Source of the DNA: an uncultured Roseobacter sp.
GTDB taxonomy: Bacteria > Pseudomonadota > Alphaproteobacteria > Rhodobacterales > Rhodobacteraceae
Assembly: GCA_913054455.1 (NCBI GenBank)
Contig: CAJXIL010000008.1
Coordinates: forward strand, 1 to 48,938
Direction of reading: 5' to 3'
Length of the DNA: 48,938 nt
Part shown: piece after piece, positions 1 through 48,938 of the stretch
Layout of the letters: each line of letters opens with the position of its first letter
How positions within the stretch are numbered: the first letter of the stretch is position 1
The notes under the pieces: generated by a model
Told to the model about the DNA's origin: nothing
Database searches by the model: none
The model's input: the letters and a program-made list of their open reading frames with translations, nothing else
Made by a program: the position numbers and the translations under genes

Positions 1-731
1 TGATCACTGGCATGATGCTGGGACTTGTGCATTCCATCCTCAGCGTGCCCTTTGGCCTATCGCAGCATGTGGTGGGGATTGGCTTGACGCTGCTGGCCAC
101 CTCGCTCACCTTTTACACTTACCGCGTGGTCCTGCCCGAGGTCTCCTCGCCGCCCAAGATCACCGCCTTTCAACCCTATGAGATCCCGCTGTTATCCGAT
201 CTGCCCCTGGTGGGTCCTGCGCTGTTTTCGCAAACGCCGCTCACCTATGCGGGATTCATCCTGGCCGGGCTGACTGTGGTAGTGCTTTATCGCACACCGC
301 TGGGCCTGGCGGTGCGCGCCGCAGGCGAGAACCCCTCGGCGGTGGCCGCCCAGGGTCTCTCTGTGACCGCCATCCGCATGGGAGCTGTGATTGTGGGCTC
401 TGGCTTCATGGCTGTGGGCGGCGCCTTCCTGACGCTCTCCGCCTTTGACAGCTTCTTTTTTGACATGGTGAACGGGCGCGGCTGGATCTGCATTGCCCTG
501 GTGGTCTTTGGGGCTTGGAAACCGGGCAAGGCCGTGCTGGGTGCTATCCTGTTTGCCGCATTTGATGCGCTACAAATCCGCCTGCAACAGACCGGCGTTG
601 GGGCCGTGGTCCCCTATCAGGTCTTTTTGATGATGCCCTATTTCCTGTCCATTCTGGCCCTGGTGGTGATGTCCCGCCGCGCCGAGATCCCAGCGGCGCT
701 GATGGTGCCCTTCAATAAGGGAGAGAGATGA
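1..731 (+). CDS. ABC transporter permease (BPD_transp_2 type), 5'-truncated
   Basis: The frame is open to the left window edge, so this is the C-terminal part of a larger permease; the first ATG (position 12) is internal. The visible ~240 residues contain several hydrophobic membrane segments and the EAA-like loop 'TPLGLAVRAAGENPSAVAAQ', typical of the BPD_transp_2 permeases that import nucleosides or simple sugars (YufQ/RbsC-like). The stop overlaps the ATG of the next gene, a cytosine-deaminase family enzyme, by the 4-bp ATGA. That coupling suggests the transporter imports the base or nucleoside used by the deaminase. The family is fairly sure; the substrate is inferred from context only. 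Confidence 0.82.
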   Translation, partial: ITGMMLGLVHSILSVPFGLSQHVVGIGLTLLATSLTFYTYRVVLPEVSSPPKITAFQPYEIPLLSDLPLVGPALFSQTPLTYAGFILAGLTVVVLYRTPLGLAVRAAGENPSAVAAQGLSVTAIRMGAVIVGSGFMAVGGAFLTLSAFDSFFFDMVNGRGWICIALVVFGAWKPGKAVLGAILFAAFDALQIRLQQTGVGAVVPYQVFLMMPYFLSILALVVMSRRAEIPAALMVPFNKGER

Positions 732-2017
732 TGTTTGATCTGCTGATCAAGGGCGGCACCCTGCCCGATGGCAACCAGCGCGATATTGCCATCACCGGTG
801 ATCGCATTGCCGCTATCGAACCAAAGATCGATGCAAAGGCCCGCGAGGTGATCGACGCGACAGGCGACCTGGTTTCCCCCCCCTTTGTCGATCCCCATTT
901 CCACCTGGATGCGACGCTCTCTTACGGGCTGCCTCGGGTGAATGGCTCTGGTACTCTGCTTGAAGGGATTTCCCTTTGGGGCGAGCTGCGCGACCAGACC
1001 ACAGTTGATGAGATGGTCGAGCGCGCCCTGATCTATTGCGATTGGGCCGCCAGCCTCGGGCTTTTGACTATTCGTAGCCATGTAGACACCACGCCGGATC
1101 ACCTCAACACCGTCACTGCCATGCTGGAGGTGCGCGAAAAGGTCAAAGATTACATCGACCTGCAATTGGTCGCCTTTCCCCAGGATGGGCTGTATCGCAG
1201 CCCTACCGGGCGCGAGAACCTGCTACGGGCGCTGGATATGGGGGTCGAAGTGGTTGGTGGCATTCCCCATTTTGAACGCACCATGGCGGATGGGGCGGCC
1301 TCGGTGCGGGATCTCTGCGAAATCGCCGCCGCGCGCGGCCTGATGGTGGATATGCATTGCGATGAGAGCGACGATCCGCAGTCGCGCCATATCGAAACCC
1401 TCGCCTATGAGGCCCAGCGTTTGGGGCTTCAGGGACGGGTTGCGGGCTCACATCTGACCTCGATGCATTCCATGGACAATTATTATGTCTCCAAACTGCT
1501 GCCCTTGATCGCTGAGGCCGGGGTGTCTGCCATCCCCAATCCGCTGATCAACATCATGCTGCAGGGGCGCCACGATACCTTTCCCAAACGGCGCGGTTTG
1601 ACGCGGGTCAAGGAAATGCAGGCCATGGGCATTCCCGTCGGCTGGGGACAGGACTGCGTGCGCGACCCCTGGTATTCCTTGGGCACTGGCGACATGTTGG
1701 ACGTGGCCTTTATGGGGCTGCATGTGGCGCAGATGAGCCATCCAGACGAGATGGCGCGCTGTTTCACCATGGTGACCGAGACCAACGCCCAGATCGTCGG
1801 TGCGCAGGACTACGGGCTCAAGCTCGGCACACAGGCCTCGCTGGTGGTGCTGGACGCTGGCAACCCCACTGAGGCCGTCCGTTTGCGCCCCGCCCGTCTG
1901 GCAGTAGTATCCAAAGGACGGGTGATCGCCCGGTCTCCCCGTGGTGATGCGGATCTGTCTATACCCGACCGTCCTGGTAAGGTCAGACGACGCCATGGCG
2001 TTGCCAGCGCAATTTAA
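728..2017 (+). CDS. codA: Cytosine deaminase family amidohydrolase (possible 5-methylcytosine deaminase)
   Basis: A 429-aa amidohydrolase of the CodA family, which hydrolyses cytosine to uracil and ammonia in the cytoplasm. Metal and catalytic residues can be placed: H57 and H59 in 'VDPHFHLDATL', H210 and E213 in 'MHCDESDDPQSR', H242 in 'GSHLTSMHS', and D309 in 'GQDCVRDPWY'. Q152 matches the base-reading Gln of E. coli CodA. The residue after D309 is Cys310, where E. coli CodA has Asp314. From family knowledge, homologues lacking that Asp, including one from Rhodobacter sphaeroides, deaminate 5-methylcytosine, so that substrate is a real possibility here. The gene is ATGA-coupled to the permease upstream. 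A degraded second copy of its C-terminus lies at 2693-2858. Confidence 0.9.
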   Translation: MMFDLLIKGGTLPDGNQRDIAITGDRIAAIEPKIDAKAREVIDATGDLVSPPFVDPHFHLDATLSYGLPRVNGSGTLLEGISLWGELRDQTTVDEMVERALIYCDWAASLGLLTIRSHVDTTPDHLNTVTAMLEVREKVKDYIDLQLVAFPQDGLYRSPTGRENLLRALDMGVEVVGGIPHFERTMADGAASVRDLCEIAAARGLMVDMHCDESDDPQSRHIETLAYEAQRLGLQGRVAGSHLTSMHSMDNYYVSKLLPLIAEAGVSAIPNPLINIMLQGRHDTFPKRRGLTRVKEMQAMGIPVGWGQDCVRDPWYSLGTGDMLDVAFMGLHVAQMSHPDEMARCFTMVTETNAQIVGAQDYGLKLGTQASLVVLDAGNPTEAVRLRPARLAVVSKGRVIARSPRGDADLSIPDRPGKVRRRHGVASAI

Positions 2018-2054
2018 CCGCCGCCTTCGTTCTTTGCCTCTTCAAAGCATTTCA

Positions 2055-2097
2055 CTTTACAAGCCACTCGCGACAATCAATCCTTGATTGTGTAAAG
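2055..2097 (+). terminator. Hairpin after codA, possible terminator
   Basis: CTTTAC (2055-2060) pairs with GTAAAG (2092-2097), enclosing a perfect 8-bp stem ACAATCAA/TTGATTGT (2073-2080/2084-2091) with a 3-nt loop. A short T run (AAGTTTTTC) follows near 2100. It lies between codA and the small secreted gene and could end codA transcription; it could also be a 5' leader structure of the next gene. Confidence 0.35.
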
Positions 2098-2123
2098 ATA
2101 AGTTTTTCAAACTGAGGTATTAG

Positions 2124-2696
2124 ATGAAGAAGCTGTTTTCTTGCCTGTGTGCTCTATTCTGCTTGGCGACCCCCGCTTTTGCGGATCTCAAACAATGCCA
2201 AACTCTGTATTCCTCCGCCCCCCGGCACCTAGGCGGATTTCCCTTAACCGATAGTCATAATTATGAAAAGGACAGCCGCGGCGCAGGCTATGCATTGCAA
2301 TTTGGCGAAATCGGAAAAAGCTGGGCAACTCTGTTTTTCTATGACCAGCGGCGCAGGAAGATCCGGGAAGCCCATGTCCTCCGGGAAGCCACGCAAGCGG
2401 GAAACGAGGTCATGAGGCAGCGTCTGCTGTCCTTTGCTCAGATGGAAGATGGGACAAAAATTGACCAAGAATGACCCGTCAACATAAAGGAGACAGGGGG
2501 TTTTCCCTCGGTGATTCAAGTAGAGTATGAGATCTTCTTTGAACCCCAAGGGGCTCCGGTGACAAATGACTTCCTGACCATGGGTGCGGTCAACAATTGC
2601 TATGTAAAGTTGCGTTTCTCAAGCTATGGGAATCGCAAATCCAGCATCCGCAAATTCGACGCGATCAAACGTCAGATGCGAGAGGCCTTCCAGTAG
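2124..2696 (+). pseudogene. Small secreted protein split by an in-frame TGA
   Basis: The first part (2124-2474) starts MKKLFSCLCALFCLATPAFA, a clear signal peptide with an AFA cleavage site, and runs 116 residues to a TGA at 2472-2474. The same frame then continues without another stop to 2696, including 'GAPVTNDFLTMGAVNNCYV' and 'VKLRFSSYGNRKSSIRK', which read like the C-terminal half of one ~190-aa periplasmic protein. The simplest reading is a nonsense mutation in a once-intact secreted protein. Alternatives are a short functional N-terminal protein or, unlikely, readthrough. I do not recognise the family. Confidence 0.6.
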
Positions 2697-2858
2697 GCGT
2701 TTTAGCCCCTGCCAGCGCTACTGCTCTGACGCACCGCCCGGCAGGCGGCGGTGGTGACCAATGGTCTGGTCATAGCCCGCATGCCCCGTGGTGGCGCCAA
2801 ACTGTCACTGCCTGATCGCCCGAGCGCAGTGCGGCGGCATCATAGCCTTGGGGCTTGA
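2693..2858 (+). pseudogene. Remnant of a second codA-like gene (C-terminus only)
   Basis: Two frames together reproduce the last ~55 residues of the codA product. 2693-2743 reads VGVLAPASATALTHRPA, matching the VVLDAGNPTEAVRLRPA stretch of codA. After a frameshift near 2742, 2745-2858 reads AAVVTNGLVIARMPRGG and then LSLPDRP, matching LAVVSKGRVIARSPRGD and LSIPDRP, with a TGA at the equivalent end. No N-terminal part is present. It is the tail of a tandem paralogue lost by deletion, with the broken secreted gene lying between the two copies. Confidence 0.7.
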
Positions 2859-3032
2859 CCCCAAAGCAAATGCGGCCTACCCAAAGCGCAGGTTGTAGAC
2901 ACCTGCCGCCCGCTGACTCTTTGTCTTGGTAAAGTTCTACGACGTCACATGACGATCTCTTTCCGCCAATCGCGCGGATGGCAATGCGGGTCCCATCTTC
3001 ACTTTCGCGATTTGACTTAAGGAATATGGTAT

Positions 3033-4421
3033 ATGTCTGACGCCCCCACCAATACCTTCATCACTGGTCCATTAGGGACCATCTACCTAAAAACTGCCCT
3101 GCCGATCATTCTTGTAATGGGCATGAATGGCCTGCTGTCGGTCACCGATGCGTTGTTTCTTGGTATCTATGTCGGGCCAGAGGCCCTGGCCGCCGTCACC
3201 CTGATGTTCCCGATCTACATGCTGATCGTGGCGCTTTCGACACTGGTTTCCAACGGTATGTCTAGTCTGCTGGCCCGAGCTTTTGGTGCCAGCGAATTGG
3301 ATCGTGCAGGCCGCATTTATACCGGAGCCCACGGGCTGGCACTGAGCCTTGGGCTGGCGCTCATTGTCTTGTTTTTCTTTCTTGGCCATCCAATGGCCCT
3401 TCTGGTTGCAGGCGGTTCTCAAGAGCTGGCACAAATGGGGCTGGTCTATCTGCAGATCACGGTGCTGTTCTCACCGCTCCTGTTTGTCCTCTCCGTCAAT
3501 TCAGATGCGCTGCGCAACGAAGGCCGTGTTGGCTTTATGGCCGCGATGAGCCTGCTGGTCTCAATCGCCAATATCGGCTTCAACTATGTACTGATTGCTC
3601 TGCTTGATATGGGTGTGGCCGGGTCTGCCTACGGGACGGCTGCGGCGCAGGCACTGGCCTTTGAGATTATCCTCGGCTTTCGTCTGCTTGGAACAACAGC
3701 CCTGCGCCCGAATCTATTGCTGAGATTTTCTCCTATCGGGTTTTGGGGACGCATTCTTGCCTTAGGAGCACCGCAAAGCCTTAACTTTCTGGGCCTTGCA
3801 CTGGGGTCAGCAGCGATCATTACAGCCCTGCAATGGTTCGGCGGAGAAAACTACCCAGACACGGTTTCAGCCTATGGGATCATCACCCGTGTCATCACCT
3901 TTGCCTTTTTGCCGCTTTTGGGTCTGTCTTTTGCGATGCAAACGATCACTGGAAACAACTATGGTGCCGAACTGTGGCACCGTTCTGATGCCAGCCTGCA
4001 GATCGCGCTAACCGGGGCCTTTGTTTATTGCACCTTGGTTCAGATCCTGGTGATGAGCCTACCCACCGCAATCGCCAGCGCCTTTGTTGAGGACCAAGCC
4101 GTGATTGCAGAAGTGGCGCGCATCCTGCCGGTGATGACCTGCGTGTTCTTCCTGATGGGGCCTTTGATGATGCTGGCCAGCTATTTTCAGGCCATCGGCG
4201 CCGCCACCAAAGCCGCCATTCTGGGGTTGAGCAAGACCTATGCCTTTGCCATACCGCTGACCTTTTTGCTGCCGCTGCAATTTGGGGAAGCTGGCATCTG
4301 GTATGCCGGACCATTGGCCGAAGTATTGCTCTGCGCACTCACAGTGATGGTGCTATGGAAATTGACCCAAGACAGGCAACTGAAATGGGGGCTCTTTCAC
4401 CGCGCGGCAAAGATGCCCTAG
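3033..4421 (+). CDS. MATE family efflux transporter
   Basis: A 462-aa inner-membrane protein with about 12 hydrophobic segments arranged as two similar halves, as in MATE (NorM/DinF-type) cation-coupled drug or metabolite exporters. Recognisable features are the N-terminal 'LKTALPIILVMGMNGLLSVTDALFLG' region, the 'SSLLARAFGA' loop of the first bundle and 'GITRVITFAFLPLLGLSFAMQ'-like sequence opening the second bundle. The length is usual for the family. AAGGA lies ~10 nt before the ATG, supporting the start. It stands alone between codA and the convergent liv operon and shares a bidirectional terminator with livF. The substrate cannot be told. Confidence 0.9.
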   Translation: MSDAPTNTFITGPLGTIYLKTALPIILVMGMNGLLSVTDALFLGIYVGPEALAAVTLMFPIYMLIVALSTLVSNGMSSLLARAFGASELDRAGRIYTGAHGLALSLGLALIVLFFFLGHPMALLVAGGSQELAQMGLVYLQITVLFSPLLFVLSVNSDALRNEGRVGFMAAMSLLVSIANIGFNYVLIALLDMGVAGSAYGTAAAQALAFEIILGFRLLGTTALRPNLLLRFSPIGFWGRILALGAPQSLNFLGLALGSAAIITALQWFGGENYPDTVSAYGIITRVITFAFLPLLGLSFAMQTITGNNYGAELWHRSDASLQIALTGAFVYCTLVQILVMSLPTAIASAFVEDQAVIAEVARILPVMTCVFFLMGPLMMLASYFQAIGAATKAAILGLSKTYAFAIPLTFLLPLQFGEAGIWYAGPLAEVLLCALTVMVLWKLTQDRQLKWGLFHRAAKMP

Positions 4422-4437
4422 TCTAGGTGCAAATGCC

Positions 4438-4469
4438 ACGGAGATGGGGGACACCGCCCCCATCTCCGT
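4438..4469. terminator. Bidirectional hairpin terminator between MATE gene and livF
   Basis: ACGGAGATGGGGG (4438-4450) pairs perfectly with CCCCCATCTCCGT (4457-4469): a 13-bp stem with loop ACACCG. It lies between the stop of the + strand MATE gene and the stop of livF on the - strand, the usual place for a shared terminator. The T tract after it is weak (ATTGTTCTGT). Confidence 0.75.
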
Positions 4470-4490
4470 ATTGTTCTGTGATAGCAGCGC

Positions 4491-5180
4491 TCAAACACCG
4501 AGAAAACGGTCCGTTAGCTCTGGCGTAAGGTCCGCCATGCGGCCAGACCAGACGGTTTCCCCCTTGTTCAGGATCATCGCCTTATCCGCGACCTGTGCCA
4601 GTTCCTTAAGGGTCTTGTCGACCACCAGGATGGACATTCCGGTTTGGGATTTGAGCTGGCCAATCGCAGCCCAGATCTCTTGCCGCACCACCGGAGCAAG
4701 GCCTTCGGTGGCCTCATCTAGGATCAGCAGCTGCGGGTTGGTCATCAGGGCCCGACCAATGGCCAGCATCTGTTGTTCCCCCCCCGATAGGGAGGCCGCC
4801 TTCTGGCCCCGCCGCTCTGCCAATCGTGGAAACAGCTCTGCCACCTTGGCAAAATCCCACTCCCCCGAGCGCGCAGCCGCTGTCAGGTTTTCCTCCACCG
4901 TCAGGGGCGCAAAACAACGGCGCCCCTCTGGCACCAGGCCGACACCAAGCTGGGCAATCCGATGGGATTTCATCTGCCGCAAATTGCGCCCAGCAAAGTC
5001 CAACACCCCATCCGAGGCCGCCAACATTCCGCAGATCACCTTGATCGTGGTGCTTTTGCCCATGCCGTTGCGCCCCATCAGTGCCAGGACTTCCCCTCTA
5101 TCAATCGCAAGATCGACGCCAAACAACGCCTGCGAAGGGCCATAGGAGGCGGTAAGCCCCTGAACATTCAAAAGGCTCAT
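4491..5180 (-). CDS. livF: Branched-chain amino acid type ABC transporter, ATP-binding protein LivF
   Basis: A 229-aa ATPase of a hydrophobic amino acid uptake (HAAT) transporter. It shows Walker A GRNGMGKST (residues 36-44), the ABC signature LSGGEQQ, Walker B 'LLILDEATEGL' and the LivF-typical 'IRQEI..' helix region. The ATG overlaps the livG stop by ATGA, so translation is coupled. It is the last gene of livKHMGF. HAAT systems import branched-chain amino acids but also urea, amides and other amino acid derivatives; the nearby ectoine-type catabolic operon leaves other substrates open. Confidence 0.92.
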   Translation of the reverse strand: MSLLNVQGLTASYGPSQALFGVDLAIDRGEVLALMGRNGMGKSTTIKVICGMLAASDGVLDFAGRNLRQMKSHRIAQLGVGLVPEGRRCFAPLTVEENLTAAARSGEWDFAKVAELFPRLAERRGQKAASLSGGEQQMLAIGRALMTNPQLLILDEATEGLAPVVRQEIWAAIGQLKSQTGMSILVVDKTLKELAQVADKAMILNKGETVWSGRMADLTPELTDRFLGV

Positions 5181-5932
5181 GCTTGCTCCTCTTCGCCAAG
5201 ATAGGCGCGGCGCACCTCTGAATTGTTGCGGATCTCATCCGCCGTACCGCTGGCAATCACCTCGCCATAAACCAACACCGAAATACGATCTGCCAGCGCA
5301 AACACCGCGTCCATGTCATGTTCGACCAATAGGATCGGCGCCTCATGCCGCAGCCTTTCGAGAAACGCGGTGAGATCCTTTGATCCACTGGCGCCAAGTC
5401 CCGCCATGGGTTCATCCATCAGAAACAAACGTGGTTTCAGAGTCAGGGCAACAGCCACCTCCAGCTGGCGGCGCTGGCCATGGGACAGATCCGAGGTTCG
5501 CTGCTGTGCCGCCTCGTGCAACCCAACCCGCGTGAGCGCTTCTTGCGCCGTAGCAAGCAGGGCCTTGTCCTTCATGACATTGCGAAACAACCCAAAAGCC
5601 CTGCCCCGTGCGCCCAGCGCGCCCAGCACCACGTTCTGCAGGACAGAGAACTCCATCGCCAGTGAGGAAATCTGAAAGGTCCGCCCCAGCCCCAAACGCG
5701 CCCGCGCGACGGTATCCAGTGCGGTGACATCCCGCCCCAATGCCTCGATCCGGCCGCTATCGGGTTGCAGGTTGCCAGAGATCTGTTTGATCAATGTCGA
5801 TTTACCCGCCCCGTTGGGACCAATCAGCGCGTGAATTTCACCTGGGCGCAGATCAAGCGAAATTTCATTGCTGGCCTTCAGGGCACCAAAGCTCTTGGAC
5901 AGGTTTTCAACTCTCAAGACCGGCTCAGTCAT
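5177..5932 (-). CDS. livG: Branched-chain amino acid type ABC transporter, ATP-binding protein LivG
   Basis: A 251-aa ATPase with Walker A GPNGAGKST, a variant signature LSHGQRRQ (His in place of the first Gly of LSGGQ, common in LivG) and Walker B 'LFLMDEPMAGL'. It carries the longer LivG-type C-terminus 'EEVRRAYLGEE'-like end. I chose the ATG at 5932 (MTEPVLRVENLSKSFG) because GGGAGGTG precedes it; the longer frame from a TTG at 5962 would overlap livM by 38 bp. With this start it overlaps livM by 8 bp and livF by 4 bp. Confidence 0.92.
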   Translation of the reverse strand: MTEPVLRVENLSKSFGALKASNEISLDLRPGEIHALIGPNGAGKSTLIKQISGNLQPDSGRIEALGRDVTALDTVARARLGLGRTFQISSLAMEFSVLQNVVLGALGARGRAFGLFRNVMKDKALLATAQEALTRVGLHEAAQQRTSDLSHGQRRQLEVAVALTLKPRLFLMDEPMAGLGASGSKDLTAFLERLRHEAPILLVEHDMDAVFALADRISVLVYGEVIASGTADEIRNNSEVRRAYLGEEEQA

Positions 5933-6908
5933 GTGCCACCTCCCGGCCCAGAAGGGCACCAATCAAACCACCCCGGGCAAAGAGCACCATACCAAGGAGC
6001 AGTAGGCCGAGGAAAATCTGCCAATATTCGCTAATCCCGCCCAGAAAATGTTCCAGCAGGATATAGACTGCCGCACCAACGACAGGCCCATAGAGCCGCC
6101 CAACACCACCGAGAATGACAAAAATCATGATCTCGCCACTGGTGTGCCAGCTGAGCATGGTGGGGCTGACAAAACGGTTGAGATCCGCGAACAACGCCCC
6201 GGCCAAACCAGTGATCGCCCCAGAAATGACAAAGGCCATAAGCCGCAGCTTGAATGGGGCCAGGCCAACAGTTTCCACCCGCTCCTCAGACTGGCGTGCT
6301 GCCGAAAGTGCCAGGCCAAAGGCCGATTGTGCCACGCGTGCGGCAGACCACAGCGTGAGGCAAAGGATCACAAAGGTAACGGCAAAAAACTGGATTGGGT
6401 CCAGCGTATTCACCCCTGGCATTTCATTGCGCACCCAGATCGACAGCCCGTCTTCGCCGCCATAGGCGGACCAGCTGATAGTGAAATAGTAAAGCATCTG
6501 GCCAAAGGCCAAGGTGATCATAATGAAATAGACGCCAGAGGTTCGAAGGCTGAGCGCCCCGATCACCAAAGCAGCGGCAGCACTTGCCACAACCGCGACC
6601 AGCCATATCAATGGCATCTGGTTGCTGCCTTCAAACAGGAAGGGCCAAGAAAACAGCGGCTCATAGTTCTGCGCATGAGAGGCCAGAATCCCCATGGCGT
6701 AGCCACCGATACCAAAAAAGGCCGCATGCCCTAGGCTCACCAGTCCGCCCAGACCCAAAGCGATATTCAACCCAACCCCGGCCAAAGCCAGAATGGTCAC
6801 TTTGGTTGCCAGGGTGATGAGAAAGGGCTCATCCATTTTCCAGGCTATAAGCGGCACCAGCAACAGCGCCAACAATATTCCTGCGTTAAAAATTCTTTCG
6901 CGCCCCAT
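5925..6908 (-). CDS. livM: Branched-chain amino acid type ABC transporter permease LivM
   Basis: An inner-membrane permease of ~327 aa with many hydrophobic helices and the LivM-typical sequence 'GLNIALGLGGLVSLGHAAFFGIGGYAMG' near the N-terminus (described here in two parts: GLNIALGLGGLVSLGHAAF, then FGIGGYAMG). The EAA-like loop 'LSAARQSEERVETVGL' contacts the ATPases. The ATG at 6908 begins 1 nt after the livH stop; an in-frame TTG at 6926 is an unlikely alternative. It forms the translocation pore with LivH. Confidence 0.9.
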   Translation of the reverse strand: MGRERIFNAGILLALLLVPLIAWKMDEPFLITLATKVTILALAGVGLNIALGLGGLVSLGHAAFFGIGGYAMGILASHAQNYEPLFSWPFLFEGSNQMPLIWLVAVVASAAAALVIGALSLRTSGVYFIMITLAFGQMLYYFTISWSAYGGEDGLSIWVRNEMPGVNTLDPIQFFAVTFVILCLTLWSAARVAQSAFGLALSAARQSEERVETVGLAPFKLRLMAFVISGAITGLAGALFADLNRFVSPTMLSWHTSGEIMIFVILGGVGRLYGPVVGAAVYILLEHFLGGISEYWQIFLGLLLLGMVLFARGGLIGALLGREVAHD

Positions 6909-6909
6909 C

Positions 6910-7830
6910 TTATGCGCTCCCCCCAAATAGGCCGGATGGGCGCACCAAAAGCACAGCTGCCATCAGGATATAGATCAGCATCGAGGCAAGCGATGCCCCC
7001 AGTGAAGCCGCATTTTCGGGCTCCATCATCAGCGCAAAGAGCCGCGGTAGGAACACCCCCCCAAGAGTATCCGTTAACCCCACCAGCAGTGCGCCAACCA
7101 GCGCCCCCTTGATCGACCCGATGCCGCCAATGACGATGACCACAAAGGCCAGGATCAGCACGGGCTCACCCATGCCGACCTGCACCGACTGAATGGCGCC
7201 GACCAAGGCGCCGGCCAGACCAGCCAGGGCGGCGCCGAGCGCAAAAACCAGCGTGTAGAGTTTGGAGATATCCACGCCCAGCGCCGCGATCATTTCGCGG
7301 TCGGCCTCACCAGCGCGGATCTGCACGCCAATGCGGGTGCGGGCAATCAGCCAGAACAGCCCGGCGCCAACCACCAGGCCAATCGCGATCATGGCCAGCC
7401 GGTAGAGCGGATACTGGATACCGCCGGGCAGCATTACCGGCCCTGACAGATAACTTGGCACATCCAGAAACAGCGGAAAGGAGCCAAACAGCCAACGGGT
7501 GCCCTCAGAGAAAATCAGGATCAGCGCAAATGTCGCCAGCACCTGATCCAAATGATCACGATCATAGAGGCGACGAATGACGGTGACTTCGACCAGCGCA
7601 CCAGCCGCGGCGGCAGCGGCCAGACTGGCCATAAGCGCCAACACAAAGGATCCAGTCCAGCCCGCCACAGCCGCGGCGGCAAAGGCGCCTACCATATAAA
7701 GCGCGCCATGGGCGAGGTTGATCAACCCCATGACGCCAAAGACCAGCGTCAGACCAGCAGCCATCAGGAAGAGCATGACCCCGAACTGTAAACCGTTCAG
7801 GACCTGCTCAAGAATGAGAATAAGAGACAT
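6910..7830 (-). CDS. livH: Branched-chain amino acid type ABC transporter permease LivH
   Basis: An inner-membrane permease of ~306 aa, partner of LivM. The N-terminal 'LNGLQFGVMLFLMAAGLTLV' and 'GLINLAHGALYMVGAF' are hallmarks of LivH. The EAA-like loop is 'IRAGEADREMIAALGVDI'. I use the ATG at 7830 (MSLILILEQVLNG), preceded by AAGGAAAG; the frame extends further upstream but the added residues are hydrophilic and unlike the family. It is separated from livK by 60 bp, so probably the same transcript. Confidence 0.9.
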   Translation of the reverse strand: MSLILILEQVLNGLQFGVMLFLMAAGLTLVFGVMGLINLAHGALYMVGAFAAAAVAGWTGSFVLALMASLAAAAAAGALVEVTVIRRLYDRDHLDQVLATFALILIFSEGTRWLFGSFPLFLDVPSYLSGPVMLPGGIQYPLYRLAMIAIGLVVGAGLFWLIARTRIGVQIRAGEADREMIAALGVDISKLYTLVFALGAALAGLAGALVGAIQSVQVGMGEPVLILAFVVIVIGGIGSIKGALVGALLVGLTDTLGGVFLPRLFALMMEPENAASLGASLASMLIYILMAAVLLVRPSGLFGGSA

Positions 7831-7890
7831 GGGGGATTCTTTCCTTGGGTAAGGGCCACGATCACGCGCGGCCCCACCTTTCAAGGTCGC

Positions 7891-9027
7891 TTACATATTG
7901 CACTCGGATGCATAGGCATCCGCGTGATCAGCAAGGCCGGTGGCAATGATCTTGTTGGTGAAGACGTCACCTTCCTGGATCACTTCGCGCACATAGATGT
8001 TTTGCACCGGGTGATGGTTGTCGCCAAACTTGAAGTCACCGCGAACAGAGTCAAACTCTGCAGCTTTGAGTGCAGCGCGGAAGGCGTCCTGATCTTTGAC
8101 GTCGGCCTTATCCAGCGCGCTGAGGATCAGGTTGGCCGTGTCAAATCCTTGGCTGGCATAGAGCGAGGGCAGACGGCCATACTTGGCCTGGAAATCCGCA
8201 ACAAAGGCCGCATTGGCAGCGTTGTCGATATCCTTGTTCCACTGTGAGGTGTTCTTGATGCCCAGAGCGGCGGCCCCCACGGCTTGCAAGATACCCTGAT
8301 CAAAGCTGAAGGCTGGGCCAACTACCGGCAGGTCTACACCACTGTCGGCATATTGCTTGAGGAAGGAGATCCCCATGCCACCAGGCAGGAAGAAATAGAC
8401 CGAATCTGCACCAGAGGCGCGGATCTGCGCGATCTCAGCAGCATAGTCGGTCTGGCCCAGTTTGGTGTAGATTTCACCGGCAAGCTCGCCGCTGTACATG
8501 CGTTTGTAGCCGGTCAGTGCGTCCTTACCAGCTGGGTAGTTCGGCGCCAGGATAAAGCTGTTTTTCAGCGCGGCGTCATTGGCATAGGCGCCAGCGGCCT
8601 CATGTAGGTTATCGTTCTGCCAGGCAACGTTGAAATAGTTCTTGTGGCAGCGCTTGCCAGCCAGAACCGAAGGCCCCGCATTAGGAGAGAGATAGAACAC
8701 ATCCTGCGCCGTCGCCGCTGGCACGACGGCCATGGCAAGGTTGGACCAGATGATGCCGGTCATGATGTCGACTTTTTCCGATTGGATCATGCGATCGGCA
8801 ATTTGTACCGCGCTCTCGGGTTTGCGCTGATCGTCTTCGATCACCACTTCCACATCGTCACGCCCTGCGGCCTCGATCGCCATCATAAAGCCGTCACGCA
8901 CATCGACGCCCAATCCAGCACCACCGCCAGATAGGGTGGTGATCATGCCAATTTTGGTATCGGCTTGCGCCGCAAGCGCCAGCGTTGACACAGCCGTTGC
9001 CATCGCAAGAGATTTAAGAATTTTCAT
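7891..9027 (-). CDS. ABC transporter substrate-binding protein, HAAT family (LivK-like)
   Basis: A 378-aa periplasmic binding protein that delivers the ligand to LivHMGF. It starts with signal peptide MKILKSLAMATAVSTLALAA-QA, followed by the family's opening 'DTKIGMITTLSGGGAGLG', which forms the first ligand-binding strand. The ATG at 9027 has GGGAG 8 nt upstream; an upstream in-frame start would put extra residues before the signal peptide. It is the first gene of the operon. The ligand cannot be read from sequence: branched-chain amino acids, amides or a product linked to the ectoine-type operon upstream are all possible. Confidence 0.88.
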   Translation of the reverse strand: MKILKSLAMATAVSTLALAAQADTKIGMITTLSGGGAGLGVDVRDGFMMAIEAAGRDDVEVVIEDDQRKPESAVQIADRMIQSEKVDIMTGIIWSNLAMAVVPAATAQDVFYLSPNAGPSVLAGKRCHKNYFNVAWQNDNLHEAAGAYANDAALKNSFILAPNYPAGKDALTGYKRMYSGELAGEIYTKLGQTDYAAEIAQIRASGADSVYFFLPGGMGISFLKQYADSGVDLPVVGPAFSFDQGILQAVGAAALGIKNTSQWNKDIDNAANAAFVADFQAKYGRLPSLYASQGFDTANLILSALDKADVKDQDAFRAALKAAEFDSVRGDFKFGDNHHPVQNIYVREVIQEGDVFTNKIIATGLADHADAYASECNM

Positions 9028-9774
9028 TTCACATACTCCCAGTGTTCTGTTGTGTGCTTGCCCCGCGTTGGTCGCGGGTGCCATGACGGTACTATCTCCA
9101 GATCAAACGGGAGGCGCCAGTTTTTCTTGCCCGAATATGCATTCCAAAGAGCGGTCCACGCGAAAAACGAGGCACCCCTCGTCTTTTGCAGGGCGGGTCT
9201 TACCTAAAACTGTAGACGGCAAACGGCCATTGTTTCAAGATTAAAATATATAACCTTAAAATAATGTCAGGATCAGCTCCGCGGCCTAACCAGAAAAAGA
9301 CGCCGGGGAAGGGCTCACCGGGGCGAACACCGGGCACAGCAAGGCTTCCAAACATCTTTCCTCCAGGGAGCAGAAAGAACGCCCTCCACCGGGCCAGAGC
9401 CCCAAAAAAAATTCTAATTTTTTCAAGTGTTTCGTGCGAACCTTGCGACTGGCCCTCACTTGAAATTCTCGCCACCCACGCCACTGTCAGCACAAACGAC
9501 GCAAGGGCAATAGAGCGAAAAGCAGTTCAAGGACCGTTAGGCCAATGCACCCTTAGCAACTAGATCTGCAACAAGGCAGGACCCAAGATCTACACCGGAA
9601 CCACACCGGAATTGAGCAGAAACGCACAGTTAGAACCAAATCAGTAGACTAAATGCGCCCCACATGGCCACGCAAAAGGCGCAGAATAACCGCCATAGAC
9701 ATGCTGCCACCTGCATCGATCCCACCCCGCGCCTTCCTCCAAACTGCCGACTTGGGCTTTTCGCCCTGGCCGCT
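9028..9774. other. Intergenic region between livK and the GntR gene
   Basis: No convincing gene. It must carry the livK promoter; an AT-rich patch at 9238-9266 is the best location. Overlapping ORFs on both strands (about 9200-9563) are Pro/Arg-rich, match no family I know and have no good ribosome site. I find no copy of the TGTACA operator core seen upstream of doeA. Confidence 0.5.
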
Positions 9775-10506
9775 CTAGGAAGTCAGTGTGGGCGCCAGGC
9801 CCTTGCGCGAGCCACTCTTGAGTTGAAGACGCCTCAAGCTCATGGAAATATGCGCCCGTTGGATATGGGCCACAGCCTCGACATCACCAGCGCGCAGGGC
9901 CAGCTGGATGGCTTCCAACTCGTGCTGAAAAATGCGGAATTCCTCCTCCAAATCCAGCTGCGCCTCTTCGGCCGCGCGCAGCCAGAGCCGTTTGGTCTGG
10001 AAGTAATAGCGTTCAAGCGTCTCGCGCAGAGGCAGGTTGGCGGTCAATTGCAGCAGAAGCTGAAACACATCTATGTCAAACTGAGTGAAAGCCCGCGCGG
10101 TTCCATTGGCAACGATATCTGCCCCCCGTAACACCATCTGATCAAACTCAGACAAAAAAACGTCACTGGGCTGAACCGGATCCAGACGCGCAGTCAAGGC
10201 AATCAGCTCGACCCGAAGACGATAGACCTGCTCCAGCTCGGTCAGGTCAGCATCGGTCACAACCGTGCCAACCCCATGAATAGACTGCACCAGGCCTTCG
10301 TCCTCCAACCGGGCGAGAACCCGGCGGATCGGGGTACGGCTGGTGCCGAACTCCTTCGCTAGGGCGACTTCCGAGAGGCGGCTGCCGGGCAAGTAGTCCA
10401 GCAAGCAAATGCGTTGACGGATTTCGTGATGCATCAAAGCATGACGATCCCGCACCGTCAGCCCTGAATCTTCCAAAGCCTCCTGTGGTGAGGGCGCATC
10501 AGTCAC
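9775..10506 (-). CDS. GntR family transcriptional regulator (FadR/FCD type)
   Basis: A 243-aa regulator. Residues ~25-95 form the GntR winged helix ('GSRLSEVALAKEFGTSRTPIRRVL', in which SRTPIRR is the recognition helix, then 'LARLEDEGLV'), and the remainder is an all-helical FCD effector domain. It begins with GTG directly after the TAG of the M20 gene and is the third gene of the doeA operon, so it probably controls that operon and the divergent aminotransferase through the two TGTACA-centred sites at 12885-12977. FCD regulators usually respond to small carboxylic acids; the effector is likely a pathway intermediate. Confidence 0.88.
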   Translation of the reverse strand: MTDAPSPQEALEDSGLTVRDRHALMHHEIRQRICLLDYLPGSRLSEVALAKEFGTSRTPIRRVLARLEDEGLVQSIHGVGTVVTDADLTELEQVYRLRVELIALTARLDPVQPSDVFLSEFDQMVLRGADIVANGTARAFTQFDIDVFQLLLQLTANLPLRETLERYYFQTKRLWLRAAEEAQLDLEEEFRIFQHELEAIQLALRAGDVEAVAHIQRAHISMSLRRLQLKSGSRKGLAPTLTS

Positions 10507-11670
10507 CTACAGATGTCTCCCAAGTCGCTGCAATACAGTCAGACATTGTTCCAATTGGTCCAGGGCCAGATACTCATCCGCCTTATGCGCCTGAGCAATA
10601 GAGCCAGGACCACAGACCACCACATCGGTGCCAAGAGCCTGGAAAATACCCGCTTCGGTGCCGAAAGCAACCAGATCCGCCCCATTGGCCCCCGTGAGTT
10701 CCAACATGATCTGCCGTGCCTCGTTTTCCGCCACAGGTTCCAGCCCGGCGACCTCGCCAATGGTTTCAAGTGTAATACTTGCCTCTGGGTGGGTCCGGCG
10801 CATCGCTGGCAACAACTCCTCATCGCAGAGCTGGCGCAGGGCGTTTTTGACAAAATCGGCATCGCGGGCGGTGACCGGGCGCATTTCCCAATCCACCTGC
10901 GCCTTTGAGGCGATCACGTTGTGCGCCACACCGCCTCGGATGGCCCCGACATTTACCGTCGTCCAGGGCGGTTCAAACCGGCTGCCTGCAGGGGCCAGAC
11001 CGCGCAAGCGCTGTTTCAACTGCAACAGCTCAGCCACATAGCGCACGGCATATTCCACCGCATTGACGCCCAGATCGGGAGCCGAACCATGCCCTTCGAG
11101 CCCATGGAAATGGGTGCTGTATTCATAGCACCCCTTATGACCTTCGATCACCCGCATCTCTGTGGGCTCGCCAATAATGGTCACCCCCGGCGTCACCCCG
11201 CGCAGCTTCAGATCTGCCGCCAGGCGCTGGGCACCAAAACAACCGATCTCTTCGTCATAGGTAAAGGCAAAATGCATGGGCCGCGCCCGAACCTGCGCTG
11301 CGTAGGTCGGAGCCATGGCCAGGCAGGCAGCAATGAAACCCTTCATGTCGCAGGTTCCACGACCATAAAGCCGACCATCCCGCTCCTCCATCACAAAGGG
11401 ATCACTGCTCCAGACCTGATCGGTGACTGGCACTACATCGCTATGGCCCGACAATAGAATGCCCCCGTCGACCTCAGGCCCCAGTGTGGCAAAGAGATTA
11501 GCCTTTGTCCCGCAAGGCGAGGAGGTAATATCAACCTTGGCGCCACACTCCTCCAACAGCCCTGCCACATAGGCAATCAGGGCCTGATTGCTATCGCTGG
11601 ACAGGGTGGGGAAGGCGATCAGATCGCCCAAGATCTCGCAGGTGCGATCCCGCAATTCCAACGGCCTCAC
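10507..11670 (-). CDS. M20 family deacetylase (ArgE/DapE-like)
   Basis: A 387-aa metallopeptidase-fold amidohydrolase of the ArgE type. H76 and D78 in 'LLSGHSDVVP', D108 in 'GRGTCDMKGF', the 'TYDEEIGCFGAQ' glutamates and the C-terminal 'GPGSIAQAHKADE' histidine are the di-metal site. The start is GTG, overlapping the doeA stop as GTGA. By itself it would be called N-acetylornithine deacetylase. Sitting between an ectoine-hydrolase-like gene and its regulator, it more likely removes the acetyl group from N-acetyl-2,4-diaminobutyrate or a related compound, in place of the unrelated DoeB/EutE enzyme. That role is inferred. Confidence 0.85.
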   Translation of the reverse strand: MRPLELRDRTCEILGDLIAFPTLSSDSNQALIAYVAGLLEECGAKVDITSSPCGTKANLFATLGPEVDGGILLSGHSDVVPVTDQVWSSDPFVMEERDGRLYGRGTCDMKGFIAACLAMAPTYAAQVRARPMHFAFTYDEEIGCFGAQRLAADLKLRGVTPGVTIIGEPTEMRVIEGHKGCYEYSTHFHGLEGHGSAPDLGVNAVEYAVRYVAELLQLKQRLRGLAPAGSRFEPPWTTVNVGAIRGGVAHNVIASKAQVDWEMRPVTARDADFVKNALRQLCDEELLPAMRRTHPEASITLETIGEVAGLEPVAENEARQIMLELTGANGADLVAFGTEAGIFQALGTDVVVCGPGSIAQAHKADEYLALDQLEQCLTVLQRLGRHL

Positions 11671-12851
11671 CCCTTGACGAAGAGCTTGCGCTCTACATCA
11701 CACAGGGTTTCTGCCGCGCCATCTTCGGTGATCAAAATGGTCTCGGTGGTCTCTAGCCCCCAGGTGTCCATCCACAAGGCTGGCATAAAGTGAAAGACCA
11801 TACCCGGCTCAAGAACCGTGGTATCCTCGCTGCGGATTGAGGCGCTGCGCTCGCCCCAGTCTGGTGGGTAGCTGAGACCGATGGGATAGCCACAACGGCC
11901 TTCGCGGTGGATGCCGTAGGTGTTCAGCACCTCAATAAAGGCATTGGCGATATCACAGGTACGATTGCCTGCCCGTGCCGCCTGCAAACCCGCCTCGATA
12001 CCCTCCAGCTGCGCCGCTTCAGCCCGCAGCACCTCCTCTGGGGGCTTGCCCAGATAAACGGTTCGGCACAGCGGTGCGTGATAGCGGCGATAGCAACCGG
12101 AAAGCTCAAAGAAGGTCGCCTCGCCCTCGCGCATCGGCTTGCCATCCCAGGTGAGATGTGCCGCTGTTGCATCCAGCCCCGAGGGCGTCAGCGGTACAAT
12201 GGCCGGGTAGTCGCCCCAAAGTTCATCCACCCCAGTAATGCCGGCATGATAGATATCTGCCACCAGATCGTTCTTGCGTAGACCCGGTTCAGCCCGCTCA
12301 ATCGCGACCTGCATGACCTTTTCGGTGATCCGGGCGGCATTGCGCACAAAGGCAATCTCATCCTCGGATTTCACCAGGCGCTGCCAGTTGACCAGCGCTG
12401 TGGCATCCAACATCTGCGCCTGTGGCAGCTCAGCGGTCAACACAGCGTGGGCCTTTGCGGAGTAATAGTAATTCTCCATCTCGACACCAATGCGCGCGCT
12501 CTCATACCCCAGTGAACGGATATGGCCAGCAAGATCCTGCATCGGATGGCGCTCGGTTGATTGCACGTAGTGATCGCCATAGCCATGGATATGCTCAGCA
12601 GACATCCAGCAGGTCCGCCCTGCTCCCACACTGTCCATATAGCGCCCCCACCAGATCGGCTCCCCTTCCAGCCCCAAGAGCACCCCCTGATGCACATAAA
12701 ATGACCAGCCATCATAGCCAGTCAGCCAGGCCTGATTTGACGGGTCCGTCACAAAAAGCAGCTCAATCCCGGCCTGATGCATGGCGGCACGGGTCTTGGC
12801 GATACGGCGATCATATTCAACGCGGCTGAACGGGGCATTTCCTGGAGCCAA
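11667..12851 (-). CDS. doeA: Ectoine hydrolase-like M24 protein (DoeA/EutD)
   Basis: A 394-aa protein with a creatinase N-domain and a pita-bread M24 C-domain. Long stretches agree with my memory of DoeA/EutD ectoine hydrolases: 'FVTDPSNQAWLTGYDGWSFY', 'DHYVQSTERHPM', 'ATALVNWQRLVKSEDEIAF', 'GDYPAIVPLTPSG' and 'GYPIGLSYPPDWGER'. These enzymes open the ectoine ring to N-acetyl-2,4-diaminobutyrate in the cytoplasm. Translation seems to start at TTG with AAGGA ~10 nt before it. It heads the doeA-M20-gntR operon and is divergent from an aminotransferase. Creatinase or another cyclic amidine hydrolase is the alternative. Confidence 0.8.
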   Translation of the reverse strand: MAPGNAPFSRVEYDRRIAKTRAAMHQAGIELLFVTDPSNQAWLTGYDGWSFYVHQGVLLGLEGEPIWWGRYMDSVGAGRTCWMSAEHIHGYGDHYVQSTERHPMQDLAGHIRSLGYESARIGVEMENYYYSAKAHAVLTAELPQAQMLDATALVNWQRLVKSEDEIAFVRNAARITEKVMQVAIERAEPGLRKNDLVADIYHAGITGVDELWGDYPAIVPLTPSGLDATAAHLTWDGKPMREGEATFFELSGCYRRYHAPLCRTVYLGKPPEEVLRAEAAQLEGIEAGLQAARAGNRTCDIANAFIEVLNTYGIHREGRCGYPIGLSYPPDWGERSASIRSEDTTVLEPGMVFHFMPALWMDTWGLETTETILITEDGAAETLCDVERKLFVKG

Positions 12852-12884
12852 TGAGCTATCCTTCTTGAGACATAAAGCGCTGTG

Positions 12885-12900
12885 ATGTGTACAACACTAA
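12885..12900 (-). promoter_or_regulatory. Candidate GntR operator, doeA side
   Basis: On the - strand this reads TTAGTGTTGTACACAT, identical to the 16-mer at 12962-12977 except at position 4 and the last base. Its core GTTGTACAC holds the palindrome TGTACA, in line with the TNGTNNNACNA pattern of FadR-type GntR operators. It lies 34-49 bp upstream of the doeA start. Confidence 0.6.
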
Positions 12901-12961
12901 AAACACCATGGAGTTCCGACAAGATTACTGCCAAGTTTCACCCCAAAGGCAAGTGATTCAT

Positions 12962-12977
12962 TTACTGTTGTACACAA
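12962..12977 (+). promoter_or_regulatory. Candidate GntR operator, aminotransferase side
   Basis: TTACTGTTGTACACAA, the mirror-image partner of the site at 12885-12900. It lies about 35 bp upstream of the aminotransferase ATG. Two near-identical sites in opposite orientation, one per divergent gene, suggest one regulator (the GntR protein at 9775-10506) controls both. Confidence 0.6.
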
Positions 12978-13011
12978 TTGCGTAAATTTTACGCGTCAAT
13001 CACGGGAAGAC

Positions 13012-14391
13012 ATGATGCTAAAGAACGACCAACTGGACAGCTGGGACCGCGACAACTTCTTTCACCCCTCAACTCATCTGGCACAGCATGCGCGCGGAGA
13101 AAGCCCGTCGCGCGTTATCAAAACCGCCAGCGGCGTCCATATCGAGGATCGCGATGGCAATCAGCTGCTGGATGCCTTTGCTGGGCTGTACTGCGTCAAT
13201 GTCGGGTATGGCCGCCCCGAAATCGCCGAAGCCATCGCTGCCCAGGCCAAGGAGCTGGCCTATTACCACTCCTATGTGGGCCACGGCACCGAGGCCTCGA
13301 TCACCCTGTCCAAAATGATCCTGGACCGGGCACCTGCCAATATGTCCAAGGTCTATTTTGGTCTTGGCGGCTCGGATGCCAATGAAACCAACGTCAAACT
13401 GATCTGGTATTACAACAATATCCTGGGCCGCCCGGAGAAGAAAAAGATCATCTCGCGCTGGCGCGGCTATCATGGCTCTGGGCTGGTCACTGGTTCGCTC
13501 ACTGGTTTGGAACTGTTCCACAAAAAGTTCGACCTGCCCCTGGCCCAGGTGCTGCACACCGAAGCGCCCTATTACTTCCGCCGCGACGATCAGAGCCAGA
13601 GCGAAGAACAGTTTGTCGCCCATTGCGTTGCCGAGCTGGAAGCCATGATTGAACGCGAGGGCGCAGACACCATTGCCGCCTTTATTGGTGAGCCCGTACT
13701 GGGTACCGGCGGCATTGTCCCGCCTCCTACAGGCTACTGGCCCGCCATTCAGGCCGTGCTGAAAAAACACGACATCCTGCTGGTCGCAGATGAGGTGGTC
13801 ACCGGCTTTGGACGGCTTGGCACCATGTTCGGCTCCGATCACTACGGGCTGGAAGCTGACATCATTACCATCGCCAAGGGGCTGACCTCGGCCTATGCGC
13901 CACTGTCGGGCTCGATTGTCTCGGATAAGGTCTGGAAGGTGTTGGAACAGGGCACCGATGAAAATGGCCCCATCGGCCATGGCTGGACCTATTCCGCTCA
14001 CCCCATCGGCGCCGCCGCCGGGGTGGCCAACCTCAAACTGATTGATGAGCTGAACCTGATTGAGAACGCAGACTCGACTGGCGCCTACCTGCAGCAATGC
14101 ATGCGCGAGGCCCTGGGCGATCACCCCCATGTTGGTGACATTCGCGGAGAAGGCATGCTCTGCGCGGTGGAATTTGTGCAGGACAGGGACAGCCGTCGCT
14201 TCTTTGATGCCGCGGACAAAATCGGCCCGCAGATCTCCTCGGCTCTCCTGGCCCAAGACAGCGTCATCGCCCGCGCCATGCCCCAGGGGGATATCCTGGG
14301 CTTTGCCCCCCCCTTCTGCCTCAGCCACGCTGAAGCAGACACGGTTGTCGCAGCAACCAAACGCGCCGTGGACGCCATTCTCCCCGGCTAA
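13012..14391 (+). CDS. Class III (omega) aminotransferase, PLP-dependent
   Basis: A 459-aa fold-type-I PLP enzyme. Marks include 'DAFAGLYCVNVGYG', 'GLGGSDANETNVKLIWYY' (phosphate-binding), the PLP-ring Asp in 'LLVADEVVTGFGRLG' and Lys289 in 'TIAKGLTSAYAPLSG', which forms the Schiff base. It resembles the omega-amine/beta-alanine/GABA:pyruvate aminotransferases common in Rhodobacteraceae. Divergent from doeA and sharing its operator pair, it may act as DoeD, moving the terminal amino group of 2,4-diaminobutyrate to make aspartate semialdehyde; this is inferred. The start is ATGATG; the second ATG (13015) has better spacing to GGGAAG. Confidence 0.88.
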   Translation: MMLKNDQLDSWDRDNFFHPSTHLAQHARGESPSRVIKTASGVHIEDRDGNQLLDAFAGLYCVNVGYGRPEIAEAIAAQAKELAYYHSYVGHGTEASITLSKMILDRAPANMSKVYFGLGGSDANETNVKLIWYYNNILGRPEKKKIISRWRGYHGSGLVTGSLTGLELFHKKFDLPLAQVLHTEAPYYFRRDDQSQSEEQFVAHCVAELEAMIEREGADTIAAFIGEPVLGTGGIVPPPTGYWPAIQAVLKKHDILLVADEVVTGFGRLGTMFGSDHYGLEADIITIAKGLTSAYAPLSGSIVSDKVWKVLEQGTDENGPIGHGWTYSAHPIGAAAGVANLKLIDELNLIENADSTGAYLQQCMREALGDHPHVGDIRGEGMLCAVEFVQDRDSRRFFDAADKIGPQISSALLAQDSVIARAMPQGDILGFAPPFCLSHAEADTVVAATKRAVDAILPG

Positions 14392-14426
14392 ATTTGTTGG
14401 TCCGAAAACAATACCCCATTGAAAAC

Positions 14427-14456
14427 GCAGCAGCCCCCGGACCCGCGGGCTGCTGC
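14427..14456 (+). terminator. Hairpin after aminotransferase
   Basis: GCAGCAGCCC (14427-14436) pairs with GGGCTGCTGC (14447-14456), a perfect 10-bp GC-rich stem with a 10-nt loop, 36 bp after the aminotransferase stop. There is no T run, so it may act with Rho or only protect the 3' end. Confidence 0.5.
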
Positions 14457-14582
14457 CGCCAGGCTCCGTTCTTACCCTCTTACGAGACCAGACTGGACTT
14501 GACCAAGCCTTTGGCAAAAAAATGCTCCATCCCTCATTTTTGGGCCTTGTCACCCCCGATCACCAGACATATACGGGGCAGC

Positions 14583-14672
14583 GGAGACGTGGCCGAGTGG
14601 TCGAAGGCGCTCCCCTGCTAAGGGAGTAGGCCCGGAAGGGTCTCGAGGGTTCGAATCCCTTCGTCTCCGCCA
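14583..14672 (+). tRNA. tRNA-Ser (anticodon GCT)
   Basis: Acceptor stem GGAGACG (14583-14589) pairs with CGTCTCC (14662-14668), followed by G and an encoded CCA. The anticodon stem-loop is CTCCC-CTGCTAA-GGGAG with anticodon GCT. A long variable arm and the T-arm sequence GGTTCGAATCC are present, as in class II serine tRNAs. Its last 14 nt are the attachment core of the two downstream islands; the gene itself was left intact. Confidence 0.96.
14659..14672 (+). repeat. att site 1 (tRNA-Ser 3' end)
   Basis: CTTCGTCTCCGCCA, the 3' end of tRNA-Ser, recurs exactly at 25676-25689 and 46938-46951. It is the left junction (attL) of island A. Confidence 0.85.
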
Positions 14673-14727
14673 CTGCGCCTCACTGGTTTATTGATTTTAA
14701 TGGTAAATTTTAAATTTGCTGCAAATC

Positions 14728-14748
14728 GTTCCCACACTTGTTCCCACA
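14728..14748 (+). repeat. Integrase arm-site candidate, left end of island A
   Basis: Two copies of GTTCCCACA 12 bp apart (14728 and 14740). The same doublet, with one base different in the spacer, is at 25524-25544 at the other end of the island. Paired direct repeats flanking an att core are typical arm-type sites for the N-terminal domain of tyrosine integrases. Confidence 0.55.
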
Positions 14749-14775
14749 TCGCGCATTCGTTCAGATCGCCGCGTT

Positions 14776-15807
14776 TCAGTCTTCATCAGACTTTTTGCCC
14801 GTAACCAGCTTTCGTTGATCCTCGCGGCTGATTTGGCCGTAGCTGCGCAACGTCGTCAAAACATCGGTGTGTCCAAGGTTCTGTGATGCAGCCACCAGTT
14901 CAGCCACAGACCCCGCGTTTTTGGCTGCATGTCGTGCCAGCATGTGGCGAAAGGCATGCGGGCCATAGTTGGGGACGCCTGCAGCGTCAAACGCAGCGCG
15001 AACGATCTTGCGCACTGGCTCTGTGCTTTTCCAGTGGCCGCGCGTAAAGCCGCTTGCTTCAAACCCTGAATTTGATTTGGCTGCAATCGCCGTTGCGGGG
15101 AACAAAGGGTCATCGGGACCGTAGAGCGCCACTTCGTCACAATAGCTCATCCAGTCGCCAAGCGCGATTTCAGCTTCGGCAAACTCTTTTGCAAAGAAGG
15201 TGTCGATGACCTTGCCAAACTTGGTTGCCACTTCGCGCGGGTTTTGGGTGACAGATTGTTCCTGCAAATCAACGTGCTTGGTCTTGAGCGATACCAAAGC
15301 CGCAACACGAACCCCCGTGAGGCACAATAGGGCAAAGACTGCTTTGTCGCGCTTTTGCTGCGGTGTGGCGTTGGGCATAAGGGCGAGGGCGCGTTTGGCT
15401 TGGTTTATGCTGGGCGCTGGGCGGGGTGGGGCCGCGCGGGCCTCTGCTTCGTCACGTCGGGACAGGTTGAAATAATCCGCGTCCGCCGCTTTGATCCGGC
15501 TGCGGAAACCGTCTTGCTGAGAAAGCCAAAGCACAAATTCGCGCAAGGTGGCCAAAACAGACCGCATCGTCGATTTGCCCAAGGGCTTTCCGCCTTTCGT
15601 TTTGCTTTGCTCCAAATGAAGACGAAACCCCATAGCTTGCTCAATATGAAAGCGGGCAAAGTCTTTGCGTCCGTTCCAGACGTCGAACCGTTCAAGGGCC
15701 GCAATCTCTCGATCCAGCGTTTTTTCTGAAAGCTGGCGGGCGAATTTGCGGTATTCCAGAAAGCGGCGTTTCAGACGTTCGTTCTTTTCATTGGGCCGTT
15801 TAGTCAT
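14776..15807 (-). CDS. Tyrosine recombinase / integrase 1
   Basis: A 343-aa site-specific recombinase. The N-terminal ~130 residues are a helical SAM-like core-binding domain; the catalytic part has Arg in 'LTGVRVAALVSL', 'HAFRHMLARH' (HxxR), the 'LGHTDVLTTLRSY' His and the nucleophilic Tyr. It lies 104 bp from the tRNA att site and faces it. It differs from the P4-type integrases 2 and 3 (no DUF4102-like arm domain). It is the last gene of an apparent operon with three small genes upstream (16681-15817). It may belong to an element older than, or nested in, the one moved by integrase 2. Confidence 0.9.
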   Translation of the reverse strand: MTKRPNEKNERLKRRFLEYRKFARQLSEKTLDREIAALERFDVWNGRKDFARFHIEQAMGFRLHLEQSKTKGGKPLGKSTMRSVLATLREFVLWLSQQDGFRSRIKAADADYFNLSRRDEAEARAAPPRPAPSINQAKRALALMPNATPQQKRDKAVFALLCLTGVRVAALVSLKTKHVDLQEQSVTQNPREVATKFGKVIDTFFAKEFAEAEIALGDWMSYCDEVALYGPDDPLFPATAIAAKSNSGFEASGFTRGHWKSTEPVRKIVRAAFDAAGVPNYGPHAFRHMLARHAAKNAGSVAELVAASQNLGHTDVLTTLRSYGQISREDQRKLVTGKKSDED

Positions 15808-15816
15808 GGTCTGCTC

Positions 15817-16041
15817 CTATGCTTTGGGAAACTTGGGGTGGTGGATTTTGGGGGCCAGTGCGGTATTCGGCAGTGCAATTCCGAGATTTTGGCAAGAAGA
15901 GAGCGGCAGCCCTTCATGCATAACCCGCACTGAGGTGGGCGTTCTCTTTGGAAGGTTCACAACTGCTTTGGGTGGCTGGCTTTTGACCGCAACACTGGGC
16001 AGTGGCCGAATGGGAAGTACAGGGGGGCGTATGTCCACCAT
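15817..16041 (-). CDS. Small protein of unknown function, coupled to integrase 1
   Basis: A 74-aa ORF whose ATG overlaps the TAA of the preceding HTH gene (TAATG) and whose stop is 9 bp before integrase 1. It is Pro-rich and basic: 'IRPPVLPIRPLPSVAVKSQP' near the N-terminus and 'APKIHHPKFPKA' at the end. The tight spacing argues it is translated. Its place suggests an accessory of integration or excision, but no domain is recognisable. Confidence 0.55.
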   Translation of the reverse strand: MVDIRPPVLPIRPLPSVAVKSQPPKAVVNLPKRTPTSVRVMHEGLPLSSCQNLGIALPNTALAPKIHHPKFPKA

Positions 16042-16505
16042 TATAATGTCACTTCTACCCGCGTTATTGTGAGGTCCAGTTTTGCGCGGACTTCGGTGAG
16101 GCGGGCTAACGATATTGGCTTGCAAACGACGCCTTCGCAAACGCTGCACAAAGCCGTCAGCATCGCTTTTTTGCCTTCCACTTTGCAGTCGGCCATTTCG
16201 GCGGCGGGTGCGCGACCTTTTCTGCAGCGCAGACAGTAAAACTCGCATAGGTCTGTTTTGACCTTTCGGTCTGCGCGCTGGGCGGTGATGTAGTCGCGCA
16301 AATCATCCCCGCGAATAAGGGGCGGATAGGTTGCGTCCAACAGGGGCAACCCATCCCGCGTCCAGTTCCCGATTGTACGGGTGGAAACGCCGACAAGTGC
16401 CGCCGCCTCCGCCTTTGTGTAGCAACGTAAAGATTTGATCCCGCTCAGACGGGCCTGCTTTGGCACCGGCGCTACTCCGCGCCCGTCTGGTAGGATGCAA
16501 GCCAT
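16041..16505 (-). CDS. Helix-turn-helix and zinc-finger protein
   Basis: A 154-aa protein. Residues ~28-75 form a MerR/excisionase-type helix-turn-helix ('TKAEAAALVGVSTRTIGNWT'). Residues ~90-130 contain two Cys pairs, 'FYCLRCRKGRAP' and 'ALCSVCEGVVC', that could bind zinc. It overlaps the upstream excisionase-like gene by 34 bp if the ATG at 16505 is used; a later start is possible. Its place, between an AlpA/Xis-like gene and the integrase, suggests control of the element's excision. Confidence 0.72.
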   Translation of the reverse strand: MACILPDGRGVAPVPKQARLSGIKSLRCYTKAEAAALVGVSTRTIGNWTRDGLPLLDATYPPLIRGDDLRDYITAQRADRKVKTDLCEFYCLRCRKGRAPAAEMADCKVEGKKAMLTALCSVCEGVVCKPISLARLTEVRAKLDLTITRVEVTL

Positions 16506-16681
16506 TCGTGGATGGCCTCAATCTTGATCAAACGACGCGTGCCGATCTTAATGCTTTTCAGATCACCTTTGGCCAAGGCCGCGTAAAGGCTGGTGCGTCC
16601 GATCCCTGCAAGGCGTGCAGCTTCGTCGGGTGATACAGCGATAGGGGGTGTTGGCTGGGCGGTTTGTTTCGAAGTTGCCAT
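16472..16681 (-). CDS. Excisionase / AlpA-like DNA-binding protein
   Basis: About 69 aa from the ATG at 16681 (MATSKQTAQPTPP). The body 'SPDEAARLAGIGRTSLYAAL' and 'GDLKSIKIGTRRLIKIEAIH' is the classic HTH_17 excisionase fold with its wing. An in-frame start at 16738 exists but adds a non-family tail. It opens the small operon that ends with integrase 1, so it probably acts as Xis or as an activator of the integrase. Confidence 0.8.
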   Translation of the reverse strand: MATSKQTAQPTPPIAVSPDEAARLAGIGRTSLYAALAKGDLKSIKIGTRRLIKIEAIHEWLASYQTGAE

Positions 16682-16762
16682 CGTTCGTACTCCATCATTT
16701 GACGATGGATGAACCTTGGCGGACGTAGGGTGGATCAAAACAGATCGCGCGTTTTGATCCAG

Positions 16763-17581
16763 TTATGATCCACTTATATAATTTGTAACGAATGTCTTAA
16801 CCCTCGATAATGACGGGCAATTTTGGTTTGGAAATTTTGCCTTGTACTCGCCTCGCAATGCTATTGCCTCTTCGTTGCGGCCCTTCAAAGTGCGGCCTTC
16901 CCTCGCACGAATTGCGCTGAGTTCGTTTAGAGGCTTTGAGTACTCATTGGGCCGACCCCCATTGTTTTTTTGGGGGACGCCCGCGACGCCCTCAAGGTCC
17001 GCAACAACAGCGATGGTTCCGGTCGTCGGTTCAAGGTCGATAATGTCCTGTACTTGTACGGTGATGTAGGGTGCGACGGACAACGTCCCGATTGACGTCA
17101 GCACAATACCGAAGGGGGATTTCACTTCGCCCGATATGGCAGATTGAAAGGCTTTGACGTCTTGGGCATCCTGCATTTGGGGGGTCAGGAAAGACACAAC
17201 ATCACCAGCAGGCGTATCAATCGCCCCGATCCGCCATGTGTCGCCTTCTAGAGGGGTTGATTTGCGGCGTTTACAATTCAGGTGATCCGCGATCTGCGCC
17301 ACGAATACGGACAGGTTAGGTTGCGCGGCGATCAGTTCTGAGCGGGCCTTTGGCATAAAGCCCAGATCAGGACAGTAATGCCCGTACTGGTTTTGTTCAT
17401 AGACTATGGTGGCGTCATGTGGGTTGCCGCATTCATCGCAAAGAATGGACGATACCACGCCAGCTTCTTCGATCAGACCTGCTTTGATCAACTGCGCATA
17501 GGCCGGTAGGGATGAATATTCCAAGCTTCGGACCTTACCGGGACGGGCCAACAGCGCGGCAAAGAGTTCATCTGCATCCAT
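16763..17581 (-). CDS. Uncharacterised protein with N-terminal Cys/His cluster (cassette gene 2)
   Basis: A 272-aa protein I do not recognise. Residues 1-40 look helical. Residues 48-70 hold a possible zinc site: C48, C51, H55, H68 and C70 ('LCDECGNPHDATI' ... 'YGHYCPDLG'). The middle is beta-rich ('PYITVQVQDIIDLEP', 'GTIAVVADLEGVAG') and the C-terminus is basic and helical ('RTLKGRNEEAIALRGEYKAK'), which could contact nucleic acid. Its ATG follows the stop of the 424-aa gene without a gap (TAAATG), so the two are a cassette, carried by an integrase island. Confidence 0.7.
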   Translation of the reverse strand: MDADELFAALLARPGKVRSLEYSSLPAYAQLIKAGLIEEAGVVSSILCDECGNPHDATIVYEQNQYGHYCPDLGFMPKARSELIAAQPNLSVFVAQIADHLNCKRRKSTPLEGDTWRIGAIDTPAGDVVSFLTPQMQDAQDVKAFQSAISGEVKSPFGIVLTSIGTLSVAPYITVQVQDIIDLEPTTGTIAVVADLEGVAGVPQKNNGGRPNEYSKPLNELSAIRAREGRTLKGRNEEAIALRGEYKAKFPNQNCPSLSRVKTFVTNYISGS

Positions 17582-18856
17582 TTATGCAGCATCGACCACT
17601 TGAAACGCCTCTGGTGGTGGCGCGATCAGTTTCCAGCGTTCCAAGAGCACCACGACAAATTGGCGTTCTGCTTCGGTCTTGTTTGGAATGGTCGTGGTGT
17701 TGGGGCTGCGCAAGGTCACTGTCAAAGTCTTGGGCCGCTTACCGTCTTCGGGTGTTTGCATGATCCGAAGTGTTGCGCCAGTTATCGTCCAGCCCGTTGA
17801 ATGAATTGGAGATTGCGCGCCAAACTGGCGTTCAAGGAATTGGTAGATGGTTTCGTCATCGCCGCGATGCTCAAACCGCGCAAACCCGCCACCGACCGAA
17901 TAAAACTCAAGGGACGACACTTCGACCTTAGCAATGCCGTCAGCAGGTTCAGTCGGAAAGCTGGGATGTGAACGGAGATTGGATAACAGCACATCCCGCC
18001 TTGGCGTTTCAATAGGCGGTGGAGATTGGGGGGCAAAGTGCTTTGAAAATGATGACGCGTATTTGTCGCGCATTTTCTTGCCGCCACTGGCGCAGATTTC
18101 AACAATCCGTTCATTGGCATTGCAGGCGATCCCGACTTCCACAACCCTTTGGACCACTTGCCGTTCCAAGCCTTCGGACGGGCCAAAGGTCAGTTCGCTT
18201 TCGGCGCTTGCTTCGACATAGATCGTGGCCTGCAGGATTGCGGTTTCTTCACCCGTGATGGGGTGCACCCGAATAGACGTATACCAGTCTGCTTCGCGTT
18301 TGCGGTGATCTGGCAATTCCAGAATTGCGATTGCGTCCGCGACAAACCCTTGGCGGGCTACATCATCGCCCAGCGCCCATGGCTTGCCATCATCTTCAAA
18401 TTGAAAGGCGGACCAGTTCTTGCCGCCCGTGCGCCGCATCAAAGATGTTTGCGCGTCCACGCGTTCTAGTATCTTAGGGTGGTCTATCGCCAGCATGAGC
18501 AAAACGTCTTGAATGCCTTGCAACCCTTCTAGGGAAATGCGCTGGGCTTTGCATATTTGCTCGGCGGCGGTCATGGTTTGAGGGATGGCCAAACTGGCAA
18601 GGTGATCGAGTTCCGCTTTCACGTGGTCTTGTTTCAGGTTCGGCAGTTCTGCGATCAGACTGTTAATCTCTTTCACAAGCGAGGTTCCGCGCCCTTCGCT
18701 GTTCCAATCAAAATCATCTGGGGCATGAACTCCTTTTGCGGCCAAGAATGATGCCAGTCGCACGTCAGGGGATTTGCGGACAAAGCCGCTGAATGAAGCC
18801 ATGTGTTGTGCCTTAAATTTATCTAAAATCAAGATTTGGGGTTCGATCTTGTTCAA
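17582..18856 (-). CDS. Uncharacterised protein (cassette gene 1)
   Basis: A 424-aa soluble protein without a motif I can name. The N-terminal ~110 residues are helical; the middle and C-terminal parts are mixed and beta-rich ('DWYTSIRVHPITGEETAILQ', 'YSVGGGFARFEHRGDDE', 'RPKTLTVTLRSPNTTTIP'). An alternative ATG at 18802 (MASFSGFVRKSPDVR) is possible. It is directly followed by the 272-aa Cys/His protein. Position behind an integrase module, with no housekeeping link, is typical of island cargo such as anti-phage or toxin-type systems, but function is unknown. Confidence 0.7.
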   Translation of the reverse strand: MNKIEPQILILDKFKAQHMASFSGFVRKSPDVRLASFLAAKGVHAPDDFDWNSEGRGTSLVKEINSLIAELPNLKQDHVKAELDHLASLAIPQTMTAAEQICKAQRISLEGLQGIQDVLLMLAIDHPKILERVDAQTSLMRRTGGKNWSAFQFEDDGKPWALGDDVARQGFVADAIAILELPDHRKREADWYTSIRVHPITGEETAILQATIYVEASAESELTFGPSEGLERQVVQRVVEVGIACNANERIVEICASGGKKMRDKYASSFSKHFAPQSPPPIETPRRDVLLSNLRSHPSFPTEPADGIAKVEVSSLEFYSVGGGFARFEHRGDDETIYQFLERQFGAQSPIHSTGWTITGATLRIMQTPEDGKRPKTLTVTLRSPNTTTIPNKTEAERQFVVVLLERWKLIAPPPEAFQVVDAA

Positions 18857-18984
18857 TTCAAGGTGTTTGGGTTCGATTGACGGTCCTTTTGAACGTCAGA
18901 CAACACCGACTTTTACGTCACGCTCCGACTTGAAATGGAAAACCGGACCCTCGCGCAGTGAGCAGCGAATGGCTCGAAAGATGA

Positions 18985-19303
18985 AGGTTTTTCGACGCGG
19001 CACATTCTTGGCGTAGCGGGCATTCACCAAAATAACCTCGAAGCCATGTGCCTCCAGGATCTCGTAGGCTGGTATCCAGTAAACACCAGTCGACTCCATG
19101 GCCACACTGGTAACACCACACGACCGGAACCAAGCGGCGAGATCGTGCAGGTCTTGGGTAAATGTCCCGAAAGCTCACACTGGCATTATGTCGATGTCAG
19201 GGTTCACGGCCGCCATGTGCATCGTCGAGCCGATGTCGATTGCTGCCGCATTGGGGTTGACCATCTTCAGGTCCGGATGGCCACCGGTTCTACGCTTCGT
19301 CAT
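18985..19303 (-). pseudogene. IS110 family transposase remnant (N-terminal part, nonsense mutated)
   Basis: From ATG 19303 the frame reads MTKRRTGGHPDLKMVNPNA, 'AAIDIGSTMHMAAVNP' (first acidic residue of the DEDD site) and, after a TGA, 'AFGTFTQDLHDLAAWFRSCG', then 'MESTGVYWIPAYEILEAHG' and 'VILVNARYAKNVP'. The TGA near 19178 replaces a codon for Arg (CGA expected in '..MPVRAFGTF'). After NARYAKNVP the sequence diverges, so the C-terminal Ser domain is missing. A dead fragment; the 90 bp to its left (18896-18985) I cannot place. Confidence 0.75.
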
Positions 19304-19531
19304 GGCATCTCCTCCGTTCAAAGCGAAGGGCGTGGGCCATGCAAGTTCGTCATCTTCCTAACCGGGATCGCCGCGATGGCGGCGTCACCACTCTCAAGTG
19401 CGCATCGGCCCATGTGCCACGTTTTTTAACGGGGTCCAGCCCACCAATAAGCCATCGGCAACTGCCCTTCGGGCGAAGCATAGCACAGGCTGTTTATACC
19501 GCGCACAGGCGGGCAGCGGCCCGGAACAGTT

Positions 19532-19771
19532 TTTTAGAATATCCCTCTCCTCCTTGAGAATACGGTTCTCCCGTCGAAGTCGCTCGTTTTCACGGGCGAG
19601 GTCCAGATCCTTGTCCGACACAACATCGGTGTCACGATGCGCCGTCACCCACTTGTTCAGCGTCGAAAGGCCAACCCCTAAATCAGATGCCACCTGTTTG
19701 CGTGTCAGCCCGCTGGTCAGTGCGATCCGCACCGCATCAGCGCGAAACTCGTCCGTTCGCTTCAGTCCCAT
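19532..19771 (-). pseudogene. IS3 family transposase OrfA remnant
   Basis: From the ATG at 19771 the frame gives an IS3 OrfA: 'MGLKRTDEFRADAVRIALTS', the helix-turn-helix 'GLTRKQVASDLGVGLSTLNK' and the leucine-zipper part 'LARENERLRRENRILKEERD'. After 'ERDILK' the family's KATAFFA end is replaced by unrelated sequence and no OrfB follows. GGAGACAA precedes the start. This is the 5' stub of an IS3 element. Confidence 0.8.
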
Positions 19772-20057
19772 AGTTTGTCTCCTTTGCTGCAATAAATGCT
19801 ATCAAAGGAGCGGCATCAAACCGCGACACGTCCACCCCAGCGCGAAGCTACTTGGACTTATCCGCTAAATCGCGTATGAAGCGCGCAACAGTTGCCCAAA
19901 CATCTGCACGGCTGGCCCAAGAGGCTTGAATGTTGTGCAATTGGTCGTCAATCTGACAGAGACAGAGTTCTACTTGGGGAATGTCGGTCAATGCAACATC
20001 TCTTGGGAAATGTCGGCTCAGCCGACGCTCAACGACCTTCAAGGCCAAGATAACATT

Positions 20058-22112
20058 ATGACACAGACATTTTTGAAGTCACAAAGTGACCCAATTAAAC
20101 TTGGCTATCGGCCAGACATCGACGGGCTTCGCGCGGTAGCGGTTATTGCTGTTGTGATGTTTCATTGTGACTTTGCGTGGCTGCCTGGTGGTTTCGTTGG
20201 CGTGGACGTATTTTTTGTAATATCAGGGTTTCTAATCACTTGGATTGTAAATTTTGAAGTTGAATACAATAAATTTTCTTTCGTGAAGTTCTACCTGCGC
20301 CGTGCCAGGCGTATACTTCCCGCGATGATTGGCGTTGTTTCCCTGTTCGCGCTTTCCAGTTTCTTCCTCCTTACTCCGGACGAATTCAAACAGTACAGTA
20401 AGAGCGCCATTTCTGCATTGCTGGGCGTGTCAAATATTGTTTTTTTCAGAAACACTGATTATTTTTCGAGCGCAGCGCACTTAGATCCCTTCTTGATGAC
20501 ATGGTCATTGGGTGTTGAGGAGCAGTTTTATGTATTCCTGCCTTTCATTCTTCTTGCGTTGAATAAGTTATTTTTCTGGCAAAAGTTCACATCCATTGCC
20601 GCAATGGTTGTATTTTGCTTAGTTCTGAGTATTTGGCTGACACCTTTGTACCCACAGGCGGCATTCTACCTTTTACCGACACGTGCATGGGAGTTAGGGA
20701 TAGGAGCCCTGCTCGCACTCTGGATGCAGCGTGGGAACTACATAGCGATAGGTGGAGTTCAGAATAACTTACTCGCTGGAATTGGGTTTCTATCTGTTTC
20801 AATTTCTATTCTGTTTTTTAATGAGGCGACAAAGTTTCCCGGCGCAGCTGCGCTTATCCCGGTTCTTGGAACAACCGCTATCTTGGCTACTCCAAACAGT
20901 ATATTTCATTCTTTATTGACGTTGCCTTGGATGCGACGTGTAGGGCTACTGTCGTATTCATGGTACTTGTACCATTGGCCGTTCATAGCTGTAGCTCGCA
21001 ATATTTCCCCAGGGGATCCGTCTCAATGGGAGTTAGCGTTTGTGGCACTGATATCATTATTATTTGCGTATTTATCTTGGCGGTTTGTTGAACAGCCGTT
21101 CAGGCATTCTGGAGATGAACAACAACGAGTCGCTTTGCTGAGATATGCGTTTATCGTTGTAGTTTTGGCCGCTTCCCTGTTGGGTGTGATCGCGATGAAG
21201 GGATTCCCCGGTCGACTTTCTTCTGAAGCAGTGATTGCAAGTGAGTATAAATCGTTGAAATCTAGCGTAGATTGTATTGTCGGATATGGAGGTAGTGCGC
21301 CACGAGTTGATGAACGTTGTTGGACGTCAAGTGAGGAGACGAAGTTTGCACTTCTGGGGGACAGTCATGCAAACGCTCTCGAAATGGGTTTACGGAAAGA
21401 GCTCGCACGGGTCGGGCAAGGCCTTGTGGCATTGACTAAGGCTTCTTGTCCGTTGATGGAATATGCGGCACGCAGTATCGATGCTCACCCTAGTCACGCG
21501 AGGGAATGCCACGACTTCAATCAATCGGTTATTCAAAAGATATTGGATGACAGCAAAATCGAGGTTGTAATTCTCACTGGTTTTTGGGGAGCTGCTGCTG
21601 TGAAGAGAGATAGCGGGGGATTAAAGTGGTACGGTCCGGCACCAGCCCCAAAAGATCCGATGGAAACTGTACGTTTCGGCCTTAGTGAAGTTTCATCTCG
21701 GTTCATCAAGGGCGGTAAACGGGTGATCATTCTTGGGGATGTACCGTTCTTCAAGTTTAATCCACTGCAGATGGTTTCAGGTGAAGAATTGCCGACACGA
21801 CAATGGTTAATGAACTTCTTTTCCGCAGCTGACGCAGTGTCCACACATCACGCCGCGCGCGAGAGAGCCATTCAAAATTATGATCAGGTGGAGAAAATGC
21901 TTAGCGAAGTTGGAGATCAATTTTCCGGTGTCACTTATGTTCCATTGAATCAAGCCTTTTGCGATGTAAAGAACTGTAGATTTCGCGGCACTTCAGGTGA
22001 AATGTTCTATATTGATGGTCAACACCTTTCCGAAGATGGTGCCTATTTCGCATTTTCGCAGAATGCAGAAGTTAGTGAAGTTCTAGGGTCAGGATTCATA
22101 ACCAATAGATGA
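20058..22112 (+). CDS. Acyltransferase 3 / SGNH membrane O-acyltransferase, C-terminus altered by an IS
   Basis: About 684 aa from the ATG at 20058 (MTQTFLKSQSDPIKLGYRPD). The first ~390 residues are the acyltransferase-3 membrane domain (OafA/YrhL type): 'RPDIDGLRAVAVIAVVMFH', 'GGFVGVDVFFVISGFLI', 'FYLRRARRILPAM' and 'WSLGVEEQFYVFLP', with ~10 helices. The C-terminal part is a periplasmic SGNH domain ('FALLGDSHANAL', and the His/Asp end 'YIDGQHLSEDGAYF'). Such proteins acetylate O-antigen or other surface polysaccharides. The DNA is visibly more AT-rich than the flanks, a sign of transfer. The last eight residues (GSGFITNR) come from the inserted IS. Confidence 0.9.
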   Translation: MTQTFLKSQSDPIKLGYRPDIDGLRAVAVIAVVMFHCDFAWLPGGFVGVDVFFVISGFLITWIVNFEVEYNKFSFVKFYLRRARRILPAMIGVVSLFALSSFFLLTPDEFKQYSKSAISALLGVSNIVFFRNTDYFSSAAHLDPFLMTWSLGVEEQFYVFLPFILLALNKLFFWQKFTSIAAMVVFCLVLSIWLTPLYPQAAFYLLPTRAWELGIGALLALWMQRGNYIAIGGVQNNLLAGIGFLSVSISILFFNEATKFPGAAALIPVLGTTAILATPNSIFHSLLTLPWMRRVGLLSYSWYLYHWPFIAVARNISPGDPSQWELAFVALISLLFAYLSWRFVEQPFRHSGDEQQRVALLRYAFIVVVLAASLLGVIAMKGFPGRLSSEAVIASEYKSLKSSVDCIVGYGGSAPRVDERCWTSSEETKFALLGDSHANALEMGLRKELARVGQGLVALTKASCPLMEYAARSIDAHPSHARECHDFNQSVIQKILDDSKIEVVILTGFWGAAAVKRDSGGLKWYGPAPAPKDPMETVRFGLSEVSSRFIKGGKRVIILGDVPFFKFNPLQMVSGEELPTRQWLMNFFSAADAVSTHHAARERAIQNYDQVEKMLSEVGDQFSGVTYVPLNQAFCDVKNCRFRGTSGEMFYIDGQHLSEDGAYFAFSQNAEVSEVLGSGFITNR

Positions 22113-22917
22113 CGAGAGCCGCGAGGTCGATTGCTGAGAGGAACACCTTCGGGCATCGGTCATAGCGGGTCGCGACGCGCCTCCAGTCCTTGAGCCTGCC
22201 GAACATGATCTCGATGCAGTTGCGCCGCTTGTATCTCCTCTTGTCGTATTTGACCGGCGTCCTGCGTTTCTTTCGGCCTGGGATGCAGGCGCGTATCCCT
22301 CTGTCTTGCAACGCTTCTCTGAACCAATCAGCGTCATAGCCACGATCCCCGAGTAGCCATTTGACGTTTGGCAGGCCACTGAGCAGCGCCCGTGCGCCGA
22401 TATAATCGCTGACCTGTCCGGCGGTGACGAACAGGTCGATTGGTCGTCCCTGACTGTCACAGATGGCATGCAGCTTGGTGTTCATAGCGCCTTTGGTTCG
22501 ACCAATCAGGCGACCACGCCCCCCTTTTTGGCGGCCATACTGGTCGCCGTTCGGTGGGCCTTGAGGTGTGTTGCGTCGATCATCACGGTCGTCTTCTCGC
22601 CGTGCGCCGCCGCCAGCCCGGCCAGCATCCGCGCGAAGATGCCTTTCTCGCTCCAGCGTTTCCAGCGGCTGTAGAGCGTCTTGTGCGGGCCGTATTCCAC
22701 AGGGGCGTCGCGCCAACGCAACCCATTGCGATTGACAAAGATAATCCCACTCAGCACGCGCCGATCATCGACGCGAGGCTTGCCGTGGGACTTTGGGAAG
22801 AAGGGTTCAAGACGCGCCATCTGCGCATCGCTTAGCCAGAAAAGGTCGCTCATGTTACCGCTCCGTTTTCGGAGCTGTGAATCACGCAGCGCGGCGGAAA
22901 TCAATGCATCCTGACCC
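22086..22917 (-). mobile_element. IS5 family, IS427-group insertion sequence (complete)
   Basis: An 832-bp element bounded by inverted repeats that share GGGTCAGGAT and CAT (22086-22099 and 22917-22904), flanked by TA on both sides within CTAG contexts, as for IS427-group elements. It encodes a two-frame transposase on the - strand. Both ends are intact and the target duplication is still visible, so the insertion is recent. It lies in the 3' end of the acyltransferase gene. Confidence 0.88.
22096..22853 (-). CDS. IS427-group transposase, OrfA/OrfB joined by -1 frameshift
   Basis: OrfA runs from ATG 22853 (MSDLFWLSDAQMARLEPFFP) to 22506 and holds 'VNRNGLRWRDAP' and the first catalytic Asp in 'TTVMIDATHLKAHRTA'. 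OrfB continues in the -1 frame with 'RGRLIGRTKGAMNTKLHAI', the second Asp in 'LLGDRGYDADWF', and the DDE Glu in 'RNCIEIMFGRLKDWRR', ending at 22096. The frames meet at A5G6 (22519-22529 on this strand as C6T5), a slippery site of the kind that produces the fused OrfAB transposase by programmed slippage. Confidence 0.88.
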
Positions 22918-22920
22918 TAG

Positions 22921-23060
22921 CTATAGGTATATCTGCATTGAAGAAGCCATAGTTGTAACATCCCGGAAGGTAGTAAGGCTTTCCCTTGAAGAGCTCCGGT
23001 TTAAGGTTGTGCCAGTCTTTCATGGCTTGCAAGGGCGTTTTGCTGCCCAATGGCATTGTT
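22921..23060 (-). pseudogene. Transposase 3'-end remnant (IS481-like)
   Basis: The - strand reads 'LGSKTPLQAMKDWHNLKPEL' and 'FKGKPYYLPGC', resembling the C-terminal end of IS481/rve-type transposases that end in KTPLQAMKDWH. The catalytic core is absent. Its right part also supplied the native end of the acyltransferase gene region, so breakpoints in this stretch are not exact. Confidence 0.5.
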
Positions 23061-23104
23061 GCAGAACCCAGCGACTGAGCGAGTTTTCCCTTTCCCATTG
23101 AGTC

Positions 23105-23405
23105 CAGGCCACGCGTTCAATCTCGGCCATACCGAGTTCGTTAAAGCGGTTTATCAGAGCGATACGGATGTGGATTTCGGCGGTCTGGCGGTCGGGGGCT
23201 CGTGAGGCGATGCGTTCTCCGAAGGATTTCAGGCATCGCATCTTTGTCACGCTGCGCTTTATGGGCGCGTTCCTCGCGATCAGCCTCCGCCACCGCGTCA
23301 TCATAGTCGTTCATCATCACATCGAACCGCTCATTGGCGGCGCGCGCCTCCTCCTTTGGCGTCTTGTCGGTGACGCTGGCGCGCAGGCTATTGGCTTCGG
23401 TGAGA
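23105..23405 (-). pseudogene. Fragments of an unrecognised gene in two frames
   Basis: One frame reads 'LTEANSLRASVTDKTPKEEA', 'RAANERFDVMMNDYDDAV' and 'AEADREERAHKAQRDKD'; after a frame change near 23220 another reads 'FGERIASRAPDRQTAEIHIR' and 'IALINRFNELGMAEIERVA'. The pieces look protein-like (charged, helical) but are frameshifted and lie between IS remnants. Family unknown. Confidence 0.4.
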
Positions 23406-23462
23406 ATGTTTTGCGCCGTGCCCGTCCGATAGAACCGACCTTTTGCATTGCGTCAGGAGCGG

Positions 23463-24338
23463 TTACGCTGCTGTTGCAGCGTATCGCCATGGCATGAGCT
23501 GGTTCAGGCGAGTGATTTTGTGATCGGCGATTTGGGCCAGAGCCCATGTTAGCGATGCCTGCGGATCAACTTTGTTGAGCTTGGCGGTTTCGATGAGCGT
23601 GTAGGCAATTGCCATGGCTTTGCCGCCGCCTTGCGAGCCTGCAAACATCCAATTTTTGCGACCTATGGCCACCGGCTTGACGGCCCGCTCGGCTGTGTTG
23701 TTGTCCAACTCCAGAGAGCCATTTTTGAGATATGGCCGCGACTTTGGCATGCGACCCAGAGCGTAGCGGATTGCCTTGGCCAGTGGCGATTTGCCAGATA
23801 TCTTGGGCAGTTGCGCGTGCAGCCACTCTTCGAGGTCATCAAAGATCGGTTTTGCATCCGCCTGCCGCAATGCCATGCGGTCCTCTGGAGGTTTGCCCCG
23901 GGCTTCTTTCTCAACAGCATAGAGCTCGGCGATCCGCTTGATGGCTTCTTCGGCAATGGCGCTGCCCTGCGCGGCAAAGATGTCGACGAACTTGCGTCTC
24001 ACATGTGCCATGCAGGCCATCTCTTCGGCTTTCTCGTCGCCGAACACACCATTGAAGCCAGATTAACCGTCCGCATGCACCCAGCCTTTGTAGCCGGACA
24101 GATGGTTCTCAAGATGTTCACCTTTGCGATCAATGGTGAACTTGTACCATGCACAGGGCGGTGATTGACCTGCCCATGGTCTCTCGTCGCGCACATAGGC
24201 CCAGACCCTTGCTGTCTTTGTCTTCTTGTTGCCGGGTGCTTGCATCTTCACCGGTGTGTCATCAGCAAAGATGGCGGCTCCTTGGCAGACCATGCGTCCG
24301 ATCAGATCTGCCAAAGGTTCGATCAACGCCGTTGCACG
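23463..24338 (-). pseudogene. IS66 family transposase TnpC remnant
   Basis: The frame 24338-24063 has 'ALIEPLADLIGRMVCQGAA', 'IFADDTPVKMQAPG' and ends 'GYKGWVHADG' at a TAA where IS66 has Tyr (HADGYSGFN). The same frame then resumes 'FGDEKAEEMACMAHVRRKFV' and runs to 23463 through 'LDNNTAERAVKPVAIGRKNW' and 'LPWRYAA'-type C-terminus. The N-terminal third is missing: the fragment stops right at the integrase 2 stop codon (24346). Dead element. Confidence 0.85.
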
Positions 24339-24345
24339 GCCAGGG

Positions 24346-25521
24346 TTATTTCATGGAAACCACATTGCCAGTCTGCTTGTCTGCGGTCGCAATGCTTGCC
24401 CACGCATTCATTAAGGCCCGCCGTTTATCGAACAGGTCAGACCGCGCATAGGCCGCTTCGGATTTGTCTTTGATCCCATGCGCCAGCGCCGCCTCGATAA
24501 CTTCGCGCGAAAAGCTGGTCGTTTCGCCTGCCCAATCGCGGAACGTGGACCTGAACCCGTGCACCGTGATGGTGTTGCACTCCATGCGGCGCAACAGGGC
24601 GGTCATACTCATATCTGATATTGGCTTACCTGCTTTCGTCTCACTCCCAAAGACCAAATCATTGTCCTTTCCTCGTGACCCAAGGTGTGCGATGGCCGCA
24701 GATGTCAGGGGGACGCGGTGTTCCTTTGCCGCTTTCATGCGCTGGGCAGGGATGGTCCAGACGCCATTGTCCAAATCCACTTCGGCCCAAGTCATGCCCC
24801 GCGTTTCGCCAGACCGCGCCGCCGTGAGGATGGTAAACGTCAAAGCCCGCGCCGAAACGCCTTTGCGGGTGGATAGCGCATCCATAAAGTTTGAGATATC
24901 TGCATGAGGCAGGGCGGGATGGTGTTGAACTGCGCGCACCTTGGTCGGCTTTGGCAATAGGTTGTCCAAGTGACCGCGCCACCGCGCAGGATTGTCCCCT
25001 TCACGAATGCCCAGCGCGGATGCATAATCCAAAACTGCTTCGATCCGTTGTCGGACGCGGTTGGCTGTTTCGGGTTTTTGCGACCAGATAGGCTTGAGTG
25101 CCGCAACGACGTCAGCCGTCGCGATTTTTGTAACTTGTATTGGGCCAAGCGTAGGGAAAACATAAGCCTCAAGCGTAGACCTCCATTGAGCCGCGTGTTT
25201 TGCGCTTTTCCATCCAGATCGCTTGCTTTCGATCAATTCAAGGGCGGCGTCTTTGAAAGTCTTCGGCTGGGCTTGGCGACGTTTGGCAATCGGGTCATCG
25301 CCCTCCAAGATCATACGCCTTGCGTCGGTTGCTTTTTGGCGCGCCATTGCCAAGGTCACATCAGGATAAGCCCCCAAGCCAAGATCATGGCGTCGCCCCT
25401 GCACCTGATATCTAAGCACCCATGACCGCGCCAATGTAGGTTTCACATATAAGAATAGGCCACGTCCGTCACCGTGTCGTCCTACACCTGCCGTTTCCAC
25501 CCTGCGCGCGCTCAGCTTCAT
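24346..25521 (-). CDS. P4-type tyrosine integrase 2
   Basis: A 391-aa integrase with the N-terminal arm-binding DUF4102 domain ('GLFLYVKPTLARSWVLRYQV', 'GLGAYPDVTLAMARQKA'), a core-binding domain and a catalytic domain with Arg in 'AARSGETRGMTW', 'VHGFRSTFRDWAGE' (HxxR), 'LAHGIKDKSEAAYARSD' (His and Tyr). These integrases insert islands into tRNA 3' ends. It lies 155 bp inside att site 2 with its promoter facing that site, and the GTTCCCACA doublet sits just upstream of its ATG. It appears intact. It is related to, but clearly distinct from, integrase 3. Confidence 0.93.
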   Translation of the reverse strand: MKLSARRVETAGVGRHGDGRGLFLYVKPTLARSWVLRYQVQGRRHDLGLGAYPDVTLAMARQKATDARRMILEGDDPIAKRRQAQPKTFKDAALELIESKRSGWKSAKHAAQWRSTLEAYVFPTLGPIQVTKIATADVVAALKPIWSQKPETANRVRQRIEAVLDYASALGIREGDNPARWRGHLDNLLPKPTKVRAVQHHPALPHADISNFMDALSTRKGVSARALTFTILTAARSGETRGMTWAEVDLDNGVWTIPAQRMKAAKEHRVPLTSAAIAHLGSRGKDNDLVFGSETKAGKPISDMSMTALLRRMECNTITVHGFRSTFRDWAGETTSFSREVIEAALAHGIKDKSEAAYARSDLFDKRRALMNAWASIATADKQTGNVVSMK

Positions 25522-25523
25522 GT

Positions 25524-25544
25524 TGTTCCCACACCTGTTCCCAC
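25524..25544 (+). repeat. Integrase arm-site candidate, right end of island A
   Basis: A GTTCCCACA doublet with a 12-bp period, matching 14728-14748 at 20 of 21 positions and in the same orientation. It overlaps the promoter region of integrase 2, so integrase binding here could also repress its own gene. Confidence 0.55.
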
Positions 25545-25675
25545 ACTTTAGTTAGATTTAGAGTGAACAGGCCTGAACGTCAATGGCGAATTGTGAATTT
25601 AACAAACTGAAAGTAAACAGATATATTGAATGGTGATGGATGTGGGTGAACCCCAGAAAACAGGGGGCATACGGA

Positions 25676-25689
25676 CTTCGTCTCCGCCA
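25676..25689 (+). repeat. att site 2 (junction of islands A and B)
   Basis: Exact 14-nt copy of the tRNA-Ser 3' end. Its similarity to att site 3 extends to 21 nt (25672-25692 versus 46934-46954), more than to the tRNA itself. Confidence 0.85.
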
Positions 25690-25691
25690 TC

Positions 25692-25743
25692 AAACCCACT
25701 AAGTCATTGTTTAATATGAGCAATCTGACCGGTGGGTTTTTTG
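25692..25743 (+). terminator. Inverted repeat with T run just inside island B
   Basis: AAACCCAC (25692-25699) pairs with GTGGGTTT (25732-25739), followed by more T residues. The 32-nt loop is long. It could end transcription entering from island A or the tRNA side. Confidence 0.35.
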
Positions 25744-25763
25744 TTGCACCATTCTTGCCACCA
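25742..25763 (+). repeat. Integrase 3 arm-site candidate, left end of island B
   Basis: TTGCACCA (25744-25751) and CTTGCCACCA (25754-25763), 12-bp period, resembling the CTTACCACCA doublet at 46786-46807 at the other end of island B. Confidence 0.4.
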
Positions 25764-26073
25764 TAAATCACGCTATTGATTGCATTCAAATGCAACTGCC
25801 AGTCACTCCCAAACGCGACCGCCCCTGATCCGCCACCGCAACATGTTCTCGCAGGCCTCGATACAGTAAACAGCGGCTGGAACACGCCCCCCCCCTCAAA
25901 CAAACATGAGATATTACCGAACTCGGTCAATTTCTCTCGAACTCTCAAGCAAATCAACGAGGTTTTTGCTATATTGGTGTCATCATCAATGTGAACACTA
26001 AATGGCGCCGCCGGACCAGCCAGACTCTCCCGGACAGGCCAAATCTGTTTGCGAAATCAGGAGATACGACACC

Positions 26074-26241
26074 GTGAACGCACCAGCCAATACGCTTTAC
26101 CTTTCTGTTGATCAGGTTGCCCAACGTTTCAGCGTTTCCAAAGACTCCATTTGGCGCTGGAAGCGCAACGGGAATTTTCCAACTCCTGTAAAATTAGGGG
26201 GCACCACTACCCGTTGGCGCCTTGTGGATATCGAAGAGTGA
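26074..26241 (+). CDS. AlpA-family regulator, truncated by a stop at the C-terminus
   Basis: From GTG 26074 (AGGAG 10 nt upstream) the product is 55 aa: 'LYLSVDQVAQRFSVSKDSIW' and 'RWKRNGNFPTPVKLGG' followed by 'TTTRWRLVDIEE', the AlpA helix-turn-helix with its wing. AlpA proteins end ...DIExWE...; here the expected Trp codon TGG is TGA, and the frame continues EGQLACG after it. Loss of a few residues may or may not kill it. AlpA activates P4-type integrase genes, so it may have served integrase 3. A longer ORF from 26002 exists. Confidence 0.65.
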   Translation: MNAPANTLYLSVDQVAQRFSVSKDSIWRWKRNGNFPTPVKLGGTTTRWRLVDIEE

Positions 26242-26702
26242 GAAGGACAGCTTGCGTGCGGTCTCGTATCCAGCCTGATGTTCGAACCAGACGCCTTAAT
26301 GGCGGTATAGGAGCCACCTCCCCTCTCCCCGTTACCCGTCCCTGCAGCATCAAGAGACCCAATGAGATTTGACGGCACGATTATCGTCGTGTCGCAGTCT
26401 CTCTTTTCCCAAAGAGACTTCGTGTGGACGGATCGAGTGCCCTGCTCAGCTCCGCTTTTGGCCCCTAAAAAGCCACTTCTTCCCTCGCATGACGGATCGT
26501 CAAGAGCCGCGCCTAGTGCAATCGCCTATTCTTGGTCTGGGTGCAGAGTAGCCGGGAGAGGAAAGTAGCGTTCCAACACACCTTCCTATGCTCAAAAATG
26601 TGTTCCATGTTGAGCAGGCACATCTTCCCGCCACAAACCCCATGCTGGCCGTCGCTATAACAGAAGAATGCAGAATGCTGCGTCACATCTGAGAGGCCTG
26701 AA
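26242..26702. other. Intergenic stretch, AlpA to XRE gene
   Basis: No gene that I can support. Short ORFs overlap on both strands without ribosome sites or family signatures. It probably contains the promoter of the XRE operon near its right end. Confidence 0.45.
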
Positions 26703-27104
26703 ATGACCAAAAAGCCACATGCGGACAAACCTTTAGCTCAATATATCGAACGCCGTGTTCTGGAACTGAAACCGAAGAAATCTCAAGGGCAAATTGCAAG
26801 CGAAGTAGGTTTCCCGAACCCCAACATGGTGACCATGATCAAAAAGGGCACAAGCAAGTTGGCACTGGATCGTGTGCCGTCGATGGCTCGTGCCTTGGAG
26901 TGCGATCCGGCATACCTTATGCGATTGGCATTGGAACAGGCTGTGGGAGATACCGCCGCGCAAGCCATTGTGGACATCTACGGCACGCCCATCACCAAAA
27001 ACGAGTTGGGCTGGCTGGAAGAGATTCGCGATGCCTCATGCAATAAGAACCCTCGCCTAACCGCCAGGTCTCGCGCGGCGCTCCGGGCAATCTTTGGGGG
27101 ATGA
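26703..27104 (+). CDS. XRE-type helix-turn-helix regulator
   Basis: A 133-aa protein. Residues ~12-75 are a Cro/C1-like helix-turn-helix: 'KKSQGQIASEVGFPNPNMVT' (recognition helix) then 'MIKKGTSKLALDRVPSMARA' and 'LECDPAYLMRLALEQ'. The C-terminal part is helical and charged. GAGAGG precedes the ATG. The stop overlaps the ATG of a 47-aa ORF (ATGA). The repeat array starting 80 bp after that ORF is a plausible target. It may control the island's regulation or a lysogeny-like switch. Confidence 0.82.
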   Translation: MTKKPHADKPLAQYIERRVLELKPKKSQGQIASEVGFPNPNMVTMIKKGTSKLALDRVPSMARALECDPAYLMRLALEQAVGDTAAQAIVDIYGTPITKNELGWLEEIRDASCNKNPRLTARSRAALRAIFGG

Positions 27105-27244
27105 GCAGTATGACCGAAACAGAACCCCTCACAGAAAATGAACGTGCTTGGCTGCGCTTTCTGCGTGATGTGAGTAAAGGCACTGACCCAGCTCCGACAC
27201 TGCGCCGTGTGCAGCTCCTGCGGCGCATCTGCGGTCTCAGGTGA
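27101..27244 (+). CDS. Small 47-aa protein coupled to the XRE regulator
   Basis: MSSMTETEPLTENERAWLRF..., 47 residues, ending ...'LRRVQLLRRICGLR'. The ATG overlaps the XRE stop as ATGA. Composition (acidic N-terminus, basic helical C-terminus) is protein-like. No family known; it may be a partner or anti-regulator of the XRE protein. An internal ATG at 27110 is an alternative start. Confidence 0.6.
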   Translation: MSSMTETEPLTENERAWLRFLRDVSKGTDPAPTLRRVQLLRRICGLR

Positions 27245-27325
27245 GCCGATAGCTACAACACGGCTTAACAATGGCGAGGAATGGCTCAAGTGCCGCGCCT
27301 CGCTGGATCCCGATTGCGCCCTCAA

Positions 27326-27495
27326 AAGGTTGCGTAAGGTTGACAAAGGTTTACATCGGACGCAGCTAAGCCTGATCCATGTAAACCTTCTGATGTCCAA
27401 AACGCGTAAAAGTGGGCCAAAAGGTTTCCCTAAGGTTTACATTAAGTTGACAAATCTGAGCCTGAAAACAAAAAAATGAGATTATGTAAACCTTT
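27326..27495. repeat. Iteron-like array of AAGGTTTACAT repeats
   Basis: Four copies of the 11-mer AAGGTTTACAT alternate in orientation: + at 27346-27356, - at 27379-27389, + at 27432-27442, - at 27484-27494. Extra half-sites AAGGTT occur at 27326 and 27336, exactly 10 bp apart and 10 bp before the first full copy, and at 27421, 11 bp before the third. This phasing suggests cooperative binding of a protein on one helix face: a replication iteron set or the operator of the XRE regulator. Confidence 0.65.
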
Positions 27496-27907
27496 TGCGC
27501 CGTTGAGCCCAGTAAAACAAGGGTGTTGGAAATACCTCGACCCTTAGAATTGCGGTTTCGGTAACGCGCAGGCCCCGCTTCAGCGTTAAGAAGGGTAGGC
27601 AATTTTCCCGAAGAATTTAAGCACATTTATAATACGGTGGCATAGTTCATGATGGGGCTGACAAATCACAACCAATTTCAGATCGTCCAGCGGAGCCTAC
27701 CTGTCCGTCCGCGATCCTCTCTCCCCTCTCTATCGGGGCCACCCAGCCCTCCCAGTGCTTAGAAGCTTGCCTCTTGGCCACACCATAGGCGTAATCACCA
27801 GATCAATCTGTATGGCCTACAAGAGGCTACGGAACAGTTTGTGCCATCAGCACGTTGCAGACAACGGCCCTAAGCTGCCCTTCAGCGCAAGTGGAGCGAA
27901 CGACCGT
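27496..27907. other. Intergenic stretch between repeat array and the helicase gene
   Basis: No supportable gene. The 121-aa + strand ORF at 27755-28120 runs into the 3' end of the helicase gene on the opposite strand and has no ribosome site. A T/A-rich patch at 27615-27640 might hold a promoter. Confidence 0.4.
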
Positions 27908-30900
27908 TTAACCGCGTTGCTGGTCGTTCTGATCTCTTCTGGAAATCCTTTCAGCACACTTGACCTCCTCGAAGACCAGTTCAGGCACAACGACTTCCCA
28001 ATTAGCGCGTTTCATCAAATGATGAAAACGCTCATCGGCATTCTCTTTGCGCCAGTTTATGATGGCCGCGATCTCGCCAGAGACAAATTCCGTGCCAACT
28101 GGTGGCGCGAAAGCTTTTGACATCCGCCCAAGGACACGTCTTTGAGCATCCTCAATCTGCCAGCGATCCCCAACTTTAGAGAGCCTGACTGGCGCACCAA
28201 CCTGTGCTTCGGCGATCGCGGTATGAACAGCGTGCTGGTCACCCTGGCGTCCTGCGAACGACAGATCGACCATCTTCATCTCGGGCGATTGAAAGAACCG
28301 GCGTGGGCCGGGGATTGTCGCCAGGTCGGGCACAACATTCCGCGTGACCACGGAAGGCGAGACGGTGGGGAGGTATTCGTGATTGTCGTTACTCATAACG
28401 ATCAAGTTGCGCCGCGCACGCGTCATAGCGACATAGAACAATCGCCTTGGCGCATCCTGATCTTCGTTTTTCGAGGGTCGTTCCCAGCCACCGTCCATGA
28501 TCACGACATCGTCAAATTCGAGGCCCTTTGCGCGGTGCGCGGTCAACAGTTTGAGGCCGCGCTGCTCGCCCCATGAATCCTTCGACCATTCAGCAAACCA
28601 TTCGATCACGTCAGTGGGCGGGAGCGCTTTGCCGTCAACTTCGCGTGCGAGCTGGCCAAGTCCCTCGCCGATCCGGATGGTCCAACGGCTTGCGGGTATC
28701 GCGTTCAGGGTTTCGGTCAGGTCGCCCACGCTGACCATCGCTCCATGCCTCGCGCGCAGGTTGCCGATAAACCCCTGCATTTCGCGGGTGCGCCAAAAAC
28801 TTGGCAGGTTCTCGTTTGCCATTTCGACGGGAATCCCCAGGGCTTCGGCGAAGTCGCGGACCGGCAAAAGCTTGCGCCAATCACGAGAAATGATTGCCGC
28901 CCCCCTCCAACTCCAATCCGGGATCAATTTTGACAGGCGGATCATCTCGTTGACCGCCGCAAGGGCCTGAGCGTCATTTCCTGGCGGGCAGCCAAGGATC
29001 TGGACCCGCCCCTGAGCAACCGGATCGAGGCTTTCCATGATATCCCCGACCGGGTCCTTTTGCCGCAATTGGTCGACGGTAATTCCATGCCCTGTTTTCA
29101 TACGTTCCCGAGAACCTTCGATTACGGCGTTGGCTGCGTTGATAATGTTCTTCGACGAGCGGTAATTGTCTGTCAGAAAGACCGGTCTGGCTGAATAATC
29201 CTGTTCGAATTGCCGAATGTGACGCACCGATGCCCCAGCAAACGCATAGATATTCTGGTCGTCGTCGCCGACCGCGAACAAGCTGAGCCGTTGATCGGGG
29301 TCATCGATGCTGCGACCGGCCACCGCAGCGATCAAAGCGTATTCTTCGGGGCCGATGTCCTGATACTCGTCCACGAGAATCCAGCGGAACCCCTGGATCA
29401 ATGTCTCTCGCAAGGCTTCGGCCTCTACTTTTTCCAGCCCGTCGCCACGCAAGAGACTTGCCGCATCGGTCAGAAGCGTCTCGAAATCGGGCTCTTCGGC
29501 CTCTGCCCCTCCGGCGAAACTCGCGCCGATCAACCGCATGGCCAAGGCATGAATGGTCAAAACCGTTACGAAACGAGCATCTTCGCCGATTAGTCGACGC
29601 AAGCGTTCCCGGATCTCGGCGGCCGCGTGGCGATTGTAGGCGAGCACCAGTATACCGTTTGGATCTTGGCGCTTGATCCGGACCAGGTAGGCGACACGAT
29701 GGACCAGCACTCGTGTCTTACCCGATCCCGGCCCCGCGAGCACAAGCACATTGGTCTGTTCTCGGTCGTCACGCACGATCTGCTCTTGTGTCGAATTCCG
29801 CAGATTGTCGACGATCTCGGCATAGGACTGGGGCGTTGCCTGCCGTTTGAACTCCGAAATTTTCCCCGGCATCCAAGCTTTCATGAAGTCGGACTGCTCC
29901 ATTGCAAAATAGTCATGCGCGAGCTGCTGGGCCTGATCAATTTCGTCGATGCCTTTGGTGGCATAAGCCGCCATCACGTGGGTCTGGACGGTTTGTTCGC
30001 TGTAGTGGTCTTCGAGCGGTGCGAAATGCTGGGTGGTAAAGCCGCCACCTTTCGGGTTGATGTGCAATGTCATGGCTGAACGGAACACAGACAATCCCTT
30101 GCCCAGAGACACCACCTGCTGTTCGTGTAGCCATAGAAGCGCTCGGTCCATAAGCTTTGCGGGATCGTTGACAGATGTCCGCAACAGCGCATCGCTGTTG
30201 ATCGCTGCAAGAAGGTCGCCAAGTGTGGTCTCGACAGGAACATCTTTCCCACGAAGGCCGGACTGAATCTTGTTGATCAAGTGTGAAACCAACCGCTCTG
30301 CCGCCTGCCTGCGAAGTTGAGCGGTCTGATCGATTACTGCCCATGATCTTTGCATTCGCACCATGAGACTGCCTTGGGACACCTTGCGCAGGCCAATATT
30401 GCCTTTGCCGCCATCCATGTCGCGGCCATCCTGCGCAATTCCACGGAGCAACCCCTCGACGATATCGGGCCGCACGGAGGCGTGTCCTTGCTCCCGGAGA
30501 GCCTGTGCCACCGAGGCCAGATGGCAGGGCCAAGCCTCGTCGATATCCGCGTCTGGCGCTTGCTCTCTTAGGGTCGCGATCAGATCTGCTTCTAACCGGG
30601 ACGCCGCTTCGAACCGTTTCGGCGAGGCATTCTCAACGCGCAGATGCACGAAGATGGTGATGTTTGTATCATCTTTTGCGATCCCCAGGGTCTCGAGATC
30701 CGCCAAGGCCTTGCGCACGCCCGACACCGTCAACCCACTGACCCCGCAAAGCTCGTCCGTGGTAATGCCCTCCTCTTGCGGCGCGTTGATGATATGCTGC
30801 ACGATGGCTGCCAGATCTTCGCGCCGCCGCTGGGTGATCTCGGCAGAGGCAAGGATCTCGCGGGCCTCTTGGATGCTCCTTATCCGGAGCGAGGCTGGAA

Positions 30901-33166
30901 AGACCTGCACCCGGTTTTCTTCACGGTTCAGAAGGTGCGCCTCTTCCAGCCAGGCGACGGCCGTCTTTACCCTTGTATCGTCGGTATTGCTGTCTCGCTG
31001 GAAATCCCGGTCTTTCTCCTCGTGAACAATTTCGCCCGGTGTAACAACAATCTCACCGCCTTTTCTGGTCCGAGTATCAAGGCGCCGCAGCGCCTTCATG
31101 ATCGCGCCGATTTCATGCCGCGCGAGTCGAGACCGCGCGCTCAGGCTGAACTGACGATCGACATCTTCTGTGTTATAAAGAAGGACGCAGCTTGCAGGAT
31201 CACGGTCCCGCCCGGCGCGACCTGCCTCTTGCAGATAGTTCTCCAGTGACCCGGGCACATCACCGTGAACCACCAGACGGATGTCCGGCTTGTCTACCCC
31301 CATACCAAAGGCGTTGGTAGCCGCGATCACGCGCAGATTGCCGATACGGAAGTCCTCCTGGATCTCGCGCTTGTCATCGGCGCTAAGGCCCGCATGATAC
31401 CGTTCAGCAGCTATGCCCTGTTGTTTTAAGAACTCCGCCACGCGCTCTGTGGCGTTTCGGGTTGCACAATAGACGACCGCCCCCGACACGCCCTCGCGCG
31501 GAAGCTGAGCCTCGATCGTATCGAGGATATCGGTCATCTTGGTTGCCCGCTGCGTTGGCCGAACTTGGAAGCTCAAGTTCGACCGAGATGCGCCTCCGTC
31601 GATCAAAGCCAGCTCGGTCCCCAACCGCTCTCTAAAATGACTTCGGATGTCCTGCACGACATCCGGCTTTGCTGTCGCGGTCAAGCAAAGCACTGGAGCC
31701 GGTTCGTCGCCTGAGCTTTCCTTTATAAACCGCGAAACGTATCGATAGTCGGGACGGAAATCTTGCCCCCATTTGGACACGCAGTGCGCCTCGTCCAGCA
31801 CCCACAGTCCTACTTCGCGCTGTGCTAAAACGGACCGAATTGTTGTGCTACGCAGTTGTTCTGGTGAAATTAGCAGGATCGCAGCATCCCCAAGCCGCAC
31901 CTTGTCGAGCGCATCCTGACGCTCGGGCAAGGACAAAAGCCCGTTGATCGTAACCGCCGACGAAATTCCGGCTCGCACCAAGCCCTGAACCTGGTCCGCC
32001 ATCAGCGCCACGAGCGGCGATATCACAACAGTCAATGCCCCGGTCTTGTCGAACCGAGACAGCGCTGGGATTTGATAGCAAATAGACTTGCCCGTGCCTG
32101 TCGGCAGGATGCCTAATAGGTTTTCGCCGTCCATGGCCGTCGCCACGATCTTTTCCTGAAGTGGGCGACCGTCCTCGTCGACCGGTTCCGGGCGGAAACC
32201 TGGAAAGCCGAACCAACGTTCGAGTGCACGGGTGGGATTGTTGTGCTCTGCGCAATAGCCACAGTGCGGATCACGGCAATTCGAGTCCCTCAGGTCTTTG
32301 ACGAGCCGTGCGGCGTCACGGAACTGTGCTCGGACCCAAGGCGGCATGACAGAATCCCCACCCGCGACCGAAATCCAGGCAAGAGCATAAGCCATCGGCC
32401 AGCCCAGCCCAGTGTCATGGAGCCGCTCGAGGACTGCCTCCACTTGGGCACGGCAGGCAGCCTCTTTCAACAGCGTCCGAAGAACCCCGTGCGCTTCAGC
32501 TTCGGTCGGGATAGACGCCCCACGCACATGGCTGAACAACCGATCAAATCCGTCGCTACTGGGCCCTCGGCAACATAGCCAGTGATAGGCCAGAATTGTC
32601 TCTGGCGATGATTTGTTCAGCGACACAAAAGCGTCGATCTGGTTGCAAAGGACCTTGAACACAAGACGCGCGTCGAACTCGGGATCGTTAACGTGACCAC
32701 TTTGAAGCCGCCCATCGTGGTAGTGTTTGACCAGACGGTGATAAGGATTGCGCGGAAAAGCCAAAGGGTTGAGCCACAGGGTGTCGATCGGTCTGTCTGC
32801 GAGCTTTGCGAAGCGCGGCGACACCGCCATGAGATGCGGCAAGTCGTGGTGCAGAATATTGTGCCCAATGACATGGGAGAAGCCTGCACAGAACTGGTCG
32901 AGTCTTTCAAGCGCGGCCCTCGGGTGACCTTTCCGATGAACAATCCCCTCTCCTTCACCGTCCGGCACGGCGGCAAAGGCGAAGATTTGGGCTTCTTTAG
33001 GATCGACCTCCAGATCAATCGACAGGCAGCGTGACAAGATTTCGGAATAGTCCCGCGGCATTTGAATACCGATATTACCCGCTGAGTCGGCTTCTGATTT
33101 TTCAGATTGCTGTGGCCGGGTGCGGGAAAAGGCTTTCGCTATGCCTCGGGTAATTATGTTTTTCAT
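27908..33166 (-). CDS. Giant DEDD-like exonuclease - RecQ helicase - UvrD helicase fusion
   Basis: A 1752-aa protein. Residues ~45-180: RNase H-like 3'-5' exonuclease pattern, 'SIDLEVD' (D51, E53), 'VIGHNILHHDLPHL' (D108), 'NDPEFDA' (D165). Residues 297-308: 'NCRDPHCGYCAEH', a possible zinc site. Residues ~335-680: RecQ SF2 helicase with PTGTGKS (355-361), DEAH (458-461), 'LCLTATAK' and 'YLQEAGRAGRDRDP'. Residues ~800-1100: winged-helix/HRDC-like linker. Residues ~1138-1600: UvrD-type SF1 helicase with GPGSGKT (1145-1151), 'ILVDEYQDIGPEEY', 'VGDDDQNIYAFAGAS', 'TAHRAKGLEFDDV' and 'FYVAMTRARRNL'. It should unwind and degrade DNA. Its ATG overlaps the stop of the 117-aa ORF. Exonuclease assignment is less sure than both helicases. 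Confidence 0.92.
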   Translation of the reverse strand: MKNIITRGIAKAFSRTRPQQSEKSEADSAGNIGIQMPRDYSEILSRCLSIDLEVDPKEAQIFAFAAVPDGEGEGIVHRKGHPRAALERLDQFCAGFSHVIGHNILHHDLPHLMAVSPRFAKLADRPIDTLWLNPLAFPRNPYHRLVKHYHDGRLQSGHVNDPEFDARLVFKVLCNQIDAFVSLNKSSPETILAYHWLCCRGPSSDGFDRLFSHVRGASIPTEAEAHGVLRTLLKEAACRAQVEAVLERLHDTGLGWPMAYALAWISVAGGDSVMPPWVRAQFRDAARLVKDLRDSNCRDPHCGYCAEHNNPTRALERWFGFPGFRPEPVDEDGRPLQEKIVATAMDGENLLGILPTGTGKSICYQIPALSRFDKTGALTVVISPLVALMADQVQGLVRAGISSAVTINGLLSLPERQDALDKVRLGDAAILLISPEQLRSTTIRSVLAQREVGLWVLDEAHCVSKWGQDFRPDYRYVSRFIKESSGDEPAPVLCLTATAKPDVVQDIRSHFRERLGTELALIDGGASRSNLSFQVRPTQRATKMTDILDTIEAQLPREGVSGAVVYCATRNATERVAEFLKQQGIAAERYHAGLSADDKREIQEDFRIGNLRVIAATNAFGMGVDKPDIRLVVHGDVPGSLENYLQEAGRAGRDRDPASCVLLYNTEDVDRQFSLSARSRLARHEIGAIMKALRRLDTRTRKGGEIVVTPGEIVHEEKDRDFQRDSNTDDTRVKTAVAWLEEAHLLNREENRVQVFPASLRIRSIQEAREILASAEITQRRREDLAAIVQHIINAPQEEGITTDELCGVSGLTVSGVRKALADLETLGIAKDDTNITIFVHLRVENASPKRFEAASRLEADLIATLREQAPDADIDEAWPCHLASVAQALREQGHASVRPDIVEGLLRGIAQDGRDMDGGKGNIGLRKVSQGSLMVRMQRSWAVIDQTAQLRRQAAERLVSHLINKIQSGLRGKDVPVETTLGDLLAAINSDALLRTSVNDPAKLMDRALLWLHEQQVVSLGKGLSVFRSAMTLHINPKGGGFTTQHFAPLEDHYSEQTVQTHVMAAYATKGIDEIDQAQQLAHDYFAMEQSDFMKAWMPGKISEFKRQATPQSYAEIVDNLRNSTQEQIVRDDREQTNVLVLAGPGSGKTRVLVHRVAYLVRIKRQDPNGILVLAYNRHAAAEIRERLRRLIGEDARFVTVLTIHALAMRLIGASFAGGAEAEEPDFETLLTDAASLLRGDGLEKVEAEALRETLIQGFRWILVDEYQDIGPEEYALIAAVAGRSIDDPDQRLSLFAVGDDDQNIYAFAGASVRHIRQFEQDYSARPVFLTDNYRSSKNIINAANAVIEGSRERMKTGHGITVDQLRQKDPVGDIMESLDPVAQGRVQILGCPPGNDAQALAAVNEMIRLSKLIPDWSWRGAAIISRDWRKLLPVRDFAEALGIPVEMANENLPSFWRTREMQGFIGNLRARHGAMVSVGDLTETLNAIPASRWTIRIGEGLGQLAREVDGKALPPTDVIEWFAEWSKDSWGEQRGLKLLTAHRAKGLEFDDVVIMDGGWERPSKNEDQDAPRRLFYVAMTRARRNLIVMSNDNHEYLPTVSPSVVTRNVVPDLATIPGPRRFFQSPEMKMVDLSFAGRQGDQHAVHTAIAEAQVGAPVRLSKVGDRWQIEDAQRRVLGRMSKAFAPPVGTEFVSGEIAAIINWRKENADERFHHLMKRANWEVVVPELVFEEVKCAERISRRDQNDQQRG

Positions 33167-33516
33167 GCTGGCAGGTTAGTATTCATTTCTAAGGAGCGAA
33201 ACCATCGGCAGCCATTTGATCTAAGATATTCTCGCGATGCCATGCCAAATTTGTCAGGTGGGGCCAGTTTCTCTCGTGTCTGGGTCACGGCAATCAGATT
33301 GACATCGCAATTCAGCGAAAGCAGGAGGCCGATGAACGTGAAACCTTGCTTCGCAAAATGGGCAACCCCGCAAGAAACAGTTTTTCCATGTTTGACTCTA
33401 TATGCCGTAGGAGCTCTTGCGGTGCACAACAAAGGTGAAATTGACGCAATGTCATCCTCGAGCGCCTTATTACAGTTGGTCAAGCTAATCGGCTCGTGAT
33501 CGAGAATGTCACTCAA
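33163..33516 (-). CDS. Unknown ~117-aa protein coupled to the giant helicase
   Basis: Its TGA overlaps the helicase ATG (ATGA), the best argument that it is translated. The ORF begins at TTG (33516) with '(M)SDILDHEPISLTNCNKALE' and contains 'GVAHFAKQGFTFIGLLLSLN'. The true N-terminus is unclear: in another frame, ATG 33557 with AGGA upstream gives MSIDAHIGEGNAAP and stops at TGA overlapping the TTG, so either a 14-aa leader is coupled to this ORF or a frameshift split one gene. No domain recognised. It may be a regulator or subunit of the helicase. Confidence 0.5.
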   Translation of the reverse strand: MSDILDHEPISLTNCNKALEDDIASISPLLCTARAPTAYRVKHGKTVSCGVAHFAKQGFTFIGLLLSLNCDVNLIAVTQTREKLAPPDKFGMASREYLRSNGCRWFRSLEMNTNLPA

Positions 33517-33546
33517 GGAGCGGCATTGCCTTCCCCAATATGCGCA

Positions 33547-33717
33547 TCAATCGACATTTTTCCTGTGAAGGGTCACGTTGAGATCAACGAAGTGGAACTT
33601 TTTATCAGCAGCGATGATGTCATGCCGATAGCGATTATGGTGATCATAGATCCGTAGCGGACCTTCCCGCATTCCGCGGCGAACGTCCGCAATCCGCCCA
33701 TGTAATTGTGCGGACAA
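33547..33717 (-). CDS. Possible small ORF or gene fragment upstream of the helicase operon
   Basis: A 56-aa frame from TTG 33717 (AAGAGAG ~6 nt upstream): 'REGPLRIYDHHNRYRHDIIA' and 'ADKKFHFVDLNVTLHRKNVD'. The composition is protein-like, and it ends just inside the start of the MSIDAH... reading. It could be the C-terminal remnant of a longer gene, as a stop closes the frame just upstream. Low certainty. Confidence 0.3.
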   Translation of the reverse strand: MSAQLHGRIADVRRGMREGPLRIYDHHNRYRHDIIAADKKFHFVDLNVTLHRKNVD

Positions 33718-34492
33718 TTTTGCGCTCTCTTATATCAATTTTGGACTAAGAATAGCAGCTCCTGAGTGGTGAATATCTTCTTCATACTAGAGAAACGTCC
33801 TCAAACTCGCCATCAGCTACGACGCCGCCGTCGTGTCAGGTCCGTCAAGGCAATCACACCCTGCACACAGTCCTGCGAAAACTAAAGGGGGATCGGATAG
33901 GAGTTAACATCACTGCATAGCTGTATAGCCACATCAAGATGTAACCATATGAATGGATAGCTCAATGAACCCGATTAAGCACAGGAGGCGGGACCGCGCC
34001 AGAACAAGATAAGCAGGAACACACGTGCCAACTGTCTCTGGTGCCACACCAGGATCTGAAAAGCACAACGCTAACGATAGGGAATGGCTCGACATGGTGG
34101 TAGACGTCGATGGTCATTCACGAAGTCCTAGAAAATGCCCATGGGTGCGATGGGGATGTGTTCAGGTGCCACCAAGACCCGAGATCTGAAAGCTCCTCTT
34201 TCTGAAGCTGGCTCGACCTCTGCACATAATGGCCGAAATCAGAAGAATCTTAGCCACGCAGAATGCCCGACTCTGATCGCAAGATTGATCAGCACAGCCA
34301 AAAGCACGACATCTGGGAATGACGACTTTTTTCTACTTTTTGAGGAGCGAGTTGATTTGCTTTAGGCTTCAGAATGGCCTTGTTTCAAGGGACACCCCGT
34401 TTGTCAGCGTTCTAAAACCCTAATTACTTAGTAAGCAGCCACTTACTACTCTTCACATCCGTCAGCTTAAAACAGAAAACAGGATAGCTGGC
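33718..34492. other. Gene-poor 0.8-kb stretch
   Basis: I see no convincing gene on either strand. Two segments (about 34038-34100 and 34166-34225) share GGTGCCAC, GATCTGAAAA/GATCTGAAAG and TGGCTCGAC in the same order, suggesting a diverged direct repeat of ~60 bp. The region probably includes the promoters of the leftward helicase operon and may be decayed DNA. Confidence 0.4.
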
Positions 34493-35731
34493 CTAGACCC
34501 TACCTGCCCGCCAAGCTCTCCGCTCCCGTTCACCCAGGTGCCGAAATGCGATGGAGACCTGCTTATTGAGAGCTTCATACGCTATCATGGTAGATGTCGC
34601 GCCGCGGCCAACCTTGTTTCTGGTAACAGTCCACCCGTTATCCCGAAACACCCTTCTAACTTCTGGCCTCACTGAAACCTTGTGAGCGTCCCAGACCTCA
34701 TCTCGCCTCATAACCGCGAGCAGGCCCGCATCTAAGAAGATATCGGCGCGCTTCTTTTCTTCCAACTTGGTGAGCGCTCGGATAGCTGAGCCTATTTCAT
34801 CGCTGGGGGTCTCAAACGTAGGCAGCATGAACTGAAAGAACTTCTTTTGCAATTTCGAGTATTTGAACTCCGCAAGATCAGGTAGGTTACAAAGCCCAAG
34901 CGCCTCCAAATCGCGGCCTTTCAAAGTCACTTCAACGCGGGCTCTTTTTTGTTTCGGAGGCAACTGTTTGTATGTGCCTTTGGATGGGTTTTGCTGATCC
35001 CTTTCTTTGTTTTGGATACGGACCATGCTACTCGCGCCTCGTTCTCCCAAATACATAGTTCCATCAAGAAACGGGCTACGAAACTCTTCCGGTTCAGGCC
35101 GCACTGTGAGCGAGGATTTACGCCTGTCTCCCATCTCAGGCGGCAAGTATTTGGTTGTGGCAGTGAGATCCGGCTGATTCGCAATCGCTGCGATCGAACG
35201 AGGCATATCCAATCGTTTTTCCCAGCGCCCAACTTCGGCATAGTAAGTCCTCTGCAAAAGCCCGACCATCTGCTCACGTTTGCTATCTGCGCCATCGCGG
35301 CTGTAGACATCTAGGCTAAACTCAATTTCCCGGAGCTGCGCTATTCTGCGTTCCCCATGTCGAGCGCTTACTGCGGCGATCGCAACCGCCACGAGAGTGG
35401 AGGAGCTTGGCTCTTGGATCCTGACGTCAAACTCTTCAGCCTCTGTGCCTTCACCCGGGTTAATTGGCGTTATCCAGCTATCACGTGGTAAGACCGTGCG
35501 AAGTTCTTGCTGGATCCATTGAAACTGAGTTTTATTGGTGAAAACCCGGACAACCATAAAGTCGATGACTGCCTTGAAGCGAAACTCCTTAAGATCGAGG
35601 GTCGGATTGAGCACTCGGCGGTTTTGGAATCGTGCTTGTGTTAGACCGACTTCGGCTTCAACAAATGTTAACTTGCGCCTTGGTCTCGCAGGATCTAACG
35701 GCAATAACGTAGTTGAACTTGGAAGTGACAT
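34493..35731 (-). CDS. Uncharacterised 412-aa protein
   Basis: Opens with MSLPSSTTLLPLDPARPRRK and GAGG upstream of the ATG. Alternating beta strands and helices include 'FKAVIDFMVVRVFTNKTQFQ', 'EIEFSLDVYSRDG' and 'ARVEVTLKGRDLEALGL', then 'EFKYSKLQKKFFQFMLPTF'. The pattern distantly recalls replication initiators of filamentous phages and rolling-circle plasmids (RstA/Rep_trans), in which such EVTLKG strands occur, but I see no certain catalytic Tyr motif. C-terminal ~50 residues are basic ('RHLGERERRAWRAGRV'). Alone on its strand, between the helicase operon and the AbiF gene; function unknown. Confidence 0.6.
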   Translation of the reverse strand: MSLPSSTTLLPLDPARPRRKLTFVEAEVGLTQARFQNRRVLNPTLDLKEFRFKAVIDFMVVRVFTNKTQFQWIQQELRTVLPRDSWITPINPGEGTEAEEFDVRIQEPSSSTLVAVAIAAVSARHGERRIAQLREIEFSLDVYSRDGADSKREQMVGLLQRTYYAEVGRWEKRLDMPRSIAAIANQPDLTATTKYLPPEMGDRRKSSLTVRPEPEEFRSPFLDGTMYLGERGASSMVRIQNKERDQQNPSKGTYKQLPPKQKRARVEVTLKGRDLEALGLCNLPDLAEFKYSKLQKKFFQFMLPTFETPSDEIGSAIRALTKLEEKKRADIFLDAGLLAVMRRDEVWDAHKVSVRPEVRRVFRDNGWTVTRNKVGRGATSTMIAYEALNKQVSIAFRHLGERERRAWRAGRV

Positions 35732-36089
35732 TCTGGTGCCTCGATGATGAGTTATCAGTCTAAGCTTTCTTGCACAGGTATTTCAGTTGAAACAAAACAT
35801 TCAAGGTTGTGCGACCTTTCGTCAATCACGCTTGCACTCTTGGTCGCCTCATAACATCCTATACGAGAAAATAACCCAAGACACATATGAGAGGTAGCAA
35901 CATCAACAGCTTGGAAAGCTTCCTTTGTTCCAAGGCAGGACTTGAGGGCAAGTTGCCGTTGATTGACACCAATGGTGGTGCGGCTATTGGCGTGAGCCGA
36001 AGCAGTGTTGAGAGCCCTAGATTCAGAAGTCGCCGGACTACCGAAAGAGAGATTCGAGTGTTTCCCTTTCTCAGTCGACCGCTTTCTTA
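35732..36089. other. Intergenic stretch before the abiF RNA promoter
   Basis: No supportable gene. A 114-aa + strand ORF (35887-36231) is Arg/Ser-rich, lacks a ribosome site and runs through the structured RNA, so I treat it as chance. Confidence 0.5.
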
Positions 36090-36118
36090 TTGCTTTGGTA
36101 GGAAACGCATCCTATATC
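36090..36118 (+). promoter_or_regulatory. Sigma-70-type promoter for the abiF RNA
   Basis: TTGCTT (36090-36095) and TATATC (36113-36118) with an ideal 17-bp spacer. Expected transcription start about 36124-36126, immediately at the foot of the RNA stem. Confidence 0.6.
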
Positions 36119-36121
36119 TTA

Positions 36122-36195
36122 ACGTAACAAGACCCGCCACGCCTCGGACGAAACCTCGGTTTCGCACTGCGCACCCAGGCGGGTTACTTGTTTTA
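36122..36195 (+). ncRNA. Structured RNA upstream of abiF (abiF-RNA-like)
   Basis: AACAAG (36126-36131) pairs with CTTGTT (36187-36192) and ACCCGCC (36132-36138) with GGCGGGT (36178-36184), a 13-bp stem with a 2-nt bulge. Inside it, CGAAAC-CTCG-GTTTCG (36149-36164) forms a second perfect hairpin. The RNA starts at its own promoter and ends in TTTT, so it may be released as a ~70-nt RNA. From established knowledge, AbiF/AbiD genes are often preceded by a conserved 'abiF' ncRNA. Whether this one fits that consensus needs a covariance search. Confidence 0.65.
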
Positions 36196-36227
36196 GGGGG
36201 GTGGACTTCGCTGCGGGGTGTCGTTGC

Positions 36228-37130
36228 ATGAAGTTCAACAAACCATCCACTTGTATCCTGGATCAAATTGCCTTGCTAAGGGGCCGCGGCATGGTCGTTG
36301 CCGATGAACCGCGCGCCCGGCACTATTTGCAATTCATCTCCTATTACCGGCTACGTGCTTACTGGCTGCCATTCGAGGTGCCTACTGGGGCTGGTGCACA
36401 CGCCTTCCGCCCTGGCACTGACTTCGAGGATGTGCTCACGCTCTACATCTTCGACAGAGAGCTTCGTTTATTGGTCCTAGATGCCTGCGAAAGAATTGAG
36501 GTCGCTTTACGCGCTCAATGGGCGCACTACATGGCCATGACCTATGGCCCCCATGGCTACCTCGATCAAAGCCACTATACGAACATCGGCAGACACGCGA
36601 AAGCAGTGGCCGATTTGACGAAAGAGTTCCAGCGTTCGAAAGACACTTTTGCCGCCCACTATCGCAACAAGTATACTAGCCCTGAATTACCACCAGTGTG
36701 GATGGCCGCAGAAGTCATGTCATTTGGCCTTCTCTCAAAATTCTACAGCGATTTAAACCAGCGCGCCCAGCGGCAAGCCATCGCTAGACCCTTCGGATTG
36801 GACGAAAAAGTGCTCACTTCGTTCGCCCACCACATGAGCCATGTGCGAAATATCTGCGCTCATCACGGTAGATTATGGAATAAGCGTTTCACGGTGAAAA
36901 TGGCCGCACCGAAATACCCAGCTAAGCTTCCCATTGCCATGCGCGACGCCGATGCACGTTACCTTCACAACACCTTAGTCACGCTGGACTACATGTTATC
37001 AATCATCGCGCCCGACAATGAATGGCGGAAACGCGTCGTCGCTATAATTGATAGTTGCCCTCTGGCCGCTCCTGCCAACATGGGCTTCCCTCCAGACTGG
37101 CGCACCCGTCCGGCGTGGAGACTAGTGTGA
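36228..37130 (+). CDS. abiF: Abi family protein (AbiD/AbiF, Abi_2), HEPN-type
   Basis: A 300-aa abortive-infection protein from ATG 36228 (GGGGTG ~8 nt upstream; the frame extends back to a GTG at 36201). Family signatures: N-terminal 'DQIALLRGRGMVVADEPRA', 'YLQFISYYRLRAYWLPFE', 'YIFDRELRLLVLDACERIEV' and the C-terminal HEPN motif 'HVRNICAHHGRLWNKRF', with RNICAH at 207-212 as the RX4H ribonuclease-type site. The structured RNA lies 33 bp upstream on the same strand. Abi_2 proteins stop phage growth by killing or arresting the infected cell; the RNA may act as its antidote, guide or cofactor. Confidence 0.9.
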   Translation: MKFNKPSTCILDQIALLRGRGMVVADEPRARHYLQFISYYRLRAYWLPFEVPTGAGAHAFRPGTDFEDVLTLYIFDRELRLLVLDACERIEVALRAQWAHYMAMTYGPHGYLDQSHYTNIGRHAKAVADLTKEFQRSKDTFAAHYRNKYTSPELPPVWMAAEVMSFGLLSKFYSDLNQRAQRQAIARPFGLDEKVLTSFAHHMSHVRNICAHHGRLWNKRFTVKMAAPKYPAKLPIAMRDADARYLHNTLVTLDYMLSIIAPDNEWRKRVVAIIDSCPLAAPANMGFPPDWRTRPAWRLV

Positions 37131-37343
37131 TGAACGACCTTTCGCTTCAGAGCGACCCCTCCAGGATGGATAGAATGCGACCTCAATAAACCCTACGTGG
37201 AGTGAAAGCTAAGTTCAGCGGCAACGGCAATTCTTCCTTGCGCGAATAACGCGAGGCTCTGCTTGACACTTCGGTAAACGGCCTAACAGACTTGGCTGTT
37301 TGCGGCCAAAGACGAGACCATCAAAACGAAGAGGAGACACTAA

Positions 37344-37988
37344 GTGGGTGAGATAACCGAAAGAGAGGTTGAGTGGGCTACAGTGCGTCGTATGCAACAG
37401 ATGCTGCACACACCTCACCGAGCCTTCGAAGAGACGCACACCTATTCGCTCTTCAACAGCATCCTGTGCTGGACCCTTCAGCGTATCCGCTCGGTTCCAA
37501 CGCACCCAAACGAACCTCCCAATCGAGCTCAACGGCAAGAGAACGCACGTGCTGAGGACCCACTGTTTGATGCGGTCGACGGGCTGCAAGACCACCTACA
37601 GCAAACTACGGTCGAGCGCGTTTTTCCCGGCATGGTAGCAGGTGAACAAATTGAAGAGCCGCAAATCAACACTTTGCCGAACCGCGATGCTGAAGGTAAC
37701 GAAATTTCATGCTTGGCGTTCCTCATTGCTTTGAGGAATGCCACAGCACATGGAGATGGGCGAAAAGTAAAACCCATCAACCAAAACAATCGCTTAGTAG
37801 GATTCGAATTACCCCTAATAAATCCGAAGCATTTTCCAGATTGGACAGCAGTTGTGCGACTTGATCGCGCAGGGATGTGCCAAATCTCCGATACACTTGT
37901 CACCAATTTTTGTAACGCGCTGATCAATCCCGAAGACCATGAGGCCATCGAACACGCCAACGGGTTGGTGGAAACTGTTCGTCAGTGA
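37344..37988 (+). CDS. HEPN-like protein, unknown family
   Basis: A 214-aa protein from GTG 37344 with GAGGAG 7 nt upstream. It is mostly helical. 'SCLAFLIALRNATAHGDGRK' contains RNATAH (131-136), an RX4H motif with the Arg-Asn and following His typical of HEPN ribonucleases (compare pEK499_p136-like and Mrr-linked HEPN proteins). Downstream are 'VGFELPLINPKHFPDWT' and a helical tail. It sits 213 bp after abiF and 68 bp before the DUF262 gene, same strand. Likely an RNase toxin or sensor of the defence cluster; the exact family is not recognised. Confidence 0.72.
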   Translation: MGEITEREVEWATVRRMQQMLHTPHRAFEETHTYSLFNSILCWTLQRIRSVPTHPNEPPNRAQRQENARAEDPLFDAVDGLQDHLQQTTVERVFPGMVAGEQIEEPQINTLPNRDAEGNEISCLAFLIALRNATAHGDGRKVKPINQNNRLVGFELPLINPKHFPDWTAVVRLDRAGMCQISDTLVTNFCNALINPEDHEAIEHANGLVETVRQ

Positions 37989-38056
37989 TCAAAATAGACC
38001 GACATTTCCAGTTGAAGACAGATTTAGACACATTTTCACCCTGAAGGGATAATCAT

Positions 38057-40291
38057 TTGAGAGACGCACAAAAACCCAACCAATTTACCCTCAACAACCT
38101 ACTATCACGGCTCCAGGAAGGACGTTTTGTAGTCCCAGACTTTCAGCGTGAGTTTGAATGGAAACCCTGGGATATTCGCGATCTGATGAGATCGATTTTC
38201 CTCGACTACTACGTAGGAAGCTTGTTGCTCTGGAAGGGCAAAGAAGAAAACTTCTCAGCGCTCGCCTGTGAACCAATTTACGGTCACGCAGGTGGAGGCT
38301 CAGCTGAACACATTGTTCTCGACGGCCAACAACGCTTGACCGCTTTATACTACGCATGTGTTGCCCCAAATGTTGCCTTGCCAAACAGAAGTAATCGCGC
38401 GATCTATTTCATCAACGTCGATCGGTTCATGCGAGAGGAATACGACGACGCTTTCAACTATGACTGGAAGTCAAAACGTATCGAGAAGTTGGAACAAGAT
38501 CCTGCGCTTCAATACCAAGAGCACATCTTCCCTTTGTCTATCGTAGGGGCTGGTGGATGGGAGATGCCGACCTGGGTTCAGGGCTATAGTCAATTTTGGC
38601 TCAACAAACTGGCAGAAGCAACGGCACTGGACGACCGAGATGAAGTCGAAAGATGTGAACTCTGCGTCCAGAATGCTGAAAAATTTGGAAAATTTCTGAA
38701 AGAACTCACCGAGCAATATCAAATTTCATACATCGAACTCGACAAAGATCTGGGACTGGACAAGATCTGTGACATTTTCACCCAGATCAACAGCAAAGGG
38801 ATCCGGCTTGATGTGTTCGATCTGCTCAACGCGCTGCTAAAGCCGCGTGACCTTCAGCTCAAGTTCATGTGGCGCAAGGCAAAGGGGCGATTGGAGTTTG
38901 TCGACAGCCCAAAACTCAACGTCTACATCTTGCAAGTAATGTCCATTCTCAAGCAAGCTTACTGCTCTCCAAAGTATTTATATTACCTCATGCCAGGCCA
39001 CGAGAAGACTATCAGGACACAAGGTGGCAAAATAGACAAAGAGATCCTGCTCAGCAGCACCGAGGATTTTGTCGACCTCTGGAACACATCGGTCGATGCT
39101 ATGGAGAGGGCTATTGAAATGCTCCGTCATCCCCATGAGTTCGGGGTCACTTCTTCCAAATACCTACCTTATGTTTCGATCCTTCCTGCATTTTCCGCCT
39201 TACAAGAACATGTCAGACATCTCCCCGCGGATCAGAGACTTGAGGGGCAACGCAAGGTTAGGTTCTGGTATTGGGCTTCAATCTTCACGAACCGCTACTC
39301 TGGGTCCGTTGAATCCACAGCCGCACGTGATTTTCAAGACGTGCGGCTGTGGATTCAAAAGCCAGATGCTGAACCACCTCTCATCCAAGAGTTCAAATCG
39401 AAGTTCAAAAATCTAGAACTGCGTCGTGAGGTAAAGTTTGGCTCATCAACCTACAATGGCTTGTTCAATTTGCTCATTATGAATGGCGCGCGAGACTGGG
39501 TCACCGGAAACATTCCGGCAAACGGAGCGTTGGATGATCACCATATTGTTCCCGCTTCTTGGGGAGAGGAGAACCTTCAGGATAGGTCAGTTCACTCCAT
39601 CCTGAACCGAACACCACTTCTCGATGAAACAAACCGTCACGTCATTGGGAAAAAGTTACCAAACGAGTATTTACCTGAACTCATCGCAAAGAGTGGCGAG
39701 AACCATGTGCGGGCGATCTTGGAAAGCCACCTCATATCCCCCGCTTCATTTGACATTCTCATGAGAGATAATTTCTCCTTGGAGGACTTCGAAGAGTTCA
39801 TAAAGGAGCGGCAAAGAACATTCATCGAAGCTATTGAGTCGCTATTAATCAAAGAAAGGCTGGCGCTTTCGCCTCATCTGCGGACTCTGGATGGGCAGAT
39901 CGAAGTAGTCGAGCTCGGGATACGTGCATTGCTTGCCAGCACTTTGCGAGGGCAGGAAGACCCCATTCCCCGGCATGTCATGGATAAGATGCAGCATCGC
40001 TTAGCAAGTGCACAGAAGAAGAACCCAGGGTTTGACCAAGAGCACTATGGCACATTGGAAGGCAAGTTAGAGTTTTCTGATCTTCAGGAGTTAAAAGATA
40101 TCGTTCTTGCTAAATCGAACTGGCCGCATTTTTCTTCAACCTTCCCCTCTAAAGAAGACGTTGGAAAGCGGTTCGATCAGCTTGCAAACATGCGCAATAG
40201 CATTAGGCACAGCAGGTCTGTAGACGAAATCTCCCAAAAAGACGGTGAGGCTGCCCTGCTATGGTTTGAAAAAGTGAAGTCAATCGTCTGA
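38057..40291 (+). CDS. DUF262 - HNH - HEPN-like defence protein (GmrSD-related)
   Basis: A 744-aa protein starting at TTG 38057 (GAAGGGA upstream). Residues 1-~300: DUF262/ParB-like domain, 'VPDFQREFEWKPWDIRDLM' (27-45) and 'VLDGQQRLTALYYA' (87-100), which in GmrS uses NTP hydrolysis to steer cutting of modified DNA. Residues ~485-540: HNH/DUF1524-like nuclease, 'ALDDHHIVPASWGEENL'. Residues ~620-744: helical domain ending in 'LANMRNSIRHSRSVDE' with RNSIRH (713-718), a HEPN (Swt1-like) RX4H motif. This resembles Type IV restriction enzymes but with an added RNase-type end. The gene is close to the HEPN gene upstream and the Type ISP enzyme downstream. Confidence 0.85.
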   Translation: MRDAQKPNQFTLNNLLSRLQEGRFVVPDFQREFEWKPWDIRDLMRSIFLDYYVGSLLLWKGKEENFSALACEPIYGHAGGGSAEHIVLDGQQRLTALYYACVAPNVALPNRSNRAIYFINVDRFMREEYDDAFNYDWKSKRIEKLEQDPALQYQEHIFPLSIVGAGGWEMPTWVQGYSQFWLNKLAEATALDDRDEVERCELCVQNAEKFGKFLKELTEQYQISYIELDKDLGLDKICDIFTQINSKGIRLDVFDLLNALLKPRDLQLKFMWRKAKGRLEFVDSPKLNVYILQVMSILKQAYCSPKYLYYLMPGHEKTIRTQGGKIDKEILLSSTEDFVDLWNTSVDAMERAIEMLRHPHEFGVTSSKYLPYVSILPAFSALQEHVRHLPADQRLEGQRKVRFWYWASIFTNRYSGSVESTAARDFQDVRLWIQKPDAEPPLIQEFKSKFKNLELRREVKFGSSTYNGLFNLLIMNGARDWVTGNIPANGALDDHHIVPASWGEENLQDRSVHSILNRTPLLDETNRHVIGKKLPNEYLPELIAKSGENHVRAILESHLISPASFDILMRDNFSLEDFEEFIKERQRTFIEAIESLLIKERLALSPHLRTLDGQIEVVELGIRALLASTLRGQEDPIPRHVMDKMQHRLASAQKKNPGFDQEHYGTLEGKLEFSDLQELKDIVLAKSNWPHFSSTFPSKEDVGKRFDQLANMRNSIRHSRSVDEISQKDGEAALLWFEKVKSIV

Positions 40292-40472
40292 TCAAACCCA
40301 TGAAGACCGCCTCCCGGTAATTCGTCTGTTTCAACTTTAGAACGTCACAAAATTTTGGGGAGGGAGTTTCAAACTCAAAGGACACCTTTGTCTCTGATAT
40401 TGATCTGCAGGTTGCTTCAACCTATCCGATACTCTAGCGATGGAAGATAATTCTTCCATAGGGTTTCATATT

Positions 40473-43400
40473 ATGACCGCACTTGACGACCTCCTTGAAT
40501 CCTATCGTTCTGCAGCCTTAACAGAGCGCGAGAAAGGCACATATTTTGAACGTTTAGCCACGACTTACCTTGTTCATGACCCAGTCCAGAGGGAAGAATA
40601 TGATGAGGTTTGGACATGGTTCGATTGGGCCAAGGAACACGGAGAAAGCGGCAAGGACATTGGGATCGATTTAGTCGCCAAGTTACGGAACGAAGACGGC
40701 TACGCAGCGATTCAATGCAAGTTCTACGCCGCCAAGCATCGAATCCAAAAGGCTGACATTGACAGCTTTATATCCGCTTCGGGCAAAGCTCCATTCGTGC
40801 GCCGCATTGTCATGGATACGACCGAAGGGGAGTGGGGTAGCAACGCTGAAGCGATCATTGCTGGCCAAACCATTCCCGTTGTGCGGATCTCGCTCGGTCA
40901 CCTGCGAGAGAGCCTGATCGACTGGACAATCTTTGGTATCCGTGGCGAGGCCCAACTTTCTGAAAAGAAAAAACTCCGGCCACACCAAAATGAAGCCCTG
41001 GAAGCCGTCCGAACGGGCCTGTCAGAAGCGAGCCGTGGAAAGCTCATCATGGCTTGTGGAACCGGTAAAACATTCACTTCGCTGAAGATTGCAGAAAGTC
41101 TCGCTGGAAAGGGAGGGCGCGTTCTGTTCATGGTCCCATCATTGTCGCTCATGTCTCAGACAGTAAGGGAATGGACGAACGATACGGAGACTCCCTTGAG
41201 GTCCTTCGCGGTATGCTCGGACACGCAGGTCGGCAAACGGCGCGTGTCGAACGACGATGCGGCAGAAATTGAAGCCCATGATTTAGCGTTTCCCGCGACC
41301 ACCAATCCGGCACGTCTGGTTGAAAAAGCTGCCGAGAATGATCCTGACCGTATGACCGTAGTCTTTTCGACCTACCAGTCGATCAGCGTTCTAGGCGACG
41401 CTCAGAAAGCTGGCCTTCCGGACTTTGACCTGATCATCTGTGACGAAGCACACCGCACTACTGGAGCGACGCTTGCTGGGAGTGAAGAGTCAAATTTTGT
41501 CCGCATCCACGATGATGCCCACGTAGTCGGCAGAAAGCGCCTCTACATGACCGCAACACCGCGAATTTTTGGAGATGCTGTTAAAACCCGCGCGGACGAA
41601 GAAGCTGCGGTTCTGGCGTCAATGGACGACGAAAACCTTTACGGAAAGACGCTTCTGCACAAGGGGTTTGGATGGGCAGTTCAGAACGGCTTGTTGACAG
41701 ACTATAAGGTCATAGTTCTTGCGATGGACGAAGGCCTGGTCAGCGCCAACGTCCAGAGACGCTTGTCTGATGAAAACTCCGAACTCGACCTCGACGACGC
41801 CACGAAAATTATTGGCTGCTACAAAGCCCTGACAAAGCAGGATCTGAAACAGGACCTATCCTTCGATTCACAGCCCATGAAGCGTGGGCTAGCTTTCTGT
41901 AAGACTATCGCGGCATCAAAGCTCATCCGCAACGAATTCGACAATGTCATCGCAGAATACACTGGTGAAGATGCCCTGATTGAAGACGATGCATCGCCTT
42001 CTCCTGGCCGTCTAAACATCGAGATTAAGCACGTCGATGGAACCTACAATGCCAAGTCCCGCAATCAACTTTTGGATTGGCTTAAAGCCGACACCGAGGA
42101 CAACAAGGCACGCATCCTGACCAACGCCCGCTGCATGTCCGAAGGTGTAGATGTCCCCTCCCTTGATGCGATCATGTTCCTGCATCCACGCAAATCGCTA
42201 ATCGATGTGGTGCAATCCGTAGGCCGGGTGATGCGAACATCCAAAGAAACCGGAAAGAAGATGGGCTATGTCATCCTCCCCGTGGGCGTCCCAGCCGGGG
42301 TGGAGCCAGAAGTGGCATTGAAGGATAACGACCGTTATCGCGTTGTATGGCAGATCCTGAATGCCCTTCGCGCCCATGATGAGCGCTTTGACAGCACCAT
42401 CAACCAAGCTTCCCTTGGCCAGAACGTCTCTGACCGGATCGAGATTGTCGGCGTCACGCAGGAATCCGAGGAGTTGCGATCCATTACGCACGAAGTGACT
42501 GAGTTGCCCTCCCACCGGGCGCAGCCTGCCAGTGCCATCGGACAAGGTGGCGACAGCGATACGGTGACCACCGGCCCCGCGCCAACGCAGGGCGAGTTGT
42601 TCATCGATGAATTTTCCCACGCGATCATGGCCAAAATCGTCAAGAAATGCGGCACCCGCGATTATTGGGAGGACTGGGCAACCAATATCGCCGAGATCGC
42701 ACAGCGCCACATTTCGCGCATCACGGGCATTCTAGCGGAACCGGAAACCCAGGCGCGCAAAGCCTTTGATGGCTTCCTAGCTGAACTGCGCGATGACTTG
42801 AACGATAGCATATCTGAACAAGACGCCGTTGAGATGCTGGCCCAGCACCTCATCACCAAGCCAGTCTTCGAAGCCTTATTCGAAGACCATCAGTTCACTG
42901 ACCAAAACCCCGTCTCTCGCGCTATGCAGCAGGTGCTTGCAGTGCTCGATGAGAATAGGATCGACAAGGAAGCCAAGGATCTCGAAAAGTTCTACGAAAG
43001 CGTTCGCAACCGCGCGCACGGTATCACTGACCCCCAGGCCAAACAGCGCCTAATTGTCGAACTTTATGACAAATTCTTTCGCAACGCCTTCCGCCGCACG
43101 ACCGAGAAGCTGGGGATCGTCTACACCCCGGTCGAGATCGTCGACTTCATTCTGCACTCGGTCAACGAGATGTTGCAGGAGCATTTCGGCCAAACGCTCG
43201 GCTCGCGTGGCGTCCATATCATGGACCCCTTCACCGGCACGGGCACCTTCATCACGCGGCTGCTGCAATCCGGCCTGATCGCGCCGGAGGAGCTGGAGCA
43301 CAAGTATCGCCACGAGATCCACGCAAACGAGATCGTGCTGCTGGCCTACTACATCGCCGCGATCAACATCGAGGCGGTCTACCAGGGCGAGGCCAAGAAG

Positions 43401-45350
43401 AACGAGTATGTGCCCTTCGAGGGGATCTGCCTCACCGACACCTTCCAGATGTATGAGGGCGATGACGAGCTGGCGCTCTACATGCCCGACAACTCCGAAC
43501 GCCGGACTCGGCAGAAGGAGCTGGATATCCGGGTGATCGTGGGCAATCCGCCGTATTCGGCAGGTCAGCGAAGCGAGAACGATAACGCAGCTAACATCGA
43601 TTACGGGCTTCTGGATTCGCGCATCAGAGATACATACGTGAAAGCCTCAGATGCAAAACTCCAACGTGCGATTTACGATAGCTATATCCGTGCGATCCGG
43701 TGGGCGTCCGACCGCATAGGAAACTCTGGCGTGATTGCATTCGTCACAAACGCAGGCTGGGTGGATGGTAATGCCGCTGACGGCCTTCGTGCTTGCTTAG
43801 TCGAAGAATTTACCGATCTTTACATCTTCCACCTCAGGGGCAATCAACGCACAAGCGGTGAACAATCAAAGAAAGAGGGCGGTAAGGTGTTTGGTTCTGG
43901 GAGTCGGGCTCCCATTGCAATTAGCATCTTCGTAAAGAATCCAAACGCGGCAGAACATGGCCGAATCTTCTTCCACGATATTGGCGACTACCTTGACCAA
44001 AAGCAGAAACTTGCAATCGTCCGGAATTTCGGCTCGGTCGCCGGGGTTAGCGAGGAGGATGGTTGGGCGAGGATTACACCCGATGACCAGAACGACTGGT
44101 TGAACCAGCGCGATCGGAGCTTTGATAAATTCATCAATATTGGCGAGAAGAAATCAACCAGAGGTGAAAACCTTTTTGGCAGCTACTCTCAAGGCATCAT
44201 GACAAACCGGGACGCCTGGTGCTTCAACTTTTCGAAGGAAGCATTGGTCAATAATATTAAGAGATTCATCGAATTCTATAATCAACAAGTGGAAGCAAGA
44301 ACCCAAAGCACTGAAGAGATAGGGCTGGATCGTGATCCGAAAAAGATCAGCTGGTCTCGCGCTCTTTTGGCGCGGGCCCAAAAAGCCCAATTGATCGATC
44401 TTGAAGAAAAAGCCCTTAGAATCGCGTTGTATCGGCCCTTCTCCAAGCAATGGCTTTATTTTGACAAGTCTGTGAACGAGACGCCCGCGCTAATGGACAG
44501 AATATACCCCGACAAAGATCGCGGGAACATCTCGATATGCACGACCGGTGTCGGAGAGAACCAGCCATTTTCCGTCATAATGACTGACAGGCCTACTGAA
44601 TACAAAACCCACTACAACGGAAAGAACTTTCCCCTCTACTGGTATGAAACATCAGGAAACCCTGGCGGCCTCTTCGAAGGCCAGTCCTCCGGCCTCCAGC
44701 GCCGGGACGCGATCACCGATGCCGGGCTGGCGCATTTCCAGTCGGCCTATCCGGGCGAGGAGATCACCAAGGAGGACATCTTCTACTACGTCTACGGCCT
44801 GCTGCATTCGCCCGACTACCGCGACCGCTACGCCGACAACCTGACCAAGGAACTGCCGCGCATCCCGGGGGTGAAGACCTACGCCGACTTCCGTGCCTTT
44901 TCCGACGCCGGACGGCGCCTTGGCGATCTGCATGTGAACTACGAGACGGTGGAGCCATACCCCGTCACCTACAAGCAGGGCACGCCCGAGCTGTGGACCA
45001 TCGGCGACCCCAAGGCCTTCTACCGCGTCACCAAGATGAAGTTCGGCGGCAAGGCCCGCGACAAGGACAAGACCACGGTGATCTACAACGCCAACATCAC
45101 CATGACGGACATCCCGCTGGAGGCCTACGACTACGTTGTCAACGGCAAGCCCGCGCTGGAATGGGTGATGGAGCGCCAGGTGGTCAAGACCGACAAGGCC
45201 AGTGGCATCGTCAACGACGCCAACGACTACGCCAACGAGGCGATGGGTAACCCGACCTATCCGCTGGAGTTATTCCAGCGAGTCATCACAGTGAGCCTGG
45301 AGACATTGAAGATCGTCCGCAACCTACCGAAGCTTGACTTACCAGAGTGA
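40473..45350 (+). CDS. Type ISP-like restriction-modification enzyme (single polypeptide)
   Basis: About 1625 aa from ATG 40473 (MTALDDLLESYRSAALTERE); an ATG at 40440 is the alternative. Order: Mrr-like nuclease (~60-85, 'GKDIGIDLVAKLRNEDG' then 'AAIQCKFY'), SF2 helicase ('ACGTGKTFTSLKIAE' ~193, 'ICDEAHRTTGA' ~323, 'MTATPRIFG', 'VQSVGRVMRTSKETGKKMG'), a helical coupler, N6-adenine methyltransferase ('HIMDPFTGTGTFITRLL' ~916, 'VIVGNPPYSAGQ' ~1024) and a C-terminal target-recognition region. This is the LlaGI/LlaBIII architecture: one protein recognises, methylates, translocates and cuts DNA. GC is high in 43090-43560 and 44650-45260 but low between, so the recognition region seems exchanged. 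Confidence 0.92.
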   Translation: MTALDDLLESYRSAALTEREKGTYFERLATTYLVHDPVQREEYDEVWTWFDWAKEHGESGKDIGIDLVAKLRNEDGYAAIQCKFYAAKHRIQKADIDSFISASGKAPFVRRIVMDTTEGEWGSNAEAIIAGQTIPVVRISLGHLRESLIDWTIFGIRGEAQLSEKKKLRPHQNEALEAVRTGLSEASRGKLIMACGTGKTFTSLKIAESLAGKGGRVLFMVPSLSLMSQTVREWTNDTETPLRSFAVCSDTQVGKRRVSNDDAAEIEAHDLAFPATTNPARLVEKAAENDPDRMTVVFSTYQSISVLGDAQKAGLPDFDLIICDEAHRTTGATLAGSEESNFVRIHDDAHVVGRKRLYMTATPRIFGDAVKTRADEEAAVLASMDDENLYGKTLLHKGFGWAVQNGLLTDYKVIVLAMDEGLVSANVQRRLSDENSELDLDDATKIIGCYKALTKQDLKQDLSFDSQPMKRGLAFCKTIAASKLIRNEFDNVIAEYTGEDALIEDDASPSPGRLNIEIKHVDGTYNAKSRNQLLDWLKADTEDNKARILTNARCMSEGVDVPSLDAIMFLHPRKSLIDVVQSVGRVMRTSKETGKKMGYVILPVGVPAGVEPEVALKDNDRYRVVWQILNALRAHDERFDSTINQASLGQNVSDRIEIVGVTQESEELRSITHEVTELPSHRAQPASAIGQGGDSDTVTTGPAPTQGELFIDEFSHAIMAKIVKKCGTRDYWEDWATNIAEIAQRHISRITGILAEPETQARKAFDGFLAELRDDLNDSISEQDAVEMLAQHLITKPVFEALFEDHQFTDQNPVSRAMQQVLAVLDENRIDKEAKDLEKFYESVRNRAHGITDPQAKQRLIVELYDKFFRNAFRRTTEKLGIVYTPVEIVDFILHSVNEMLQEHFGQTLGSRGVHIMDPFTGTGTFITRLLQSGLIAPEELEHKYRHEIHANEIVLLAYYIAAINIEAVYQGEAKKNEYVPFEGICLTDTFQMYEGDDELALYMPDNSERRTRQKELDIRVIVGNPPYSAGQRSENDNAANIDYGLLDSRIRDTYVKASDAKLQRAIYDSYIRAIRWASDRIGNSGVIAFVTNAGWVDGNAADGLRACLVEEFTDLYIFHLRGNQRTSGEQSKKEGGKVFGSGSRAPIAISIFVKNPNAAEHGRIFFHDIGDYLDQKQKLAIVRNFGSVAGVSEEDGWARITPDDQNDWLNQRDRSFDKFINIGEKKSTRGENLFGSYSQGIMTNRDAWCFNFSKEALVNNIKRFIEFYNQQVEARTQSTEEIGLDRDPKKISWSRALLARAQKAQLIDLEEKALRIALYRPFSKQWLYFDKSVNETPALMDRIYPDKDRGNISICTTGVGENQPFSVIMTDRPTEYKTHYNGKNFPLYWYETSGNPGGLFEGQSSGLQRRDAITDAGLAHFQSAYPGEEITKEDIFYYVYGLLHSPDYRDRYADNLTKELPRIPGVKTYADFRAFSDAGRRLGDLHVNYETVEPYPVTYKQGTPELWTIGDPKAFYRVTKMKFGGKARDKDKTTVIYNANITMTDIPLEAYDYVVNGKPALEWVMERQVVKTDKASGIVNDANDYANEAMGNPTYPLELFQRVITVSLETLKIVRNLPKLDLPE

Positions 45351-45352
45351 AG

Positions 45353-45411
45353 CTATGGCAGGAGGCCGCCTGCGGGATCCTAGATGCTAGATCTAGGACC
45401 TAAAGCCATAG
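45353..45411 (+). terminator. Nested palindromes after the RM gene
   Basis: CTATGGC (45353-45359) pairs with GCCATAG (45405-45411), enclosing TCCTAGAT-GCTAG-ATCTAGGA, an 8-bp perfect hairpin. It begins 3 bp after the RM stop codon and probably ends that transcript, although no T run follows. Confidence 0.5.
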
Positions 45412-45517
45412 GCAGGGATCTAGCGAAAAATACGTGGAGGTGGCGATGAGTGGTCCGGTCTCCCTCGCCACCTGTCCCTTAGATGGGCGTTTGCTGCCTT
45501 GACGTGAACATAAAAAC

Positions 45518-46783
45518 TCACCGACGTAACCGAGAGTCGACCTCAACAAAAGTAGCCCAATCTTCCATCATCATTCGTCGCTTCTCAATCATATCGCTGC
45601 GCAGGTAAGCCCGCTCAACGTCGCTGCCTACCTTGTGGGCCAATGCCATTTCCGCCATATCGCGTGGGTAGTTGGTGCGCTCGGCCGTCCAGTCACGGAA
45701 GCTTGAGCGTAGCCCGTGTGGCACCGCTGGGCGCCGTGAGCGAGGGTCTAAGAAACCGCGGCGACCCTCCTTTTCCTCAGCAGCCTGGACGCGCCGCATC
45801 ACCGCCGAGATCGTCATGTCAGACATCTGGCCATTCTTGGGTGACGGGAAGACGTAGGGACACTCAATCAGACGTGGCAGTTTTGTGACCAATTCGACTG
45901 CAGCAGAGCATAGTGGCACTCGATGCTCGCGCCCGGCCTTCATTCTGTGCGCAGGTATGATCCAGATACCATTCGCTAGGTTCATTTCGTCCCAGAGCGC
46001 GCCACGCACCTCTCCCGATCGTGACGCAGTAAGAGTAAGGAACTCCAGAGCACGGGCTGCCATGCCGTCTCTGTGGCGCAATATGCGGAACCAATCGGCA
46101 ATCTCGTCTAAGTCAACGGCAGGATACCGGTTCTCCTTCTGCACCTTGTTGGGCGACGGAAGGAGCTTTGCCAAATTACCCTTCCAGAGAGCCGGGTTTT
46201 CCCCTTCGCGCAGGCTCATCACCTTGGACCAGTCCAAAACGGCCTCAATGCGCTGTCTTACTCGCGAGGCGGTCTCGTTCTTTGTCATCCAAATGGGGCG
46301 AATGACAGCCAAAACATCCTCAACTGTGATTGACGCGACAGCCTTATCTCCGATCACAGGGAAAGCGTAGGTGGTGAGAGACGAACGCCACTGCTTGATG
46401 TGCTTGATGTTCTTGAGCTCACCCTGCACCTTCGTCTCATAGAAGCTGTTGAAAGCTTCCTCGAAGGTGGTGCAATGCTTTTGCTCCAAAGCGAGCGCTG
46501 CTCTCGCTGCTTGCCGTTCTGCAACTGGGTCATTGCCATCTCTGATCTCTCGTTTCAAATTTAGAGCCTTCTCACGAGCTTCTGCGAGAGAAACTTCCGG
46601 ATATGATCCAAGACCTATATGTCGACGGCTGGCTCCAATAGTGACCCGAAATATCCATGACTTGGCTCCGGTCTTTGTGATATTCAAGCTTAGACCTGGT
46701 GGGGTCCCACCGACGGCGTGGCGGCCAACTTGGGTCAGTCTCTTTACCTGAAGTGCCTTGAGTTCTTTAGCTTGCTTGGGCAC
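45518..46783 (-). CDS. P4-type tyrosine integrase 3
   Basis: A 421-aa integrase: DUF4102 arm-binding domain ('GLGSYPEVSLAEAREKAL'), core-binding domain and catalytic domain with Arg in 'ASRSGEVRGALWDE', 'VPHGLRSSFRDWTAERTNYP' (HxxR), 'LAHKVGSDVERAYLRSDM' (His, Tyr). It shares the plan of integrase 2 but is plainly divergent. It lies 155 bp inside att site 3 with its start facing that site, the same layout as integrase 2 at att site 2. It probably moved island B. The CTTACCACCA doublet is immediately upstream of its start. Confidence 0.93.
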   Translation of the reverse strand: MPKQAKELKALQVKRLTQVGRHAVGGTPPGLSLNITKTGAKSWIFRVTIGASRRHIGLGSYPEVSLAEAREKALNLKREIRDGNDPVAERQAARAALALEQKHCTTFEEAFNSFYETKVQGELKNIKHIKQWRSSLTTYAFPVIGDKAVASITVEDVLAVIRPIWMTKNETASRVRQRIEAVLDWSKVMSLREGENPALWKGNLAKLLPSPNKVQKENRYPAVDLDEIADWFRILRHRDGMAARALEFLTLTASRSGEVRGALWDEMNLANGIWIIPAHRMKAGREHRVPLCSAAVELVTKLPRLIECPYVFPSPKNGQMSDMTISAVMRRVQAAEEKEGRRGFLDPRSRRPAVPHGLRSSFRDWTAERTNYPRDMAEMALAHKVGSDVERAYLRSDMIEKRRMMMEDWATFVEVDSRLRR

Positions 46784-46785
46784 GC

Positions 46786-46807
46786 CTTACCACCATCCTT
46801 ACCACCA
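46786..46807 (+). repeat. Integrase 3 arm-site candidate, right end of island B
   Basis: CTTACCACCA twice (46786-46795 and 46798-46807), 12-bp period, just upstream of integrase 3. Similar doublet at 25742-25763 near att site 2. Confidence 0.45.
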
Positions 46808-46937
46808 AAAAGTCTTCTACTAGTTGCATCGAATTGAATTCGAATACAAGCGATGAAGAAGGTAGTTCCCTGAAAATAATGATAAAAGAATACTCCACGC
46901 CAGCATTTACCATCGCCTGCAACCCAACACAGGCGGA

Positions 46938-46951
46938 CTTCGTCTCCGCCA
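46938..46951 (+). repeat. att site 3 (right junction of island B)
   Basis: Third exact copy of the 14-nt tRNA-Ser 3' end, embedded in a 21-nt identity with att site 2. Confidence 0.85.
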
Positions 46952-47058
46952 TCACACTTGAAATAGTGGCGAAATTTCAAAGAGTTAAGCGCATAGCTCC
47001 ACTCACCACCCCCCAATTCATCCGCCATTCCAAACTAATACAAAACCCAATCCCGCCA

Positions 47059-47722
47059 CTATCCGTAGTCCTGAAAGAAGCGCTCGGCCTCTTTTATGTC
47101 CAGCAGGTGAGCATATTTTTGGATGAATTCAACACTGGCGTTCTGCTCACACCATTCGATTCTTTGTCGGTGTTTTTCATATGTCCGCCACCACATACCT
47201 TTGGGTTTGCGGGCGATAAAATGTGCCGCCCCCGGTTCCCCGCCCAGCGCCATCCGTAACTTGTTGGCGCGTCTCAACAACCTATCGTGGCGTTCTTCTG
47301 ATTGACTGCCATAGGCGACGGAGTAGCAATGGCGACAAAGAAAATACCGCCCCCCCTGAAAACAGCTTACCTACGCGCCGTCCGCAGTTCTGGCCGTTGA
47401 CGATGCCGGGACAAAGGAAGAAGGGCCTCTGACCACCGAAATTGCAATCCACCTGGCTGATGTTCACTGGCTGCGTTACCGGCTCCCAATCGCCGCCACG
47501 CAATCGAACCCGATAATCCAAGACAATGCGCCCTTGTTCGGCCCGCATTCCAATTTTCGACAGCACCTCACCATTGCGAGACCACTGCCAGTTGCCGCGC
47601 CAACCTTCTGACAGGCAACCCTCGCGGTGCATCAGGTTTACATCCAGCGAGCGGCAGTTCTCGGCTTTTTGCTTATAGCCGGTTCGCCCAGATCCATATC
47701 CCCCCACTAGAGCACCCTCCAA
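47059..47722 (-). pseudogene. Zinc-ribbon protein frameshifted at a 7-G run
   Basis: The N-terminal frame (47722-~47350) reads 'GGYGSGRTGYKQKAENCRSL', 'VRLRGGDWEPVTQPV' and 'RPFFLCPGIVNGQNCGRRVG'. At a run of seven G (C at 47350-47356) the frame changes; one base fewer gives 'RYFLCRHCYSVAYGSQSEER' and 'LLRRANKLRMALGGEPG', continuing to 47059. Together they form one ~220-aa protein with a Cys-pair zinc ribbon, a family I know from accessory regions but whose function is unknown. The frameshift may be a disabling mutation, phase variation at the homopolymer, or a sequencing error. Confidence 0.65.
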
Positions 47723-47752
47723 TTTTTTCCGAAATCCATAGGCAACTTCTTT

Positions 47753-48937
47753 CTATTCACACTCTATGAACGTCGTGAACTTGGTGGCTTGCTCTGCGAT
47801 TGCGACTGGCGCAGCCACATCTCTGGAGAGGCTTAATTCCGGGTCCACACCGTTTTGTGCCAGAAATAGCTTAGCTATCTCTCCTCTTATGGCAAAATTT
47901 ACATTTTGCGGCATATCTCCGAGCGACCCTGCGACCTTGATAGCATCCAGCTTTGAAACAACGACGCCCACAACGTTTCCGCTAGGACCAAGTAACGGCC
48001 CACCTGAGTTTCCACTTTGAACAGGGGCAGTGACTTGCATTGTTGTCGCGTCTCCGCCCAATCCTTTCAGGGAAGAAACCGAACCGCGCGTGACATTTAG
48101 ACCACCTAGCAATCCCCCATATGGGTAGCCAACTACTGTGACGTCCGAATTCAGTTTAGCGGGGAACGCCGAAAAGGTGGCGACAGCCTCCCCAACGGGT
48201 GTGTCCGCATTCAAAATAGCTAAGTCAAACTCTTGGGAAGATTCGATCAGGCGAGCGGGACCGCCGTCAACTAGAATTTCGTTACACCCTTCAATCACAT
48301 GGGCATTGGTCAGAATGTGACCCTCTTGGGAAACAACGAAACCTGACCCAGCAGAACCGTTTGCTTCCGCCCCTTGATCTGTTCGGCTTACGTTTTGGGA
48401 TGCCTCATCTTGCTGCCTCCGAGTTTCCGTTCCAACGACCTCCAGAGTGTCTCTTATCGCATTTTCCAAGTTGCCGTTGGGAGTGATTGTCAGCTGATTT
48501 GCCCTGCCCCTAGTGAGGCTGGAAGCAACGGCATTGAGGATAGAGGCATCATAGCTCCTCGCTGACAGCATAACTGTAGACCAAGCCCCATTGATGAAAT
48601 TGGAGCGCGCATACAGCAGGGAACCATCAGATTTTGTAACCGAAGAAATAGCCAAACTGCTTTTGCGCACGGAATACGGCGCTGAGGAGCGGGCATGTGC
48701 TCCCATTGTAAAATCATGGATACGCTGAGCCGTAGCTTGGCTGTGTATTCCCATGGAAATTGACAAGCTACTGCCACTGTGACGCAGGTTTGTGAAGTTA
48801 GCAGAAGGCGGATCTGTGACAAGTGTCCTTAAGGGGACCAACACCGACATTTCTAAGCCGGGATAGAACTGCATATCCCAGTGAACAGCCCCACTTGAGT
48901 GGTCCAAATTGAAAGTTAGTGCATGGTTGGCCTTTGG
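47753..48937 (-). CDS. Trypsin-like serine protease (HtrA/S1C type), 5'-truncated
   Basis: The frame is open to the right window edge, so the N-terminus is missing. The C-terminal half carries the chymotrypsin-fold triad: His in 'GHILTNAHVIEGCNEIL', Asp in 'SSQEFDLAILNADTPVGE' and Ser in 'PVQSGNSGGPLLGPSGNV'. No PDZ domain follows. The N-terminal ~170 visible residues are Ser-rich and unlike known domains ('GSSLSISMGIHSQATAQRI'). It ends in 'FTTFIECE'. Probably exported, as S1C proteases act in the periplasm, but the signal peptide would lie outside the window. It lies beyond att site 3. Confidence 0.82.
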   Translation of the reverse strand, partial: PKANHALTFNLDHSSGAVHWDMQFYPGLEMSVLVPLRTLVTDPPSANFTNLRHSGSSLSISMGIHSQATAQRIHDFTMGAHARSSAPYSVRKSSLAISSVTKSDGSLLYARSNFINGAWSTVMLSARSYDASILNAVASSLTRGRANQLTITPNGNLENAIRDTLEVVGTETRRQQDEASQNVSRTDQGAEANGSAGSGFVVSQEGHILTNAHVIEGCNEILVDGGPARLIESSQEFDLAILNADTPVGEAVATFSAFPAKLNSDVTVVGYPYGGLLGGLNVTRGSVSSLKGLGGDATTMQVTAPVQSGNSGGPLLGPSGNVVGVVVSKLDAIKVAGSLGDMPQNVNFAIRGEIAKLFLAQNGVDPELSLSRDVAAPVAIAEQATKFTTFIECE

Positions 48938-48938
48938 T

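Follow-up and report, generated by a model that had tools for sequence, protein, structure and literature searches.

Do neighboring genes that carry the same HEPN-type motif form one defense machine, or have separate systems come to lie side by side? The question is raised by a locus of an uncultured Roseobacter sp. in which four genes follow each other head to tail on the forward strand, coding for AbiF, a 214-aa protein, a 744-aa protein and a Type ISP restriction-modification (R-M) enzyme. The window, that is, the whole stretch of DNA analyzed, is 48,938 nucleotides long. A preliminary description had pointed to three consecutive genes with an RNxxxH motif, to a structured RNA next to them and to the Type ISP enzyme behind them, and had suggested that the cluster could be one composite system or three adjacent ones. 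We confirmed the gene order and the motifs RNICAH, RNATAH and RNSIRH, which are largely kept in relatives and are the only exact RNxxxH motifs among the 29 largely non-overlapping open reading frames (ORFs) of at least 150 aa in the window. In 5000 composition-preserving shuffles, such a motif arises by chance in 3.3% of cases for AbiF, 4.9% for the 214-aa protein and 5.1% for the 744-aa protein. Hereafter, HEPN214 is our own label for the 214-aa protein and its relatives, and L-numbers denote fetched loci carrying relatives. The features concerned are the following:

24346 to 25521, reverse strand: integrase-like gene upstream of the cluster (NCBIfam match below cut-off)
36133 to 36184, forward strand: abiF RNA, RF03085-like (31.1 bits, gathering score 37; fold z -3.94; kept in L008)
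36228 to 37130, forward strand: AbiF, an Abi_2/AbiD HEPN protein of 300 aa (RNICAH at 36846-36863; Abi_2 and AbiD matches)
37344 to 37988, forward strand: HEPN214, 214 aa, GTG start (RNATAH at 37734-37751; 11 relatives; model pLDDT 81.7)
38057 to 40291, forward strand: 744-aa protein with DUF262 (residues 13-261), HNH (DHH at 494) and HEPN-like parts, TTG start (GmrSD_N E 1.5e-30; 57% relative in L027)
39851 to 40288, forward strand: HEPN-like C-terminus of the 744-aa protein (RNSIRH at 40193-40210; PADLOC PDC-M34B, residues 615-724, E 3.9e-10)
40440 to 45350, forward strand: Type ISP R-M enzyme, 1636 aa (Pfam domains; PADLOC PDLC03597, 2224 bits)
45518 to 46783, reverse strand: phage-type integrase (Pfam Phage_integrase, Phage_int_M and Arm-DNA-bind_3)

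The phage-type integrase is a possible island border and, given integrase and integrase-like genes on either side, the cluster region may be an integrated island.

The HEPN character of AbiF is clear. The protein matches Abi_2 (Pfam, E 1.3e-59) and AbiD (PADLOC, E 8.2e-71), and its closest relative found, with 77% identity, lies in Roseovarius lutimaris (L008, 5705-6604), where RNICAH is kept and where AbiF and its RNA sit between hsdM and hsdS. Homology with this relative places the AbiF start at ATG 36228 and not at GTG 36201. The structured RNA of the preliminary description can now be related to a family: the RF03085 match at 36133-36184 reaches 31.1 bits (E 0.01), under the gathering score of 37, and a gathering-level Rfam search of the window does not return it. 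The sequence at 36125-36195 folds better than 200 out of 200 shuffles (z -3.94). A near-identical element precedes AbiF in L008, scoring 32.2 bits, likewise below gathering; in both loci the RNA ends 43 nt upstream of the AbiF start codon. Passages of PMC12373285 describe as a toxin an AbiF whose RNA has two abiF motifs, neutralized through direct RNA-protein contact, and report that changing R or H of the AbiF motif abolished toxicity. The window holds the features of such an RNA toxin-antitoxin pair, an Abi_2 protein with RNxxxH and an abiF RNA conserved immediately upstream; however, the C. difficile RNA described there has two motifs, whereas the window shows a single match, below the Rfam gathering score. 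By analogy, the abiF RNA and AbiF are of this already known toxin-antitoxin kind.

The 744-aa protein is also of a recognizable type. Its DUF262 domain (GmrSD_N, E 1.5e-30) includes DGQQR at residue 89 and is followed by DHH at 494, which L027 also has, and by the C-terminal RNSIRH. The Pfam profiles HNH and GmrSD_C do not match the protein, even with the threshold relaxed to E 10. The RNxxxH motif is present in all four aligned C-termini, window included. The C-terminal domain matches PDC-M34B (residues 615-724, E 3.9e-10) and recognizes, at E 7.5e-7, a protein in L029 that passes the Pfam cut-off of HEPN_Swt1; related C-terminal domains in L004 and L005 match HEPN families below the Pfam cut-off, and no Pfam HEPN family matches the window copy. 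These profile matches make a HEPN character likely. The domain is thus related to PDC-M34B, a PADLOC candidate, and to the Swt1 and RiboL-PSP HEPN families; however, the PDC-M34B-like proteins in L062-L064 stand alone, next to a partner gene of 207-232 aa which we take to be DUF5343.

Among the best 40 of 65 plasmid matches to the 744-aa protein, 33 do not extend beyond residue 605, and the C-terminus is reached only by Persicobacter and six Halobacterium records, the same seven that are found with the C-terminus alone as plasmid query. Within the order, C-terminal matches occur in five of 390 genomes, own genome included, one other being full length; a single-sequence scan of viral contigs gave no match to the protein. 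Its best relative (L027, 57% over the full length) sits between hsdS and hsdR, and a viral contig (L032), found by an alignment scan, carries HsdM followed by a 64% relative truncated at the contig end; these two genes overlap hsdS or hsdM by 4 nt. No hsd genes are annotated in the Persicobacter and Halobacterium stretches fetched. Table 1 of PMC3710099 (2013) lists 'ParB (DUF262) with HNH(DUF2081) (VNG7073)' among active HEPN fusions of the Swt1-like type; the architecture is therefore already known, with DUF262, HNH (putative in the window protein) and a C-terminal HEPN-like domain bearing RNxxxH. The alignable Halobacterium plasmid gene, whose record bears another locus tag, is probably VNG7073. 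Unlike this fusion, the window protein has its closest relatives in type I R-M operons. Since passages of PMC10952713 describe DUF262-DUF1524 proteins (GmrSD, BrxU) as coupling NTPase activity with cleavage of modified DNA, the 744-aa protein may be a DNA sensor whose response is cleavage of both DNA and RNA.

HEPN214 requires a closer look. The motif reads RN in the window and in six relatives and RD in four (L016, L019, L020 and L036), and it is lost in L021; R[ND]xxAH is kept in 10 of 11 relatives, with R, A and H among the best conserved positions. Our structure model (mean pLDDT 81.7, pTM 0.81, from six sequences; the other four models reach 69.6-74.7) has predicted helices at 7-22 and 30-48, a variable insert, a helix at 123-134, strands within 143-173 and a helix at 175-193, so that the third core helix ends in the motif at 131-136. 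In the HEPN fold as outlined in passages of PMC3710099, the motif likewise ends helix 3, the insert between helices 2 and 3 is poorly conserved, a beta-hairpin directly follows the motif in Csx1, and D following R is a known variant. Helix 2 of HEPN214 has no conserved acid, which many HEPN families possess there, and a conserved E10 lies in the first helix. With E values up to 1 allowed, the PADLOC profile RTasHEPN matches five of the 11 members (best E 2.1e-4) and gives no hit to the window copy, and the L017 member reaches HEPN_RiboL-PSP (E 0.11) and HEPN_MAE_28990 (E 0.24) below the Pfam cut-off. Foldseek searches of the model against PDB and BFVD returned nothing at E<=1e-3, the HEPN214 profile found no solved structure at E<=10, and a profile-profile comparison with the 744-aa C-terminus (probability 5.5) aligned the motif helix only. 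Pfam scans detect no ABC ATPase domain. Based on the motif, the predicted topology and weak profile matches, a HEPN character is plausible, and we regard HEPN214 as a fairly probable RNase. The HEPN assignment initially made for all three proteins thus stands for AbiF, is likely for the 744-aa C-terminus and is only plausible here. Structure prediction, which the preliminary description had named as a way to refute it, was helpful in part: it puts the 214-aa motif at the end of helix 3, but without a Foldseek match, and the single-sequence model of the 744-aa C-terminus is poor (pLDDT 45.5).

HEPN214 has few relatives in the collections searched. We found 11 distinct relatives: one record among 72,556 plasmids, three loci in genome contigs (alignment scan), five other genomes among 390 of the order, two viral contigs (alignment scans), one apparently identical to a genome match, and one kept match among 398 genomes across the phylum, where a second match was dropped. 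L019 and L031, on contigs of equal length (81255), have an identical gene order and were counted as one relative. Three weaker rows were set aside: G918 (E 5.3e-4), where the gene matched is presumably HslV; G053 (E 8e-4), which has two internal stops; and G587 (E 2.5e-4, one internal stop), which was fetched as L030 and contains no kept ORF matching HEPN214. Single-sequence scans of genome contigs and viral contigs gave no match, and none was found in phages. That relatives are few and come from few clades is a point against the modular-island explanation given below. HEPN214 has no Pfam match at cut-off, the five members scanned have no NCBIfam name, and PADLOC does not match the window copy. 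The family alignment supports the GTG start. In the family tree, the window copy is placed beside L006 (81/94, branch not starred), and the three copies from DISARM operons cluster together (100/99). Among the papers listed from open-licence literature on HEPN/DISARM, DISARM accessory genes or DUF262-HEPN-HNH, we found no description of the family; as far as our searches go, HEPN214 and its presence in both type I and DISARM operons are new.

The genomic settings of the 11 relatives are uneven: six lie between hsdS and hsdR in type I operons, one is in a type I remnant, three follow drmMI in DISARM operons and one is an orphan. The simplest type I arrangement, HsdM-HsdS-HEPN214-HsdR, is found in L017 and L018 (HsdR by tblastn in the latter), and L016 has HsdS (two ORFs)-HEPN214-HsdR. 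Additional genes are inserted elsewhere, giving HsdM, HsdS, a Mrr_cat gene, HEPN214, a 181-aa gene and HsdR in L003; the same order with AbiF between HsdM and HsdS in L008; and HsdM, HsdS, a 115-aa gene, a HNH_2 gene, HEPN214 and HsdR in L006. The remnant, L007, still has HEPN214 behind a Mrr gene split into two ORFs, and of HsdM a stub of 28 aa. In DISARM, L020 and L036 show DrmD-DrmMI-HEPN214-HTH/peptidase gene-DrmA-DrmB, with an extra 171-aa gene in L036, and L019/L031 shows DrmMI-HEPN214 and a 42-aa DrmA fragment. The orphan, L021, is the copy that lacks the motif. A DNase gene (Mrr_cat or HNH_2) directly precedes HEPN214 in four of the 11 relatives, split into two ORFs in L007. In all seven type I or remnant loci HEPN214 overlaps the gene before it, start codon against stop, by 1, 4 or 8 nt; the gap is 12-15 nt in all three DISARM loci and 213 nt in the window.

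Such a distribution invites a bolder reading, which we consider possible but somewhat doubtful: HEPN214 would be an unnamed plug-in RNase, taken up separately by type I R-M and by DISARM at a fixed operon position, as a reserve that comes into action once DNA defense has failed; in the window it would have departed from such an operon and now have a DUF262-HNH-HEPN protein and a Type ISP enzyme as neighbors. The tight operon position in two unrelated systems could instead mean that HEPN214 is not an RNase and has a structural or regulatory role within type I and DISARM complexes, with a motif of other meaning. This would agree with the lack of both a curated HEPN match and a fold match, with RD in L016, L019, L020 and L036, and with the loss of the motif in L021. 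But R, A and H are among the best conserved positions, RD is a known HEPN variant according to passages of PMC3710099, the predicted elements follow each other as in described HEPN proteins, and RTasHEPN matches five of the 11 members, which leaves the subunit role rather unlikely.

If the cluster were one system, its genes should be found together elsewhere, and the preliminary description had made the pairing of the 214-aa and 744-aa genes, if conserved, the deciding point. The neighborhood survey did not reveal such a pairing: in small samples and over stretches of 7 to 20 kb, a 744-aa relative was present in none of the 11 HEPN214 loci, AbiF was present in one, and HEPN214 was present in none of the four loci of 744-aa relatives (only the upstream side being visible in L032). 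The Type ISP enzyme is itself well defined, as Pfam and PADLOC both confirm, with Type_ISP_C, ISP_coupler, Mrr_cat_2, ResIII and N6_Mtase matches that place nuclease, helicase, coupler, methylase and specificity domains in a single chain. Of 248 genomes in the family, 12 carry its gene, counting the own genome; in the seven loci fetched out of 11 others, none of the three HEPN genes lies within 19-20 kb. The enzyme is a neighbor of the HEPN genes, not a partner. We therefore rejected the composite system, as no pairing recurs (0/11, 0/4 and 0/7); each HEPN module recurs separately inside type I operons, and the 214-aa family also in DISARM.

A more restricted version would keep only the 214-aa and 744-aa genes as a two-gene system, in which DUF262-HNH would recognize DNA and the 214-aa protein would contribute the cleavage of RNA. 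The two genes are indeed on the same strand, 68 bp apart, each preceded by a ribosome-binding-like sequence; both families occupy the hsdS-hsdR slot in relatives, and a DNase gene precedes HEPN214 in four of 11 relatives. We nonetheless consider this unlikely, as the pair does not recur at 0/11 and 0/4 loci, the 744-aa protein brings a HEPN-like domain of its own, and in L016, L017 and L018 HEPN214 is the only insert. A promoter-like site in the gap also speaks against it, though such sites are no more numerous there than in shuffles. Of the link between DNA recognition and RNA cleavage that had been suggested, the sensor-RNase fusion fits the 744-aa protein itself, and a partnership with the 214-aa protein is unlikely.

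In the window the three HEPN genes stand outside any type I operon found, yet each of them has relatives within one. The type I embedding seen in six of 11 HEPN214 relatives does not extend to the window copy: a tblastn search with the ORF proteins of 12 loci (E<=1e-4) detected no hsd or DISARM remnants in the window, matching only known genes, sequence at 4.5-6 kb and the integrase; the short matches seen in the gaps do not rise above chance. A HEPN_Apea search of the own genome was as negative as its controls and carries no weight. This genome, 86% complete, has no HsdM_N match, against nine of 14 control genomes, and may still contain hsd genes; L006 HsdM and HsdR queries found no match there in a search run without positive control. 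It is very unlikely that the three genes are relics of a former type I operon at this place that lost hsdM, hsdS and hsdR: all three do have type I relatives and L007, with its HsdM stub, shows such decay, but no hsd remnant is seen in the window and the three genes are intact, with the motif in each.

On balance, we lean toward a defense island of independent R-M-linked HEPN modules and not one machine. This rests on gene order, motifs, operon slots, the stop/start overlaps in relatives and the absence of pairing in the loci seen. Passages of PMC3710099 propose that R-M-linked HEPN RNases are restrained by the R-M system and released once it is neutralized, as for PrrC, which is guarded by the type Ic R-M system PrrI. 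In the modular island, RNase activity, silencing, trigger and target would be as follows. The abiF RNA would keep the AbiF HEPN RNase inactive, and infection would release AbiF. HEPN214 would be a small HEPN-like effector, usually embedded in a modification-based defense operon (type I R-M or DISARM) and, by analogy with PrrC, silenced by the intact DNA-defense complex; when that complex is blocked or overwhelmed, HEPN214 would cut RNA and growth would stop. The 744-aa protein would unite a DUF262 NTPase/DNA sensor, a HNH DNase and its own HEPN domain, being elsewhere an hsdS-hsdR insert. Each gene would most likely be its own second-line effector. Since the three genes lie beside a Type ISP enzyme and no hsd genes were found, here they may act alone or rely on another R-M system.

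PrrC and HEPN214 share the embedding of a HEPN-type effector gene in a type I operon. However, HEPN214 is small and single-domain, has no ABC ATPase and is also found in DISARM, and its silencing is putative. It speaks against the modular-island explanation, guard role included, that HEPN214 has neither curated HEPN nor fold matches and no conserved acid in helix 2, with RD in four of 11 relatives and the motif lost in L021, and that the guarded partner is missing in the own genome (86% complete), as no hsd genes were found there. The operon position itself has precedents: passages of PMC12255303 present the hsdS-hsdR gap as a potential hotspot for defense genes, with DarTG2 in the E. coli RRDM island as an example, and passages of PMC5183652 describe intervening rlo and mlo genes in type I operons. 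The hsdS-hsdR gap is thus used by unrelated genes such as rlo and DarTG2; the window has different cargo, and no hsd operon was detected around it.

R-M-linked HEPN proteins were proposed as backup RNases in 2013 (passages of PMC3710099). Being a small family of one gene, with a constant position in type I operons and a different one in DISARM, HEPN214 opens the guard hypothesis to testing. Furthermore, a HEPN partner built into DISARM would bear on how this system fares against phages that resist it.

In three of the fetched loci (L062, L063 and L064), relatives of the C-terminal HEPN-like domain of the 744-aa DUF262-HNH-HEPN protein stand alone as PDC-M34B-like proteins of 193-199 aa. A gene encoding 207-232 aa, kept across these loci, immediately precedes the PDC-M34B-like gene in all three, and the two genes likely form a defence pair. 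Kin of the 744-aa protein's HEPN-like domain are also found at the end of two longer proteins:

L028 6791-7990, protein of about 400 aa, C-terminal Swt1-like HEPN domain
L029 6543-7778, protein of about 400 aa, C-terminal Swt1-like HEPN domain

In two DISARM loci, L020 and L036, the gene that follows HEPN214 (the 214-aa HEPN-like family) fits the RmrA and capP/capH models of PADLOC and is perhaps a regulator of HEPN214. One HEPN214 relative lacks RNxxxH, and no R-M genes were found adjoining it in the fetched locus.

L020 10559-11698, HTH + Peptidase_M78 gene after HEPN214 (Pfam)
L036 10048-11163, HTH + Peptidase_M78 gene after HEPN214, 66% identical to the L020 gene
L021 9161-9748, HEPN214 relative without RNxxxH

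Upstream of the abiF RNA, the window and the Roseovarius lutimaris locus L008 are identical over a short stretch, which may be part of a promoter. Elsewhere in the window, a single chain unites two helicases; integrase-like genes flank the HEPN cluster and helicase region on either side, an arrangement that resembles an integrated island.

Window 36083-36104, 22-nt stretch 5' of the abiF RNA, identical in L008
Window 27908-33166, minus strand, 1752-aa protein, RecQ/DpdF-like DEAD helicase + UvrD-like helicase
Window 24346-25521, minus strand, integrase-like gene
Window 45518-46783, minus strand, integrase-like gene
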